Origin: Ruminiclostridium papyrosolvens DSM 2782
GTDB taxonomy: Bacteria; Bacillota; Clostridia; Acetivibrionales; DSM-1351
DNA length: 64,000 nt
Reading direction: 5' to 3'
Assembly (NCBI RefSeq): GCF_029318685.1
Contig: NZ_CP119677.1
Coordinates: 124,001-188,000 of the forward strand
The notes beneath the pieces were generated by a model. That model was not told the origin of the DNA. It made no database searches and saw only the letters and a list, made by a program, of their open reading frames with translations. Every line of letters starts with the position of its first letter. Positions within the stretch are counted from its first letter, which is position 1. Made by a program: the position numbers and the translations under genes. Below are positions 1-64,000 of the stretch, in pieces.

Positions 1-1
1 A

Positions 2-883
2 TGTACTTACGGAGCACTTGGAGCATTCTCAACAGGAATAGGCAGTACCGATATGGCAGCGGGAATGGCAACGGGAGAAGCTTGGTTCAAGGTTCCCGAA
101 GCAATTAAGTTCGTTCTAAAAGGTAAGCCTCAAAAGTGGGTTGGAGGAAAGGATGTTATCCTTCATATCATTGGAATGATAGGTGTTGACGGTGCACTTT
201 ACAAATCAATGGAGTTTACCGGTGACGGCGTGAACGCTCTGTCAATGGACGACAGATTCTCAATGGCAAACATGGCTATTGAGGCAGGTGCAAAAAACGG
301 AATATTTGAAGTAGACGAAAAAACCGTTGAATACGTAAAGGAGCATTCCATCAGATCATATACTGTATACAAGGCTGACGAGGATGCGCAATATTCAGAA
401 GTTTATGAAATAGACCTTGCTGAAATAAAGCCAACAGTTGCATTTCCTCATCTTCCTGAAAATGCACGTACCATTGACAAGGTGGGCGATATTAAAATCG
501 ATCAGGTTGTAATCGGTTCATGTACAAACGGACGTATAGAAGACATGAGAATAGCTGCCCAAATTCTAAAAGGACAAAAGGTCAGCGACAATGTAAGGTG
601 TATTATTATTCCTGCTACTCAGAAGATATGGAAGCAGGCTATGAACGAAGGCCTGTTTGACATATTTATAGATGCGGGAGCTGCTGTAAGCACACCTACC
701 TGTGGTCCATGCCTTGGAGGACATATGGGTATACTTGCAAAGGGAGAGAGAGCTGTTGCAACTACAAACAGAAACTTTGTAGGACGTATGGGACATCCTG
801 AAAGTGAAGTTTACCTTGCAAGTCCTGCAGTAGCTGCGGCTTCAGCAATAGCAGGCAGGATAGCAGGCCCTGATGAAATTTAA
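2..883 (+). CDS. leuC: 3-isopropylmalate dehydratase large subunit, 5' truncated
   Basis: Large subunit of the [4Fe-4S] isomerase that converts 2-isopropylmalate to 3-isopropylmalate in leucine biosynthesis. The reading frame is open from base 2, so the gene starts upstream of the window and about the last 293 residues are visible; the first internal ATG at 53 is not the start. Cluster ligands are visible as the Cys in SCTNGR and the CGPC pair in [11 protein letters not shown], followed by the aconitase-type C-terminal [10 protein letters not shown] segment. It is followed by leuD and leuB in the same direction, a normal leu operon order. The family could also act on homoaconitate or citramalate, but the leuD-leuB context favours leucine. 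Confidence 0.96.
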
Positions 884-964
884 TTTATAAGAGATTGACA
901 TAAATGAAAACAGGCACGGATATTTTTATTGGTATTTTGTCCGCTGTCGGAAAAGGAGATAGAT

Positions 965-1453
965 ATGAATGTTAAGGGTAAGGTTATAAAGTATGGAAAC
1001 AACGTTGATACAGACGTAATTATACCTGCAAGATATTTGAACACATCAGACCCTGCTGAGCTTGCCAGTCATTGCATGGAGGATCTTGATGATAAATTTA
1101 CACAGAGAGTCCAAAAAGGAGATGTAATGGTTGCCGGAAAGAATTTTGGCTGCGGTTCCTCAAGAGAACACGCACCCATTTCTATAAAGGCTTCGGGAAT
1201 ATCCTGTGTTATAGCAGAAACTTTTGCAAGAATATTCTATAGAAATTCTATTAATATCGGGCTCCCTATTTTAGAGTGTCCTGAAGCTGCAAAAGATATA
1301 AAGGATGACGATCAGGTAGAAATAGACTTTGATAAAGGGTTGATTAAAAACCTTACAACAGGCAAAACATATCAGGGTCAGCCGTTTCCCGGATTTATGC
1401 AGGAGATTATTTCTTCCGACGGGTTGATACAGTATATTAATAATTCGCTTTAA
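965..1453 (+). CDS. leuD: 3-isopropylmalate dehydratase small subunit
   Basis: Swivel-domain subunit that pairs with LeuC. The product is 162 residues, the usual length for the archaeal/clostridial short LeuD. The signature [10 protein letters not shown] loop is at residues 62-71 and the N-terminal [16 protein letters not shown] is typical. I chose the ATG at 965 because an AAAAGGAG ribosome site ends about six bases upstream; an in-frame ATG at 929 lacks one and would add an unrelated leader. It lies 81 bases after leuC and 26 bases before leuB, consistent with a single transcript. Confidence 0.96.
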
Positions 1454-1479
1454 TAGACTGCTGGAATGGAGATGAATAT

Positions 1480-2550
1480 ATGAATTATAAAATTACAGTG
1501 CTTCCGGGAGACGGAATTGGTCCGGATATAATAGCGGAAGCCTTGAAGGTTTTAGATTTGATAGGTGAAAAATATGGCCACAGCTTCTTATATACAGAAG
1601 CTGATTTAGGCGGTATTGCTTTAGACAGGCATGGAGAGCCGCTGCCACAGGTTACGGTGGATACCTGTAAGGGGAGTGATGCAGTGCTGCTGGGGGCAGT
1701 AGGTGGCCCTAAATGGGATACATTGCCCGGAAATAAGAGGCCGGAAGCGGGATTGCTGGGGATAAGAGCGGCTCTCGGATTATATGCCAACCTTAGACCG
1801 GCTGTTATATATGGGGCTTTAAAGGATGCATCACCGCTCAAAACAGAAATAATTAGCAATGGTATTGATATTATGGTTATCCGTGAATTGACCGGAGGAA
1901 TTTATTTCGGCAAGAGAGGCAGACTTGACTCAGAAGGCGGAGAGGCTGCATTTGACACAGAAATGTATAATGTATCTGAAATAAAGAGAATAGCAAAAGT
2001 TGGCTTTGAAACGGCTATGAAGAGGGGCAAAAAGCTTATGTCCGTGGATAAGGCCAATGTACTTGAAAGCTCAAGGCTCTGGAGGCAGGTAGTTGAAGAG
2101 GTGGCAAAGGAATATCCGGAGGTTGCCTTAAGTCATATGTACGTTGATAATGCGGCAATGCAGTTGGTCAGAAACCCTGCTCAATTTGACGTTATCCTTA
2201 CAAGTAATATATTTGGAGATATCTTATCGGACGAAGCTTCCATGATAACAGGTTCTATCGGAATGCTGCCATCCGCCAGTGTTGGCTCTTCGAAGCTGGG
2301 GCTTTATGAGCCTATACATGGGTCTGCACCTGATATTGCAGGACAGGATAAAGCAAATCCTATTGCGACAATACTTTCAGTGGCTATGATGCTGAGATAT
2401 TCACTTGATTTGACTGATGAAGCAGATGCTATTGAAAAGGCTGTTCAAGATGTTTTAAATTCGGGCTACAGAACTGCTGACATAGCCTCTCCGGGTACTA
2501 AGGTTGTTGGTACCAAGGAGATGGGAAAGCTCCTTAGAGAGCATATGTAG
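1480..2550 (+). CDS. leuB: 3-isopropylmalate dehydrogenase
   Basis: NAD-dependent oxidative decarboxylation of 3-isopropylmalate to 2-oxoisocaproate. The 356-residue length is typical. Seen are the N-terminal [10 protein letters not shown], the GAVGGPKWD loop, the substrate-binding [10 protein letters not shown], the [14 protein letters not shown] segment and the metal/NAD region [11 protein letters not shown]...[12 protein letters not shown]. The ATG at 1480 follows a GGAATGGAG ribosome site. It is the last leu gene visible; an imperfect hairpin follows at about 2573-2620, coinciding with the left end of the insertion sequence, so the natural operon end may have been altered by the insertion. 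Confidence 0.97.
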
Positions 2551-2730
2551 TTAAACATATATACAATTCCTAAAGGGAGTGTCGCAAAACTACTTAGAAA
2601 GTAGTCAGTGATGCTCCTTTCTTTTGCTCCAATATATATTATTGCTAAATTGTTGATTATCCTGTAGGATATTCCTGATTTTATTGAATTTGAGCGCACT
2701 TTAATAGGCCTATTAGATTTCGTTGGAATT

Positions 2731-4332
2731 TTAGCAGGCTTTTATTTCATGAAGTTCTTTTCCACATCGGTCATTTTGAATTTTGGAGTGTAGCTTGTTT
2801 ATGTTATAGCCAAAACACAACAGCATAAATTCCGTTTTGACACTGGTTCTCCCTCTAGTTAAAAATCGTTTAAAATTATAGTCACTTTTTAGAACCCCAA
2901 AGGCTCCTTCAACTTGGATGGAACGATTTACTCTTAGAAGAATGCCTTTTTCCGTCAAGATGTTTTCATAAGATTTTTGTCTCTTTTTTACAAATGTTTT
3001 AGATACCTGCATTTTGCGATTTCCTTGGGCTTTTGTACACTTAGACTTATAGGGGCAATTACTACAATCTTCACATTCATATATGCTAATCTCGGAACGA
3101 TATCCTGTTGCAGATTTTCTATGAGTTGTTCCTGACATTTTTAATTGTTTTCCATTATGGCACGTATACTCATCTTTATCTTCATCATATTTCATATTTT
3201 CACGTTTGCTGATATCTTTCTTGAAACTTTTCTTCTTCCATATCTTGTATGTTTGAGGTTTTATGTAGCTTTGCTGTTGCTTTTCTTCCAAGTACAGATA
3301 GTTTTCTTCGCTCTCATAGCCAGAGTCTGCAATTATATTTTCATAACACCTTCCTAAGTTTGATTCCATACTTTTTAGAAACGGGATCAGTGTAGCAATG
3401 TCATTCCTATCCTGAAAGACTCCAACGCCGGTAACATATTCGCTTTCTACACCAATCTGTACATTGTAAGCAGGTTTTAGCTGAGCGTTACGCATGTGAT
3501 CATCTTTCATGTGCATGAATGTTGCATCAGTATCCGTTTTAGAATAACTGTTTCTCCCCTCGAACAGCCGGTTATGAGCATTGTATTTTTCCTGACGTTC
3601 TTTAAATTCCTTAAGCTGCTCTGTGAATTTCTGTACTTGAGTTTTACGTTTACCGATTCCATGAACGAATTCTATATTGTCTTCTTTTTGCTTATCCTTT
3701 AAATATTTAAGGACTTGCTCTAAATCCGCCAGTATACTATCTTTTGATACTGAAAAGTTAGTTAAATATGACTGGTTTATATCCACTAAGCAAGCTTTGA
3801 TTTTCTCAAACATCTTTGCTTCGTTTTTATTGACTACTTTCTTCCATACAAAGGTATAGCGGTTTGCATTTGCTTCAATTTTAGTACCATCCACAAACAG
3901 GTTTTCGAATTTGACTTCTCCTATAGAATGCAGGTGCTGAACCATTTGATAGAATAGGTCTTCTATTGCTTCTGGAAGATAATCCTTGCGAAATCTGGCT
4001 ATAGTTGAGTGGTCAGGCTTTGATTCCCCTTGGAGCAGCCACATGTAATTAATATCTCTTTTACATGCAGTTTCAATTTTTCTGCTTGAGTATATGTTAT
4101 TTGAGTTTGCATATGTTATTATCTTGAACATAGTCTTTGGGTCAACTGCCGGTTTTCTTCCCGTAGAAGAGTAAGCCTTATACAACTTTGTGTAATTCAA
4201 TCCCTCCAATATTTGGCTTAGCAGTCTGACAGAATCATCTTCAGGTATTAACATCTCCAAATTTAAAGGCAAAACTAATTGATAGTATCCGTTAAATCCG
4301 GTATAATTTTTATGTTGGATAAGTTTTTTCAC
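2731..4332 (-). CDS. IS1182-family transposase
   Basis: A 533-residue DDE transposase, apparently full length and uninterrupted. The N-terminal DUF772-like helical domain (about residues 15-120) contains the RKPAVDPKTMFKI and DHSTIARFR motifs. The catalytic region shows D in LFVDGTKIEA, D in IADSGYESEENY and E in VEGAFGVLK. A Cys-rich insert (CEDCSNCPYKSKC) precedes the C-terminal segment, as in the family. It points opposite to the flanking leu and gap genes. The open frame suggests a recent or still mobile copy. Family placement is firm; mobility is inferred. Confidence 0.93.
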   Translation of the reverse strand: MKKLIQHKNYTGFNGYYQLVLPLNLEMLIPEDDSVRLLSQILEGLNYTKLYKAYSSTGRKPAVDPKTMFKIITYANSNNIYSSRKIETACKRDINYMWLLQGESKPDHSTIARFRKDYLPEAIEDLFYQMVQHLHSIGEVKFENLFVDGTKIEANANRYTFVWKKVVNKNEAKMFEKIKACLVDINQSYLTNFSVSKDSILADLEQVLKYLKDKQKEDNIEFVHGIGKRKTQVQKFTEQLKEFKERQEKYNAHNRLFEGRNSYSKTDTDATFMHMKDDHMRNAQLKPAYNVQIGVESEYVTGVGVFQDRNDIATLIPFLKSMESNLGRCYENIIADSGYESEENYLYLEEKQQQSYIKPQTYKIWKKKSFKKDISKRENMKYDEDKDEYTCHNGKQLKMSGTTHRKSATGYRSEISIYECEDCSNCPYKSKCTKAQGNRKMQVSKTFVKKRQKSYENILTEKGILLRVNRSIQVEGAFGVLKSDYNFKRFLTRGRTSVKTEFMLLCFGYNINKLHSKIQNDRCGKELHEIKAC

Positions 4333-4352
4333 AAATTAAATTATACAACACT

Positions 4353-4374
4353 TGCGGGCCCTACGGGACCCGCA
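4353..4374. repeat. GC-rich hairpin in the transposase leader
   Basis: Six-base arms TGCGGG and CCCGCA, with two further C-G pairs inside one mismatch and a TACG loop, just upstream of the transposase start on the minus strand. Such hairpins can mask the ribosome site when transcription reads in from outside; that role is inferred. Confidence 0.5.
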
Positions 4375-4393
4375 TTTTACTATTTTAGGTACA

Positions 4394-4448
4394 AAAAGGG
4401 GACTGCTGCACAGCGAATAAAATTTATTCATTGTGCAACAGCCCCTTT
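4394..4448. repeat. Long imperfect hairpin at the right IS end
   Basis: Arms AAAAAGGGGACTGCTGCACA and TGTGCAACAGCCCCTTTTT flank a GAATAAA/TTTATTC inner stem. It ends in a T-run on the plus strand and would work as a strong terminator shielding gap from upstream reading. It also contains the proposed right terminal repeat. Confidence 0.65.
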
Positions 4449-4604
4449 TTTTTTGTGGTGCATATTTCTACTGTTTATATCCATTTCAATACCATTAGTA
4501 TTAGTCTGTAAACCATCCTGTGCCATCTTCTGTATACTGATTCGACAAATAAAGAGCTAAATTCACCTCTACTATCGTTAAATATTGAAGGAAAAATAAA
4601 AAAG

Positions 4605-4633
4605 TTGATAATAGTTACTAAAATGTTTATTTT
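4605..4633 (+). promoter_or_regulatory. Candidate sigma-A promoter for the gap operon
   Basis: TTGATA at 4605-4610, a 17-base spacer and TATTTT at 4628-4633, about 100 bases before gap in an AT-rich stretch (4449-4734) that otherwise holds no gene. The -10 is weak. It is downstream of the insertion sequence, so the gap cluster appears to have its own promoter. Confidence 0.3.
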
Positions 4634-4734
4634 TGTTAATTATTTTTTGTCAGTATTCAGTTTATTATTAATCATGAAGTACATATACAGAGTATTTCAC
4701 ACACGCAGATATTAATTTGTTAGGAGGTTATGTG

Positions 4735-5754
4735 ATGGCTGTAAGAATTGGAATAAACGGATTTGGCAGGATAGGAAGAAATTCGTTTAAAGTGTTATTG
4801 GAAAAGTATTCAGAAGATCTGGAGGTTGTTGCAATTAATGATTTGACAGCGCCGGAAACGTTGGCACATCTGTTAAAGTATGATTCTGTATTTGGAAGGT
4901 ACAATGGATTGGTTGAAGTTTGTAAAAACGGCTTAAAAGTGAATGGAAGGCCAGTCAAGATTCTATCGGAAAAGGATCCTGCAAGTATCAATTGGGGAGA
5001 TATGGGAGTTGATATTGTTTTGGAGTCCACAGGATTATTCAGCAAGAGAGAAAAAGCCCAGTTACATATCACAAAGGGTAATGCAAAAAAAGTAATAATA
5101 TCAGCACCTTCACCTGATGATGATATAACCGTAGTAATGGGAGTTAACCATGATAGGTATGATGCGAAAAAGCATAACATAATTTCAAATGCCTCTTGTA
5201 CTACCAACTGCTTATCACCATTGGCTAAGGTATTGAATGATAACTTCGGAATAGTCAGAGGATTGATGACCACGGTTCATGCATATACCAATGATCAGAA
5301 GATTCTTGACTTACCGCATAAGGATTTAAGGAGGGCAAGGGCTGCAAATGTATCAATAATTCCTACAAAAACAGGGGCTACAAAGGCGGTTGAAAAGGTG
5401 CTGCCTGAGCTTGCAGGGAAGTTGAGCGGGCTTGCTTTGAGAGTACCTACATTTGCTGTCTCAGTTGTTGACCTTGTTATCGAAACGGAAATGCTCGTAG
5501 TAAAGAATGATGTAAATGCTGCATTGATTGAAGCTTCGGAAGGAAATATGAAGGGTATTCTGGGATACACGCAGGAACCACTAGTATCCATAGATTTCAA
5601 GGGTCAGTCTGAATCATCCATTGTAGATGCTCTGTCCACAATTGTTATTAATGATAATATGATTAAGGTTGTTGCCTGGTATGACAACGAGTGGGGTTAT
5701 TCAAACAGGTATGCCGATTTAGCAGCTTTTGTAGCGAAAAAGGGCTTTAATTAA
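4735..5754 (+). CDS. gap: Type I glyceraldehyde-3-phosphate dehydrogenase
   Basis: Phosphorylating NAD-dependent GAPDH, 339 residues. Seen are GINGFGRIG at the dinucleotide fold, Asp36 in AINDLT (favours NAD over NADP), the active-site SNASCTTN with Cys155, base His182 in TTVHAYT, and C-terminal [11 protein letters not shown]. The start is the ATG at 4735, seven bases after AGGAGG. Unlike glycolytic operons there is no pgk or tpi beside it. It is followed 55 bases later by a PLP enzyme and ligase genes, so it may be a second, accessory GAPDH. It carries changes at usually constant places ([20 protein letters not shown]), which could mark altered inhibitor sensitivity; that is inference. Confidence 0.95.
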
Positions 5755-5809
5755 ATTACAGGTATTCGCTGCGTGAATGCTATGTTGGCTGTTAAGGAGG
5801 CCTAATATA

Positions 5810-7279
5810 ATGGAAAACTGTGATTTGCTCTTGACCCCTGTTGCAGATAAATTAAGGCAGCTTATCAATAGAGATATAACATCATTCCACGCTCTTCCCA
5901 TATCAGGGAAGAAGTCCATATCCTCCTCAGCCATATATGATAAATATAAGGACTTGTTTGGGGACGATTACTATAGGTCTGAAATGACTATAACTGGCGA
6001 AAATTTTGATACGCCGGTACTTCCGTCCCGATGTATAAAGCAATCTGAGGATTTGACCGCAAAGGCTTTTGGAGCAAGAAAGAGTTTTTATGTAACAATG
6101 GGAACAACCACTGCTAACAGGATAGTTATAAATACCATGGCGGATTATGGGGCTCGGGTTTTAGTTGACAGGTCCTGCCACATTTCAATCCATTTCAGTG
6201 TCAGGGATAGAAAGTGTGAGCTTACATATATCCCGTATAAGCATTTATGTAAAGCATCAGGACGTTCCTATTTTAACTTCTACAAGGTTGTTTCTCAATA
6301 TAAACAGGCACTTAAAGATGGTAGACCATACAAACTTGTAATTTTAAACGGGTATTCGTATGAAGGTGTTTTTTATGACTTGAAACCGCTAATCAGGGAG
6401 TGTATAAAAGCCAACGATGATGTTAGCTTTTTAATAGATGAGGCATGGTTTGCATATGGATATTTCCACAAGGGTTATAAAAAGTATACGGCTATGCAGA
6501 TAGCTGCAGATTTACAGGCAGAAATGCCGGATAGGAAAATATGTATTGTATCTACTCAATCGGCTCATAAATCTTTAAGTGCCCTTCGTCAAGGTTCATA
6601 TATTCATACTTTCGCAGATAAGGCTTTTGTCAGAAAGTTATTGGAGAACAAGTTTTCTGTACATACTACCTCGCCAAGCTACCCGATTATTGCTTCACTG
6701 GAGTTGGCAAGAGTACAGGCCGTTAAGGAAGGCAGCCGCATGATAGAGGATTCGCTATTGATTTCTAAGTTCTTTTGTGAACAGGTCAAAGAGAATAAAA
6801 GGTTATCCTTATACGCTATAAATAATAAAGATTTTATCGGTAAGGGTGATGGGGGCAGGGTATTTGTGGATCCTCTGAAAATTTCTATTAACCTGTCAAA
6901 ATTAAAGATAAGGCCAAAAGACTTTATCAGGTACGCTTTTGATAAATTTGGTATTTATATTAACAGATACTGCAATAAATCCATCCTTATAAACATTCAT
7001 ATAGGAATTAAAAAACAGGATATTTTAACACTATTGGACGCAATGGAAGAATTTCAACAGGAGACTCAGGAAAAAATGTTAAATCCCCGTAAGAATAGTA
7101 TTTCGGCGGAGAATGAGATTGATTATAGAGCCGAGGTAGGGGCAATAAGCGAATGTTTTGTTATTCCTTACCCTCCGGGAGTGCCTTTGCTTTTTAAGGG
7201 AGACATAATAAACCGTAAGGAAGCAGAAAAAATAAAGATACTAAAGCAAAACGGAGTGGATTTAATAGTAGTTAAATAA
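5810..7279 (+). CDS. Divergent Orn/Lys/Arg decarboxylase-fold PLP enzyme
   Basis: Fold-type I PLP enzyme of 489 residues. The core resembles the Orn/Lys/Arg decarboxylase major domain: His124 in RSCH for ring stacking, Asp210 in IDEAWFAYGYF for the pyridine nitrogen, and the Schiff-base Lys254 in STQSAHKSLSALRQGSYIH. The family's C-terminal VIPYPPGVPLLFKGD segment is at the end. It lacks the normal N-terminal HMPGHK signature (SFHALPISGKK instead) and the usual NGST glycine loop (MGTTTANR). The start at ATG 5810 follows AAGGAGG; an upstream in-frame ATG at 5777 has none. It is 20 bases from the ligase gene. Decarboxylation of a basic amino acid is possible, but another PLP reaction cannot be excluded. 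Confidence 0.75.
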   Translation: MENCDLLLTPVADKLRQLINRDITSFHALPISGKKSISSSAIYDKYKDLFGDDYYRSEMTITGENFDTPVLPSRCIKQSEDLTAKAFGARKSFYVTMGTTTANRIVINTMADYGARVLVDRSCHISIHFSVRDRKCELTYIPYKHLCKASGRSYFNFYKVVSQYKQALKDGRPYKLVILNGYSYEGVFYDLKPLIRECIKANDDVSFLIDEAWFAYGYFHKGYKKYTAMQIAADLQAEMPDRKICIVSTQSAHKSLSALRQGSYIHTFADKAFVRKLLENKFSVHTTSPSYPIIASLELARVQAVKEGSRMIEDSLLISKFFCEQVKENKRLSLYAINNKDFIGKGDGGRVFVDPLKISINLSKLKIRPKDFIRYAFDKFGIYINRYCNKSILINIHIGIKKQDILTLLDAMEEFQQETQEKMLNPRKNSISAENEIDYRAEVGAISECFVIPYPPGVPLLFKGDIINRKEAEKIKILKQNGVDLIVVK

Positions 7280-7299
7280 TTTATGAAGGAGGTTGAAGG

Positions 7300-8763
7300 A
7301 TGATTCCATTATCAAAGCTTAAGAAAATGTCAGATAAATACCCTCAAAAGGCAGCAATTATTGAAGGTAATAAAGTTCTAACCTATAACGATTTATATAC
7401 GATGACAGGCAATGGTGTAAGCAACATTGTCAGTAAATATAATATTCAGAAACTTAAACGGATTGTCTTTATATCTGAAAACAGATATGAGATGCTTGTG
7501 CTTATGTCAATATTCTCTACGCTGAAGGTGACATTTTTGGGATTGGACTTTACAGGGAGTATCCAAAAAAAAATAGAGTGCATAAAAAGCATAGATGCGG
7601 AAGGTATCGTATATACAAAGAGGTATGCAGATGAAGTAAAGCTGATAAACAAAGGACTTAATCTGCTGACAATTTGTGTGGATAAAGAGTTTACTGACTT
7701 AGTAAGAAAACCCGACGAGACACAGCAGGAGTTCGATGCAAGCGGGATTAGCCGCCCTTTTGAGTCTATATCATTTACCTCTGGTACCAGCGGGATTCCA
7801 AAAGTTGTTTATAGAGACAAATCCTTTGATGGAAGGCGGTTTCCCTATCTTATAGACAGATTTGGATTTACTGAGTTAGATTTATTTCTTGTGACAGTAC
7901 CTTTTTACCATGTTTCAGCAATGGGCTGGGGCAGGCTGTTTTTGAACATTGGAGCTACCATTGTATTGGGAGATATAAATAATCCGGTTAGCATGGCAGC
8001 GGACTTGGTAAAATATAAGATTACCACTACACTGATTGTACCGAATATTCTGGAAAAAATGACAAAGGCCTTTGAAGAAAGGGTAGTAGAGGGTAGCATA
8101 AGTCTGAATTTTATTATCGTAGGAGGAAAACATTTTCCGGCAGACCTGAAAAGGCGCTCGATTAATGTATTTGGGTCTATTGTACATGAATACTATGGTT
8201 CAACGGAAACAGGAGTTAATGTTATTGCTGAGCCTCATGACTTGATAGCAATTGCTGACAGTTCGGGCAAGGAAATGGACGGAAGCAGAGTGAAAATCCT
8301 TGATGACAGGAACATTCCTCTTCCCAGAGGTATTAAGGGACACGTAGCTATTTCCAGCTACCAGAATATGAAGGGATATCTGAATGCTGAATCAAACAAG
8401 GTAGAAATAGAAGACACAGACTATATTGTTACGCCTGATTACGGTTGGATGGATGACAACGGATATTTGTTCCTGACAAGCCGTTCAACTCCTGATATCA
8501 ATATCTACAAGCTTGAAAATGAAATAGTCAGGATTAATGGAATAGAGGATTCGTACATATTTACAGGAGACGATGATAGATTATACTGTGTTGTTACAAT
8601 TAATCATGAGCTAAATAGTAACTTAACCAAAGTCAAGAATATTTTAGAGTCAAACGGTTTTAACGACTTTAAAATAATTAATACAGTTATACCCTACAGC
8701 ATGTCTGGAAAAGTAAATTTAGAAAAACTTAAAGGCATGGTAATAAGGGTTTCAAATAGATAA
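7300..8763 (+). CDS. AMP-forming acyl/aminoacyl ligase (ANL superfamily)
   Basis: An adenylating enzyme of 487 residues that should activate a carboxylic acid as acyl-AMP. Core motifs are the P-loop SFTSGTSGIPK near residues 158-168, HEYYGSTETG (A5), a degenerate DYGWMDDNGYLFLTSRS at the hinge, and a C-terminal SGKVNLEKLK carrying the A10 lysine. There is no carrier-protein domain. AAGGAGG precedes the ATG at 7300. Position between a PLP enzyme and an HMGL condensing enzyme suggests a biosynthetic rather than fatty-acid-degrading role; the substrate cannot be read from the sequence. The spacer to the next gene holds a long inverted repeat. Confidence 0.85.
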   Translation: MIPLSKLKKMSDKYPQKAAIIEGNKVLTYNDLYTMTGNGVSNIVSKYNIQKLKRIVFISENRYEMLVLMSIFSTLKVTFLGLDFTGSIQKKIECIKSIDAEGIVYTKRYADEVKLINKGLNLLTICVDKEFTDLVRKPDETQQEFDASGISRPFESISFTSGTSGIPKVVYRDKSFDGRRFPYLIDRFGFTELDLFLVTVPFYHVSAMGWGRLFLNIGATIVLGDINNPVSMAADLVKYKITTTLIVPNILEKMTKAFEERVVEGSISLNFIIVGGKHFPADLKRRSINVFGSIVHEYYGSTETGVNVIAEPHDLIAIADSSGKEMDGSRVKILDDRNIPLPRGIKGHVAISSYQNMKGYLNAESNKVEIEDTDYIVTPDYGWMDDNGYLFLTSRSTPDINIYKLENEIVRINGIEDSYIFTGDDDRLYCVVTINHELNSNLTKVKNILESNGFNDFKIINTVIPYSMSGKVNLEKLKGMVIRVSNR

Positions 8764-8796
8764 TGCAACTACCCCTGTGTTTAAAGTATTTCTAAC

Positions 8797-8873
8797 GTAC
8801 AGCTCATGTTCATTTGAGTACCTCTTACGTTTTTAAATAAATTTTCCTTTTAAATCTTGAACATGAGTTGTAC
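8797..8873. repeat. 16-bp inverted repeat between ligase and HMGL genes
   Basis: GTACAGCTCATGTTCA at 8797-8812 and TGAACATGAGTTGTAC at 8858-8873 are reverse complements at 15 of 16 positions, around a 45-base AT-rich loop. No T-run follows, so it is not a standard terminator. It could be an RNA stem or a pair of protein sites. Confidence 0.75.
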
Positions 8874-8942
8874 TGAGTACTTTACTCCGGAAGACGATGT
8901 TATAAAAAGCAGATAACGTTGGTATTGTAAGGAGGAATGACC

Positions 8943-10322
8943 TTGGTTGTTTTAAATGAAAATACAGGAATTCTTGAAAAAAGGTGTGAATCGTATACTC
9001 TTCAAGATATTGAAAAACCAAACCTTTATAAAGATATATTTAATTATGACGAGATACCAAAATGTGTATTCGATTACAAAAATATACCCATATCACCTGC
9101 AAAAAATTTTTGGATAACTGATACAACGTTCAGAGACGGACAGCAATCAAGAGTACCCTACACTGTTGACCAGATATTAAAGTTATATGACTTTCTTCAC
9201 CTGCTTGGGGGTGAGAAGGGAATAATACGACAGACTGAATTTTTCCTGTATAGTGATAAGGACAAAGAAGCCGCACTTGGCTGTATGGAGAGAGGATACA
9301 AGTTTCCTGAAGTTACCGGATGGATACGTCCGCTGAGTAAGGATTTAGAGCTTGTTAAAGATTTTGGACTCAAAGAGGTTGGTTTCCTGGTAAGCAGTTC
9401 AGATTATCATATCTTTAAAAAGTTGAACAAGACAAGACAACAGGCAATGGAGGATTATATGTCTATCATTAGGAAAGCTGTTGAATTGGAAATAAAACCA
9501 AGATGTCACTTTGAGGATATAACCCGTTCTGACTTTTACGGATTTGTACTACCGTTTGCCAATGAACTCCAAAAGCTAATGGTGGAGAGTGGAACACCAG
9601 TAAAAATCAGATTATGCGACACCATGGGATATGGTGTTTCGTATCCCGGAGCTTCATTACCCAGAAGTGTACCTGAAATTATATATAGTTTGAGAACCCT
9701 TGCGGGGTTCGATAGTGAATTACTTGAATGGCACGGGCATAATGACTTTTATAGAAGTGTAAGTAATGCTGCCACTGCATGGCTTTACGGATGTTCGGGT
9801 GTGAACTGTTCACTTTTAGGGATAGGCGAAAGGACAGGAAATACACCCTTGGAGGCAATGGTAATTGAATACGCACAGTTGAGGGGTACTCTGGATGGTA
9901 TGGAGGTCTCTGTAATAACAGACATAGCAAGATATTTTGAGAAGGAACTGGATTATATTATACCTCCCATGACACCTTTTGTGGGCAAAAGCTTTAATGT
10001 AACACAGGCGGGGATTCATGCTGACGGTCTGTTAAAGAACGAGGAGATATATAACATATTCAATACCGGCAAACTCCTGAAAAGACCCGTTGGTGTTTCT
10101 GTAACTCAAACATCCGGCCTTGCAGGAATAACATTATGGATTAATAATAACCTAATGCTTGATAAAAATTCAAAGCTTGACAAAAAAGATCCCAGAGTTA
10201 AAAAAATTAAAGATTGGGTTGATGTCCAGTATCAGTCGGGTCGGGTTACACCTATAAGTGACGTGGAAATGATTGAAACTATAAGGGCAATAGCACCTGA
10301 TATATTTATATTAACAATGTAG
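8943..10322 (+). CDS. HMGL-like condensing enzyme, Re-citrate synthase type
   Basis: A DRE-TIM (HMGL-like) acyl-CoA:2-oxoacid condensing enzyme of 459 residues. The catalytic DTTFRDGQQSR lies at about residues 60-70 and the metal-binding WHGHNDF at about 263-269, with ERTGNTPLEA and the QAGIHADGL signature further on. It lacks the LeuA regulatory domain. The overall pattern (IRQTEFFLYS, KFPEVTGWIR, RCHFEDITRSDFYGF, MGYGVSYPGASLPRS) resembles what I recall of clostridial Re-citrate synthases, often mislabelled isopropylmalate synthase. I prefer TTG at 8943, seven bases after GGAGG, over the ATG at 8937, which almost touches it. It may supply citrate for glutamate, or a cluster-specific condensation. 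Confidence 0.7.
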   Translation: MVVLNENTGILEKRCESYTLQDIEKPNLYKDIFNYDEIPKCVFDYKNIPISPAKNFWITDTTFRDGQQSRVPYTVDQILKLYDFLHLLGGEKGIIRQTEFFLYSDKDKEAALGCMERGYKFPEVTGWIRPLSKDLELVKDFGLKEVGFLVSSSDYHIFKKLNKTRQQAMEDYMSIIRKAVELEIKPRCHFEDITRSDFYGFVLPFANELQKLMVESGTPVKIRLCDTMGYGVSYPGASLPRSVPEIIYSLRTLAGFDSELLEWHGHNDFYRSVSNAATAWLYGCSGVNCSLLGIGERTGNTPLEAMVIEYAQLRGTLDGMEVSVITDIARYFEKELDYIIPPMTPFVGKSFNVTQAGIHADGLLKNEEIYNIFNTGKLLKRPVGVSVTQTSGLAGITLWINNNLMLDKNSKLDKKDPRVKKIKDWVDVQYQSGRVTPISDVEMIETIRAIAPDIFILTM

Positions 10323-10347
10323 AAATAAAATAAGGAGAACGTTTTAT

Positions 10348-11307
10348 ATGAAAAAAGATAGTTTAATAAAGGGAATGATATTTTGCTTTCTTGCAGTTGT
10401 TGCATGGGGAGGAATGTTTCCAATTGCAGGTGTAATCATGAAAGTAATAAATCCGTTTCATTTTACAGCAATTAGATATTTGGTTGCAGGTATAATATTT
10501 CTGATTTTATTATTTATTTTAGAAGGAAAAAAATCTTTCGGCTTTGACGGTAAATTTTGGAAATTATACTTTTTTGGGTCTATGGGGTTTGCCGGATATA
10601 GTTTTTTAACATTTGGGGGGCAAAAATTACTTGGGACTTCAGGGGCTGTTGTAGCCTCTATCTTGATGGCCCTGATGCCTATAAATACAGTTATTGTAAA
10701 TACTATTTTAGGAAAAGCGAAGCCCAAACCCTTTACGCTGGCTACAATTATTTTTGCCCTGGCAGGAGTAATAATGGTTATAACAAAGGGTAACATAAAT
10801 AACCTCTTGGCGGTAAAAAACAACCTGCTTGGAGATATATTGATATTCCTAGGGACAATCTGCTGGGTTATTTACACAATTGGAGGGACAAGCTTCAGTT
10901 CCTGGTCACCCATAAGATATACATCCTTAAGCTGCGCTCTGGGAGTTATAACAGTATGCCTGTTAACCGCTGCTGGAACTGCTATGCACCTTATTAAAAC
11001 ACCATCATTGAACGATGTGTTTTCAAATAGCTGGCAACTGGGGTACATGGCTCTTATAGCAGGGGTAATGGCAGTATTCCTCTGGAACTATGGCAATAAA
11101 ATAATTACACCCATTAATGGAATACTTTTTATGAACCTGGTTCCTGTAACAACCTTCGTAATTTCTATTTTCCTTGGTACCAGTTTCAAAGGTATTGAGT
11201 TATGCGGTGCGGTACTAACAATATCCTCACTTATAGCTAATAATGCATATACAAGATTTAGCATAAACAGTGAGAAAAAAGAAAAGGCCTTAAGTCAGAA
11301 GGCCTGA
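10348..11307 (+). CDS. EamA/DMT-family membrane transporter
   Basis: A 319-residue integral membrane protein with about ten predicted hydrophobic helices in two EamA repeats, roughly residues 8-145 and 155-300. The motif PFHFTAIRYLVAG in the first repeat is typical of the drug/metabolite transporter superfamily, whose members export amino acids, drugs or metabolites. TAAGGAGA precedes the ATG at 10348, 25 bases after the HMGL gene, so it probably ends the operon that starts at gap. It could export the product of that operon. Substrate unknown. Confidence 0.9.
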   Translation: MKKDSLIKGMIFCFLAVVAWGGMFPIAGVIMKVINPFHFTAIRYLVAGIIFLILLFILEGKKSFGFDGKFWKLYFFGSMGFAGYSFLTFGGQKLLGTSGAVVASILMALMPINTVIVNTILGKAKPKPFTLATIIFALAGVIMVITKGNINNLLAVKNNLLGDILIFLGTICWVIYTIGGTSFSSWSPIRYTSLSCALGVITVCLLTAAGTAMHLIKTPSLNDVFSNSWQLGYMALIAGVMAVFLWNYGNKIITPINGILFMNLVPVTTFVISIFLGTSFKGIELCGAVLTISSLIANNAYTRFSINSEKKEKALSQKA

Positions 11308-11334
11308 TACATATTTTTCAACTATAATAGTCAG

Positions 11335-11385
11335 AATCTGTGAGCCTGTGCTTTAAAAATATGGCTCATGGCTCACAGATTTTTT
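11335..11385. terminator. Bidirectional hairpin terminator overlapping a gene end
   Basis: AATCTGTGAGCC at 11335-11346 pairs with GGCTCACAGATT at 11370-11381, followed by a T-run to 11385. It serves the EamA operon. Its right arm contains the stop codon (11373-11375) and last codons of the converging isochorismatase-like gene. Confidence 0.85.
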
Positions 11386-11918
11386 ATCCACTCATCTGAA
11401 GAAAGTACTTTGCTGAATCTTGCCGCTTGTGTAATCAAAATGGCTTTATGAAGATCTTCTGCAGAAATAGTACCTGCACTGTTTGATAATTGGAGTGTCC
11501 CGGTTGCATCTGACAGAAATTCAACGGAATAGCCCATATGCATAGCCTGCCTTGCAGTTGTATCACAGCACATCTGGGTCATAAAACCTGCTATGGCAAC
11601 AGTATCGATTTTCAAATCCTTTAACACAGATTCCAAATTTGTATTTGTAAAGCTGCCGGGCAATTTTTTCTCAACAACCTGGGCATGCTTTTTACTTAAA
11701 AGCTCAGGATGAATGTCCCACTCATTACTCCCTTTTTTAAATGTCATTGCATTCTCGGCGGGGGAGGTATGCTGGATTAGAATAACAGGTATATTTTTTT
11801 CGTTGGCAGTATTGACTACCTTGAGAATGTTACTAAAGCTGTTTGAGGGATATGAGATAGGTAACTTTCCAGATATATATTCGTTTTGCACATCAATTAC
11901 CAGTAATGCTCTTTTCAT
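11373..11918 (-). CDS. Isochorismatase-like cysteine hydrolase
   Basis: Small alpha/beta hydrolase of the isochorismatase/nicotinamidase superfamily, 181 residues from the ATG at 11918. The catalytic triad is visible: Asp9 in VIDVQNEY, Lys in VEKKLPGSF (about 84-85) and Cys117 in MTQMCCDTTAR. Substrates in the family include isochorismate, nicotinamide, biuret and N-carbamoyl compounds. A GTG at 11930 would extend it by four residues but overlaps the GGAG ribosome site. It is divergent from an AraC regulator with an inverted repeat between them, which suggests inducible control. Confidence 0.88.
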   Translation of the reverse strand: MKRALLVIDVQNEYISGKLPISYPSNSFSNILKVVNTANEKNIPVILIQHTSPAENAMTFKKGSNEWDIHPELLSKKHAQVVEKKLPGSFTNTNLESVLKDLKIDTVAIAGFMTQMCCDTTARQAMHMGYSVEFLSDATGTLQLSNSAGTISAEDLHKAILITQAARFSKVLSSDEWIKNL

Positions 11919-11970
11919 AAAAATATTCACTCCTTTATCTTTATCATAGTTATTTTATAGCAATGTAATT

Positions 11971-11999
11971 ATATACCAAATAAGGCAAAATTGGTATAT
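11971..11999. promoter_or_regulatory. Operator-like inverted repeat between hydrolase and araC
   Basis: ATATACCAA at 11971-11979 and TTGGTATAT at 11991-11999 form a perfect 9-bp inverted repeat with an 11-base spacer. A third half-site TTGGTAT is at 12031-12037, and a TGATAA-AA-TTATCA palindrome at 12043-12056. The location suggests binding by the adjacent AraC-type regulator. Confidence 0.5.
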
Positions 12000-12111
12000 A
12001 CTGCAAAAAGTATTATTTAAATTAGATTAGTTGGTATTATGTTGATAAAATTATCAGTTGGGAAACCTTTGTATTTTTTTTGAAAGTATTGAGTCTCAGG
12101 AGGGCTGCTTA

Positions 12112-12999
12112 ATGCAAGATAATACAGCTTGGTTTGATCTTGATATTTATAATACGTTATCTACATTTGACACGGTATTCTCCAAGGATAAACTTCATCT
12201 TCTGTTCATAAGGAAAGGAGTAATGTATGTAAACATAGATGATAAAAAGCTTATACTTACAGCAATATCTATTTTTTGCTTCAATGGACGTGAAAATTTT
12301 GCAATACAGAATAAATGTAATGTAGAGGTAACGAGACTTTCGTTTTCACCAAATGTTATTAACAGCTCGTTTACAGTTGATAATATACACGATATTCCCA
12401 GCAATTTTTCAAAGACGGACAGGCTTGATTGCCTTTGTCTTCAGCCATTTATACATCGTACCGGACAATATATCGGGCAAATAGAGGTTGGACTGAAGCA
12501 AATTGATAAAATTGATTTTCTGTTAAAACAGATTATGGATATATCTGAAAATGTTTATTTTTTAAATAAGGACTTTATATATAGGTCTGCAATATTGGAA
12601 CTTTTATTAATTATTAATCAACATTCGAGTAAAGTCTTATTATGTAATAATACTATGCCGAATACAGATAACTCAACGGGAATAGAGGATGTAATCAGCT
12701 ATCTGCATTCCTTTTATTCTCATAATATAACGATTGCAACTATAACGCGCAACTTCAATACCAATAGAACAACACTTTCAAAGAAGTTCAAAGAGAAGCT
12801 TGGTGTTACTCCAATAGATTATTTGAACAGGGTAAGGATTACTAAAGCCGCACTGTTATTGCAGGAATCAAATATGCCTATAAATCAAATAATGATTAAG
12901 GTAGGATTTAATAACCGCAATTATTTCAACAAGGTTTTTAAAAAGCAGACGGGGTTAAGGCCGGGGGAATTCAGAAGAAATTACAGAAGCATTGTATGA
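12112..12999 (+). CDS. AraC-family transcriptional regulator
   Basis: A 295-residue regulator with an N-terminal sensing domain (about residues 1-190, probably cupin-like; not resolvable further) and a C-terminal double helix-turn-helix. The second half shows the AraC pattern: ITRNFNTNRTTLSKKFKEKLGVTPIDYLNRVRI, then MPINQIMIKVGFNNRNYFNKVFKKQTGLRPGEFR. The start at ATG 12112 is eight bases after CAGGAGG; an in-frame ATG at 12058 has no such site. It is divergent from the isochorismatase-like gene and a likely regulator of it, inferred from the shared inverted repeat. Confidence 0.9.
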   Translation: MQDNTAWFDLDIYNTLSTFDTVFSKDKLHLLFIRKGVMYVNIDDKKLILTAISIFCFNGRENFAIQNKCNVEVTRLSFSPNVINSSFTVDNIHDIPSNFSKTDRLDCLCLQPFIHRTGQYIGQIEVGLKQIDKIDFLLKQIMDISENVYFLNKDFIYRSAILELLLIINQHSSKVLLCNNTMPNTDNSTGIEDVISYLHSFYSHNITIATITRNFNTNRTTLSKKFKEKLGVTPIDYLNRVRITKAALLLQESNMPINQIMIKVGFNNRNYFNKVFKKQTGLRPGEFRRNYRSIV

Positions 13000-13033
13000 A
13001 ATGACTCAGTATTAATCACTGAAATCCTTAACG

Positions 13034-14023
13034 TCAATATTTAACGGTTAAGAGTAACACATCTTTTTTTACAGGCTCAAGTTCAATAGATGTATTTGTA
13101 TTGCCGCTCCAATAAACCTTTTGGCGTCCATCAACTTTCATGAACAGAGAATCTTTACCTTCTAGAATATTACCTGAGAAAATTTTCTGATAAAACTCCT
13201 CAAGGCAAAGGTTTTCTGAAAACAGATACGTACTAAGAGGAATTTCCGTATATCTAAAATGCCATGGCTCATAGGTTGCTCCCGTAATGTTTGTCTTTTT
13301 ACTGTCATACCTTAGTATAAAGCCGTATTTATAAGCGTTTGAGTTCAGCCATATTTGTTCTTTGGTTCCCTCAAAATCATTTCTGTGCTGTCCATTAATG
13401 CTGAATAAATCCACCGCAAGACCTGTCTCATGCTCGGAAAAACCGGGCATCGCCACCAGTAAACGAGTCTTTTCAAGGGCTTCTTTATAGGTTTTACTTT
13501 TTTTCCCAAAAACACTGAGATTGTAGTTGAATATTTCCTTTTGAGAGGCTTCTGACCTATAGGCACTGTTTAAAACAAATCCCTCAACACCTTCCTTTCT
13601 TGCGGAGTCAAGCATGGAATATAATGCTTTGGCAGTGGAGGGCTTCAGTTTCAACCCCTGATTTTCAAGGACTATTTTTTTGGAATCAATATTCACAAGG
13701 TCATCATTCACTGTGCTTTTTTCCAGAGGAGTGTACTTGTTAACCAGAACTTTTGTGGAAGACGATTCAACACCAACTTTACTGTAGTTTTTTAAATCAA
13801 AGTTCTTATTTATATCTGTTATATATAAATTATTACTAAGAACCATTATTTTTAAATAATTTGAGCCCATGGAGGTATATAAAACCGTCGGTGAAAGGTT
13901 TGGGTTGTTTTGTCCTGCATTGGAAGACTCTTTTGACCAATCAGTTTTTATTTCTGACAAAGTAATGGGAGTGCAAAAAAGCAAAACCAATACAAAAGCT
14001 ATAAATATAAGCAACTTTTTCAT
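13034..14023 (-). CDS. VanY-type D-alanyl-D-alanine carboxypeptidase
   Basis: Exported zinc peptidase of the M15B family, 329 residues, that trims D-Ala from peptidoglycan stems. The N-terminus is a hydrophobic signal/anchor (residues 3-22). The VanY domain spans about 120-265 with SAYRS, the zinc-binding SEHETGLAVDLF and EPWHFRY. About 55 residues follow the catalytic domain and have no recognised fold. AGGAGG precedes the ATG. It stands alone, convergent with araC. There are no vanHAX or vanRS neighbours, so a role in vancomycin resistance is not supported. Confidence 0.9.
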   Translation of the reverse strand: MKKLLIFIAFVLVLLFCTPITLSEIKTDWSKESSNAGQNNPNLSPTVLYTSMGSNYLKIMVLSNNLYITDINKNFDLKNYSKVGVESSSTKVLVNKYTPLEKSTVNDDLVNIDSKKIVLENQGLKLKPSTAKALYSMLDSARKEGVEGFVLNSAYRSEASQKEIFNYNLSVFGKKSKTYKEALEKTRLLVAMPGFSEHETGLAVDLFSINGQHRNDFEGTKEQIWLNSNAYKYGFILRYDSKKTNITGATYEPWHFRYTEIPLSTYLFSENLCLEEFYQKIFSGNILEGKDSLFMKVDGRQKVYWSGNTNTSIELEPVKKDVLLLTVKY

Positions 14024-14215
14024 TGTGGCCTCCTATTTTTTTAACAATTACTATTATATGCCAAAAAAACAGTTTTAAATTATATAAAAATGCCTTATTT
14101 TGAATTTATTAGTTAAATGAATAGTAAAGTTACATTTTGCAAATAATAGGCAATGAATTAACTACTATTACATTATTAACGGCTGCGAAAACGGCATATG
14201 GAGGCAGTGAAGATT

Positions 14216-14482
14216 ATGAGTGTTCACGAAATATCTCAACATAACGTAGATTTCAAAAAGGGTTTTATTTTATTAGGAGGTTGGATTTCCGCGGTATTAT
14301 CTCTTTTCATTTACCCGTTTGTTTTCGGTATGGTAGGAGTGATTTCAGGTATTCTTGCCGCTAAAGATGAGAAAAGCAGAGTAGGAGTCATGCTTGTTAC
14401 AGCCTCAATTCTACTCATGGGGGCCGGACTGGCTTTTAGTAACAGACTTTTGGCTACAACTATGAGTTATTTTGGATTTTAA
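14216..14482 (+). CDS. Small two-helix membrane protein, unknown
   Basis: An 88-residue protein with two hydrophobic segments, about residues 16-45 and 55-75, joined by a short charged turn (AAKDEKSR). I do not recognise a family; the glycine-rich paired helices resemble DUF4190-like small membrane proteins. The start at ATG 14216 follows GGAGG at 14200-14204; the upstream in-frame ATG at 14198 overlaps that site. It lies 41 bases before cyanophycinase in the same direction and may be co-transcribed with it. Confidence 0.65.
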   Translation: MSVHEISQHNVDFKKGFILLGGWISAVLSLFIYPFVFGMVGVISGILAAKDEKSRVGVMLVTASILLMGAGLAFSNRLLATTMSYFGF

Positions 14483-14523
14483 ATTTAATTGATAATATAC
14501 CTTTAATATATTTGGAGGAAAAC

Positions 14524-15348
14524 ATGGAAGACTTGGTGAACGGCAACCTGCTGGTAATAGGAGGGGCCGAAGATAAGTGGGGCCAGAGTAAGGTACTCAA
14601 GCATGCCATTGAAATGTGCGGGGGACCGGAATCAAAAATCATGGTTTTGACAACAGCTACGCAAAAACCCGAAGAAGTCGGTAAGGAATATAGGGCTGTT
14701 TTTTCAAGACTTGGAGTAAAATCCATAGATGTTTTAAATGTTGACAGCAGAACAGATGCAAACAGCGACTCTGTAGCCCAAAAAATATCCGGTGCTGCAG
14801 GGGTTTTTTTTACCGGAGGGGACCAGCTTAGAATTACAAGTATATTAGGCGGTACAAAAACTGCCAAGGTTCTTATGGATATGTATAAAAAGGGTATACC
14901 TATCATAGGAACAAGTGCAGGAGCTTCAGTAATGAGCAGTGTTATGATAGTTGACGGTAATGGGAATTCCGCTGCAAGAAAATGCACTCTTGGCATGTCT
15001 CCCGGACTTGGATTCATAGATCAGGTTATAATAGATCAGCACTTTGAGCAGAGGGGAAGACTGGGCAGACTTTTGATAGGAGTTGCACAAAACCCTTCCG
15101 TTCTGGGAATCGGAATAGATGAAGACACCTCGATAAAGGTATACTCAAATGCTTCTTTTGAGGTAATAGGCACAAACTGTGTTACCGTAATTGATGGGTA
15201 CACTATTCAGGAGTCAAATGTTTCAGAGTTAAAATCAGAGGAAATAATTGCATTGTCAAATGTAACCATACACATATTACCCAGTGGATACGGATATGAT
15301 ATCAGTCAGAGAAAAATAATAAGGCCTAAAGAAAACAAACACAATTAA
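14524..15348 (+). CDS. cphB: Cyanophycinase
   Basis: Serine exopeptidase of family S51 that releases beta-Asp-Arg dipeptides from cyanophycin. 274 residues, usual length. The nucleophile is Ser131 in GTSAGASVMS; LLVIGGAEDKWG at the start, FFTGGDQLRI in the middle and DQHFEQRGRLGRL are family hallmarks. TTGGAGG precedes ATG 14524. It is directly followed by cyanophycin synthetase (35 bases), so the pair makes and mobilises an Arg/Asp nitrogen store in the cytoplasm. Family members elsewhere can be general peptidases, but the neighbour settles the assignment. Confidence 0.95.
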   Translation: MEDLVNGNLLVIGGAEDKWGQSKVLKHAIEMCGGPESKIMVLTTATQKPEEVGKEYRAVFSRLGVKSIDVLNVDSRTDANSDSVAQKISGAAGVFFTGGDQLRITSILGGTKTAKVLMDMYKKGIPIIGTSAGASVMSSVMIVDGNGNSAARKCTLGMSPGLGFIDQVIIDQHFEQRGRLGRLLIGVAQNPSVLGIGIDEDTSIKVYSNASFEVIGTNCVTVIDGYTIQESNVSELKSEEIIALSNVTIHILPSGYGYDISQRKIIRPKENKHN

Positions 15349-15383
15349 ATGTTGTAATTCAACTTATCAGGAGGTTTTTCAAG

Positions 15384-18065
15384 GTGCAGATTCAAAGCAT
15401 TTATTGCTTTAAAGGAAGGAATATATACAGTCATCAGCCGGTTATCCGTATGGTAGTGGATATAGGAAAGTATGAAGAGGGTCCTACCAAGGATATACCG
15501 GGATTCAATAAAAAACTTCTCGAATTTTTCCCTGAAATAGCAGAACACACCTGCGGAGTGGGGTATGCAGGAGGATTCGGTGAAAGGCTTATTGAAGGAA
15601 CATACATGGGACATGTAGCTGAACATTTGATAATAGCAATTCAAAACAGGTTCGGTTACTTTGTAAAATATGGACAAACAAGACAAATAGGTAATACATC
15701 AAAATATTATATAGTCTATGAATACGGTAACGAAGCTTTTGCAGTTGAATGCGGAAGAAGGGCAATTGAAATAGTAGAAGCCTTTGCTGAGGGTAACACC
15801 GTTGATTTAGAACAAATCATGAAGGATTTGAAATATATATCCTCAGATACTGACATGGGCCCCAGTACCAAAGCCATTTATACGGCTGCAAAAAGAAGGG
15901 GAATACCTGTAAACAGAATCGGTGACGGAAGCATTCTCAGATTAGGCTACGGAAAGTACACAAGAGTAGTTCAGGCATCTCTTACTGATGGCTCAAGCTG
16001 TATAGCCGTAGATATTGCATCTGATAAACAAATGACAAAAAAACTTTTAACGGATAATAACATACCTGTTCCATACGGAGTTGTTGTAAGAACCGAGCAG
16101 GAAGCCTTTGAGGCTGCTGCAAAGGTAGGGTTTCCGCTGGTAATCAAGCCCATAGATTCAAATCAGGGAAAAGGAGTTACTGTAAATATCTGTTCTGAGG
16201 ATAAAATTAAGGTAGCTTTTTCGGAAGCACGAAAGTATTCAAAAAAAGTTATAGTTGAAAGATTTGTTTGCGGAAGGGATTATCGTGTGCTCGTAGTAGG
16301 AGATAAGGTATGTGCTGTTGCTGAACGCAGGCCCCCCCGTGTTACCGGCGACGGATTGAGTACCATAGCACAGCTTGTAGAGTATGAAAATGCTAATCCT
16401 CTAAGAGGCGAAGATCATGAAAAGCCCTTGACCCTCATCAAACTCGACGATATTTCACTAAATTATCTTAAAACTCAAGGGTATTCTCCTAATACTGTTC
16501 TAAAGCCGGGGCAGATAGTTAACCTCAGGCAGAACGGAAATATTAGTACAGGAGGCACAGCTAAGAACTGTACAAGAGAAATCCATCCTAAAAACGCACA
16601 GTATGCACTGGCTGCTGCAAAAGCCATGGGTCTTGATATTGCAGGGATAGATTTTTCAGCTCAGGATATTTCAATACCTATTGATAATAACCGGGGTGCA
16701 ATAATAGAAGTAAATGCGGCTCCCGGACTGAGGATGCATCTCCACCCAAGTGAAGGAGCGCCGATAAATGTTGCTGATGCTATACTTGATATGATGTATC
16801 CGCCAAATAAGCCCGTTAGCATACCTGTTGCAGCAGTTACAGGTACAAACGGCAAAACTACCACAACAAGACTTATTCGGCACACCCTATCACTTATGGG
16901 CTACAATGTAGGTATGACCTCAACAAGCGGCATTTATGTAGGCGATGAATGTGTTCAAAAGGGTGATAATACCGGCCCCGTCAGTGCAGAAGTCATATTG
17001 ACAAACAAGGAAGTGGACATTGCGGTTCTGGAGACAGCCAGAGGGGGAATAGTACGAAGGGGATTGGGATATGATTTGGCGGATGTGGGAGTTCTTATTA
17101 ATATAAGTGATGACCATCTTGGAATAGACGGAATAAATACAATTGAGGATCTTGCAAAAACAAAGGCTCTTGTTGTAGAAGCTGTAAAACACGACGGATA
17201 TGCAGTTTTAAATGCTGATGACGGTATGACTCCTTATATATTGGAAAGGACTCGCAGCAACGTTATAATGTTCAGCAGGGGTATTTCAAACCCTGTATTT
17301 AAAAGACATTGCAAAAATCCTAAAAATATAGCTGTATTCGTAAGAGAAAGCTTTGTATGGATTCAAAGAAATAACAAAAAGATTCCTCTGATAAGCTTAG
17401 ATGATATTCCCATAACCTTTGGAGGAATAGTTGATTGTAATATAGAAAATTCTCTGGCTGCAATATCAGCACTCATAGGACTCAATATACCATTGGATGC
17501 AATAGTAAAAGGCATGAATACGTTCCAGCCTGACATGGAACTTAATCCCGGCAGATTTAACATTTTCGACATGGGAACATTCAAAGTAATGATAGATTAC
17601 AGTCACAACATAGCAGGGTATTCTGCTGTAGTAAAATTTATGCAAAGAATAAAAGCCAAGAGGCTTGTTGGAATAATAGGTATGCCCGGAGACAGACAGG
17701 ATTCAAATTTAAAAGAGGTTGGAGAGCTTTGTGCTAACTCCTTTCACAAGATTTATATAAAAGAAGATATTGATTTAAGGGGACGAAGACGAGGGGAAGT
17801 AGCAGATATATTTGAGCAGAGTATAATTAGTGCCGGAGCAAAAAAAGAAAACGTAGAAATTATATACAGAGAAACAGAGGCGCTGGAAAAAGCCATGCTC
17901 GACGCGCAACCCGGGGATTTGATTGCATTGTTCTATGAAGAATTTGAGCCTGCCATTCATGTTATAAACAGGTTTAAAAAAGAGCAGGAACATGCAAATG
18001 AACTATTGGAAGGCAGCTTAAATGTATCTGTTAAAAATATAAAGCAATTCAGTACAAAATCATAG
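15384..18065 (+). CDS. cphA: Cyanophycin synthetase
   Basis: Makes the multi-L-arginyl-poly-L-aspartate polymer without ribosomes, using ATP. 893 residues, typical. It has an N-terminal CphA-specific domain (about 1-160), an ATP-grasp domain (about 215-475; GFPLVIKPIDSNQGKGVTV, IEVNAAPGLRMHLHPSEG) that adds Asp, and a Mur-ligase-like domain (from about 480; P-loop GTNGKTTTTRLI near 486-497) that adds Arg. The start is GTG at 15384, nine bases after AGGAGG. A hairpin terminator follows. In clostridia cyanophycin has been linked to spore assembly (C. perfringens); such a role here is inferred. Confidence 0.97.
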   Translation: MQIQSIYCFKGRNIYSHQPVIRMVVDIGKYEEGPTKDIPGFNKKLLEFFPEIAEHTCGVGYAGGFGERLIEGTYMGHVAEHLIIAIQNRFGYFVKYGQTRQIGNTSKYYIVYEYGNEAFAVECGRRAIEIVEAFAEGNTVDLEQIMKDLKYISSDTDMGPSTKAIYTAAKRRGIPVNRIGDGSILRLGYGKYTRVVQASLTDGSSCIAVDIASDKQMTKKLLTDNNIPVPYGVVVRTEQEAFEAAAKVGFPLVIKPIDSNQGKGVTVNICSEDKIKVAFSEARKYSKKVIVERFVCGRDYRVLVVGDKVCAVAERRPPRVTGDGLSTIAQLVEYENANPLRGEDHEKPLTLIKLDDISLNYLKTQGYSPNTVLKPGQIVNLRQNGNISTGGTAKNCTREIHPKNAQYALAAAKAMGLDIAGIDFSAQDISIPIDNNRGAIIEVNAAPGLRMHLHPSEGAPINVADAILDMMYPPNKPVSIPVAAVTGTNGKTTTTRLIRHTLSLMGYNVGMTSTSGIYVGDECVQKGDNTGPVSAEVILTNKEVDIAVLETARGGIVRRGLGYDLADVGVLINISDDHLGIDGINTIEDLAKTKALVVEAVKHDGYAVLNADDGMTPYILERTRSNVIMFSRGISNPVFKRHCKNPKNIAVFVRESFVWIQRNNKKIPLISLDDIPITFGGIVDCNIENSLAAISALIGLNIPLDAIVKGMNTFQPDMELNPGRFNIFDMGTFKVMIDYSHNIAGYSAVVKFMQRIKAKRLVGIIGMPGDRQDSNLKEVGELCANSFHKIYIKEDIDLRGRRRGEVADIFEQSIISAGAKKENVEIIYRETEALEKAMLDAQPGDLIALFYEEFEPAIHVINRFKKEQEHANELLEGSLNVSVKNIKQFSTKS

Positions 18066-18079
18066 TTGTTTTAAATAGG

Positions 18080-18116
18080 GGCTGCAGCAAATAAAAAGAT
18101 TTGCTGCAGCCTTCTT
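18080..18116 (+). terminator. Hairpin terminator after cphA
   Basis: GGCTGCAGCAAA at 18080-18091 pairs perfectly with TTTGCTGCAGCC at 18100-18111, followed by TTCTTT. It closes the cphB-cphA unit. Confidence 0.8.
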
Positions 18117-18235
18117 TGATAAAATAATACAGGTATTCTTAAACATATCCTTCCCATAACAGAACGTATATGGTAGAATTTAAAAAAATGTAATAATAAT
18201 GGATTGGTCTTTTCGTTTATTATATGGAGGATAAA

Positions 18236-18862
18236 ATGCCTGAGGTTTATTATTATGTGAGTTCTGATAAAGTATCGGATATACTTGACTGCGGCCTGAA
18301 ACTGTCTGCTTTCTATGACAAGGAAGTAATGATTGAGGGGTATATTCAGCAGTGCTTTGCAGGTCTTATAAACCCAAAGGATGACATGAGTTCGTATAAT
18401 TCGGAAGGCCTTACATGTATAAAGATAAATGTTAGAAGTGATAAATGTTACGTGGCAGACAGCTTTGTCTATGAGACTATAAAAGAAAAGCCTGAGAACC
18501 TTGAATTGTATAATAAATCAGTAATTCCGTTGGAGAAATATATTTTTGGTACTTACCGTAAACCGGAATGTCTTATTACCTCGACTATACTGGCGGGAGA
18601 AGCGGCCAGACTTGACAGGTGCATGGATTTACCTGTTATTTATGAAAATTCCGAAACCCTGTACATAAATAATATTATAAATAATTTCAGAGAACAGTAC
18701 GATAATTTTGACGACTATCTTTTATACAGTTTTTTCAGCAGGCTTGAAGAAATGGGCAAAGTTAATACAATAAAAAGCAGTGACGGTGGGAAAACTGTAT
18801 TTACAACCGAGTCCGGGGAGATATATTGCATCAGAAAGCCTGAATTAAACAAAATATTTTAG
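18236..18862 (+). CDS. Hypothetical protein, unknown function
   Basis: A soluble 208-residue protein with no signal peptide or membrane segment. I do not recognise a named family. The N-terminal VYYYVSSDKVSDILDCGLKLS followed by IKINVRSDKCYVAD is faintly like the start of ADP-ribosyltransferase-fold proteins (H/Y-x-T/S ... IL..GL), but no catalytic set can be assigned. The start at ATG 18236 follows TATGGAGG; an ATG at 18224 overlaps that ribosome site. It lies 13 bases before birA and is probably co-transcribed, which gives no clear clue to role. Confidence 0.7.
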   Translation: MPEVYYYVSSDKVSDILDCGLKLSAFYDKEVMIEGYIQQCFAGLINPKDDMSSYNSEGLTCIKINVRSDKCYVADSFVYETIKEKPENLELYNKSVIPLEKYIFGTYRKPECLITSTILAGEAARLDRCMDLPVIYENSETLYINNIINNFREQYDNFDDYLLYSFFSRLEEMGKVNTIKSSDGGKTVFTTESGEIYCIRKPELNKIF

Positions 18863-18875
18863 ACAGAGGGTTCAT

Positions 18876-19856
18876 GTGAAAAATCAGATTTTAAAAATAC
18901 TAAAAGAAGAAGATAAATATATATCGGGCGAAGATATCAGTAAAGCTTTGAACGTCTCCAGAACGGCGGTTTGGAAACATATAAACGAATTGAGGAAAGA
19001 CGGTTATACTATAGAGTCATCCTCCAAAAAAGGATATAGATTTCTTGAAGCTCCGGATATACCCGACAAAAGAGAAATTAGTATTCCCCAGGGACAGATG
19101 ATTGGAGCTGATATACAGCACTTCGATGAAATAGACTCAACGAATAATTATGCAAAAAAAATTGCAAATGAGGGCTGCGCCCATGGAACGGTGGTTGTAG
19201 CCGAAAAGCAGACAACGGGAAGAGGCAGGATAGGAAGGCAATGGCAGTCTGATACATCGGAAGGAATATGGTTTTCAATAGTCTTAAGACCGGAAATGAA
19301 ACCGGAAGATTTACAGGTAATAACTCTTGCCGCATCAGTTGCAGTAGTTGAGGCTATAGAGGAAACTCTGGGAATAGTTTGCGGAATAAAATGGCCTAAT
19401 GATATAATAATAGACGGAAAAAAACTTGGAGGCATTCTCACCGAGTTAAGTGCCGAGCCGGGGCATGTCAATTATGTTGTTGTCGGCATAGGAATAAACG
19501 CAAATCAGGATTTGGAACATTTTGATTATGAAATACGGCAAAAGGCGATTTCATTAAAAATGTGTAAAGGTGAAACAGTATCAAGGTCCAATTTGCTGGG
19601 GAGTATTCTTACAAATTTTGAAGAAGTATACAAAGGTGTGTTGCTTGGAAAAAACAAAGAGATAATAGACAGATGGACAAAATACTCAGTCACCATAGGT
19701 AAAGAAGTAAAGATTGCATACAGGAATATGGAATATATTGGAACCGCTCAATCCGTTGCATCTGACGGAAGACTTATTGTACAATGTAAAGATGGAGTGA
19801 CGAGAGAAATATCAGCAGGTGAGATTCAGGTCAGGGGCTTGCTGGGATATACATAG
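18876..19856 (+). CDS. birA: Biotin protein ligase and biotin repressor
   Basis: A bifunctional BirA of 326 residues. The N-terminal winged helix (about 1-65; ISGEDISKALNVSRTAVWKHINELRKDGY) binds biotin operators. The ligase domain has the biotinyl-AMP loop GRGRIGRQW, KWPNDI and GGILTE, followed by the small C-terminal SH3-like domain. It joins biotin to carboxylase carrier proteins. The start is GTG at 18876, read from context with a modest AGAGGG site upstream. It is followed by the disordered protein and coaX, a common clostridial order. Confidence 0.95.
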   Translation: MKNQILKILKEEDKYISGEDISKALNVSRTAVWKHINELRKDGYTIESSSKKGYRFLEAPDIPDKREISIPQGQMIGADIQHFDEIDSTNNYAKKIANEGCAHGTVVVAEKQTTGRGRIGRQWQSDTSEGIWFSIVLRPEMKPEDLQVITLAASVAVVEAIEETLGIVCGIKWPNDIIIDGKKLGGILTELSAEPGHVNYVVVGIGINANQDLEHFDYEIRQKAISLKMCKGETVSRSNLLGSILTNFEEVYKGVLLGKNKEIIDRWTKYSVTIGKEVKIAYRNMEYIGTAQSVASDGRLIVQCKDGVTREISAGEIQVRGLLGYT

Positions 19857-19889
19857 TGCTTAGCAAATATGGCAAGGAGGATTTTATCA

Positions 19890-20387
19890 TTGGTTAAGAA
19901 GAATGAATACCCGAGAAAAAATTATGTAAGGGATGACGGACAGGCAGGACAGCAGACAACTCAACCTGCACCACAGCAAAAGACTTATCAGAAGGACGGA
20001 GAGACACGTCACAAGGAAAGTCATGTCAGAAGTACCAGACCTCCCAGAGACCAGCAAAAAGAAGGTTACCAACCCAGAGAAAATAATCCGCAAAAAAAAG
20101 AATTTACTCCAAGGGAAAATAACAATAACCAAAGAGATAATGCAAATAGGGAATCAGCAGCTTCAAGAGATACTCAGCACAGAGAAAATAACCACCAGAG
20201 GAATTACCATCGGGAGAATTTTCAAGGCAGAGACAACAGAGAGCCATACAAACAGCATTACCAGAGACCTGCTATAAAACCCCGTGCCGAGGAAACAGTT
20301 GAGGATATTGCAAACGATATAGTAAGGATACAAAAGGAAATAGATCTTGAGTTAAAAGAAATAAGGAGCATGAGGCTCGGAGTTTAG
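19890..20387 (+). CDS. Low-complexity disordered protein between birA and coaX
   Basis: About 165 residues. Residues 20-125 are strongly biased to Asn, Gln, Arg, Glu and Pro with recurrent PREN, HREN and RDN units and almost no hydrophobic residues, so the region should be disordered. The last 35 residues (ETVEDIANDIVRIQKEIDLELKEIRSMRLG) form a likely amphipathic helix. I place the start at TTG 19890, nine bases after AAGGAGG; the ATG at 19869 lacks a site. The purine-rich coding strand could also make this look coding by chance, but the good ribosome site, tight spacing and helical end argue for a real gene. Function unknown. Confidence 0.7.
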   Translation: MVKKNEYPRKNYVRDDGQAGQQTTQPAPQQKTYQKDGETRHKESHVRSTRPPRDQQKEGYQPRENNPQKKEFTPRENNNNQRDNANRESAASRDTQHRENNHQRNYHRENFQGRDNREPYKQHYQRPAIKPRAEETVEDIANDIVRIQKEIDLELKEIRSMRLGV

Positions 20388-20408
20388 GCCTTGTTATCTG
20401 GAGGAAAT

Positions 20409-21176
20409 ATGGTTTTAGTAGTAGATGTAGGGAATACACACATGGTTTTGGGTGTATTCGAAGGTAAAAAGTTGCTTGCAAACTGGAGACTTGCCACAAA
20501 TAAGGAGCGGACTTCGGATGAACTGGGTATGCTCATACTTGGATTGTTTAACCATGAGAAGCTATCAGTAGATAAGGTTCAGGCAGTGGTTGTTGCCTCC
20601 GTTGTACCACCTATCATGTATACTTTAGAACATGCTATAAAAAAATATATAAATTCTCAGCCCATGATTATAGGGCCCGGAACAAAAACGGGAATAAATA
20701 TCAGGTACCAGAATCCAAAGGAAGTCGGTGCGGACAGAATAGTAAATGCCGTAGCCGGTTTTGATTTGTACGGAGGCCCGCTGATTATTGTAGATATGGG
20801 TACAGCTACTACTTTCTGTGCAATATCGGAAAAAGGAGATTATCTGGGCGGAGTCATTTGTCCGGGTATGAAGATAAGTGCAGAAGCGTTGTACCAAAAA
20901 GCTGCAAAGTTACCAAGAATTGATTTGGTAAAGCCTGAAAGTGTTATCGGAAAGAATACTGTGTCAAGCATGCAGTCAGGAGTATTTTTCGGATACGTAG
21001 GTCAGGTTGATTATATTGTAAATAGAATCAAAAAAGAGATGAGGGAGGATAACGTACGGGTTATTGCTACAGGAGGACTATCAAGACTTATTGCCGAAGA
21101 ATCAATGACCATTAATGACGTAAACTCCACTCTTACTTTAGAGGGCCTTAGATTAATATACGAAAGAAATATATAG
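20409..21176 (+). CDS. coaX: Type III pantothenate kinase
   Basis: First step of coenzyme A synthesis, ATP-dependent phosphorylation of pantothenate, by the ASKHA-fold type III enzyme. 255 residues. Motifs include [12 protein letters not shown] (phosphate 1), [20 protein letters not shown] and the [11 protein letters not shown] adenosine loop. ATG 20409 follows TGGAGG; an upstream in-frame start at 20391 overlaps that site. A clear terminator follows at 21184. It is commonly next to birA in Firmicutes. Confidence 0.96.
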
Positions 21177-21183
21177 AAACAAT

Positions 21184-21210
21184 AAGAGACATTTTAGAAT
21201 GTCTTTTTTT
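21184..21210 (+). terminator. Terminator after coaX
   Basis: AAGAGACATT pairs with AATGTCTT around a TTAG loop, followed by seven T. Intrinsic terminator of the birA-coaX unit. Confidence 0.85.
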
Positions 21211-21347
21211 GATAAAATTATTATTTTGTATACATACAGAGTAATTAGGTTTAAAAATACTTGATTTGGCCACAATAAATGAAGTATTCTTAAAAATTCG
21301 TTGTTAATTGGAATAGAAATCTAAAAAAAAAGGTAAAATTATGTTTG

Positions 21348-21353
21348 TATAAT
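21348..21353 (+). promoter_or_regulatory. Candidate -10 of the mdh promoter
   Basis: A perfect TATAAT 54 bases before mdh, in the 230-base space after the coaX terminator. No good -35 lies at the expected distance. The rest of the space is AT-rich with no other feature I can support. Confidence 0.35.
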
Positions 21354-21406
21354 AAAACATATTGTGTTACGCTAATAGCAATTGTGAAAAATATGGAGGG
21401 ATTTTA

Positions 21407-22339
21407 ATGGGTTTTAAAGTTGCGATCATAGGAGCAGGATTTGTTGGAGCATCAGCAGCGTATGCGATGTCTATAAACAACTTGGTTTCTGAATTGGTAT
21501 TAATTGATGTAAATAAAGAAAAGGCTTATGGCGAAGCTCTTGATATCAGCCATGGCTTATCATTTGCAGGAAATATGACAGTTTATTCCGGAGACTATTC
21601 AGATGTTAAGGATTGCGATGTTATAGTTGTAACTGCAGGTGCGGCAAGAAAGCCAGGCGAAACACGTTTGGATCTTGCAAAGAAGAACACTATGATAATG
21701 AAGAGCATAGTTACTGAACTTATGAAACACTACAATAAAGGTGTAATAGTAAGTGTATCAAATCCTGTTGACGTATTAGCGTACATGACTCAAAAGTGGT
21801 CAGGATTACCGGCAAATAAAGTTATAGGATCAGGTACAGTTCTTGACAGTGCCAGATTAAGAACTCACATAAGTCAAGCATTGGATGTAGACATTGCTAA
21901 CGTTCACGGTTATATAGTTGGTGAACATGGTGATTCTCAGTTACCATTGTGGAGTGCATCTCATATTGCAGGTGTACCATTTGATGAATATGTTAAAATT
22001 AGTGGTTTAAGCATTGATAAGGATGCTCTTTTCAGTGAAGTTAAGGCAGCTGGAGCAACTATCATAAAGAATAAGGGAGCAACTTACTATGGTATAGCTC
22101 TCTCAATCAACAGAATAGTTGAATCCATATTAAAGGACTTCAATACTATCATGCCTGTTGGTACTGTTCTTGACGGACAATACGGAATAAAGGATGTTTT
22201 AGTGAACGTTCCTACAGTAGTTGGCGGCAACGGAGCTGAAAAAGTTCTCGAATTGAACATTTCAGATGCAGAATTACAACTTCTGAAGCATTCAGCTGAG
22301 CAGGTTAGAGCTGTTATTAACGAAGTTAAAGATATTTAA
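21407..22339 (+). CDS. mdh: NAD-dependent malate dehydrogenase (LDH-like clade)
   Basis: An LDH/MDH-superfamily enzyme, 310 residues. The overall sequence is lactate-dehydrogenase-like, but the specificity residue in the mobile loop is Arg81 (AARKPGETR), the malate/oxaloacetate choice, where LDHs have Gln. Catalytic Asp147, substrate Arg150 and His174 (EHGDSQ) are in place, with GAGFVGAS for NAD. ATG 21407 follows GGAGGG; the in-frame start at 21362 has no site. Malic enzyme follows, as in the C. thermocellum malate shunt, where oxaloacetate is reduced with NADH and malate then yields pyruvate and NADPH. Automated labels of L-lactate dehydrogenase are likely to be wrong here. Confidence 0.87.
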   Translation: MGFKVAIIGAGFVGASAAYAMSINNLVSELVLIDVNKEKAYGEALDISHGLSFAGNMTVYSGDYSDVKDCDVIVVTAGAARKPGETRLDLAKKNTMIMKSIVTELMKHYNKGVIVSVSNPVDVLAYMTQKWSGLPANKVIGSGTVLDSARLRTHISQALDVDIANVHGYIVGEHGDSQLPLWSASHIAGVPFDEYVKISGLSIDKDALFSEVKAAGATIIKNKGATYYGIALSINRIVESILKDFNTIMPVGTVLDGQYGIKDVLVNVPTVVGGNGAEKVLELNISDAELQLLKHSAEQVRAVINEVKDI

Positions 22340-22386
22340 GTTTTAAAAACTAATAAGTATCTTTTACAAAAAGAATCAAAAATAGG

Positions 22387-22404
22387 TTGTGAAAGATTTC
22401 ACAA
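22387..22404. promoter_or_regulatory. Rex-type operator upstream of malic enzyme
   Basis: TTGTGAAAGATTTCACAA is an 18-bp palindrome with perfect 8-bp arms. It matches the redox-repressor Rex operator form (TTGTGA...TCACAA, as in the Streptomyces consensus). It overlaps the -35 of the promoter at 22387-22415, a typical repression position. Binding would be relieved at high NADH. Confidence 0.72.
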
Positions 22405-22415
22405 TAGTGTAAAAT
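22387..22415 (+). promoter_or_regulatory. Sigma-A promoter of malic enzyme
   Basis: TTGTGA at 22387-22392, exactly 17 bases of spacer, TAAAAT at 22410-22415. The -35 hexamer is the left arm of the Rex-like palindrome. It gives malic enzyme a promoter separate from mdh. Confidence 0.55.
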
Positions 22416-22421
22416 TAAGAG

Positions 22422-22473
22422 GAACAAATAAACATACTTAATTCTTTCGATAGAAGTATCGTTTATTTGTTTC
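22422..22473 (+). promoter_or_regulatory. Leader hairpin before malic enzyme
   Basis: GAACAAATAAACATACTT at 22422-22439 pairs with AAGTATCGTTTATTTGTTTC at 22454-22473 over about 17 base pairs with a two-base asymmetry. It lies just downstream of the predicted transcription start, 50 bases before the start codon. The tail is only weakly U-rich, so it is either a leaky terminator for mdh, an attenuator or an mRNA-stabilising stem. Confidence 0.6.
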
Positions 22474-22523
22474 TTGCATGAAAAACAGACATATTTACTA
22501 TTAAACGTTTGGAGGAATATCAA

Positions 22524-23699
22524 ATGGGTACTATTTATGAGGATTCACTAAAAGCCCACGAAGAGTGGCAGGGAAAAATAGAAGTTGTATGTAAGGCTCC
22601 TTTAAAGGATAAAAGAGATCTTTCATTAGCTTATTCACCAGGAGTAGCTCAACCATGTCTCGAAATTCAGAAGGACGTTGAGAACTCATACAAATATACT
22701 AGAAGACACAACCTTGTAGCAGTTATCACTGACGGTACAGCTGTACTTGGTTTAGGAGATATCGGACCAGAAGCAGGTATGCCTGTTATGGAAGGTAAAT
22801 GCTGTTTGTTCAAGACTTTTGGTGATGTTGATGCGTTCCCTCTTTGCATAAAGTCAAAGGACGTTGACACTATAGTTGAAACCGTTAAATTGCTTTCAGG
22901 AAGCTTCGGCGGCGTAAATCTCGAAGATATAGCTGCTCCAAGATGTTTTGAAATAGAAGAAAGATTAAAGAAGGAAACAGATATTCCTATATTCCACGAT
23001 GACCAGCACGGAACAGCTATTGTTACAGCTGCAGGTCTTATCAATGCATTAAAAGTTGTTGGTAAGAAGATGGAAGATATCTCAATAGTTGTAAACGGAG
23101 CAGGTGCTGCGGCTATAGCTATTACAAAGCTTCTCTTCTCAATGGGTTTAAGAAAAGTTGTTCTTTGCGATACTAAGGGTGTTATATATGAAGGCAGAGA
23201 TAACCTCAACCCAATTAAAGCTGAAATGGCTAAAATCACTAACCTCGAAGGCAAGAGAGGTTCATTAAAGGATGTTATGGTTGGAGCAGACGTATTTATC
23301 GGCGTTTCAGCAGCAGGAACTGTAACAAAGGAAATGGTTAAGACTATGGCAAAAGATCCAATAATATTTGCTCAAGCTAACCCAACTCCGGAAATTATGC
23401 CTGAAGAAGCTCTTGAAGCAGGCGCTGCTGTTGTTGGAACAGGTCGTTCAGACTATCCAAATCAGGTTAATAACGTTCTTGCATTCCCTGGTATCTTCAG
23501 AGGTACTTTTGATGTAGGAGCTCGTGAAATAAATGATGAAATGAAGATAGCTGCTGCATTTGCAATCGCAGGACTTGTTGGCGATGAAGAAAGAAATGCA
23601 GAGTATGTAATTCCAGCTCCATTTGACCCAAGAGTAGCAAAAGAAGTTGCTACAGCAGTTGCAGAAGCAGCTAGAAAATCAGGTGTAGCTAGAAAGTAA
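22524..23699 (+). CDS. Malic enzyme (malate to pyruvate)
   Basis: Oxidative decarboxylation of malate to pyruvate and CO2 with NAD(P). 391 residues, the short bacterial form without a phosphotransacetylase tail. Seen are SLAYSPGVAQPC, TDGTAVLGLGDIGPEAGMPVMEGK, the metal site HDDQHGTAIV, dinucleotide fold VVNGAGAAAIAI and ANPTPEI. ATG 22524 is preceded by TTTGGAGG; an apparent TTG start at 22509 is part of that site. With mdh it forms a malate shunt that converts NADH to NADPH. A Rex-like operator suggests redox control. Confidence 0.95.
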   Translation: MGTIYEDSLKAHEEWQGKIEVVCKAPLKDKRDLSLAYSPGVAQPCLEIQKDVENSYKYTRRHNLVAVITDGTAVLGLGDIGPEAGMPVMEGKCCLFKTFGDVDAFPLCIKSKDVDTIVETVKLLSGSFGGVNLEDIAAPRCFEIEERLKKETDIPIFHDDQHGTAIVTAAGLINALKVVGKKMEDISIVVNGAGAAAIAITKLLFSMGLRKVVLCDTKGVIYEGRDNLNPIKAEMAKITNLEGKRGSLKDVMVGADVFIGVSAAGTVTKEMVKTMAKDPIIFAQANPTPEIMPEEALEAGAAVVGTGRSDYPNQVNNVLAFPGIFRGTFDVGAREINDEMKIAAAFAIAGLVGDEERNAEYVIPAPFDPRVAKEVATAVAEAARKSGVARK

Positions 23700-23716
23700 T
23701 TTTTGAAAATTGAAAT

Positions 23717-23752
23717 AAAAAGACTGCCTTAGTTAAAAAGGCAGTCTTTTTT
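23717..23752 (+). terminator. Terminator after malic enzyme
   Basis: AAAAGACTGCCTT at 23717-23729 pairs with AAGGCAGTCTTTT and ends in a T-run. Strong intrinsic terminator. Confidence 0.92.
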
Positions 23753-23837
23753 ACATGGACAACTTGAAATACAGTGCTTTCAGCTATTTGTTTTACTTAT
23801 TTAATTAAAAATTATATGGTCTGATTAAAAGTGAATA

Positions 23838-23866
23838 TTGATTGAAAAAGGTATATTGCCTATAAT
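23838..23866 (+). promoter_or_regulatory. Sigma-A promoter of the uxuB-uxuA-GH67 operon
   Basis: TTGATT at 23838-23843, a 17-base spacer and a perfect TATAAT at 23861-23866. The leader would be about 150 bases. It contains AATGTTTTGCAG/CTGCTAAAATGC complementary arms around 23942-23974 and ATCCC/GGGAT arms, so it may be structured. Confidence 0.7.
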
Positions 23867-24022
23867 GATGACGAAGCTGCTAATAGCATTTTATTATCCC
23901 TTACGAATTTTTAGCCAAAGTTCTGTTTGGGATATTTTATTAATGTTTTGCAGCTAATCAACTGCTAAAATGCACCGGAAATATTAAATAACTTTTACAC
24001 TTTGCGGGGGTGGAAATATAAT

Positions 24023-25636
24023 ATGAAATTAAATAAAAATGGAATAAAAGATTACAGTGCATGGGAAGCGAACCAAGTAGAAGTGCCTAAATTTGATTAT
24101 GACGAAATGCTTAAAAAGACAAATGAAGAACCCAGATGGATTCATTTTGGTGCAGGCAATATATTCAGAGGATTTATAGCAGGATTGCAACAAAATCTTC
24201 TTAATTCGGGTAAAGCAGATTCAGGAATAATTGTTGCGGAAACCTTTGATTATGAAATTATTGATAAAGTGTATAAACCTTTTGATAATCTCAGTTTATT
24301 GGTTCACCTTAATCCCGACGGAAGTCTTGAAAAGAAGATTATTGCAAGCGTTTCCGAGAGTTTGGCAGGGGATACAGCCAGAACTGAGGATTGGGAGAGG
24401 TTGCAGGTAATTTTCCGTAAGCCGTCATTACAGATAGTAAGCTTCACAGTTACAGAAAAGGGTTATTCACTCACAGGAATGACAAATGATTTTCTCCCTG
24501 ATGTAGTATACGACATGGAGCACGGCTTCAAAGAGCCAAAGAGCCTTATTGCAAAAACAGCATCACTGCTGTACAGCAGATTTTTGGCAGGAGCATTTCC
24601 AGTTGCTATGGTAAGTATGGATAATTGCTCCCATAATGGAGATCTCCTTAAAAAATCTATCCAGACACTTATTCAAAAATGGGTTGAGAATGGAATAGTT
24701 GATAAAGAGTTTTTTGAATATATCAATGACTCGTCAAAGGTTTCATTTCCATGTTCAATGATTGATAAAATTACTCCCAGACCGTCTGAAACAGTTAATA
24801 AGGCTTTAGTGGAAATGGGACTTGAGAACACTGAAATTATTCGTACAAGCAGGAATACATATATTTCACAGTTTGTAAATGCTGAGAAACCGCAGTACCT
24901 GGTAATTGAAGACCAGTTTCCCAATGGTAGAATGCCCCTTGAGGATGCCGGAGTGTATTTCACAGACAAAAGTACAGTTGAAAATGTAGAGAGAATGAAG
25001 GTTACAACCTGTCTAAATCCTTTGCATACTGCACTTGCAGTGTTCGGATGCCTTTTGGGATACACACTGATAGCCGATGAAATGAAGAATCCACAGCTTA
25101 GAAAGCTGGTAGAAAATATAGGCTATAAAGAGGGAATGCCAGTGGTTATTAATCCCGGAATCATTGAGCCACAGGACTTTATTGATGAAGTAATAAATCA
25201 GCGTTTCCCAAATCCGTATATCCCGGATACACCACAAAGAATCGCTTGTGATACATCACAAAAAATACCCGTACGATTTGGTGAAACAATAAAGACATAT
25301 GTCAGCCATCCCACCTATGATGTAAAAAGCTTAACATATATACCTCTTGTAATTGCAGGGTGGTGCAGATACCTGATGGGAATAGACGATAATGGAAATG
25401 CTATGGAGCTGAGCCCCGACCCCATGCTGGAGCAGTTAAAAGTCCATCTCCAAGGCATTGAGCTGGGAAAGGCAGAGACCTTTGGAGAACATCTAAAGCC
25501 ATTACTGTCAAATGATAAAATTTTTGGTGTAAATCTGTATAGTGCAGGCTTGGGCGAAAAAATTGAAGGATATTTTAAGGAACTTATTGCAGGTAAAGAT
25601 GCAGTTAAAAACGTATTAGAAAAGTATGTAAAATAA
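24023..25636 (+). CDS. uxuB: Fructuronate reductase, mannitol dehydrogenase family
   Basis: Long-chain polyol dehydrogenase of 537 residues. It has an N-terminal NAD domain ([16 protein letters not shown] at about 33-48) and a C-terminal helical substrate domain (about 290-520; [20 protein letters not shown]). Expected reaction is NADH-dependent reduction of D-fructuronate to D-mannonate. Directly downstream mannonate dehydratase supports this over tagaturonate reductase or mannitol dehydrogenase. ATG 24023 follows a GGGGGTGG site; upstream in-frame ATG 24002 lies on the wrong side of it. First gene of the glucuronate branch of the xylan region. Confidence 0.88.
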
Positions 25637-25662
25637 AACGGAGTATTAAGGAGATGTTACTT

Positions 25663-26745
25663 ATGAAGATGACCTTTCGATGGTTTGGTGAAAAGGACGA
25701 CAGCATAGGTTTGGAGCAAATAAGACAAATACCCGGGGTTACAGGAGTTGTAGGAGCTTTATATGATGTACCTGTTGGAGAGGTTTGGCCAATGGACAAA
25801 ATCACTGCACTCAGGGACTCTGTTGAAAAGGCAGGCTTGAAGCTTGAGGTTATCGAGAGTGTAAATGTACACGAGGATATCAAACTGGGCTTGCCAAGCA
25901 GAGATAAATACATAGAAAACTACAGACAGTCCATAATTAACTTGGGAAAAGTAGGGGTGAAGGTTATATGCTATAACTTTATGCCTATATTTGACTGGCT
26001 GAGAAATGACCTTGCATATCCTTTGCCTGATGGCTCAAACGCACTTTGCTATAACCATGCTATAGTAAAGGATATAGATCCCGTTAAATTAGTAGAAGAT
26101 ACTGCAAAAAGCTCTAACGGCTTTACATTGCCGGGATGGGAGCCTGAGAGATTAAGTGAATTGAAGGATACCTTTGAAAAATACAAGAACGTAGATGAGG
26201 ATAAATTATTTGACAACCTTAAATATTTTCTTGAAAATATTTTGTCTGCATGTGAGGAGGCCGATGTAAAAATGGCCATACATCCGGATGATCCGCCGTG
26301 GCCTCTTTTTGGCTTGCCAAGGATTGTTACATGCAAAGAAAATCTTGAAAGACTTGTAAAGCTGGTTGATAGTCCATATAACGGTTTGACCCTTTGCAGT
26401 GGTTCTTTAGGTGCAAATCCTGAGAACAACATACCTGAATTGATAAGGTATTTCGGCAAAATGGGAAGGATTCATTTTGGACATGTAAGAAATCTGAAGT
26501 TCTTTGGGGAAAGGAAATTTCATGAGTCTTCACATCTTTCATCAGACGGTTCCTTTGATATGTATGAAATTATGAAGGCTTACTATGACATAGGCTTTAC
26601 AGGGTACATACGTCCTGACCACGGAAGAATGATTTGGGGAGAAAAGGCAAGGCCGGGCTATGGTCTTTATGACCGAGCCTTAGGCATAGCATATCTTAAC
26701 GGATTGTGGGAAGCTATAGATAAGTTGACTAATGGGGGTAAATAG
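25663..26745 (+). CDS. uxuA: Mannonate dehydratase
   Basis: Converts D-mannonate to 2-keto-3-deoxygluconate. 360-residue TIM-barrel enzyme with [24 protein letters not shown] at the N-terminus, [14 protein letters not shown], the metal-site segment [25 protein letters not shown] and [12 protein letters not shown] start at ATG 25663, nine bases after AAGGAG; ATG 25654 abuts the site. The gene ends one base before the GH67 start, so translational coupling is likely. KDG kinase and aldolase are not in this window. Confidence 0.96.
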
Positions 26746-26746
26746 A

Positions 26747-28834
26747 GTGTCTGATACAACCATAAATACTGAAATATACGATGCAAATGGATATAACTGC
26801 TGGCTTGGATATCATTTACTTGAAAACAGTCCCTTAAAGGAAGAGTATTCCAAGTGGGCATCCAATATAGTTGCTTCACAAGAAGATATAGGCACGGCAT
26901 TAAGTGAGCTTAAAAGGGGATTTAAAGAAATACTCGGAGTCAATGCATCTGTATCATCACGTGGGGCGGAACAAAGCTCTTATATCGCTCTGGGAGTACT
27001 TGGAAGAGGAAAAGAAATAGACTCCTATGTAAAATATGATGAGGTAGTTAAAATCGGCAGTGAAGGCTATATAATCAAATCAACCAAAACAAACAATGGC
27101 GAGGAAATAGTTGTAGCCGGGACTACCATAAAAGGATTGCTTTACGGGGTTTTTGGACTGTTGAGACTCCTGCAGACTGAGACTGTGATTGAAGGAATAT
27201 TAAAAATTGAAAACCCTGTAAATATGCTTCGAATTATAAACCATTGGGACAATATAGATGGAAGCATAGAAAGGGGTTACGCAGGTAAATCCATTTTCTT
27301 TGAAAATAATAAAATAACTCAAGACCTTGGTAGAATTAGAGACTATGCAAGACTTCTGTGCTCTGTGGGGATAAACAGTATTGTTATAAATAATGTTAAC
27401 GTCCACAAGTATGAGAGTATGCTTATAACAGACAGATATCTTAAGGACGTTGCAAAGCTGGCTTTAATATTTGGGGAGTATGGAATAAAGCTGTATCTGA
27501 GCGTTAATTTTGCAAGTACTATTGAAATAGGAGGACTTACTACTGCGGATCCTTTGGATGCAGAGGTAAGTAAGTGGTGGGAGGAAAAGGCAGAAGAGAT
27601 ATATTCAGTTATACCTGACTTTGGAGGCTTTTTGATTAAAGCTGATTCCGAATTTAGGCCGGGGCCTTTTACCTATGGGCGTACTCATGCTGACGGTGCG
27701 AACATGCTTGCCGAAGCCTTAGAACCATATGGCGGTCTGGTTATATGGAGATGCTTTGTTTATAATTGTATGCAGGATTGGCGTGATCTTACGACCGACA
27801 GAGCACGGGCTGCCTATGACAACTTTATGCCTCTGGATGGTTTGTTTAAGGATAATGTGTTGCTCCAGATAAAAAATGGGCCTATGGATTTTCAGGTACG
27901 TGAGCCTGTATCACCTCTATTCGGTGGATTGCAAAAAACAAATCAGTTGTTGGAGCTTCAGGTAACTCAGGAGTACACAGGACAGCAGAAACATTTATGC
28001 TATCTGGTGCCAATGTGGAAGGAGATACTTGATTTTGATACAATGGCACAAGGTAAGGACACAAGTGTAAAAAAAATTATCACAGGGTCAGTATTTAATA
28101 ATAAATTAGGCGGTATGGCAGCGGTAACCAATATTGGAAGTGACTTGAATTGGACGGGTCATCAGATGGCCCAATCAAATACTTACGGATATGCACGGTT
28201 ATGCTGGAATCCGGATTTGTCGGCAGAGCAGATTACTGATGAATGGGTACGAATGACTTATTCAAACAATGAAAAGGTTGTAAGTACAGTAAAAGAAATG
28301 CTGATGGGTTCATGGAGAACCTATGAAAATTATACCTCACCTCTGGGTATTGGATGGATGGTTAACCCCAATCATCATTACGGACCTAACGTAGACGGGT
28401 ACGAATACGACAAGTGGGGAACATATCACAGGGCAGACCATAAGGGAATAGGCGTTGACAGGACAGTCAGAAACGGAACGGGATATGCAGGACAGTATCA
28501 TAAGGATGTAGCCGAGATTTATGAGAATTTGGAGAAGTGTCCTGAAGAACTGCTGCTGTTTTTCCACCACGTACCATATGACTACAGACTAAAGTCAGGT
28601 GAAACATTACTTCAGTATATCTACAATACTCATTTTAAAGGTGCTGTAGAGGTAGAAGAATTGATTAGCAAATGGAAGAGCCTGAAAGGCTTGGTGGGCG
28701 AAGAAATATTCCGCCACGTATTGGAAAGACTTGAGGGACAACTTGAGCATTCCAAAGAGTGGAGAGATGTTATAAACACCTATTTCTACCGTAAAACAGG
28801 AATACCTGACGAAGCAGGCAGGAAAATATATTAA
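26747..28834 (+). CDS. GH67 alpha-glucuronidase
   Basis: Removes 4-O-methylglucuronic or glucuronic acid from the non-reducing end of aldouronic acids derived from xylan. 695 residues. It has an N-terminal alpha/beta domain (to about 150), a barrel with [14 protein letters not shown] (catalytic acid Glu region) and [16 protein letters not shown], then [20 protein letters not shown] carrying the base pair, and a helical C-terminal domain. There is no signal peptide, so it is cytoplasmic. The likely start is GTG 26747, eight bases after GGGGGT; an ATG at 26732 overlaps uxuA. Its glucuronate product would still need isomerisation before UxuB. Confidence 0.94.
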
Positions 28835-28844
28835 AACATACTAC

Positions 28845-28885
28845 AAAAACAAAAACAGGCGGGTTAACCGCCTGTTTTTGTTTTT
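28845..28885. terminator. Bidirectional terminator between GH67 and araC
   Basis: AAAAACAGGCGG pairs with CCGCCTGTTTTT around GTTAA, with A-rich and T-rich flanks on both sides, so it works in both directions for two convergent genes. Confidence 0.93.
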
Positions 28886-28901
28886 ATCACTTATATCGCA
28901 A

Positions 28902-31187
28902 TTAATTTGCCTTTATACTTCTGTACTCTCCGGGGTTAATACCTACATATTTCTTAAAGAACCTGTTGAAGCTCTGCTTATTGTTATATCCCAGACTAAG
29001 TGCAATATCATTAATATTCATGTTTGTTTGCCGCAGTAGCCGCTGTGCTTCTTCAATTCTCATGTTATTAATATAGTTAACAATATTCTCACCTGTCTCA
29101 TCATTAAATATTTTTCTTACGTGGGAGTAGCTAAGACCCACATGTTCCGCAAGAGTATTAATTGCAATATCTTTTTTGTAATTCTCATGAATATAGTCCA
29201 AAATTTTCATAATATGAGTTTTACCTTCAACTTTGAACTTTTCATTATACTCGATGATCTGCAAATAAATATTTGAAAGGAACAAACTCGCTTCGTCCAG
29301 AGTTTCAATTTCTGCAAGCTTACTGTATACATTAAAGTCATTTCCAAAAACCTTGCTGACACTGATGTTTAAATCAAGCAAATACTTAATGGTGTTTCCG
29401 AGTAACTGGTTCAGTATAAGCATAACATTATCATAGCTGATGTTTTTGTTTTGCTTAATTTCATCAAAGAAACAGGTTAGAGAAATCAAGAGTGAGTCTT
29501 TTGAGCCAATATCAATGTTGTTGAATATCTGTTTTTCTATGTTAAAAGGATAGAAATACTTGTTGGCGTCAGAAATCTCTTCCTTTTGGTATACAAAAGC
29601 TTCGTGTCCCCGGATAAATCTTTGTTTTATGAGATTCTGCGCTTCATTATACGAATTCCTTATATTCAGAATGTCATGGTAAATACCCCCGAGACAAACG
29701 GATATGGTTGTTTCTATTACTTTTGCCGCTTCCTTCTGAACAATGGAGAAAGCATTTTTCAGTACGGAAGTAACCGTTATTAAGTCCTCATCGTGGAAAT
29801 TTATAATAAGAACTACCTTGTCTCCATCTAAAACAACACCTGAGCACATGTATGTTTCACCTACCTTTTCTTCCGACAGGTTCAGTATTACTGATTTAAG
29901 ATAATACTGATGCTCATACGAGAAGTTCGATGCGAAATCAGTGTATTTATCAATATATATCACACAGCACAAGATGTTCTTCAAGGGGAAAAGATGCATT
30001 TCGTCTTCTGTGATTGAGGGTTTTCCCCTTAAAAGGCTAAGTAAATAATTTTCACGGAGATTTTTATGATCCTTTTCAATGGTGCGGAACAGCTGATCTT
30101 CTTGCTTTATCATAGCATCAAAGGTTTTAGACAAAAGAGTAAACTCATTTCCGTTTCCTATAATGTCGATACCTTTTCTGGACTTGATTTCCTGTACCAG
30201 TTTCTTTACAGGATTGAACAATCTGCGTGAAATTACATAGGACAGAAGTACAAAAAGCACCAGCAAGAAAATTGTTATATAAATTATTGACATTTTCAGT
30301 GAATTTACCTTGGTAGTCAGGGTATTCAGTGAAAAAACACCTACAAATGTCCAGTTTTGAGCTCCGGTTTTAAGATATGTAATAAGAAATCTTTTGCCGT
30401 TTATGCTTTCTATAAAATGTCCTCTGTCAACGCTGCTGTTTAGAACCTTTGAAATATATGAAACCTTTGACAAGTTCTTATTAAGAATGGTTTTATCAAC
30501 AGAGGATATAACTTCACCCTTTGAATTTATAACGCTTATAAAATCTCCAACGTCGTAATTATTACTGTTAATAAGATTGCTTAGCCTGCTTTCGTACACA
30601 TTTATGGTAATAGACCCCTTAAGATTAGTAGTATAGGTTAAAGGGAATATATACGATATAACCGAGCTGCTGCCATTGGCATCGGATGGTCTTGGGTTTG
30701 TCCAGGATAACGGATCTCCCCGCTCTTTGCTTTTTATATAGGATTTAAGCCAGGTATCATCGGGAAAGTTATCCTTGGGATACACGCCACTGTTTGTTGC
30801 TATATAGTTTGAATTATCTAAGTACAAGTACACCGAAGAGTAGGCGTTATTGGTTCTGACAATGTCGGATAACTTTGATACAAACTGATACAGCATTAAA
30901 TTGTTATCGCTGTCCTTAATGGCTTCATTTATATCATCCATGCCATACAATTTGTTAAGAGTTTCATCCAAAGACAGGTGAAGGCTCTCATTATTAATAG
31001 TCTGAGTCAGAAGATCGGTAACGCTTCTTGCGGAATCAAGCTTACCAAGACCGGAACGGCCTATTTCATCTTCAGAGTACTTCATTATCCCATAATTGAA
31101 AATAAAGGTAATTGTAATAAGAGGTATAATTATAAAAAGAGAAAGCACAATCATTAATTTCACAATTATTGAATAATTTTTCATCAT
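28902..31187 (-). CDS. Membrane-anchored AraC-family regulator with extracellular sensor
   Basis: A 761-residue one-component regulator. TM1 is at about residues 9-30, an extracellular Cache-like domain follows to about 290, TM2 is at about 295-320, then a HAMP-like linker, an intracellular region of unknown fold and a C-terminal AraC DNA-binding domain (about 655-760; INTLAEHVGLSYSHVRKIF and MNINDIALSLGYNNKQSFNRFFKKYVGINPGEYR). Such proteins sense sugars outside and switch nearby transport and hydrolase genes. It is divergent from the first ABC operon with a 410-base shared upstream region, the natural candidate target. The start could also be the second Met (31184). Confidence 0.9.
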   Translation of the reverse strand: MMKNYSIIVKLMIVLSLFIIIPLITITFIFNYGIMKYSEDEIGRSGLGKLDSARSVTDLLTQTINNESLHLSLDETLNKLYGMDDINEAIKDSDNNLMLYQFVSKLSDIVRTNNAYSSVYLYLDNSNYIATNSGVYPKDNFPDDTWLKSYIKSKERGDPLSWTNPRPSDANGSSSVISYIFPLTYTTNLKGSITINVYESRLSNLINSNNYDVGDFISVINSKGEVISSVDKTILNKNLSKVSYISKVLNSSVDRGHFIESINGKRFLITYLKTGAQNWTFVGVFSLNTLTTKVNSLKMSIIYITIFLLVLFVLLSYVISRRLFNPVKKLVQEIKSRKGIDIIGNGNEFTLLSKTFDAMIKQEDQLFRTIEKDHKNLRENYLLSLLRGKPSITEDEMHLFPLKNILCCVIYIDKYTDFASNFSYEHQYYLKSVILNLSEEKVGETYMCSGVVLDGDKVVLIINFHDEDLITVTSVLKNAFSIVQKEAAKVIETTISVCLGGIYHDILNIRNSYNEAQNLIKQRFIRGHEAFVYQKEEISDANKYFYPFNIEKQIFNNIDIGSKDSLLISLTCFFDEIKQNKNISYDNVMLILNQLLGNTIKYLLDLNISVSKVFGNDFNVYSKLAEIETLDEASLFLSNIYLQIIEYNEKFKVEGKTHIMKILDYIHENYKKDIAINTLAEHVGLSYSHVRKIFNDETGENIVNYINNMRIEEAQRLLRQTNMNINDIALSLGYNNKQSFNRFFKKYVGINPGEYRSIKAN

Positions 31188-31488
31188 TAATGCACCCCGT
31201 CGTGTTTTATGTCTTAAAATATCACAGTCACTATTATATATTAATATTTAATTCATACCTATAAATTAATATAAAAATTTAATGGAAAAATCAAGCTAAA
31301 ATAGTTATATTCCCGGCAAAAAATTAAATGTTATCCTCTTTAATTAATCCGGTATAGGGCTAATATTTAATATTAATTATATGAATCAAAATTGATTATT
31401 GTACAACCAATTCTGGTCCTTTGTAGTCCTTTTGCCCCTAAACGAAGAGAAAATGATTAAAATTGAAATACAATAAAAATTGTCATTC

Positions 31489-31516
31489 TTGAACTCAAAT
31501 TTTCTGGTGATAAAAT
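31489..31516 (+). promoter_or_regulatory. Extended -10 promoter of ABC importer 1
   Basis: TTGAAC at 31489-31494, 16-base spacer, TGA-TAAAAT ending 31516. It lies in the 410-base gap (31188-31597) between the divergent regulator and the transporter. The rest of the gap is AT-rich; a GTACAACCAATTCTGG stretch near 31401 could hold a regulator site, but I see no clear repeat. Confidence 0.5.
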
Positions 31517-31597
31517 AATGGCATCAGCAGATCGAGCCAAAGCTTTTATCTATCACAATAGATTCCAAAAATATAAACCAGGGGGGTTGCTGTTTGC

Positions 31598-32554
31598 ATG
31601 GGGAAAACTAATACTGCTGTTTCAAAAGCATTGCCAAATAAACTTCCTAAAAAGGGGTTTGGCCATTACTTAAAAAGAGATATATATCTTTATTTATTAC
31701 TGGTGCTTCCGGTAGCGTACTTTATAATATTCAAGTATGTACCGATGTATGGCATCGTTATAGCCTTTAAAGAATACAACATATTTCAGGGTGTGTTTGC
31801 CAGCCCTTGGATAGGTTGGGATGCCTTCAGGGAAGTATTTAAATCCGATGATTTTTACAGGGCACTTCAAAATACATTTCTGCTTAATGGATTTGATATG
31901 ATATTCGGATTCCCGGCGCCAATTATTCTAGCAATTATTATTAATGAAGTCAGATCTGTAAGATATAAAAGAATTTCTCAGACAATGCTCTATCTTCCGC
32001 ACTTCCTGTCATGGGTTATTATCGGAGGAATAGCACTCCAGATATTCGCACCAAATTTCGGAATGATTGATACAATCATCAAATCAATGGGATTTAAAAC
32101 AATACCTTTCTTAACTGAAAAGTGGCATTGGCTGGCAACGTACACAGGCATCGGAATATGGCAGAGTGCAGGATGGGGTATGATTATTTACCTGGCAGCT
32201 ATAACCGGAATACCTGCAGAATTGTACGAAGCAGCAGATGTAGACGGAGCAGGAAGACTCAGAAAAATATGGTGCATAACATTGCCGGCAATTAAGCCTA
32301 CAATAATTATCCTGTTTATATTGAATATAGGTAAGATTTCAATGATAGGGTTTGACCGTCCATACATTCTCGGAAATCAGCAAGTTAAAGACTTTTCAGA
32401 TGTTATCAGTACGTATGTATACAGAGTAGGCTTACAGTCCTCCAGATATAACATAGCTACTGCTGTGGGATTATTCCAGTCGATTGTAGGGTTGGTATTC
32501 TTGTCGGTAACTAACTGGTTAGCAAATAAGAGTGGCGAGCAGGGCATTTGGTAG
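31598..32554 (+). CDS. CUT1 sugar ABC permease, LplB/YteP type (importer 1)
   Basis: Integral membrane component of an oligosaccharide importer, 318 residues with six predicted helices. The N-terminal segment YLYLLLVLPVAYFIIFKYVPMYGIVIAFKEYN is typical of the YteP/LplB group, and the EAA loop reads YEAADVDGAGRLRKIWCITLPAIKP. GGGGGGT precedes the ATG. It is followed by a second permease and a lipoprotein, in the order permease-permease-binding protein. No ATPase gene is present, so a shared MsmK/MsmX-type ATPase elsewhere is expected. Confidence 0.93.
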   Translation: MGKTNTAVSKALPNKLPKKGFGHYLKRDIYLYLLLVLPVAYFIIFKYVPMYGIVIAFKEYNIFQGVFASPWIGWDAFREVFKSDDFYRALQNTFLLNGFDMIFGFPAPIILAIIINEVRSVRYKRISQTMLYLPHFLSWVIIGGIALQIFAPNFGMIDTIIKSMGFKTIPFLTEKWHWLATYTGIGIWQSAGWGMIIYLAAITGIPAELYEAADVDGAGRLRKIWCITLPAIKPTIIILFILNIGKISMIGFDRPYILGNQQVKDFSDVISTYVYRVGLQSSRYNIATAVGLFQSIVGLVFLSVTNWLANKSGEQGIW

Positions 32555-32573
32555 AAGAAAGGTGGTATTGAAA

Positions 32574-33446
32574 ATGGTTTATAAAACCAGTGATAAGGTT
32601 TTTAATATTTTTATAAATGTAATAACTTTTATTTGTGTAGTACTATGTTTATTTCCTGTATTAAATGTTGTCGCTGTTTCATTGAGTTCTAACTCGGCAA
32701 TACTGGCATCAAAGGTGTTTGTTTGGCCTGTTAATATAAACTTTGAATCGTATAAGGCTATATTGAAGGATTCAACAATGATTTGGTCACTTGTGTATAC
32801 CATTATTATTACTGTTGTTTACACTGTAATCGGTATGTTCCTGACAATTTGTGCAGCATATCCTCTCACTAAGCAGAGGCTTAAAGGAAGAAATGCCATA
32901 ATGCTTATGATTATATTTACCATGTATTTCAGCGGAGGACTTATACCGGACTATATGTTGGTAAAGAATTTGCACATGCTTGACAGCTCATGGAGTTTGA
33001 TATTGCCCGGAGTATTAAGTGCATTTAACCTTATAGTATTAAAAACATTTTTCACCTCTTTGCCTGAGAGTCTTGAAGAATCGGCAATACTTGACGGCTG
33101 CAACGATATAGGTGTTCTTTTCAAAATCGTACTTCCGCTGTCAAAGCCTGTACTTGCTACATTGAGTTTGTTCTATGCAGTTGGAAAGTGGAATAGCTTC
33201 ATGGACGCTCTCTTTTATATTACAGATTCAAAACTATATCCATTGCAGTTAAAGCTATATCAGATAATTGTTAACAGCCAGACTGTAGATGCATCCATAG
33301 GAGACGGAAATATGTCACAGAACCTCCTGCCGGAAAGTCTTAAAGCAGCCTGTGTAGTATTTGCAACCTTACCAATAGTTCTTGTATATCCAAAGCTTCA
33401 AAAATACTTTGTCAGCGGTATAATGATAGGTGCTGTCAAGGGCTGA
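32574..33446 (+). CDS. CUT1 sugar ABC permease, YtcP type (importer 1)
   Basis: Second permease, 290 residues, six predicted helices, EAA loop LEESAILDGCNDIGVLFKIVLPLSKP. The C-terminus GIMIGAVKG is typical for the YtcP/YesQ group. The start is ATG 32574 after AAAGGTGG, 19 bases downstream of the first permease; in-frame codons from 32532 overlap the previous gene. It partners with the preceding permease in one transmembrane channel. Confidence 0.93.
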   Translation: MVYKTSDKVFNIFINVITFICVVLCLFPVLNVVAVSLSSNSAILASKVFVWPVNINFESYKAILKDSTMIWSLVYTIIITVVYTVIGMFLTICAAYPLTKQRLKGRNAIMLMIIFTMYFSGGLIPDYMLVKNLHMLDSSWSLILPGVLSAFNLIVLKTFFTSLPESLEESAILDGCNDIGVLFKIVLPLSKPVLATLSLFYAVGKWNSFMDALFYITDSKLYPLQLKLYQIIVNSQTVDASIGDGNMSQNLLPESLKAACVVFATLPIVLVYPKLQKYFVSGIMIGAVKG

Positions 33447-33507
33447 TATAAAATCTTCGGATAATCTGGAGATTTATATATAAAATAAAGTAATGGAGGA
33501 GATATTA

Positions 33508-35100
33508 ATGAAAAAACTAAGTACCAGAATTGCAAGCTTGGCACTGTTGACATCTATGAGCATTACTCTATTTGCAGGCTGTGGCTCAAATGGCGGAACA
33601 GACGCAGATAGTTCAAAGAGTTCTTCATCATCCAATTCAGCAAAATCAGGTCCTGCAGTAGAATTAACAGTAGAAGTTTTTGACAGAGCTACACCTGGAT
33701 ATAAGGCAGATGATAATTTCCAGACAAAATGGATACAAGAGAACTTTGGTAAGCCCAACAACATTAATGTAAAGTTCGTGCCCGTTTTAAGACAGCAGGA
33801 AGTAGAAAAGCTGAACGTTCTTATGGCATCAAACCAAGCTCCGGATATCAGCTTTACTTACAATGATGGAATTATATACAATTATGTTAAGAGTGGCGGA
33901 CTTACAGATATAGGAGATCTTTTAAAGAAGAATGCTCCAAATCTTACATCATACCTTGGAGAAACCCTTCTTAACTATGGTAAATTTGATGGAAAGCAGC
34001 TTGCTGTTCCTGCAAAGAGAGTTATAGAAGGTTGTTTTGCATCATATATACGTAAAGATTGGCTGGACGCAGTGGGAATGTCCGTTCCTACTACTACAGA
34101 TGAGTGGTATAAGGTAATGAAGGCATTTAAGGAAAAGGATCCGGGAAAACTCGGTGACAAGAACTATCCTTTCAGCACATTTGTAGATCCAAACAACATT
34201 AACTGGACTACATCAATGTTATTGGAATCCTTTAAGAAACCAATTTCAGAAGAACAAAGAATGACATTGCCAAACTGGGTAATTCCGGGATTCAAGGATG
34301 GTATGAAGTTCCTGAACAAATTATACAACGAAGGTATAATTAATCCTCAGTTTGCACTTGATAAAGATGGCAAGCAATATGAAAAAGATGTATCACAGGG
34401 AAGAATCGGATTCATGATACATAATTATGACTTCCCGCTTAGAGTTACTCCGGGATTATTATCCGAGCTGAAAAAGCAGGTTCCCGGGGCAGATATGGTT
34501 CCATGTGATCCTTTCACAAACTCAGAAGGCAAACATCCAAAAATGAAGTATAACCCTAACGGTTTGTATTTAATAGTTCCTAAGGCAAGTGAACATGCAG
34601 AAGCGGCTATTAAGTATCTTGAATGGCAGTCAAAACCTGAAGTAATTAAGTTCCTTCAAAATGGTGTTAAGGGTGACCAATACACAGACGAAGTTGATGG
34701 TATCCCAGCTAATTTCATACAGAATGATCAGCTTCCTGATGCCAAGAAAGCAAACTACACTGACTTGTCATTAATAGTTAACGGTAAAGAATTCGGAGAT
34801 CCTGCAAAGAACATACAAGCTGCTTCTTTCGGATATCCCGGATTTGAAGATACATTCAAAAAGGCATATGAAATTTCACTTACAGATGCGAATTATATTC
34901 CTCATTTTGATACTGTTATACAATCACAGGCAAAATATCAGAAGGCTCTTACTGATAAGGAATCAGAAATATTTGTTAAGAGTATTACATGTAAGGTTGC
35001 TGATTTCGATAAGACTTACGACAAACTCGTTAGCGAGTACATGAAGTCAGGCGGACAGGAAATCGTTGATGAGAAATTAGCTGCTTTAAAAAAGAAGTAA
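33508..35100 (+). CDS. Sugar-binding lipoprotein (importer 1)
   Basis: Extracellular substrate-binding protein of family 1 (LipO/YtcQ-like), 530 residues. Lipoprotein signal MKKLSTRIASLALLTSMSITLFAGC with the acylated Cys at residue 25, then a Ser/Ala/Asn-rich linker and two-lobed binding domains. ATG 33508 follows ATGGAGGAG. Given adjacent GH67 and GH10 genes, xylo-oligosaccharides or aldouronic acids are likely ligands; that is inferred from context only. A terminator follows. Confidence 0.92.
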   Translation: MKKLSTRIASLALLTSMSITLFAGCGSNGGTDADSSKSSSSSNSAKSGPAVELTVEVFDRATPGYKADDNFQTKWIQENFGKPNNINVKFVPVLRQQEVEKLNVLMASNQAPDISFTYNDGIIYNYVKSGGLTDIGDLLKKNAPNLTSYLGETLLNYGKFDGKQLAVPAKRVIEGCFASYIRKDWLDAVGMSVPTTTDEWYKVMKAFKEKDPGKLGDKNYPFSTFVDPNNINWTTSMLLESFKKPISEEQRMTLPNWVIPGFKDGMKFLNKLYNEGIINPQFALDKDGKQYEKDVSQGRIGFMIHNYDFPLRVTPGLLSELKKQVPGADMVPCDPFTNSEGKHPKMKYNPNGLYLIVPKASEHAEAAIKYLEWQSKPEVIKFLQNGVKGDQYTDEVDGIPANFIQNDQLPDAKKANYTDLSLIVNGKEFGDPAKNIQAASFGYPGFEDTFKKAYEISLTDANYIPHFDTVIQSQAKYQKALTDKESEIFVKSITCKVADFDKTYDKLVSEYMKSGGQEIVDEKLAALKKK

Positions 35101-35126
35101 AAAATTAAATGCAGTTCAGGCTTATC

Positions 35127-35160
35127 AAAACCCACTTGGACTTGTTCCAAGTGGGTTTTA
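35127..35160 (+). terminator. Terminator after importer 1
   Basis: AAAACCCACTTGGA at 35127-35140 pairs with TCCAAGTGGGTTTTA at 35146-35160 around a CTTGT loop. Confidence 0.9.
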
Positions 35161-35189
35161 TACTGCCATAAATACTTTAATTATAGTGG

Positions 35190-35217
35190 TTGCAACAATG
35201 AAAACATATGCTATGAT
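35190..35217 (+). promoter_or_regulatory. Promoter of the deacetylase gene
   Basis: TTGCAA at 35190-35195, 16-base spacer, TATGAT at 35212-35217 preceded by TGC (extended -10). It starts a new unit after the importer 1 terminator. Confidence 0.5.
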
Positions 35218-35309
35218 AAGAGGGTGCATTGTAATAACACTTGTCGAATAAAACCGATTGGCTTTTTGCCTATTGTGTTGTAAAATGGAAGAAAAGGGCG
35301 ATTAATGAC

Positions 35310-36110
35310 ATGAGATATGAATTTTACTATCCTCAAGGCAAGAAAAAGGCGTTAACATTTAGCTACGATGATTGTCAGATACATGACCGACGACTTGTTG
35401 AAATATTCAACAAGTACAATATGAAAGGAACTTTTCATATTAATTCAGGAATCTTGGGAAGTGAAGGCTTTATCACAAAAGAAGAGCTTGGAAGTCTGTA
35501 TAAAGGGCACGAAGTATCCTGTCACAGTGTAACTCATCCTTATCTCACAAAGTTACCTAAGGAACAGCTTGTGGAAGAGGTAAGGGAAGACAAACGTTGG
35601 CTCGAAAAACAAGTAGGTTATCCTGTCAGAGGTATGTCATATCCCTTTGGAGCATATGATTCCAATGTAATAAATGCTCTGGAGGTATTAGGTATTGAAT
35701 ACTCACGTACGGTTAATTCAACCGGCGGTTTTTCCATGCCATCAAATTTTTTGGAATGGAATCCTACATGTCATCATAATAGTGATATAAAGGATAAGCT
35801 TGTGGACTTCAAAAATCCTGCACCATGGCAAAAACTTCCGTTATTCTATATATGGGGACACAGCTTTGAGTTCCACAGGGAAAATAACTGGGAGGTTATT
35901 GAGGATTTCTGTAAGGCGGCTGCTGATGACCCGGAAGTATGGTATGCCACCAATATAGAAATAAAAGATTATATATGTGCTCTAAAAGGGTTGGTATTCA
36001 GTGTTGACCAAACAATAGTATATAACCCCAGCGCTGTTTCGGTATGGTTTTCAAAAGACGGAGAGAGTGCAGTTGAATTAAAAGCAGGACAAAGCCTTAT
36101 ATTCTGCTGA
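35310..36110 (+). CDS. CE4-type polysaccharide deacetylase
   Basis: A NodB-homology deacetylase of 266 residues. Motif 1 is TFSYDD at residues 16-21, motif 2 SCHSVTHPYL with the zinc histidines, motif 3 RGMSYPFGAYD; WGHSFEF follows as a later active-site histidine. There is no signal peptide from ATG 35310, so a cytoplasmic role on imported acetylated xylo-oligosaccharides is plausible. The frame is open upstream to 35241, but that part overlaps the predicted leader and looks non-coding. The short C-terminal beta-rich tail is unassigned. Peptidoglycan or chitin substrates are alternatives. Confidence 0.82.
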   Translation: MRYEFYYPQGKKKALTFSYDDCQIHDRRLVEIFNKYNMKGTFHINSGILGSEGFITKEELGSLYKGHEVSCHSVTHPYLTKLPKEQLVEEVREDKRWLEKQVGYPVRGMSYPFGAYDSNVINALEVLGIEYSRTVNSTGGFSMPSNFLEWNPTCHHNSDIKDKLVDFKNPAPWQKLPLFYIWGHSFEFHRENNWEVIEDFCKAAADDPEVWYATNIEIKDYICALKGLVFSVDQTIVYNPSAVSVWFSKDGESAVELKAGQSLIFC

Positions 36111-36179
36111 AAAGTTTGAGAGGATAGTGAATTTCCCATTTAAATTGCATAAATAATTATATAAGGAAGGTTGCACTAA

Positions 36180-37757
36180 ATGTTGAAAGTACTTCTTGTA
36201 GATGATGAACCATATGTTCTTGAAGGGCTGAAAGTTATGCTGGATTGGGAAGCACATGGCTTTAGAATTTGCGGTGAAGCATCAAATGGTGAGGATGCAC
36301 TGGAAATTGTGAGAGTATGCAACCCCGATCTTATAATTACTGACATAAGCATGCCCAGAATAGATGGTCTGGAATTAATAAGGCTGTCCACTCAGAAACT
36401 CAAATCCACTGCAAAGTTTGTTATACTCAGCGGCTATGATGATTTTTCATATGCAAAACGTGCCATGCTGTACAATGCAAGCAACTACTTGCTCAAACCC
36501 TTGGATGATGTTGAACTGGATAGTGTTGTTACAAAACTGGCAGAACAAATCAGACAGGAACGGAAAAAAACAGAGAATATAAATAAACAACTTTCATTCA
36601 TTGCAAATCAGAGCATTATGAGACTGATAAACGGAGATAATAAGCCGTCTCTCATAGGCAGGGTAGGCATGCTTCTGAATATTGCAGAGGATGAGGAGCT
36701 TCGGTGTATTCTTTTTGAAATTGATTCAGCTGAGAGCTGGGCCCACGGAGAAGAAAAAATCGGACTGAATATGAATAGAATACAAGCCGGAAAGGTCATA
36801 GAAGATGCACTTGGTCCGGCTTTTCAGTTACATATTTTTGAAGATGGAAAAGGAAGAATCGGCATAATAGCCAGTGAAAAAATGCCGTTTTTCAATTCCC
36901 TTGAGGAGTTAGCTCAAGGCTTGCTTATACAATTAAACCAAATATGCGGAGACGTGGTTTACGCCTCAATAAGTGATTCTGAAAAGGGCCTATCCCTAAT
37001 AAGCAAGGCATATAGACAGGCTCTTTTTGCCATTGGCTTTAAATTTTATTCCCCTGATAAAAGCTTTATAAAATATGAAAATGTTAAGGGTTTAAATATT
37101 AATTTCGAAATGTGTACGGAAGATTATAACACATTGTTAGAGTTAATAAGATCAAACCGCGCTGATGAGATTGAACCGGTTGTAGGCAGACTTTTTGAGA
37201 ATTTTTCTCAAAACCTCAGTGCTCCTCAGATAATCATTGCATATCTTATGAGCTTCCAGATGGAGCTGGTAAAGGTTATAATGGAAATAAACGGTGATTT
37301 GCAAGAGTTTTTAACTCTTGCGTTAGAGTTTCAGAAAACGGCAGAGCACATGAATATGCCGGAACTTCGTGGAGAATTCCTGAAGCAGTGCTTGAGTGCG
37401 GCATCGCATATAAATGGTTTTAAACAGGGAAATCCTCAGTACATTGTATCTGAGGTGAAAAATTATATAAAACAAAATTACTGTAATGACATTAAGCTCA
37501 AAGAGGTAGCACGGCATTTTTACATGAATCCTGTGTATCTGGGGCAGCTATTTAAAAAGTTTTCCGGCATGCAGTTCAACGATTACCTGAATACTATACG
37601 TATAGAAGAAGCCAAAAAACTTCTTCAGAGAACGGATATGAAGGTGAGCGAGATTTCGAGTGCTGTGGGATACAATGATCCGAAATATTTTTTAAGCAAA
37701 TTTAAAGCAATTACCAATCTGCCTCCATCAGCTTTTAAAACAGGTAAAACTACTTAA
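36180..37757 (+). CDS. YesN-type response regulator 1
   Basis: Two-component response regulator, 525 residues. N-terminal receiver (about 1-120) with DDEPYVLEGLK and the phospho-acceptor Asp in LIITDISMPRIDG, a central region of about 300 residues, and a C-terminal AraC DNA-binding domain (about 425-523; LKEVARHFYMNPVYLGQLFKKFSG, MKVSEISSAVGYNDPKYF). It is followed 18 bases later by a YesM-type kinase, its probable partner. The likely targets are the flanking xylan transport genes. Confidence 0.93.
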   Translation: MLKVLLVDDEPYVLEGLKVMLDWEAHGFRICGEASNGEDALEIVRVCNPDLIITDISMPRIDGLELIRLSTQKLKSTAKFVILSGYDDFSYAKRAMLYNASNYLLKPLDDVELDSVVTKLAEQIRQERKKTENINKQLSFIANQSIMRLINGDNKPSLIGRVGMLLNIAEDEELRCILFEIDSAESWAHGEEKIGLNMNRIQAGKVIEDALGPAFQLHIFEDGKGRIGIIASEKMPFFNSLEELAQGLLIQLNQICGDVVYASISDSEKGLSLISKAYRQALFAIGFKFYSPDKSFIKYENVKGLNINFEMCTEDYNTLLELIRSNRADEIEPVVGRLFENFSQNLSAPQIIIAYLMSFQMELVKVIMEINGDLQEFLTLALEFQKTAEHMNMPELRGEFLKQCLSAASHINGFKQGNPQYIVSEVKNYIKQNYCNDIKLKEVARHFYMNPVYLGQLFKKFSGMQFNDYLNTIRIEEAKKLLQRTDMKVSEISSAVGYNDPKYFLSKFKAITNLPPSAFKTGKTT

Positions 37758-37775
37758 TTCGGAGATGAATCTACC

Positions 37776-39560
37776 ATGAAAACTAAGCCGAGAATTTTAA
37801 GTAAAGTTAACGATATTCCGTTAACAATCAAATTTCTTATAATATACGTAGTTTGCATATTAACACCAATAATATTAATTAATGTGGCATTTCTCGAAAA
37901 ATTCTACACGGTAGTCACTCAAAGAGAAGAAAATAACTATAATATTTCCATGGAGAGAGCAAAAAACGATATCAATACCTTAATAGAGGGTGGTATCGCT
38001 GCCAGTCATTCCATATCTACAGATGCAACCATATATGATTTATTGGACGCCGAATATGAAAATGTAGGGGAGTACTACGATATTTATAATAGTACCCTGA
38101 GAAACAGACTGTCTATGTACTCTGTAGCATATAATTATATTACAAATATAGGTTTATATGTAGATAACCCCAGCATAAGGCCGGGAGGTACATACTTCTA
38201 TATAGACAAAAGTATAAAAAACACTCCATGGTACAAAGACCTGTCAGAGTCTAACGAACAGGTTATAATCAGAACATATCTGGGAACTACAAACAGTGCT
38301 CCCGTTAGGCCAATACAGTATTTAAGTATACTCAGAAGCTCCAAAAACAACCATTCCTTAGGCAGCCGTGAGAAAATACTCAAGGTTGACATAAGTCTTG
38401 ACAAGGTATTTACTATTTTCAATCGTGAAAGAGATTTTATGAGTTTATACTTGTTGGATCCCCAAAATACTATAGTATGTTCAACTACAGGAAGAAATGG
38501 ACAGAGTAATATTGATGTCCTCCAAAAACTTAGCAATCGTTCTCTGGGGCAGGAAAATATGGTTCTCGAAACACATCTGGGGAGTGCATCATATTTTAAA
38601 GGGTGGAAGCTTATAGGTGTTACCAACAGAGAGCGTATATCTGACTCTGTAGGGGATACCCTGAGCTTTGTATTGATTTTTGCTTTTATAAGTATACTAA
38701 TTTCCTCACTTCTTATGTTTATAATTGTGCGGTCGTACAATTATAGATTGAAAAAACTTTCTAAACACATGCTGAAATTCAAAGACGGAAAGTTTGATTT
38801 GATTGATATAAACGAAGGAGAAGATGAAATCGGCGGAGTTATCAGAAACTTCAACCTTATGGCAGCAAGAATAAATACACTTATAAACGATGTATATAAG
38901 CTGGAACTGCAAAAAAAGAGTCTTGAACTTGAGCGGGTTAGGGCGGAAATAAATTTTCTCCAGAGCCAGATGAATCCTCATTTTCTATTTAATACACTAA
39001 ATGCCATATTGGTAGTCAGCATAAAAAATAACTACACAGAAATAGTAGACGTCATAAAATACCTTTCAAAGACATTGAGACGTTTATTAAGCTGGAAGGA
39101 TGATTTGGTAACTATTGAAGAAGAACTGTCCTTTACAGAAATGTATCTGAAAATAGAAAAATTCCGTTTCTGTGACAAATTTCAATATGAGATTAATGTA
39201 AATGAAACCTTACTTGACTATAAAATACCTAAAATGAGTCTTCAGCCCTTGGTTGAAAATGCCTGCAAACATGGTATTCAGGCAATAAAAGAGGTAGGCA
39301 TTATAAATATAAATATTGAAATGTGCGAATCAGGTTTACTGGTAAGAGTGAAAGATAACGGCTCCGGTATGGAGCAGTATACCTTGATGGAACTGATGGA
39401 AAACATAAAAAGCGAAGTAGAGCTAAGTGCAAGTATAGGCCTTAGAAATGTTTACCGGCGTCTAAGACTTTATTATGGGGAAGATGTAGCTTTCAATATT
39501 GAGAGCCGAATTAATGCGGGTACAACTATTTATTTTACTGTCCCTTTTGAAAAGCTATAG
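37776..39560 (+). CDS. YesM-type sensor histidine kinase
   Basis: A 594-residue membrane kinase. TM1 at about 18-38, extracellular Cache-like sensor to about 285, TM2 at about 290-312, HAMP to about 365, then His_kinase with the phospho-acceptor His in QMNPHFLFNTLNAIL and an HATPase domain (LVENACKHGI, VKDNGSGM, IGLRNVYRRL). GGAG lies upstream of the ATG. It is the only kinase between two near equal-length response regulators, so either one kinase feeds two regulators or a second kinase was lost. Signal: presumably an extracellular sugar bound directly or through a binding protein. Confidence 0.94.
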   Translation: MKTKPRILSKVNDIPLTIKFLIIYVVCILTPIILINVAFLEKFYTVVTQREENNYNISMERAKNDINTLIEGGIAASHSISTDATIYDLLDAEYENVGEYYDIYNSTLRNRLSMYSVAYNYITNIGLYVDNPSIRPGGTYFYIDKSIKNTPWYKDLSESNEQVIIRTYLGTTNSAPVRPIQYLSILRSSKNNHSLGSREKILKVDISLDKVFTIFNRERDFMSLYLLDPQNTIVCSTTGRNGQSNIDVLQKLSNRSLGQENMVLETHLGSASYFKGWKLIGVTNRERISDSVGDTLSFVLIFAFISILISSLLMFIIVRSYNYRLKKLSKHMLKFKDGKFDLIDINEGEDEIGGVIRNFNLMAARINTLINDVYKLELQKKSLELERVRAEINFLQSQMNPHFLFNTLNAILVVSIKNNYTEIVDVIKYLSKTLRRLLSWKDDLVTIEEELSFTEMYLKIEKFRFCDKFQYEINVNETLLDYKIPKMSLQPLVENACKHGIQAIKEVGIININIEMCESGLLVRVKDNGSGMEQYTLMELMENIKSEVELSASIGLRNVYRRLRLYYGEDVAFNIESRINAGTTIYFTVPFEKL

Positions 39561-39629
39561 AGTCTGGATTACAATATTTGATATATATTATATAGATTAT
39601 TATGCATTTTTCATGGAGGAGGCTTTTTA

Positions 39630-41207
39630 ATGTTTAAGGTTTTACTTGTAGATGATGAGCCTATGGCGATGGAAGCATTAAGGATTGTTGCAGATTGGGA
39701 AGAGCTTGGGTTCACCATTTGCGGTGAATGTGAAAATGGTGATGAGGCATTAAATGCAATTAAAGAAATTAAGCCTGACTTAGTGGTAACAGACTTAAAA
39801 ATGCCCGGAATGGATGGTCTGGAATTAATAAGAAATGTAATGGAACATGTAAATCCCGATACAATGTTTATAATTGTAAGCGGCTATGATGAATTTGAAT
39901 ATGCAAAAACAGCAATGCAGTATGGAATCCGCTATTATGTTTTAAAGCCGGTCTTCAAGGATGAATTTTCTGAAGTACTAGAAGAAATAGTAGAGATTCT
40001 GGAGAAAAAATATCAATTGGGGAAAATCACTGTTGAAAACATAAATTCTGATATAGGAAGTCTACTCGGAAAATTTCTTTTAGGGAATTTGGATGAAGAG
40101 GAACTTAAGAGCAGAATGCCGGGGGATATATCGAAAAGTAATGCCAACTGGTTTTATGTTTGTTTAGGTACACCACAGGTTTGGGAACCAGTGAACTTAA
40201 AAAAACATGATACCAGCGAGGACACACAGGGCATATTAAAAGAAATAATGAATACAGGCCTTGAGGGTATATATATATATCCCATATTATCAAATACAGT
40301 GCTGGAAGGTATCGTGGTTTGCACAATATGTGGAATGCAGACTGATAAGGTAATAGAAACATTAAAATTAAATGTATCAACAATTTTTGGGGAAGGCTTT
40401 TATATAGGAGTCGGAAAGACGGTAACTGAACTTTCTGAACTTTCCCACTCTATGTCTCAGGCTCATAAGGCAATAGACTATAGATTTTTCAGCCCTCCCG
40501 GCAGTACAATTTACTATCAAAACATAAAGGATTTTACACTAAACTACAGCTTTGAGGGTATTTATAAAATTGAGGATATGTATAATGCTCTCGACAGTCT
40601 GGAGGAAATGAGAATAAAAGAAGCCGTTGAAGCAGTATTTTCTGATTTCCGCCGTGAGTTTACGGCACCTGAAATAATAAAAATGTATATTGTTAACATA
40701 ATATATAAAAGTATAGCTATAGTATCCAGCTTAGGCGGTAATACAAATCAGATACCTCTGCTCGATTCTATTACGGGAATACTGGCAAGAAGCCTGATAA
40801 TAGATGAAATGGAGAACATGACATATGAGTATTGTACCAAATTCGTTATATATGCTAAAAGCTTAAAAAACAATACAAAGAATTCAGATATGAAGCTTGT
40901 GGAGGAATATATAAAGAATAACTACACAAGAAACCTGACAATCAGGGAGATTTCCAAGAAACTTTACATACACCCAAACTATCTTGGACACCAGATAAAC
41001 AAGTGGTTTGGATGCAGTTTCAATGAGTATCTCCATGGTCTAAGAATGGAAGAAGCAAAAACCCTGTTACAGAATACCAGTCTGAAAGTTCACGAAATTG
41101 CTGAGAGAGTGGGGTATAGTTCATACAGCAATTTCCTTGATCAGTTTGTCAAAAAGTTCTCCATAAAACCAAGTGACTACAAAATTATGTTAAATAACAA
41201 GAACTAA
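39630..41207 (+). CDS. YesN-type response regulator 2
   Basis: A second 525-residue REC-AraC regulator, same architecture as the one at 36180 and clearly homologous (shared FKVLLVDDEP start, NPDLIITD-like receiver, YDDF/YDEFEYAK). The receiver Asp is in LVVTDLKMPGMDG. The C-terminal HTH pair is LTIREISKKLYIHPNYLGHQIN and LKVHEIAERVGYSSYSNFLDQF. ATGGAGGAGG precedes the ATG. It sits 122 bases before importer 2, which it most likely controls. Confidence 0.93.
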   Translation: MFKVLLVDDEPMAMEALRIVADWEELGFTICGECENGDEALNAIKEIKPDLVVTDLKMPGMDGLELIRNVMEHVNPDTMFIIVSGYDEFEYAKTAMQYGIRYYVLKPVFKDEFSEVLEEIVEILEKKYQLGKITVENINSDIGSLLGKFLLGNLDEEELKSRMPGDISKSNANWFYVCLGTPQVWEPVNLKKHDTSEDTQGILKEIMNTGLEGIYIYPILSNTVLEGIVVCTICGMQTDKVIETLKLNVSTIFGEGFYIGVGKTVTELSELSHSMSQAHKAIDYRFFSPPGSTIYYQNIKDFTLNYSFEGIYKIEDMYNALDSLEEMRIKEAVEAVFSDFRREFTAPEIIKMYIVNIIYKSIAIVSSLGGNTNQIPLLDSITGILARSLIIDEMENMTYEYCTKFVIYAKSLKNNTKNSDMKLVEEYIKNNYTRNLTIREISKKLYIHPNYLGHQINKWFGCSFNEYLHGLRMEEAKTLLQNTSLKVHEIAERVGYSSYSNFLDQFVKKFSIKPSDYKIMLNNKN

Positions 41208-41232
41208 AATTTTTAGGTACTAAATCTTTATT

Positions 41233-41261
41233 TTTACAAATTGAAATGTATAGCTTAAAAA
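41233..41261 (+). promoter_or_regulatory. Candidate promoter of importer 2
   Basis: TTTACA at 41233-41238, 17-base spacer, TAAAAA at 41256-41261, about 70 bases before the binding-protein gene. The -10 is imperfect. Confidence 0.35.
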
Positions 41262-41329
41262 CTGATAATAAGGGTGTAGCGTCACTGATTTTTATGTGAT
41301 TCTGCTTATAAAAATAAGGAGGAGAAAAA

Positions 41330-43033
41330 ATGATCTTAAAAAAGAAAAATTGGCTAGCAGCACTATTAACGGGTTTATTATCAGTTAGCTTCGTATTAAC
41401 AGGTTGTGGCGGTTCAGATAAGAGCGGCTCTTCTACTTCAACAACTTCCGGCGCAGCAGCAACAGGTTCAACAGCTGAAAAATTGGATCCTGTGGAGATA
41501 AGCTTCTTTGTCTCAGACCCTGGTCAGGCACCAACACCTGATAACAAGATTTACAAGAAAATTAAAGAAGAACTTGGCGTTACTTGTAAATTTGAGTACT
41601 TAGTAGGTGACAAAAATCAGAAAATAGGTGTTATGATTGCCGGCGGAGAATATCCGGATGTAATAACTCTTGGCTCAGATACAGTTAGTAAGTTTACAGG
41701 AGCCGGTGCTTTAGTTGCTTTAGAGGACATAATCGATAAAGATGCTCCAAACCTTAAGAAGCATTTTGAACCTTACAAGAACAAGGTAAAAGATGTTGCA
41801 GACGGACATTTCTATGTAATGCCTGACTACGGTGTATTTTATAACGATTTCAGTATAAATGTTAATGAAGGTCCTGCCTTCTTTATGCAAAAAGCAGTAT
41901 TGAAGGATGCTGGTTTCCCAAAAGTTAAAACTCTTGACCAGTACTTCGAACTTATAGAAAAGTATAAAGCAAAGAATCCTAAAATTGACGGACAGCCAAC
42001 AATCGGATTTGAAGTTCTTTCAGAAGGTTGGAGAGATTTCTGTCTAAAGAATCCACCTCAACATTTGATTGGTCATCCAAACGATGGCGGTGTTGTAGTT
42101 GACGATAAGACTAATACTGCAGAATTCTTCTGGGATAAGGATTATGCGAAGAGATATTACAAGAAACTTAATGAAATAAATTCAAAGGGTTTACTTGACC
42201 CGGAATCATTTACTATGAACTATGACCAGTATATAGCTAAACTTTCAAGCGGTAGAGTTCTTGGTATGTTTGACCAGCACTGGAACTTCAGCAATGCTGA
42301 ATTAACATTGAAGACTCAGAAGAAGTTTGAAAGAACATATGCTCCATTGCCGGTAGTATTCGATGAAGGAACTAAGGATTACTACATGGACAGACCTGTA
42401 CTTAATGTTAACACAGGTTATGCTATTACAAAGAGCGCAAAAGACCCTGCAAGAATAGTTAAATTCTTTGATGCATTATTAACAGAAAAATGGCAGAAGA
42501 TCCTCGGTTGGGGAATCGAAGGCGAAGATTATAAAGTTGACGATAAGGGCATGTTCTACATGACTCCTGAACAACGTGTAAACTACAATGACCAGACATG
42601 GAGACTTGGAAACATGGCTCATACTCTCTGGTACTATGCTCCTAAAATGGAAGGTACATTCAGCGATGGAAACGCTACCGGCCCAGGCGGACAGCCAAAA
42701 GAATACTATGATGCACTTGACCAGTATGACAAAGATTTCTTAAAAGCATACGGATATGACCAACAGTCTGATTTCTTTAGCCCAGCTCCAGAAAACAGAA
42801 TTTCATATCCAGCATGGCAGGTTGATCTTGTTGACGGTTCACCTGCAGCCATGGCAAACACAAAAGCTGGAGATATTGCAACTAAATATCTGCCAAAGGC
42901 AATACTTGCTAGCCCTGATAAGTTTGACAGTGTATGGACTGAATATGTAAATCAACTTCACAAAGAAGACATTAAAGCATATGTTGATAGAATTAATGAT
43001 CAACTTAAGTGGAGAGCAGAGAACTGGAAATAA
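41330..43033 (+). CDS. Sugar-binding lipoprotein (importer 2)
   Basis: Substrate-binding protein of 567 residues. Lipoprotein signal with lipobox LTGC and Cys at residue 26, a Ser/Thr/Ala/Gly linker (GSSTSTTSGAAATGSTAE), then the two-lobed family 1 fold. AAGGAGGAG precedes the ATG. It comes first in its operon, unlike in importer 1, and is followed by a strong stem without a T-run, which suggests it is expressed above the permeases. Ligand: likely a xylan-derived oligosaccharide, inferred from the GH10 downstream. Confidence 0.92.
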   Translation: MILKKKNWLAALLTGLLSVSFVLTGCGGSDKSGSSTSTTSGAAATGSTAEKLDPVEISFFVSDPGQAPTPDNKIYKKIKEELGVTCKFEYLVGDKNQKIGVMIAGGEYPDVITLGSDTVSKFTGAGALVALEDIIDKDAPNLKKHFEPYKNKVKDVADGHFYVMPDYGVFYNDFSINVNEGPAFFMQKAVLKDAGFPKVKTLDQYFELIEKYKAKNPKIDGQPTIGFEVLSEGWRDFCLKNPPQHLIGHPNDGGVVVDDKTNTAEFFWDKDYAKRYYKKLNEINSKGLLDPESFTMNYDQYIAKLSSGRVLGMFDQHWNFSNAELTLKTQKKFERTYAPLPVVFDEGTKDYYMDRPVLNVNTGYAITKSAKDPARIVKFFDALLTEKWQKILGWGIEGEDYKVDDKGMFYMTPEQRVNYNDQTWRLGNMAHTLWYYAPKMEGTFSDGNATGPGGQPKEYYDALDQYDKDFLKAYGYDQQSDFFSPAPENRISYPAWQVDLVDGSPAAMANTKAGDIATKYLPKAILASPDKFDSVWTEYVNQLHKEDIKAYVDRINDQLKWRAENWK

Positions 43034-43045
43034 GAGATATAAAAG

Positions 43046-43078
43046 TCCATTGGAGCATATTTTATATGCTCCAATGGA
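43046..43078 (+). promoter_or_regulatory. Intercistronic mRNA stem after the binding-protein gene
   Basis: TCCATTGGAGCATAT and ATATGCTCCAATGGA form a perfect 15-bp stem with a TTT loop. No T-run follows (GATAATTAAAAAATCC). Such stems protect the upstream message from 3' decay and let the binding protein exceed the permeases. Confidence 0.75.
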
Positions 43079-43118
43079 TAATTAAAAAATCCAATGACTT
43101 GATTTACTGGGAGGCAGT

Positions 43119-44090
43119 ATGGCTAATAATGTAACAGCTTTAGCTGAAAAAAAACTACAAGGCAATAAATTGACGGGACATAAAATAACCTGGAACACGC
43201 TTGTAAAGCAAAAGCAGCTTATATTCATGTCCGTACCGATGCTCATTTATGTTTTAGTATTTTCGTATGTACCGATTTGGGGCTGGCTCATGGCTTTCCA
43301 GAATTATAAACCGGCAAAGGGCTTCTTTGAGCAAAAGTGGGTGGGTCTCCAAAACTTCAAATATCTCGTTAAAGATGAAAATTTTATAAGAGATTTCAGA
43401 AATACAATTTGCATGAGTTTTATTAATCTGGTACTAAGTTATATAACAGCAATAGTACTTGCATTACTTCTAAACGAAATTAAGAATGTGTTCTTCAAGA
43501 GAACTGTTCAGACAATATCTTATTTACCTCACTTTTTATCTTGGGTAATTGTAACCGGTATTGTGGCTACTTGCCTTTCTACCGAGGGAGGTATTATAAA
43601 CATAGTCATGGTGAAGTTAGGTATAATTAATTCTCCAATTAATTGGCTGAGTGAAGGAAAATATTTCTGGGGGATTGTAGGTGCCACTAATGTTTGGAAA
43701 GAACTTGGGTGGAATACTATAATTTACCTTGGCGCAATAACTGCCATCGACCCTGCTCTATATGAGGCGGCGGGCTTGGATGGAGCCGGAAGATTTAAAA
43801 AGATGTGGCATGTTACACTTCCGGGAATTAAAGCTACCTTTGTAGTACTTCTAATAATGTCTATAGGACACGTGATGGAAGCTGGTTTTGAAATTCAGTA
43901 CCTGTTAGGTAAGGGACCTGTTCTGGATTGGTCCGAGACTATAGATATTTACGTTATAAAGTATGGTATTAACCAGTTCAACTATTCGCTTGCAACGGCA
44001 GCCGGTATTTTTAAGAGTGTAATCGCTATTATTATGCTATTCCTTGCCAACAATGTTGCTAAGAGATTAGGCGAAGAAAGGCTTATCTAA
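43119..44090 (+). CDS. CUT1 sugar ABC permease, LplB/YteP type (importer 2)
   Basis: 323 residues, six predicted helices, opening with a basic cytoplasmic stretch then IFMSVPMLIYVLVFSYVPIWGWLMAFQNY. EAA loop YEAAGLDGAGRFKKMWHVTLPGIK. It is clearly homologous to the permease at 31598. The ATG follows GGGAGG. It is paired with the permease 9 bases downstream. Confidence 0.93.
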   Translation: MANNVTALAEKKLQGNKLTGHKITWNTLVKQKQLIFMSVPMLIYVLVFSYVPIWGWLMAFQNYKPAKGFFEQKWVGLQNFKYLVKDENFIRDFRNTICMSFINLVLSYITAIVLALLLNEIKNVFFKRTVQTISYLPHFLSWVIVTGIVATCLSTEGGIINIVMVKLGIINSPINWLSEGKYFWGIVGATNVWKELGWNTIIYLGAITAIDPALYEAAGLDGAGRFKKMWHVTLPGIKATFVVLLIMSIGHVMEAGFEIQYLLGKGPVLDWSETIDIYVIKYGINQFNYSLATAAGIFKSVIAIIMLFLANNVAKRLGEERLI

Positions 44091-44099
44091 GGAGGTACT

Positions 44100-45014
44100 A
44101 TGATTAATCGACGAAAACCCGTAAGGATAGGAGACGTAGTATTTAACACTTTTAATTTTGTCTTCATGGCTACACTTATGATTATAACTCTCTATCCATT
44201 TTTAAATACACTTGCAATATCTTTTAATAATGGTGTTGATACTTTAAGAGGCGGAATATACCTTTGGCCCAGAGAATTCTCTCTGCAGAATTACAAAGCT
44301 ATATTCATAGGAGGCAACGTATTTCATGCGTTTTTAGTATCAGTAGAAAGAACTGTACTCACTACTGTGCTGAATTTATTCCTTACAACAATGCTTTCCT
44401 ATACGTTAAGCAGAAAGGAATATGTATTCAGAAAGCCTATAACAATAATAGTCGTGTTAACAATGTATTTTAATGCAGGTATAATACCCAATTACTTTTT
44501 GATAAAGAACTTGCATTTGCTGAACAGTTTCTGGGTATATGTTCTGCCGGCTATGATAGCAGCATTTAATATGATTGTTATCAGAACCTTTATCTTAGGT
44601 ATACCTGAAAGCTTTGTTGAATCTGCAAGAATCGACGGAGCAGGAGATTTCAGAATATTCATGCAGGTAATCTTTCCGCTTTGTAAACCGGTACTGGCTA
44701 CCATTGCATTATTCGTTGCAGTTGGTTCATGGAATACATGGTTTGATACCTTCTTGTACTGCTCATCAAAGCAGAACCTTAGTACACTGCAATATGAGTT
44801 GATGAAGCTGCTGAGTTCGACCCAGAATTTTAATGCCAATCCTGCTTTGGCAGCAGGTGTAGGTGCAAACGCACACTCTGCAGAGAATATGGTTACATCC
44901 TTATCCATCAGGGCATCTATTACAATAGTTGCAGCTGTTCCGATAATTATTGTATACCCATTCCTGCAAAGATATTTCGTAGTAGGTTTGAATGTTGGTG
45001 GTGTTAAAGAATAA
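44100..45014 (+). CDS. CUT1 sugar ABC permease, YtcP type (importer 2)
   Basis: 304 residues, six predicted helices; EAA loop VESARIDGAGDFRIFMQVIFPLCKP; C-terminal VVGLNVGGVKE. AAGGAGGT overlaps the end of the preceding gene. Together with the gene at 43119 it forms the second importer's channel. No ATPase gene is adjacent. Confidence 0.93.
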   Translation: MINRRKPVRIGDVVFNTFNFVFMATLMIITLYPFLNTLAISFNNGVDTLRGGIYLWPREFSLQNYKAIFIGGNVFHAFLVSVERTVLTTVLNLFLTTMLSYTLSRKEYVFRKPITIIVVLTMYFNAGIIPNYFLIKNLHLLNSFWVYVLPAMIAAFNMIVIRTFILGIPESFVESARIDGAGDFRIFMQVIFPLCKPVLATIALFVAVGSWNTWFDTFLYCSSKQNLSTLQYELMKLLSSTQNFNANPALAAGVGANAHSAENMVTSLSIRASITIVAAVPIIIVYPFLQRYFVVGLNVGGVKE

Positions 45015-45041
45015 TCCCATTTCCGTGAAGGAGAAGGAATA

Positions 45042-46280
45042 ATGAGCATAGTCAGTAACAGTAAGTATAATCATCGAGTAGCAACAAAGACCATTAAACT
45101 TTCGAGACCGGACGGCAGTGCTTTAGGAAATACAGAGGTTGTTGTTGAGCAGACAAAGCATAAATTCCTCTTTGGTTGTGCACAGTTTGATGCTATTCCA
45201 TATGTTAATAACATATATAAGGATGAAGAAAAAGAACGTGCAGAACAAAGATTTGAGAAGTTCTTTAGTTTGTTCAACTACACGACCGTACCTTTTTATT
45301 GGGGCTTATATGAGCGCATAAAGGGTCAGCCCATGATAAATGAAGCAAAGAAAGCAGCTCAATGGCTGGCTTCAAAGGGACTTTTGTTAAAGGGTCATCC
45401 GTTGTGCTGGCACACTGTTACAGCACCTTGGCTGCTGGACATGACAAACGAAGAAATACTCGCGGCTCAAATGAATCGTATTAACCGTGATGTTTCAGAG
45501 TTTAAAGGCCTGATAGATATTTGGGATGCAATAAATGAAGTTGTTATTATGCCTGTTTTTGATAAATATGATAACGGAATCACAAGGATTTGCAAGGAGC
45601 TTGGACGTATAAAGCTGGTTAGCAAAGTCTTCAATGAAGCAAAGAAAGCAAATCCGGGTGCAACACTGTTGATTAACGATTTTAATACTTCCGAATCCTA
45701 CGCAATTTTGTTGGAAGGACTTATTGAGGCCGGAGTACCAATTGATGCAATCGGAATACAATCGCATATGCATCAGGGCTACTGGGGTGTGGAAAAGACT
45801 TTGGAGGTACTCGAAAGGTTTTCCAGGTTTGGAATTCCACTACATTTTACAGAAAATACTTTAGTTTCGGGACAGTTGATACCACCTGAAATTGAAGATT
45901 TGAATGACTTTCAGGTAAAAGAATGGCCTTCAACTGTTGAGGGTGAGGACAGACAAGCCAGAGAGGTTATATCCCATTACACGACTCTTTTGGCAAATCC
46001 AAAGGTGGAATCCATTACTTGGTGGGATTTTGCAGATGGAGCTTGGCTAGGTGCACCATCAGGATTCATCACTGTTGATAACAGAGTTAAGCCTGCATAT
46101 GATGAGCTGTACAAACTTGTAAAAGATGAATTGTGGCTGAAACCAACTAAGTACATAACTGATGAAAACGGAGAAATTAAGGTTTCAGGATTCTTTGGTG
46201 ATTACGAAGCTTCGTGCCGCGGAATGAAGAATGGCTTTACTCTTGACAGCTCAAATGAGACTGTCAAACTAATAATTTAA
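45042..46280 (+). CDS. Cytoplasmic GH10 xylanase-like enzyme
   Basis: A GH10-family barrel of 412 residues. Acid/base Glu166 in WDAINEV and nucleophile Glu271 in LHFTENT; GHPLCWH and WWDFADGAW are family aromatic motifs. There is no signal peptide, dockerin or carbohydrate-binding module, so it should act on imported xylo-oligosaccharides, unlike the cellulosomal GH10 enzymes of these bacteria. It has a beta-strand-rich N-terminal extension (to about 50; KTIKLSRPDGSALGNTEVVVEQ) and a C-terminal beta tail (from about 365). Nucleophile context is atypical (FTEN rather than ITELD). AAGGAGA precedes ATG 45042. It closes the importer 2 operon. Confidence 0.88.
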   Translation: MSIVSNSKYNHRVATKTIKLSRPDGSALGNTEVVVEQTKHKFLFGCAQFDAIPYVNNIYKDEEKERAEQRFEKFFSLFNYTTVPFYWGLYERIKGQPMINEAKKAAQWLASKGLLLKGHPLCWHTVTAPWLLDMTNEEILAAQMNRINRDVSEFKGLIDIWDAINEVVIMPVFDKYDNGITRICKELGRIKLVSKVFNEAKKANPGATLLINDFNTSESYAILLEGLIEAGVPIDAIGIQSHMHQGYWGVEKTLEVLERFSRFGIPLHFTENTLVSGQLIPPEIEDLNDFQVKEWPSTVEGEDRQAREVISHYTTLLANPKVESITWWDFADGAWLGAPSGFITVDNRVKPAYDELYKLVKDELWLKPTKYITDENGEIKVSGFFGDYEASCRGMKNGFTLDSSNETVKLII

Positions 46281-46300
46281 GTGTAGTAATGTAGTGTTAT

Positions 46301-46360
46301 AAAAAATATTACCAGACGATTGACCTTCTCAAACTTCGATTTTGTCTGGTAATATTTTTT
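46301..46360 (+). terminator. Terminator after GH10
   Basis: AAAAAATATTACCAGAC at 46301-46317 pairs perfectly with GTCTGGTAATATTTTTT at 46344-46360 around a 26-base loop, with a T-run. Confidence 0.85.
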
Positions 46361-46448
46361 TATTCTTTTTTTCATTGAGATTCAATACTTAAATCTTTGC
46401 ACATACTAATTTTGTAAACTTAATTAGACTGGCTGCAGTAATTAGAGC

Positions 46449-46454
46449 TATAAT
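46449..46454 (+). promoter_or_regulatory. Candidate -10 of the GH2 promoter
   Basis: Perfect TATAAT 50 bases before GH2, after the GH10 terminator; the -35 (TAGACT, 18-base spacer) is weak. It implies GH2 is transcribed separately. Confidence 0.35.
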
Positions 46455-46497
46455 TTAGTTAAATGCTTAAAGGCTCAGGCTGTAAACCATACCGTAA

Positions 46498-49569
<3,072 letters not shown>

Positions 49570-49631
49570 GACTTTATATTGTAAATAAAGCCTTTAAAAA
49601 GTAAAATAAATATATTAACCGGGTTATGCAG

Positions 49632-49665
49632 GCCGGGTGTGGCACAGAGCAAAGCCATACCCGGC
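49632..49665. terminator. GC-rich hairpin between GH2 and yaaO
   Basis: GCCGGGTGTGGC at 49632-49643 pairs with GCCATACCCGGC at 49654-49665 (one mismatch, 10-base loop). No T-run follows on the plus strand, so termination is uncertain. Confidence 0.5.
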
Positions 49666-49709
49666 TTGAAATACATTAACTACGGCTTTACATGGAAAAG
49701 GGTGCAAAA

Positions 49710-51149
49710 GTGTATAACTTACCAATATATAATTATTTAAGAAAATACCAAAAAGAAAATATAAATATATTTCATATGCCCGGGCATAAGTTGTCAAGTG
49801 GAATTCCACAGGAACTTGCCACGGAGGTTCTTAAACTTGATGTAACAGAGATTGATGGAACAGACAACCTTCATTATCCCGAGGGAATTATAAAAGAAGC
49901 TCAGGAGCTTGCAGCAAAGGCGTTTGGAGCTGACAATACCTTCTTCCTTGTAAATGGCTCCACCTGTGGCATTCAGACTGCAATTATGAGTGTTTGCACT
50001 AGGGGGCAAAAAATACTTATAGGAAGAGATTCACATAAATCAGTAGTGTCAGGGCTTATAATGTCCGGGGCAGAACCGGTATTTATTTACCCCGAATATA
50101 ACAGCAAGTTTGGAATAAATGAAGGCATAACAGCACAAAGTATTGAAAAGGCTCTTTGTAAGAACCCGGAAGTCGCTGCTGTACTTATAACAAGACCTAA
50201 TTATTACGGTATATGCAGCGATATTGAGAATATAATAAAAATAGTTCATTCACACGGAAAGCCTTTGATAGTGGATGAAGCTCACGGAGCACACTTGGTC
50301 TTCAGCCCTCTGCTGCCCCATTCGGCCAACCAATACAAAGCGGACATTGTAATACAAAGTGCTCATAAAACTCTTCCGGCTGTTACACAGGGGGCATATA
50401 TGCATATAAACGGCTCCCTTATTGACATTGAGAAAATCAGATTTAACTTAGCCATGCTCCAAACCTCAAGTCCTTCATATATTATAATGACGTATCTGGA
50501 TATTGCAAGAGAACTCATGGAAAAAGAAGGGACAGAAAGACTTTTTAATTTAATCGAGGAAATCAGTACTTTTAAAAACAGGCTTTCTGAAATACTCGGT
50601 TATAAGGTTTTAGAAGGCAGTTATTTGGGTATTAATACAATACATGACCCCACACGGTTGGTTTTGAATACATCAGGCCTTGGTATAAGCGGATATGAGG
50701 CAGAAGCCATTCTAAGAGCAGAATTGTCTGTTCAGGTAGAAATGGCTGATTATGAAAACCTTGTTTTAATTACAACAACAGCTGATAAAAAAAGTACTTT
50801 TGACAGACTTTACGAGAGTTTATCAAAACTGGCTCGAATACATTTTAATGATGAGTGGGGAAGGCAAGCAGAAAAAATAAGAAGTTTGACAGGACATAAG
50901 CCATTTGAAGCTTTACAGGCATTAAGCCCGTATGAGGCCTATGTTGCCCAGAAGGAAGAAAAGCAAATAAAATCCTGTTTAGGAAGGGTTTGTGCGGGAG
51001 TAATTACTCCATATCCTCCGGGCATACCTGTTCTTTATCCGGGAGAAATAATAGACAGCAGTAAGATAAGCTACATAGATTCCATTATCAAGCTAGGGGG
51101 AAAGGTTAATGGTGTCGGTAATAATAATATTGTCCAAGTTGTAAAATAA
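49710..51149 (+). CDS. Orn/Lys/Arg decarboxylase family protein, YaaO type
   Basis: PLP decarboxylase of 479 residues with all family signatures intact: HMPGHK, NGSTCGIQ, DSHKS (ring-stacking His), VDEAHGAH (Asp), and SAHKTLPAVTQGA with the Schiff-base Lys; C-terminal ITPYPPGIPVLYPGE. It should decarboxylate a basic amino acid to agmatine, cadaverine or putrescine; which one is not readable. I prefer GTG 49710, seven bases after AAAAGGG, over ATG 49692. It stands just before tmk, as yaaO does in Bacillus subtilis. A useful contrast to the divergent relative at 5810. Confidence 0.92.
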   Translation: MYNLPIYNYLRKYQKENINIFHMPGHKLSSGIPQELATEVLKLDVTEIDGTDNLHYPEGIIKEAQELAAKAFGADNTFFLVNGSTCGIQTAIMSVCTRGQKILIGRDSHKSVVSGLIMSGAEPVFIYPEYNSKFGINEGITAQSIEKALCKNPEVAAVLITRPNYYGICSDIENIIKIVHSHGKPLIVDEAHGAHLVFSPLLPHSANQYKADIVIQSAHKTLPAVTQGAYMHINGSLIDIEKIRFNLAMLQTSSPSYIIMTYLDIARELMEKEGTERLFNLIEEISTFKNRLSEILGYKVLEGSYLGINTIHDPTRLVLNTSGLGISGYEAEAILRAELSVQVEMADYENLVLITTTADKKSTFDRLYESLSKLARIHFNDEWGRQAEKIRSLTGHKPFEALQALSPYEAYVAQKEEKQIKSCLGRVCAGVITPYPPGIPVLYPGEIIDSSKISYIDSIIKLGGKVNGVGNNNIVQVVK

Positions 51150-51151
51150 TG

Positions 51152-51160
51152 TGTTATAAT
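51152..51160 (+). promoter_or_regulatory. Extended -10 promoter of the tmk operon
   Basis: TGT-TATAAT overlapping just past the yaaO stop, 42 bases before tmk. A TTGTCC at 51130-51135 is 19 bases upstream as a weak -35. The same GTGTTATAAT string precedes ksgA at 62587. Confidence 0.5.
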
Positions 51161-51201
51161 TTTTGTATCAGACAAATGATAAAACAGTTGGAGGTAAGAT
51201 A

Positions 51202-51822
51202 ATGTGTAAAGGTTTGTTTATAACTGTTGAGGGAACTGACGGGTCAGGAAAGACAACTCAGATTAAGTTGATGGAAGAATTTTTAAAGGCTGCGGGCAAT
51301 GATGTAGTCCTGTCCAGAGAGCCGGGTGGTACTGAAATCAGCGAGACAATAAGAAATTTGATACTAGACCCCGGGAATAAGGATATTTCCCCTTTAACAG
51401 AAATGTTGCTTTACGCTGCAGCCAGAGCCCAGCATGTTTTTCAAGTCATAAGACCGTCTTTAGAAAGCGGTAAATGCGTTATATGTGACAGGTTTGTAGA
51501 TTCAAGCTATGCATATCAGGGATGTGGCAGAGGCGTTGACCTTAAAACGGTAGCAGATGTCAATAGAGCCGCAGTTGACGGCGTAGTACCGGATATTACG
51601 TTTTTTCTGAACATTGACCCGCGTTTGGCAATAGAAAGAAGGATAAAATCTACGGGTGCAGACAGGATAGAGCAGGAAAAAATGGACTTTCACATGAGGG
51701 TATATGAGGGTTACAGGAAAATGGCATTATTATATCCCGACAGGATTAAGTCAATAGATGCTTCAAAATCAATAGAAGAAATATCGTTACAGATAAAAAC
51801 ATACCTCAAAGAAATACTTTAA
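51202..51822 (+). CDS. tmk: Thymidylate kinase
   Basis: Phosphorylates dTMP to dTDP. 206 residues. P-loop EGTDGSGKTTQ, the DR(F/Y) motif in CDRFVDSSYAYQG and the LID region RIKSTGADRIEQE. ATG 51202 follows TTGGAGG; the in-frame codons from 51163 lie upstream of that site. It heads the conserved tmk-darA-yaaR-holB-ricT block. Confidence 0.97.
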   Translation: MCKGLFITVEGTDGSGKTTQIKLMEEFLKAAGNDVVLSREPGGTEISETIRNLILDPGNKDISPLTEMLLYAAARAQHVFQVIRPSLESGKCVICDRFVDSSYAYQGCGRGVDLKTVADVNRAAVDGVVPDITFFLNIDPRLAIERRIKSTGADRIEQEKMDFHMRVYEGYRKMALLYPDRIKSIDASKSIEEISLQIKTYLKEIL

Positions 51823-51854
51823 AAAACTATAACTATATTTAAGGAGGGATTATG

Positions 51855-52184
51855 ATGAAACTGGTGTTTGCAATTGTACATGATGAAGATGGGCACAGAG
51901 TAATGGACGAACTTAACAAGAACGGCTTTAGTGTTACTAAGATGTGTTCATCCGGAGGTTTCCTGAAAGCCGGAAATACCACTTTACTTGTAGGTGTAGA
52001 TGAAGATAAACTGGATGAAGTGATTGCCATTATTGAAAAGAAGTCAAAAAGCAGGAGACAGGTTATAAATACACCGGCCTCATCCGGAGGTATAAACGGA
52101 ATGTTTATGCCATATCCCGTTGAAGTAACGGTAGGTGGAGCTACAATTTTTGTAGTTGACGTAGAGAAATTCCACAAAGTTTAA
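51855..52184 (+). CDS. darA: Cyclic di-AMP receptor, PII-like (DarA/PstA/YaaQ)
   Basis: A trimeric PII-like signal protein that binds cyclic di-AMP. 109 residues from ATG 51855, the same length as the B. subtilis protein; ATG 51852 is possible but only four bases from AAGGAGG. Family motifs: VTKMCSSGGFLKAGNTTLLVGV and the loop with INGMFMPYPVEVTVGGATIFVV. Its downstream target is not known with certainty. The conserved tmk-yaaR placement supports orthology. Confidence 0.94.
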   Translation: MKLVFAIVHDEDGHRVMDELNKNGFSVTKMCSSGGFLKAGNTTLLVGVDEDKLDEVIAIIEKKSKSRRQVINTPASSGGINGMFMPYPVEVTVGGATIFVVDVEKFHKV

Positions 52185-52200
52185 AATAAGCCATAAGAAG

Positions 52201-52668
52201 GTGATTCCGATTCCCATCAAGATACAGGATTCGTCAGACAACCGTGCAAATATTTCAGCATTGCCCGGCAGAGATGAAAGAACAATAAGAAATGAAAGAG
52301 ATTCAACTTTTTCGTATCAGCTGAGAAAACTTGAAACCAAGAATTACGAAGAGAGGGTTAAAGTACTTGCTGATAAAATTGAGAGCCAAGGCAAAAAGCT
52401 TGGAAAGAAGACTGACATCAGGGAATTGAAGGTATACAAGCAGTTAATCTCAGAATTTCTTGATGAGGCGGTTTCACATTCACATAATTTTATGAAGAAA
52501 AACTTCCTGGATAGAAGAGGAAGACACAGGGTTTATGCAATAATAAAGAAAATAAATGAAGAACTTATTGAACTGACAAATGAAGTACTCAAATCACAAC
52601 AAGACAATATTAGCATACTAAAGAAACTTGATGATATCAGGGGATTGATACTTGACTTGTTTTTATGA
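52201..52668 (+). CDS. yaaR: YaaR family protein (DUF327)
   Basis: A conserved protein of about 155 residues between darA and holB, predicted mostly helical with charged coiled segments (YEERVKVLADKIESQGKKLGKKTDIRELKVYKQLISEFLDEAV) and the family stretch FLDRRGRHRVYAIIKKINEELIELT. Function unknown. The start is unclear: GTG 52201 overlaps the only good ribosome site (AAGAAGGTGA), and the next fitting codon is a non-standard ATT at 52210, spaced five bases from it. Confidence 0.88.
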   Translation: MIPIPIKIQDSSDNRANISALPGRDERTIRNERDSTFSYQLRKLETKNYEERVKVLADKIESQGKKLGKKTDIRELKVYKQLISEFLDEAVSHSHNFMKKNFLDRRGRHRVYAIIKKINEELIELTNEVLKSQQDNISILKKLDDIRGLILDLFL

Positions 52669-52683
52669 CATTACGGAGGCAAA

Positions 52684-53652
52684 ATGTTAGGGCACCAAAG
52701 AATACTTTCCGCATTAAGAGCTGCAGTACAAAAAGATAATGTAAGTCATGCATATATATTTGAAGGCCCGGATGGGGTCGGAAAAAGAGATACTGCACTG
52801 AAGTTTGCATCAATGCTGATGTGCGGCGAGGAGCAATTCCCGTGCGGGGTATGTAAATCATGTCAGCTATACAAGGAAGCCTCAAATCCTGATTTTCATG
52901 AAATAATTCAAAAGGATAAAAGCATCAGCGTCGAGGAGATAAGAAATATACTAAAGGGACTTGTTATAAGACCTCTTTATTCCAAATATAAGGTAATTAT
53001 CATAAACGATGCTGATGCTATGACTATTCAGGCGCAAAATGCACTGCTAAAATCTCTGGAAGAGCCGCCGCCATACATCGTGTTTATATTAACGGTCCAA
53101 TCTTCGGCGGCAGTGGCACAAACTATACGTTCCAGATGTCAGAGAATACTATTCAACAGATTGTCCCATGAAGACATTATGGAAATTCTTGAGTCAAACT
53201 ATGGGCTTAGAAAACCTGACTGGGAGTTTATCGTTTCATATGCGGACGGTGTGGCAGGTACGGCATTGGAGCTTGCAGAGTCGTCCCATTACCTTGAATT
53301 AAGGGAAGAAGTATTGGAAATTACTTCAAGTCTGGTAGCGGCGGGAGACGCTGATTTGTTTAAGTTTTATGATACGTTTGAAAGAAATAATGACAGGGTA
53401 GACTATGTACTGCATGTAATACTATTGTATTTCAGAGATTTACTAATTTACAAGGAGACTGGTGATACAAGTCTATTGATAAATTCAGATAAAAAAGATA
53501 TGATTATTAGGAATGTGGGACTGCCCTTTTCCCATGTTTTGAAATGCATACAGGCAGTCTGGGATGCCCGTAGGGGCTTGGATAGTAACGCCAACTTCCA
53601 GCTGGCTATAGAAGTTATGCTTATGAAAATTAAACAGGCAAATAATACGTAA
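52684..53652 (+). CDS. holB: DNA polymerase III delta' subunit
   Basis: Clamp-loader AAA+ subunit, 322 residues. Modified P-loop GPDGVGKRDTA, zinc knuckle CGVCKSC, IIINDADAMTIQAQNALLKSLEEPP (Walker B region) and sensor 1 TIRSRCQRI (SRC motif). The ATG follows ACGGAGG. Fourth gene of the block. Confidence 0.96.
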   Translation: MLGHQRILSALRAAVQKDNVSHAYIFEGPDGVGKRDTALKFASMLMCGEEQFPCGVCKSCQLYKEASNPDFHEIIQKDKSISVEEIRNILKGLVIRPLYSKYKVIIINDADAMTIQAQNALLKSLEEPPPYIVFILTVQSSAAVAQTIRSRCQRILFNRLSHEDIMEILESNYGLRKPDWEFIVSYADGVAGTALELAESSHYLELREEVLEITSSLVAAGDADLFKFYDTFERNNDRVDYVLHVILLYFRDLLIYKETGDTSLLINSDKKDMIIRNVGLPFSHVLKCIQAVWDARRGLDSNANFQLAIEVMLMKIKQANNT

Positions 53653-53685
53653 ACTTTTTATGTATTGTAGAAAGGAACTTTATAG

Positions 53686-54561
53686 ATGGTAAAGGTTGTA
53701 GGAGTTAGGTTTAAAAAAGCAGGCAAGATATACTATTTTGATCCCGACGAGTTAGTGATAGATTTGAACCAGAACGTAATAGTTGAAACTGCAAGGGGAA
53801 TAGAATTCGGATTGGTGGTTGTTCCCAACAGAGAAGTGGACGAGTCTGAGATAGTTGCTCCACTGAAAAAGGTTATCAGAATAGCTACCGAAGAAGATAT
53901 TGTCCATGCTCAGGAAAATGACAGAAAAGAAAAAGATGCATTTAACATATGCCTGCAAAAAATCAACGACCACAAATTGGAAATGAAGCTTATAGACGTA
54001 GAATATACATTTGACAATAACAAGGTGTTATTTTATTTTACAGCGGATGGAAGAGTTGATTTCAGAGAGCTTGTAAAGGACTTGGCATCAGTTTTCAAAA
54101 CGAGAATAGAGCTTCGCCAGATTGGTGTAAGAGACGAGTCCAAGATGATGGGCGGTATAGGAATATGCGGCAGAGTGCTTTGCTGCAATTCATTTTTGGG
54201 AGAATTCCAACCTGTTTCAATAAAAATGGCTAAAGAACAGTCCTTGTCTCTGAATCCTACTAAGATTTCAGGCACTTGCGGAAGACTTATGTGCTGTCTC
54301 AAATATGAACAGGAAGCATATGAAGATTTGCTTGCCAGAGTTCCTAAGGTGGGTGCTATAGTTGAGACTCCTGAAGGACAGGGAACTGTTGTGGAGGTAG
54401 TACTATTAAAGGAAATTCTTAAAGTAAAACTGGACATTGGTAATGAATCTGATTTGAGAGTGTATAATTTCAAAGATGGGGAAATAAAAGTAATAAAAGA
54501 TGCTACAACCAGTGATGACAATGATATAGACTTTGAAGCCCTCAAACAACTGGAAGATTAA
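53686..54561 (+). CDS. ricT: PSP1 domain protein RicT (YaaT)
   Basis: A 291-residue member of the Ric (YaaT/YlbF/YmcA) complex, which carries Fe-S clusters and promotes RNase Y-dependent mRNA maturation and Spo0A activation in Bacillus. Cys-rich motifs GGIGICGRVLCCNSFL and SGTCGRLMCCLKYE are present. The C-terminal part is acidic. AAAGGAAC lies upstream of the ATG. It directly follows holB as in B. subtilis. Confidence 0.95.
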   Translation: MVKVVGVRFKKAGKIYYFDPDELVIDLNQNVIVETARGIEFGLVVVPNREVDESEIVAPLKKVIRIATEEDIVHAQENDRKEKDAFNICLQKINDHKLEMKLIDVEYTFDNNKVLFYFTADGRVDFRELVKDLASVFKTRIELRQIGVRDESKMMGGIGICGRVLCCNSFLGEFQPVSIKMAKEQSLSLNPTKISGTCGRLMCCLKYEQEAYEDLLARVPKVGAIVETPEGQGTVVEVVLLKEILKVKLDIGNESDLRVYNFKDGEIKVIKDATTSDDNDIDFEALKQLED

Positions 54562-54668
54562 AAGAGATGGTAAAATAGTTTGTCAATCGGTATAATAGAT
54601 GGTAAAATAGTAGCGAAAAGCAAATAAAGATATTTGTTTTCCTTAATATTTAGGAGGTGTTAAAAAAA

Positions 54669-54839
54669 ATGGCATATTCAATAAGTGATGCTTGTATTAG
54701 CTGTGGGGCATGTGAATCAGAGTGTCCAGTATCATGCATAACTGCTGGAGATAGCGTTTATGTAATCGATGAGGATACTTGTATAGAATGTGGAGCATGT
54801 GCAAACGTATGTCCTGTTGATGCTCCTCAACAGAAATAA
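54669..54839 (+). CDS. 2[4Fe-4S] ferredoxin
   Basis: A 56-residue clostridial ferredoxin with two CxxCxxCxxxCP sets: CISCGACESECPVSC and CIECGACANVCPVDA. Carries low-potential electrons between pyruvate:ferredoxin oxidoreductase, hydrogenase and related enzymes. ATG 54669 is 11 bases from AGGAGG; an upstream GTG at 54657 overlaps the site. It sits where B. subtilis has yabA, so it is an insertion into the housekeeping block. Its own terminator follows. Confidence 0.97.
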   Translation: MAYSISDACISCGACESECPVSCITAGDSVYVIDEDTCIECGACANVCPVDAPQQK

Positions 54840-54851
54840 GTTTTAGACATT

Positions 54852-54892
54852 AAGGGTCAGATAAAGGGTCATCCTTTATTTGGCCCTTTTTT
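54852..54892 (+). terminator. Terminator after ferredoxin
   Basis: AAGGGTCAGATAAAGG pairs with CCTTTATTTGGCCCTT with internal mismatches, ending in six T. Confidence 0.8.
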
Positions 54893-54922
54893 CAGGGATA
54901 AATTATAATAAGAGGTGTACTT

Positions 54923-55657
54923 TTGGTTACTATCAGAGAAAAAGAGCGTATTGATGACCTTCAGCTCCATGGTTTAAGGCTGATACAAAATACGGAAAAA
55001 TTCTGCTTTGGAGTGGACGCGGTTTTACTGTCTGATTTTGCTGATGTCAAGAGAAACAGTAAAGTACTTGATATAGGAACGGGAACAGGGATAATACCTG
55101 TACTTCTGGCAGGAAAAACAAAGGCTGCCAAGATTGTTGGCCTTGAAATTCAGGAAGAAATGGCTGAGATGGCTTCCAGAAGTGTAACCCTGAACCAACT
55201 TTCGGAAAGACTTGAGATAGTTCAGGGTGACATAAAACTCTACAGAGAGTATTTTGGGAAATCAAGTTTCGATGTTGTAGTATCCAATCCCCCTTACACC
55301 AATAAGGGCTGCGGACTGATAAATCCCATGGACAGCAAGGCAATTTCCCGGCATGAGATTTTATGCAGTCTGGAGGATGTCGTAAGTGCGGCGGCGGCAT
55401 TACTGGTGCCCGGAGGGCAGCTTGCAATGGTACACAGGCCTGAAAGACTGGCTGATATCATATGCAGTATGAGAAATAATGGTATTGAGCCAAAATATTT
55501 AAGACTGGTACATCCAAAACCCGGAAAGAAACCAAATATGCTGCTTATTAAGGGAAATAGAGGCGGCAACCCTGAACTTAAGGTAATGGAACCTTTATAT
55601 GTATATAACTCAGATGGAACATACTCTGATGAGATAAATAAAATATATGGAAGATAA
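54923..55657 (+). CDS. trmN6: tRNA1(Val) adenine-37 N6-methyltransferase (YabB type)
   Basis: SAM-dependent N6-adenine methyltransferase, 244 residues. SAM motif LDIGTGTGIIPVLLA and the catalytic SNPPY. The N-terminal DDLQLHGLRLIQ...FGVDAVLLSDF is diagnostic of the TrmN6/YabB group. Starts at TTG 54923 after AGAGGTG. It slightly precedes rsmI; yazA, found between them in Bacillus, is absent. Confidence 0.9.
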   Translation: MVTIREKERIDDLQLHGLRLIQNTEKFCFGVDAVLLSDFADVKRNSKVLDIGTGTGIIPVLLAGKTKAAKIVGLEIQEEMAEMASRSVTLNQLSERLEIVQGDIKLYREYFGKSSFDVVVSNPPYTNKGCGLINPMDSKAISRHEILCSLEDVVSAAAALLVPGGQLAMVHRPERLADIICSMRNNGIEPKYLRLVHPKPGKKPNMLLIKGNRGGNPELKVMEPLYVYNSDGTYSDEINKIYGR

Positions 55658-55670
55658 GAGGAAGCACAAA

Positions 55671-56519
55671 TTGAGCGAAAAGGGTAAACTTTATCTGGTA
55701 GCAACACCTATCGGTAATTTGCAGGATATAACTTTCAGAGCAATAAATACCCTGAAAGAAGTTGACTTTATAGCGGCGGAAGATACCAGACAGACAATCA
55801 AGCTATTAAATCACTTTGAGATAAAAAAGCCTCTTGTAAGTTATTATGAGCATAACAAGGTAGTAAAGGGTAACTATCTGATAGAGCAGTTGCTGCTTGG
55901 CAAAAACATTGCTCTGGTGTCTGACGCCGGAAGCCCGGGAATATCTGACCCCGGAGAGGATTTAGTAAAGCTTGCGATAGAAAACAGCGTTGAAGTAACA
56001 ATGATTCCCGGGCCGGTTGCAGCGGTTACAGGGCTGGTTATATCAGGACTGCCTGCCGGAAGATTCGTATTTGAAGGCTTTCTTCCCATGAATAAGAGGT
56101 CAAGACAAGAAAGGCTTCAGCAGTTAAAAAATGAAACAAGGACTATTATATTTTATGAAGCTCCTCATAAACTGCCGTATACATTAAAAGATATGTATAA
56201 TGCTTGGGGAGACAGAAGGATAGCCCTTGCGAGGGAGCTTACCAAAAGATTTGAAGAAGTCATAAGGTGTGGTTTATTCGATGCAATGGAAAGATTTCAG
56301 GAAGAGGCACCAAAGGGTGAGTTTGTTGTCATAATTGAGGGACAGGATAAAGAGTTCCTTGCAGAGCAGGAACGTGACAAATATTCTGAAATCAGCATAG
56401 AAGACCATGTAAACAAATACGTTGAAGAGGGACTTACAAAAAAGGATGCCATAAAAAAAGCAGCTGAGGACAGGGGATTAAATAAAAGGGACGTATATAA
56501 TGCCGTAATGAAAAAATAA
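55671..56519 (+). CDS. rsmI: 16S rRNA (cytidine-1402-2'-O) methyltransferase
   Basis: A tetrapyrrole-methylase-fold enzyme of about 282 residues, with LYLVATPIGNLQDITFRA, EDTRQTIKLLNHF, SDAGSPGISDPG and FEGFLP. TTG 55671 is placed seven bases after AGAGGAAG; an alternative ATG at 55647 overlaps the end of trmN6 and has no ribosome site. It is in the expected position after trmN6 and before abrB. Confidence 0.95.
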   Translation: MSEKGKLYLVATPIGNLQDITFRAINTLKEVDFIAAEDTRQTIKLLNHFEIKKPLVSYYEHNKVVKGNYLIEQLLLGKNIALVSDAGSPGISDPGEDLVKLAIENSVEVTMIPGPVAAVTGLVISGLPAGRFVFEGFLPMNKRSRQERLQQLKNETRTIIFYEAPHKLPYTLKDMYNAWGDRRIALARELTKRFEEVIRCGLFDAMERFQEEAPKGEFVVIIEGQDKEFLAEQERDKYSEISIEDHVNKYVEEGLTKKDAIKKAAEDRGLNKRDVYNAVMKK

Positions 56520-56551
56520 AAAGAACCTGTGAAAAATTTCACGGGTTCTTT
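56520..56551. terminator. Bidirectional terminator between rsmI and abrB
   Basis: AAAGAACCTGTGAAA at 56520-56534 pairs with TTTCACGGGTTCTTT at 56537-56551 (one G-U pair), with A- and T-rich flanks serving both convergent genes. Confidence 0.85.
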
Positions 56552-56580
56552 CTACTTTTGTTTTTGTAATAATAATTTTA

Positions 56581-56820
56581 TTACTTCTTTAGTTCTTTCA
56601 TACACTCAGGGCAGATATTCTTACCCTTGTATACAATTACATCTTTGGCATTACCACAGAAGATACATGCAGGCTCATATTTCTTCAAAATAATGGTTGC
56701 CTCATCAACGTAGATTTCTAAAGCATCCTTTTCTGCGATGTCCAACGTTCTGCGGAGCTCGATTGGAAGAACAACTCTTCCCAGCTCATCAACCTTTCTT
56801 ACAATACCAGTAGATTTCAT
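56581..56820 (-). CDS. abrB: AbrB-type transition-state regulator
   Basis: A 79-residue DNA-binding protein. N-terminal swapped-hairpin AbrB domain (MKSTGIVRKVDELGRVVLPIELRRTL) and a C-terminal Cys pair set (CIFCGN...CPEC) like a small zinc ribbon, the usual clostridial form. ATG 56820 follows AGGAGG; in-frame upstream codons to 56859 cover that site. It has its own promoter (56871-56899) and represses early sporulation and stationary-phase genes in relatives. Confidence 0.95.
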   Translation of the reverse strand: MKSTGIVRKVDELGRVVLPIELRRTLDIAEKDALEIYVDEATIILKKYEPACIFCGNAKDVIVYKGKNICPECMKELKK

Positions 56821-56870
56821 CAAAATTGACCTCCTCATATGCACTACATATTTCGACAAACTTCGAATTT

Positions 56871-56899
56871 ATAATACCATAAATTCCAATAAACGTCAA
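56871..56899 (-). promoter_or_regulatory. Sigma-A promoter of abrB
   Basis: On the minus strand: TTGACG (56899-56894), 17-base spacer, TATTAT (56876-56871), about 50 bases before the start codon. The remaining gap to spmA (56900-57114) is AT-rich with no gene visible. Confidence 0.7.
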
Positions 56900-57114
56900 C
56901 TCATAAATTTTCAAGAATTTTGCTATTTTTGTTATTTAAATACCTAAAAACCCAGTTATTTCAAGGGTTTGGATTAAAAATATTAAAATACTATAAATGT
57001 TACGAAATTGTTAAGAATTTAATTTGTTTTAATTTTTACAGAGATTCAAAAATAATACTGGAAAATTATTTAGCTGTTTAGGAGTTATTCGACAAAAAAA
57101 ACTATAATTCTGTT

Positions 57115-57143
57115 TCATAAAAGAATGTGTCCAGGCATATATA
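57115..57143 (+). promoter_or_regulatory. Sigma-E-like sporulation promoter of spmA-spmB
   Basis: TCATAAA at 57115-57121, exactly 14 bases, then CATATATA at 57136-57143. This fits the mother-cell sigma-E consensus (KMATAWW, N14, CATACANT-like) and lies 45 bases before spmA, an operon that is sigma-E controlled in B. subtilis. Confidence 0.6.
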
Positions 57144-57188
57144 ACTAGGAGTAAGGTTTCCATTTTGCGGCTGGGAAAAGAGGTATTT

Positions 57189-57776
57189 ATGATTAATTAT
57201 ATCTGGATTGGGCTATTAATTCTAGGGTTTGCATTTGGTATAGTAAATGGCAGGCTTGATGATGTAACAAAGGCTGCAATGGATTCTGCCCAGACTGCCG
57301 TTACTGTTTGCATAGGCTTACTGGGGGTTATGTGCCTTTGGACAGGGTTAATGAAGGTAGCCGAAAAAAGCGGACTTATCAGAATAATAGGACGTGCAGT
57401 AAGGCCGGTTTTAATATTTCTTTTTCCTGAAATACCAAAGGATCATCCGGCTTTAGGTGCTATAGTAATGAACCTGGTTGCAAACTTTCTTGGCTTGGGA
57501 AATGCCGCTACACCATTAGGGCTAAAGGCTATGAAGGAATTGCAGAGCCTAAATAAGGATAAGAAAACAGCCACTAATGCCATGTGTATGTTTTTGGTTT
57601 TAAATACGGCAGCAATTCAACTGGTGCCCGCAAATATAATTGCTCTTAGAACCTCTGCGGGCTCGAAAAAACCTGCAGAGATAATCATATGCATATGGAT
57701 TGCATCTGTTTGTGCAACTATTATGGGTATTATAGCGGCAAAGATGCTGTCAGCAGTGTGGAAAAAAGACAATTAG
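57189..57776 (+). CDS. spmA: Spore maturation protein A
   Basis: Integral membrane protein of 195 residues with nucleoside-recognition (Gate) domain features: LTGLMK-like TGLMKVAEKSGL, NLVANFLGLGNAATPLGLKAM, NTAAIQLVPANIIALR. With SpmB it is needed for proper spore core dehydration in Bacillus. ATG 57189 follows AAGAGGT; the in-frame start at 57165 lies over it. It is preceded by a sigma-E-like promoter. Confidence 0.95.
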   Translation: MINYIWIGLLILGFAFGIVNGRLDDVTKAAMDSAQTAVTVCIGLLGVMCLWTGLMKVAEKSGLIRIIGRAVRPVLIFLFPEIPKDHPALGAIVMNLVANFLGLGNAATPLGLKAMKELQSLNKDKKTATNAMCMFLVLNTAAIQLVPANIIALRTSAGSKKPAEIIICIWIASVCATIMGIIAAKMLSAVWKKDN

Positions 57777-57792
57777 AGAAAAGTGGTGGAAT

Positions 57793-58323
57793 ATGGGTAT
57801 AATTAGGCACTTGTCCGACTACGCTGTTCCTGCAATATTTGTCGTAATACTTGGGGTGGCAGTATTAAAAAAAGTCAAAGCGTATGATGTGTTTGTAGAA
57901 GGTGCAATGGACGGAATAGATACAATAATAAAAATAATTCCTTCACTGGTGGGACTTCTCGTTGCAGTGGGAGTTTTCAAGGCGTCCGGCGCCATGGACA
58001 GCCTAATACTTTTGCTGAGACCCGTAACAGATTTACTGGGAATGCCTCCGCAGGTTGCTCCATTGGCATTGCTGCGACCCATATCAGGAAGTGCGTCCTT
58101 TGCTTTTGTAACCGAGATTATAAAATCCTTTGGGCCGGATTCGTATGCCGGAAGGGTTGCAGCTACAATGATGGGTTCAACAGAAACAATTTTTTATACA
58201 TTGGCGGTTTATTATGGCTCTGTAGGAATAAAAAATATCAGATATACCCTTATAGCTGCTATAATGGCTGATATTATAAGTGTTATCGCATCCGTGTGGG
58301 CCTGTCAGTTTATATTCGGTTAG
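57793..58323 (+). CDS. spmB: Spore maturation protein B
   Basis: Partner of SpmA, 176 residues, four to five hydrophobic segments, with the family motifs LLRPISGSASFAFVTEI and ATMMGSTETIFYTLAVYYGSVGIKNIRYTL. GTGGTGG precedes the ATG, 16 bases after spmA. Its stop codon overlaps the stop of the converging DUF2600 gene (TTAG at 58320-58323), so the two share their 3' ends. Confidence 0.95.
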   Translation: MGIIRHLSDYAVPAIFVVILGVAVLKKVKAYDVFVEGAMDGIDTIIKIIPSLVGLLVAVGVFKASGAMDSLILLLRPVTDLLGMPPQVAPLALLRPISGSASFAFVTEIIKSFGPDSYAGRVAATMMGSTETIFYTLAVYYGSVGIKNIRYTLIAAIMADIISVIASVWACQFIFG

Positions 58324-59378
58324 AACTTACTCAGAGCTCTGAGTATTTTAGCAGCCAGAGAGTATAGCCACATACCTTTTCCCCCTGATTTATACAATCC
58401 TTTGCTGGTAATTCTGTTCATGCCTTCGCTTGCTTTGGGGTCAGAAATAAACAGGCTCAAAAGGATTTTAAGCACTGACTTAATATTGCCTCTGTACCCG
58501 GTTCTGACAGACAGAGCTTTTGATGTAAAGAATTCGATTCTATCCTCGTATTCCTTGAGATTTCCATAATAAAAAACATAGTTCAAGCTGCCGGAAGAAA
58601 GGTCGTCATTGTATTTAAGATAACATTCCAAAATCTTATGTATACAGCTAACCCACGGGAAGAAAGCGGAATTAATATCTTCGGCCTCCTCCTCGCTCAA
58701 ATCGGGGTTCGTTGCAAGGGACAGCAAAAGCAGTATATCAAGTCCCGAATCTATACACATACAGAATTCCCAGTTAGTAAGGTCGGGATACTTTTGTCCG
58801 TGGGCAGTACTCCACCTTATGAGGTTTACTTCCTTTTCATTATCGTCAGAGGAGTACTTTGTTACCTGTAGGTCAATGTACAAGGCTAGATATGCAGATA
58901 TGGAGTCTCTGACAATATCATATGAAGGCAGAAGCTGAATTTTTTGACGGCATCTTTCAACAAGAATACTAAGATAGCCATTATCATCCTTTGAAGGGAA
59001 AAAGGTAAAATATTTCTCAAAGGATTCATTACGTATATTTGCAGCATCTTTTAATGAAGAAAAGGCTACTCTGATAAATGCTTCTGTTACAACAGACGAA
59101 TTTTCACAGATTTTATTCAGGTAGCGAATAATAGCCGTGAAGGAAAAAATAACTTCAGAAGCAAGCTTAACATTAACACCGGGCCAAAAAGTGCATACAG
59201 ATGAAACGGCCATATCAAAGTCGCTTTGTTTCAAGGCTTCCACAGCATTTTTCTTAATATTGTATTTTACTATACGCCCTGTATATCTGTAATATTCTTC
59301 GGTCTTTTTCTTAACGATGGGATTTATTTTTTTAACGTATCTGTTTATAAATCGAATAGAGCCTATGATGTTTTTCAT
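58320..59378 (-). CDS. DUF2600 (YtpB, tetraprenyl-beta-curcumene synthase-like) protein
   Basis: 352 residues, all helical. It matches the YtpB family along its length: DNGYLSILVERCRQKIQLLPSY, LYIDLQVTKY, W.TAHGQKYPDLTNWEFCMCIDSGLDILLLL, FFPWVSCIHKILECYLKYNDD, SLNYVFYYGNLKEYEDRIEFF. YtpB makes C35 sesquarterpenes in Bacillus. The acidic motif (DYLDNLCDR in Bacillus) is here RYLNKICEN, so catalytic aspartates appear changed. A labelled terpene synthase function is therefore uncertain. Convergent with spmB. Confidence 0.75.
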   Translation of the reverse strand: MKNIIGSIRFINRYVKKINPIVKKKTEEYYRYTGRIVKYNIKKNAVEALKQSDFDMAVSSVCTFWPGVNVKLASEVIFSFTAIIRYLNKICENSSVVTEAFIRVAFSSLKDAANIRNESFEKYFTFFPSKDDNGYLSILVERCRQKIQLLPSYDIVRDSISAYLALYIDLQVTKYSSDDNEKEVNLIRWSTAHGQKYPDLTNWEFCMCIDSGLDILLLLSLATNPDLSEEEAEDINSAFFPWVSCIHKILECYLKYNDDLSSGSLNYVFYYGNLKEYEDRIEFFTSKALSVRTGYRGNIKSVLKILLSLFISDPKASEGMNRITSKGLYKSGGKGMWLYSLAAKILRALSKF

Positions 59379-59462
59379 AATTTATCCCCTAAATAAAGTA
59401 TTCCAGACTAGATTTTCTCCATATGACTTATTGTTTAAACAGTTGTATTCTAATCATGGTGC

Positions 59463-59491
59463 TTGAAAAATTTTAAACAAATATGTATAGT
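59463..59491 (+). promoter_or_regulatory. Sigma-A promoter of tatD
   Basis: TTGAAA at 59463-59468, 17-base spacer, TATAGT at 59486-59491. The leader to the tatD start is about 115 bases. Confidence 0.6.
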
Positions 59492-59613
59492 AGTATCAGT
59501 AGCAATACACAATTTTCGGCTAAAAATGATAAGCACCGGGTAAATTATACCATGTTTGCGGGAATAGATTCAAATTGACAGCAATCTCAATAAAAGTAGA
59601 GCAGGTGATAGTT

Positions 59614-60381
59614 TTGATATTTGATACACATGCACATTATGATGATGATAAATTTGATGAGGACAGAGACAGTCTTCTAAAGGAGCTTCACAGTAACGGA
59701 ATAGAGTATATCCTAAATGCTTCTGCCGATATTAACTCTCTTGATGCTTCTATTGAGCTTTCCGGCAAATATGATTTTGTATACGCTGCTTTGGGCATAC
59801 ATCCCCATTATGCGGAAGAGATTACTGAGGATATACTTGAAAAGATAAAAATTTTAGCCCAAAACAGCAAAGTTGTTGCAATCGGTGAAATTGGACTGGA
59901 CTACTATTACGATAATTCACCAAGGGATATCCAAAGGTATTGGTTCGAGAGACAGATTGAACTGGCAAAGGAGCTTCAACTGCCTATAATAATTCATGAC
60001 AGAGATGCACACGAAGATACTGTAAACATTATAAAAAAAACAGATGCAAAGCAGGTCGGGGGCATATTCCATTGTTTTTCCGGAAGCAGAGAAATGGCGC
60101 TGGATATGCTAAAACACAATTTGTATATTGCAGTTGGCGGAGCGGTAACCTTTAAGAATTCCAGAAAAATAAAAGAGGTTGTCGAAGCGGTTCCACTGGA
60201 CAAGCTTGTGGTTGAAACAGACTGCCCGTACCTTACACCGGAACCTTACAGAGGAAAACGCAATAATTCAGGGTATTTGGTTCATATATTAGAAAAAATT
60301 GCTGAAATTAAAGGTGTAAGCATGAATGAAGTGGCTGAGGCTACACTCATCAATGCAAAAAAAGTTTTCAAAATAATATAG
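59614..60381 (+). CDS. tatD: TatD-family metal-dependent DNase
   Basis: A 255-residue TIM-barrel hydrolase with DTHAHYDD at the N-terminus, GIHPHYA, GEIGLDYYYD, IIHDRDA, HCFSGS and ETDCPYLTPEP. The family degrades DNA 3'-5' and removes damaged ends. I start at TTG 59614, five bases after AGGTGAT; an in-frame ATG-less extension to 59575 lacks a ribosome site. B. subtilis has metS before it; here spmAB and DUF2600 stand instead. Confidence 0.94.
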   Translation: MIFDTHAHYDDDKFDEDRDSLLKELHSNGIEYILNASADINSLDASIELSGKYDFVYAALGIHPHYAEEITEDILEKIKILAQNSKVVAIGEIGLDYYYDNSPRDIQRYWFERQIELAKELQLPIIIHDRDAHEDTVNIIKKTDAKQVGGIFHCFSGSREMALDMLKHNLYIAVGGAVTFKNSRKIKEVVEAVPLDKLVVETDCPYLTPEPYRGKRNNSGYLVHILEKIAEIKGVSMNEVAEATLINAKKVFKII

Positions 60382-60433
60382 AATGATAGAATAAAAGCCC
60401 TTAATGTTAATTTAATATTTAAGGAGAAAAATT

Positions 60434-61129
60434 ATGAAGAGATTTATTATTATTATTGTATTTCTGTTTCTCATAGCTTTACTTATATCATTTAATTATC
60501 TGCTTTGGGATAGGGAGAAGCAGCTTGAAAGCTTTCAGGATTTGAGAGATGCTAAAAACTTTACGATAGATACTCTGGGAGAAAAAAACAATACACTTGA
60601 TAAAAAGAACAGGGAATTGACAGAAAAAGTTGAGTCCATGAATTCTGTTGCTTCTGACCTCAGGGAGGAATTTAATCGTGTTTCCCTTGAAAACACAGAT
60701 TTAAAAGCTCAAATAAGCACTTACACCGATTTGGTTATTCAATTCAAAAAAAATATGAATACTGAACCTGTAAGTGAGCTTGTGAAAAATTGGTATGAGG
60801 CAATTAACACCAAGAACTATAAATTAGCAAGTTCCTTGATAAGTAAAAACTCTCAGGATGAGGTTTTAAAAAATTCTGCTAATTTCAGCAAAACTTATCA
60901 GGAGGAAATAAAGTCTATTCACTCTAAATCACTACAGATTTTTACGGGCCTTACAGATGAGGAGCATCTGAAAATACTTCAGTTCAAGGTAATGGCAGAG
61001 GTGGAAAAGCCTGAATCGCCTCAAGCTGAAAAGCTTTATAAAAGCGGTGAAAATGAAAAGTATATAACGGTAGAATTTAATACACAGTCTAAAGAATGGC
61101 TTATACTGGAGGTATCAGATAAGCCCTAG
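60434..61129 (+). CDS. Membrane-anchored coiled-coil protein, unknown
   Basis: 231 residues: one N-terminal hydrophobic helix (about 4-24), a coiled coil (about 28-112; heptads through LGEKNNTLDKKNRELTEKVESMNSVASDLREEFNRVSLENTDLKAQISTY in pieces), then a globular part (about 120-231) whose start LVKNWYEAINTKNYKLASSLIS looks like NTF2-like secreted domains. The bulk should lie outside the membrane. AAGGAGA precedes the ATG. It lies between tatD and yabE. I do not recognise a named family. Confidence 0.75.
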   Translation: MKRFIIIIVFLFLIALLISFNYLLWDREKQLESFQDLRDAKNFTIDTLGEKNNTLDKKNRELTEKVESMNSVASDLREEFNRVSLENTDLKAQISTYTDLVIQFKKNMNTEPVSELVKNWYEAINTKNYKLASSLISKNSQDEVLKNSANFSKTYQEEIKSIHSKSLQIFTGLTDEEHLKILQFKVMAEVEKPESPQAEKLYKSGENEKYITVEFNTQSKEWLILEVSDKP

Positions 61130-61297
61130 TCCTGTAATTATTTCCTTTTTTAGAACCCCTTAAATAAGCGGGCTTCAGCAATAAGGTTGTTAAAAGGGAA
61201 CATAAATTATCTTATTGAATAGTATACTAACATCCAGTTAATAATTTATAACAAGGGATGAATTGTTTAAATCTATTTCCAAAAACAGGTAATAAAT

Positions 61298-61326
61298 TTG
61301 ACAAAAAAATGGGTATGGCATAAAAT
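61298..61326 (+). promoter_or_regulatory. Sigma-A promoter of yabE
   Basis: Consensus TTGACA at 61298-61303, 17-base spacer, TAAAAT at 61321-61326, about 43 bases before the start. The preceding 61130-61297 is AT-rich and without a gene or recognised riboswitch. Confidence 0.75.
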
Positions 61327-61368
61327 ATTCACAGTCCCTTTGAGTATTTCTAACAGGAGGTTGGATTT

Positions 61369-62439
61369 ATGATACCGATTGCGAAGAATATTAAAAGGTA
61401 TTTTTCTAAACTAAAATTCAGAACATTGGATGTTGCAATAATATGTATTGTCGTTGTTATATCCGTTACAGCGGGGTTCGCAGTATTTAACGGACTCAAT
61501 AGGCACGTTGTAATCAACGATAATGGGCATACCATTGCAATCAAGACAATGAAAGTAACAGTGAAAGAGGTACTGGAGCAGACAGGCATCAAAGTTGACA
61601 AAGCTGACTACGTTAGTATGCCGTTTGACGCGAAGCTCACAAAGGTTCATGAGAATGTTATAAATATAAAAAGAGCAGTACCTGTTACAATCAAGGTTGA
61701 TGGAAAAGAGTTGGGCGTAAAAACATATAAGGATACGGTAAGTGATGTTTTAAAAGATAATAATATAAGTGTAAATTCCAGTGACAGATTTGTAGGGTCT
61801 CAAATAGGAGACAAAATCGTATCAAATATGAATATCTCAATTGTCCGTGTAGAGGAGAAAACTATCACGGAGACTTCGCCTATTCCATTTAAAACCATTA
61901 CAAAAGATAGCAACAGATTAGATAAGGGAGTGCGAAATACAGTCAGACAAGGAAAAGAAGGCGTCAGAGAAAAACTATACAAGGTAGTTTTTGAAGATGG
62001 AAAGCAGACCGCTAAACAACTTGTAAAGGATATTGTATCTAAAAATCCTTTAAATTGTATTGTTGAAGTCGGTACGGTTTTAAACTACGAGACATCCAGA
62101 GGTGAGACATTTAGATTTTCAAAGGTGATGGATATGAGGGCAACCTCATACACAGCTTCTTTTGCGGACACAGGTAAAAGGCCCGGAGAACCGGGGTTTG
62201 GTATGACAGCTACAGGAGCGAGAGTAAGAAAGGGTATAATAGCAGTTGACCCCAGAGTAATACCCTTGGGAACAAGAGTATATATAGAAGTTCCCGGGAA
62301 GGCAGCCGATTATGGATATGCGGTTGCGGCAGATACAGGAGGAGCAATAAAAGGCAACAAAATTGATGTATATCTGGAATCAGACGGACAAGTTGATTCC
62401 TGGGGTGTAAGAAAAGTAAAAGTTTATATACTGAAATAG
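61369..62439 (+). CDS. yabE: YabE-like cell-wall protein with DUF348, G5 and 3D domains
   Basis: 356 residues. One transmembrane anchor (about 22-42), two DUF348 repeats (about 47-85 and 105-145), a G5 domain (about 165-240) and a C-terminal 3D domain (about 262-356) with the three Asp motif: MDMRATSYTA, AVDPRVIPLGTRVYIEV, AADTGGAIKGNKIDVYL. It is a resuscitation-promoting-factor-like wall hydrolase, with the 3D domain resembling MltA lytic transglycosylases. AGGAGG precedes the ATG. Followed by a terminator. Confidence 0.92.
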   Translation: MIPIAKNIKRYFSKLKFRTLDVAIICIVVVISVTAGFAVFNGLNRHVVINDNGHTIAIKTMKVTVKEVLEQTGIKVDKADYVSMPFDAKLTKVHENVINIKRAVPVTIKVDGKELGVKTYKDTVSDVLKDNNISVNSSDRFVGSQIGDKIVSNMNISIVRVEEKTITETSPIPFKTITKDSNRLDKGVRNTVRQGKEGVREKLYKVVFEDGKQTAKQLVKDIVSKNPLNCIVEVGTVLNYETSRGETFRFSKVMDMRATSYTASFADTGKRPGEPGFGMTATGARVRKGIIAVDPRVIPLGTRVYIEVPGKAADYGYAVAADTGGAIKGNKIDVYLESDGQVDSWGVRKVKVYILK

Positions 62440-62494
62440 GGTATTTACTTAGAAGGTATGTAAACAAAATAAAAAAAGTATTAAAGGGACTGTT

Positions 62495-62530
62495 AGAGCT
62501 AATCCAAGTTTATTGGATTAGCTCTTTTTC
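62495..62530 (+). terminator. Terminator after yabE
   Basis: AGAGCTAATCCAA at 62495-62507 pairs with TTGGATTAGCTCT at 62513-62525, then TTTTC. Strong intrinsic terminator. Confidence 0.92.
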
Positions 62531-62587
62531 TTTGAATATTGTAATAATTTCTCATTGAAAAGTCGAATATATTATTTGATGCTATTG

Positions 62588-62596
62588 TGTTATAAT
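62588..62596 (+). promoter_or_regulatory. Extended -10 promoter of ksgA
   Basis: TGT-TATAAT 40 bases before the ksgA start, the same GTGTTATAAT string as before tmk. No clear -35. Confidence 0.5.
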
Positions 62597-62635
62597 ATTT
62601 GACAATGTGTTAATTTAAAAGGTTAAGGAGTACCT

Positions 62636-63493
62636 ATGATTAAAAACAATACGTCTGAGATAATAAAAAAGCACGGGTTAAAGCTTACAAAGGCCTTGGG
62701 CCAGAACTTTCTCACCGACTTTGGTGTAGTGCAAAGGATAGTTGACGCATCCGATATAGATAAAGATACTCTTGCAATAGAAATAGGGCCGGGTGTGGGA
62801 AGTATGACCCGGGAATTGGCGGAAAGGTCTGCCGGAGTTGCTGCAATAGAGATAGACAAAAGGCTCATTCCTGCCTTGAACGATAATTTAAGTGACTATT
62901 CAAACGTTAGTATAATCAACGAAGATATAATGAAAGCGGATATTGATGCAATTATAAAGAAGTACAAGGAATTATATAATGCAAAAAGCGTAAAGGTTGT
63001 TGCAAACCTTCCATATTACATTACTACGCCAATAATTATGCGTTTTCTGGAAGAAGTAAAAGGTGTTGACAAGATGGTTTTCATGGTGCAGAAGGAGGTT
63101 GCCGAAAGAATGGTTTCAGGCCCCGGTACCAAGGACTACGGAGCGCTTTCGGTAGCAGTACAGTTTTATTCAAACCCCAAAATAGTATTTGATGTTCCTC
63201 CACATTGTTTTATTCCTCAACCGGAGGTACATTCAACGATAATAGGGTTAGATATATTAAGCGAGCCTCCTGTGGAAGTCGCTGACAAAAACCTTTACTT
63301 CAAAATTGTAAAAGCCTCCTTCGGGCAAAGAAGGAAGACCCTTGTAAATGCACTGTCAAATTCAGGATTTTTTAATAAAAACAAAGAGCAGATTAAACAG
63401 ATAATTGCCGAAATGGGGTTAAATGAAAATATCAGAGGAGAAGTTTTAACGGTTGCACAATTTGCACAGCTTACAAATCTGATTATAAAATAA
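62636..63493 (+). CDS. rsmA: 16S rRNA dimethyladenosine transferase
   Basis: Also named KsgA. Dimethylates A1518 and A1519 of 16S rRNA. 285 residues with LGQNFL, the SAM loop EIGPGVGSMTRELA, IEIDKRLI and catalytic NLPYYITTPI. TAAGGAG precedes the ATG. It follows yabE; the RNase M5 gene rnmV found between them in Bacillus is missing here. Confidence 0.97.
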   Translation: MIKNNTSEIIKKHGLKLTKALGQNFLTDFGVVQRIVDASDIDKDTLAIEIGPGVGSMTRELAERSAGVAAIEIDKRLIPALNDNLSDYSNVSIINEDIMKADIDAIIKKYKELYNAKSVKVVANLPYYITTPIIMRFLEEVKGVDKMVFMVQKEVAERMVSGPGTKDYGALSVAVQFYSNPKIVFDVPPHCFIPQPEVHSTIIGLDILSEPPVEVADKNLYFKIVKASFGQRRKTLVNALSNSGFFNKNKEQIKQIIAEMGLNENIRGEVLTVAQFAQLTNLIIK

Positions 63494-63507
63494 TAAAGTG
63501 CGCACTG

Positions 63508-63541
63508 ATAAGGCTATCAAAAAAGATAGTCTTATTTTTTT
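63508..63541 (+). terminator. Terminator after ksgA
   Basis: ATAAGGCTATC pairs with GATAGTCTTAT (G-U allowed) around six A, followed by a T-run. Confidence 0.8.
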
Positions 63542-63600
63542 ATTTATATCATATATTTTTACTGTTAGGAGTAATCTGCTTAAAAAAGGAGAAATCTGCA

Positions 63601-64000
63601 ATGGGAAATGCATATGAAAGACAGTTTCATATATTTAAGATAATGGATAATAATTGGGAAAACCCCGGCGGATTTATTAAAGTTGAAATAAACGGTGATA
63701 ATACACGTTTTCAGCTCTCTCTGAATAATTTATCCGATAAAAGAGATTCCGACTTCGATTTATATGGTATACATAAAGATGATGATGTGCTGACATTTAC
63801 TGATATATGCAGGATACAGCCAATTAACGGAAGAATAGATATTAAAACAAATTTCCCCACTCATGAGATAGGCTCAAATAAGTTAAATGTACAGGATATA
63901 AATATCTACGCAGTAATATGCCGTAGTTCTGACAATAAAGAATCAGGGACGGTTAAGTGTCCTCTTGTGGTATATACAAAAGGAGAACGGGTGTGGAAGG
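63601..64000 (+). CDS. Hypothetical protein, 3' truncated by the window
   Basis: An open frame from ATG 63601 (AAAAAAGGAG lies about ten bases upstream) to the window end, at least 133 residues: MGNAYERQFHIFKIMDNNW then GGFIKVEINGDNTRFQLSLNNL, DFDLYGIHKDD, INGRIDIKTNFPTHEIGSNKL. It looks beta-rich and soluble, with no signal peptide at the start. I do not recognise a family. A clear terminator separates it from ksgA, so it probably begins a new unit. Confidence 0.75.
   Translation, partial: MGNAYERQFHIFKIMDNNWENPGGFIKVEINGDNTRFQLSLNNLSDKRDSDFDLYGIHKDDDVLTFTDICRIQPINGRIDIKTNFPTHEIGSNKLNVQDINIYAVICRSSDNKESGTVKCPLVVYTKGERVWK

Follow-up and report, generated by a model that had tools for sequence, protein, structure and literature searches.

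A decarboxylase, ligase and exporter cassette of Ruminiclostridium papyrosolvens as a possible NRPS-independent route to an exported amide

The locus and its borders

What might be made by a short island of the Ruminiclostridium papyrosolvens DSM 2782 genome in which an accessory GAPDH gene is followed, on the same strand, by genes for a divergent PLP enzyme, an AMP-forming ligase, an HMGL-type condensing enzyme and an exporter? The window that we analysed is the whole stretch of 64,000 nucleotides from contig NZ_CP119677.1 (positions 124,001 to 188,000), and coordinates are counted from its first letter. A preliminary description of these five plus-strand genes had proposed a small biosynthetic cluster, and the coordinates, open frames and families that it named for them were all confirmed by profile matches. 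They encode an accessory type I GAPDH (4735..5754, 339 aa; TIGR01534 at 437.7 bits, over the cut-off), an OKR-decarboxylase-like PLP enzyme, here called OKR (5810..7279, 489 aa; PF01276), an AMP-forming ANL ligase (7300..8763, 487 aa; PF00501 at 126.6 bits), an HMGL-type condensing enzyme (8937..10322, 461 aa; PF00682) and an EamA/DMT exporter (10348..11307, 319 aa; PF00892 at 108.6 bits), and are separated, in that order, by 55, 20, 173 and 25 bases. Neither pgk nor tpi lies next to the GAPDH gene, as had been described.

The sister genome G005 conserves the gap between the GAPDH and OKR genes, in which no terminator-like site occurs, and the gap between the ligase and HMGL genes holds a long hairpin (8782..8890, plus strand; z -5.6 against shuffles and conserved in the alignment with G005) that lacks a T run, so that one transcription unit or two, as first suggested, are both possible. 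A promoter scan found 33 sites where 34.2 were expected. The hairpin has no match in Rfam at the gathering threshold, and was rejected as a mobile repeat because it is present as a single copy in the genome.

The island sits between leuB (1480..2550, plus strand), a backbone gene, and a gene for an isochorismatase-fold hydrolase (11373..11930, minus strand; PF00857). Orthologues of the island occur in 2 of 11 genomes of the genus, and two further genomes, G007 and G006, have an empty junction at which leuB adjoins the isochorismatase gene. The latter was accordingly rejected as a cluster gene and is taken as the right-hand boundary, its position here being an effect of the insertion site. Also outside the cluster is an IS1182 transposase gene between leuB and the GAPDH gene (2731..4332, minus strand; NF033551 at 391.4 bits), which was not found at the G005 locus. 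An AraC-type regulator gene (12058..12999, plus strand; PF12833) that may regulate the island occupies the same place in this genome and in G005, and was not found at that place in G002, G003, G006 or G007. Comparison with G005 suggests that its start may lie about 54 bases downstream of the called one.

A three-gene core found across phyla

On sequence comparison the five-gene unit splits into a core of OKR, ligase and EamA exporter, to which the HMGL and GAPDH genes are clostridial additions. Among 29 other loci with related OKR genes, in Streptomyces, Azospirillum, Xenorhabdus and others (loci that are not independent, 12 being from Streptomyces and 8 from Azospirillum), the ligase gene adjoins OKR in 28 and the exporter gene in 27, the exceptions being one locus without the ligase and two without the exporter, as compared to none of the 55 more distant OKR genes that the same scan yielded. 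A locus was counted as core if its OKR match exceeded 270 bits, a line set once the scores had been seen to drop from 271 to 208 bits; L074 (202 bits), whose OKR frame is broken into two, was counted as well, which brings the core loci to 29. The contig scan was made with an alignment query, from which 80 of 175 relatives were kept, and its loci of 15 kb or less comprise 4 of 25 core loci and 7 of the 55 others; a single-protein query found no relatives. Gene order varies among the core loci, the exporter gene being divergent in Iodobacter and Chromobacterium and upstream in Glaciimonas, and the partners are nevertheless kept. In a Bacilli genome (G566) the OKR, ligase and exporter genes are contiguous in that order, with 45, 48 and 67% identity. 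An isochorismatase gene (32% identity) also adjoins the cassette in Azospirillum.

The ligase and the exporter form a single protein in eight Azospirillum loci and in Xenorhabdus, and the island exporter shares 41% identity with the EamA portion of the fused Azospirillum protein. Because the cassette spans phyla and this natural fusion exists, the view that the island is a small biosynthetic cluster is supported. The co-occurrence at first envisaged for the four genes from OKR to the exporter holds in part: the three core genes travel together across phyla, but no relative of HMGL or GAPDH lies near any of the 29 further core loci or at the G566 locus, and it is for this reason that HMGL is regarded as an addition.

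The decarboxylase-like enzyme

OKR belongs to the OKR decarboxylase family (155.7 bits against a cut-off of 27 for PF01276), and it retains H124, D210, H253 and K254, which we take to be its PLP site. The core clade is further marked by FHALP, R260, R386 and H397, as judged from 31 core rows and 20 of the 55 others. The best match of the island enzyme, in sequence and in fold, is Rv2531c, a probable amino acid decarboxylase of Mycobacterium tuberculosis (9N0N, 9N0O and 9N0P), and FHALP and SLSALRQ stretches are common to both, whereas the Rv2531c chains have 933-947 residues and OKR has 489. According to the part of PMC12910592 available to us, the activity of Rv2531c has not been clarified. 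From the fold and the complete PLP site we infer that OKR makes an amine from an amino acid by decarboxylation.

The ligase

The five best PDB matches of the ligase model in a Foldseek search are all amide bond synthetase chains, followed by the CoA ligase MatB within fourfold in E-value and by MenE within about fourteenfold, a ranking suggestive of a ligase that is nearest, by a small margin, to the amide bond synthetases. The best matches, the bacterial enzymes McbA (6SQ8, 6H1B) and ShABS (8PPP), have TM-scores of about 0.8 and only 14-18% identity in the alignments, the likeness being one of structure. ANL structure alone does not settle whether a thioester or an amide is formed. By sequence, the nearest solved relative is not near (66.6 bits at best), and the NCBIfam matches are loose, mostly CoA-ligase-like and all below cut-off. 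The adenylation stretches SGTSG, YYGSTE and SGKV, presumably motifs A3 and A5 and the site of the A10 lysine, are present, and G470 and K471 are invariant in 20 aligned sequences. The A8 stretch is degenerate, the model of the AMP-binding C-terminal domain has no match in any of the seven ligases scanned, and neither a carrier protein nor a condensation domain was found among the eight proteins scanned from 2731-12999.

These data also bear on a different reading, in which the ligase would be a conventional acyl-CoA synthetase, in a cassette that serves to form an acyl-CoA or to recycle a carboxylate, and OKR would be a separate amine maker and EamA a general exporter of amines or amino acids. 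The character of the NCBIfam matches and the closeness of MatB and MenE in the fold search are what such an enzyme would lead one to expect, but the tight three-part linkage, the fusion to EamA, the degenerate A8 stretch and the lack of C-terminal domain matches argue in the other direction, and we regard this reading as rather unlikely.

The clostridial additions

The HMGL-type enzyme is a divergent paralogue of Re-citrate synthase, 70% identical to the copy that lies beside aconitase (aconitate hydratase) in the same genome and 67-71% identical to 29 housekeeping-type copies. Of 238 invariant columns, 31 are changed in both island copies, none of them in DTTFRDGQQ or HGHND, which we take to be the catalytic motifs. 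An aconitase-linked Re-citrate synthase is a known clostridial arrangement, as far as the available part of PMC6115520 describes it, and the island enzyme, similar as it is, differs in its long branch, its changed positions and its lack of an adjoining aconitase gene. Citrate synthase is present in all nine cassette genomes tested and also in 13 of 14 controls. The enzyme is likely to be the dedicated citrate synthase that the preliminary description proposed, but as an addition to a cassette that elsewhere lacks it.

The same description drew a parallel with staphyloferrin B, proposing a citrate/amine conjugate. On a siderophore reading of this kind, citrate from the Re-citrate synthase and a diamine from OKR would be joined by the ligase into a chelator and exported by EamA. 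As in the sbn cluster, so far as the available part of PMC7139808 covers it, a dedicated citrate synthase, a PLP decarboxylase and an exporter lie together, and to that extent the logic holds; unlike the island, however, the sbn cluster joins its parts by the separate synthetases SbnC, E and F, and its citrate synthase, SbnG, is structurally distinct. The eight proteins scanned include no NIS synthetase of the IucA/IucC type, no uptake gene was seen among the island genes, and the other cassettes found contain no citrate synthase gene, all of which makes a siderophore distinctly improbable.

In the available part of PMC11015633, HMGL-like alone is named as a betalactone core gene, and no weight is placed here on a betalactone rule that may pair HMGL-like with AMP-binding genes. 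A pathway of the cystargolide kind, in which HMGL would yield a malate derivative and the ligase would close a beta-lactone, finds some encouragement in the cys and bel clusters for cystargolide and belactosin, where ANL ligases occur alongside an IPMS-type enzyme (PMC11427300, in the part available). Those clusters employ a beta-lactone-forming ANL enzyme, a methyltransferase and an ATP-grasp ligase, none of which was seen in the island (the latter two were sought among the eight proteins scanned), and the single ANL gene here recurs at 28 other loci and in G566 with no HMGL gene beside it; we consider such a pathway extremely unlikely.

As for GAPDH, the genome has a second gene (G000:C1:3439437-3440429; 55% identity), so that the island copy is not the organism's only one, a point on which the preliminary description had called for a check. 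The island enzyme is 90% identical in G005 and keeps Cys155 and His182. In 9 of 56 other genomes of the order its clade is present and the cassette is not; the gene lies beside a LysR-like gene in seven of these nine and heads glycolytic genes in one. The GAPDH tree excluded one sequence, the partial one from G008. It had been suggested that the island GAPDH is a self-resistant enzyme beside the pathway for its inhibitor. In a wider form of this reading the product would strike GAPDH, and perhaps citrate synthase, and the island would carry insensitive spare copies of both. Both extra enzymes are indeed second copies that have diverged, and both lie in a single acquired block, and pentalenolactone producers employ a spare GAPDH (PMC11727764, in the part available), but the occurrence of the clade apart from the cassette, the cassettes without GAPDH or HMGL nearby and the two unchanged residues lend the suggestion no support, and we judge it very unlikely. 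The foxicin cluster was dropped as a counterpart: a GAPDH gene is listed in the available part of PMC5318452, but the word decarboxylase is absent from it.

A proposed pathway

We put at about even the chance that the island encodes a minimal pathway, independent of NRPS enzymes, by which an amide is made and exported. OKR would turn an amino acid into an amine by decarboxylation, and the ligase would use ATP to adenylate a carboxylate and then, with no carrier protein involved, couple it to the amine, in the manner of an amide bond synthetase. Carrier-free joining is proposed on four grounds: the order of the structural matches, the retained adenylation lysine, the degeneracy of the A8 stretch, and a locus that contains no gene for a carrier or for condensation. 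EamA would export the product and, given that two proteobacterial genera make it and the ligase as a single polypeptide, is probably closely coupled to the ligase. In this Ruminiclostridium-like genome the cassette has gained the Re-citrate synthase paralogue, which, on the simplest view, might be a dedicated source of citrate or a close homologue as the acyl part, a step that we advance tentatively. It has also gained a second GAPDH. The original scheme of making an amine, activating a carboxylate and exporting the result thus stands in outline, with the PLP site kept and the ligase model only slightly nearer to amide bond synthetases than to other enzymes.

A similar economy is seen in the E-64 clusters cp1 and cp2 of Aspergillus, which, in the available part of PMC12568646, combine a PLP decarboxylase for the amine, an ANL amide bond synthetase and a dedicated acid-making enzyme, with no NRPS, a likeness of gene content. 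They differ in having an ATP-grasp enzyme and an epoxysuccinate-making oxygenase, where the island has EamA and, in its clostridial form, the citrate synthase paralogue. Most speculative, and in our view unlikely as a whole, is an exported-amide family extending over Bacillota, Actinomycetota and Pseudomonadota, in the clostridial branch of which the ANL ligase, taking the place of an NIS synthetase, would make an amide of citrate or a homologous tricarboxylate and the extra GAPDH would protect glycolysis against it.

Implications

No description of the decarboxylase, ligase and EamA set was found in the open-licence literature, searched with few terms. Such a pathway would be easy to miss, because its core carries no NRPS, PKS or RiPP marker. 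If the proposal is true, three genes would suffice to lead from an amine to an exported amide, the ligase could act as a biocatalyst, and the search for new products of cellulolytic clostridia and of Streptomyces would gain a small and concrete target.

Organization of the island and its gain or loss among relatives

The genome of Ruminiclostridium papyrosolvens DSM 2782 consists of 5.03 Mb in one contig, of which the window spans bases 124001-188000, and the five genes at 4735-11307 are all present as the preliminary description had them. Reading along the plus strand, they encode GAPDH (4735-5754), an OKR-decarboxylase-like PLP enzyme (OKR, 5810-7279), an AMP-forming ligase (LIG, 7300-8763), a condensing enzyme paralogous to Re-citrate synthase (HMGL, 8937-10322) and an EamA/DMT exporter (DMT, 10348-11307). 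The sister genome G005 carries the same five genes in identical order, at 84-92% protein identity. An IS1182-family transposase gene on the minus strand (2731-4332), upstream of the GAPDH gene between it and leuB, was not found in the G005 locus and is probably a recent insertion.

We compared the island site in four further genomes of the genus (G002, G003, G006 and G007). In G006 and G007, an isochorismatase gene comes directly after leuB, VanY-like, hypothetical, cyanophycinase and cyanophycin synthetase genes lie beyond it, and the five island genes are all missing; in the stretches read from G002 and G003, the five genes and the isochorismatase gene are both absent. Since G005 has all five genes and G006 and G007 have none, the set next to leuB came in or went out as a single unit. 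Near the island, the genes for cyanophycinase and cyanophycin synthetase (14512-18065) are part of the backbone, because island-free relatives have them too. An AraC gene (12058-12999) occupies the same place in DSM 2782 and G005 and was seen in none of the four other genus genomes compared. Within the family, two of the 11 genomes have an OKR orthologue (100 and 88% identity), the remaining nine holding only relatives of 25-30%, and the same two genomes were the only ones to have it among 58 of the order (E 1e-40) and 391 of the class (1e-50).

In the flanks (929-2550 and 11373-18065), the leuD, leuB and cyanophycin genes are slightly closer to those of island-free G007 (L170) than to those of G005 (L028), and the isochorismatase gene is nearer that of G005 (90%) than that of G007 (84%); recombination may have moved the island together with the isochorismatase-gene flank. 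Between the LIG and HMGL genes lies a long hairpin (8782-8890) of stability far above that of shuffled sequences (z -5.6), which is kept in G005 (about 13379-13560 of L028), is present as a single copy in the host genome and has no Rfam match. A possible role is that of a processing or stability element separating HMGL and DMT from the upstream genes.

A three-gene core in other bacteria

A protein search of plasmids returned OKR relatives (~37%) in Azospirillum, with a ligase (~36%) after each, which is fused to an EamA domain in the record scanned. An alignment of OKR with these relatives was then scanned against 84,980 species genomes and gave 175 relatives, of which 80 were taken in; 25 of these 80 loci, with four Azospirillum plasmids, make up 29 core loci. 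At the core loci (OKR 202-338 bits) LIG is near in 28 of 29 cases (L062 is the exception) and DMT in 27 (the exceptions are L049 and L053), and at the remaining 55 loci (183-208 bits) neither was detected nearby at E 1e-8 (0/55 for each). Fisher's test between the two sets gave 2e-21 and 5e-20, values that are not true probabilities because the loci are related. The hosts comprise 12 Streptomyces, 2 Kitasatospora and 8 Azospirillum, and one each of Sideroxydans (MAG), a proteobacterium (MAG), Iodobacter, Chromobacterium, Glaciimonas, Xenorhabdus and a Streptococcaceae MAG. The decarboxylase frame of Xenorhabdus sp. IM139775 (L074, 1287-2952) is in two pieces in its assembly.

The three core genes are also contiguous in the Bacilli genome G566, at 45, 48 and 67% identity. 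A search of 398 Bacilli genomes for the ligase gave 2, counting the one on which the search was centred; within the order of G566 it is present in 1 of 14. Relatives of GAPDH and HMGL are near none of the 29 core loci and are missing from 19.9 kb of G566. The core is three genes, OKR, LIG and DMT: of the four genes at 5810-11307 whose co-occurrence had been at issue, these three do keep together across the core loci and G566, and HMGL drops out.

A LysR-type gene adjoins the cassette at all 15 non-actinobacterial core loci, as judged by record annotation (4), Pfam (2) and sequence family or our own reading (9). AfsA-type genes are near the cassette at 8 of the 14 actinobacterial loci (L042, L043, L044, L045, L046, L047, L048 and L051). 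Frequent companions are HAD phosphatase, acyl-CoA dehydrogenase-like and TetR genes (gene names by reading of the sequences), which makes for a neighbourhood reminiscent of butyrolactone signalling.

Predicted activities of the decarboxylase and the ligase

The PLP residues of the family are conserved in OKR, and the marks of its clade (FHALP, R260, R386 and H397) are absent from 20 other OKR sequences compared (of 55). Its nearest solved relative is Rv2531c, itself of unclarified activity. LIG has no near relative among solved structures; when its predicted model (pLDDT 90) was ranked against them, amide bond synthetase chains took places 1-5 and MatB came sixth, at most fourfold off in E-value. 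The C-terminal AMP-binding domain model matched none of the seven ligases scanned, and in LIG the A8 motif is degenerate and the lysine of A10 is kept. Nine of 28 ligases at core loci are of a length fitting an EamA fusion, two of the nine being confirmed by Pfam, and this fusion places ligation just before export. At two Streptomyces loci, which have no nearby EamA gene, no substitute could be shown. The E-64 clusters likewise follow a decarboxylase plus amide synthetase logic (PMC12568646).

GAPDH

Clade mates of the island GAPDH (67-71%) occur in 9 of 56 other genomes of the order, divergent from a LysR-like gene in seven of the nine (one LysR was checked further); of the other two, one is at a contig edge and one, in G057, heads pgk and enolase genes. 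These second GAPDH/LysR-type pairs (L136, L137, L138, L197, L198, L200 and L201) stand apart from other glycolytic genes in the stretches read. A weakly supported node (82/79) joins the two island copies to the LysR-linked group as its sister, and of the 168 positions at which the other eight GAPDHs agree, 13 are changed in both island copies. The preliminary description had raised a self-resistant GAPDH beside its inhibitor pathway; the lack of GAPDH relatives near the other core loci counts against this. As the clade of the island GAPDH occurs elsewhere in the order and Cys155 and His182 are unchanged, the sequence comparison favours an ordinary isozyme that the island took up over a resistant target arisen with it.

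The condensing enzyme and the citrate question

HMGL is 70% identical to the other copy in its own genome, which adjoins an aconitate hydratase gene; this housekeeping homologue has the gene arrangement described for C. thermocellum Re-citrate synthase (PMC6115520). The island copies of DSM 2782 and G005 are 91% alike, versus 67-71% to 29 housekeeping-type copies that are 76-99% alike among themselves. Of 238 invariant columns, 31 are changed in both island copies, none of them in the motifs DTTFRDGQQ and HGHND. In the tree the branch leading to the island pair measures 0.61 or 0.54 changes per column, and the ten genus copies form a clade excluding the pair once the outgroup is omitted, the exact root of the pair being unsure. 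Given the long branch and the clustering of the genus copies without it, the island HMGL is no recent duplicate but a paralogue that is old or imported and has changed fast. G040, G046 and G050, three further genomes of the order, each hold a second, more distant copy (58-63%) of the Re-citrate-synthase-type enzyme and have no OKR orthologue (E 1e-40), and a second copy alone is therefore not special.

Citrate or a near homologue might be the acyl part of the product, a proposal that we hold tentatively and regard as the less probable case. An ordinary citrate synthase is present in 9 of 9 cassette genomes tested versus 13 of 14 controls, which makes its presence a weak argument, since nearly all controls have one too. 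Evidence for weak citrate flux in such bacteria comes from C. thermocellum (PMC6115520), and by analogy the flux may be weak in the host as well. Citrate as the acyl part, if true, would account for the added citrate synthase of this anaerobe.
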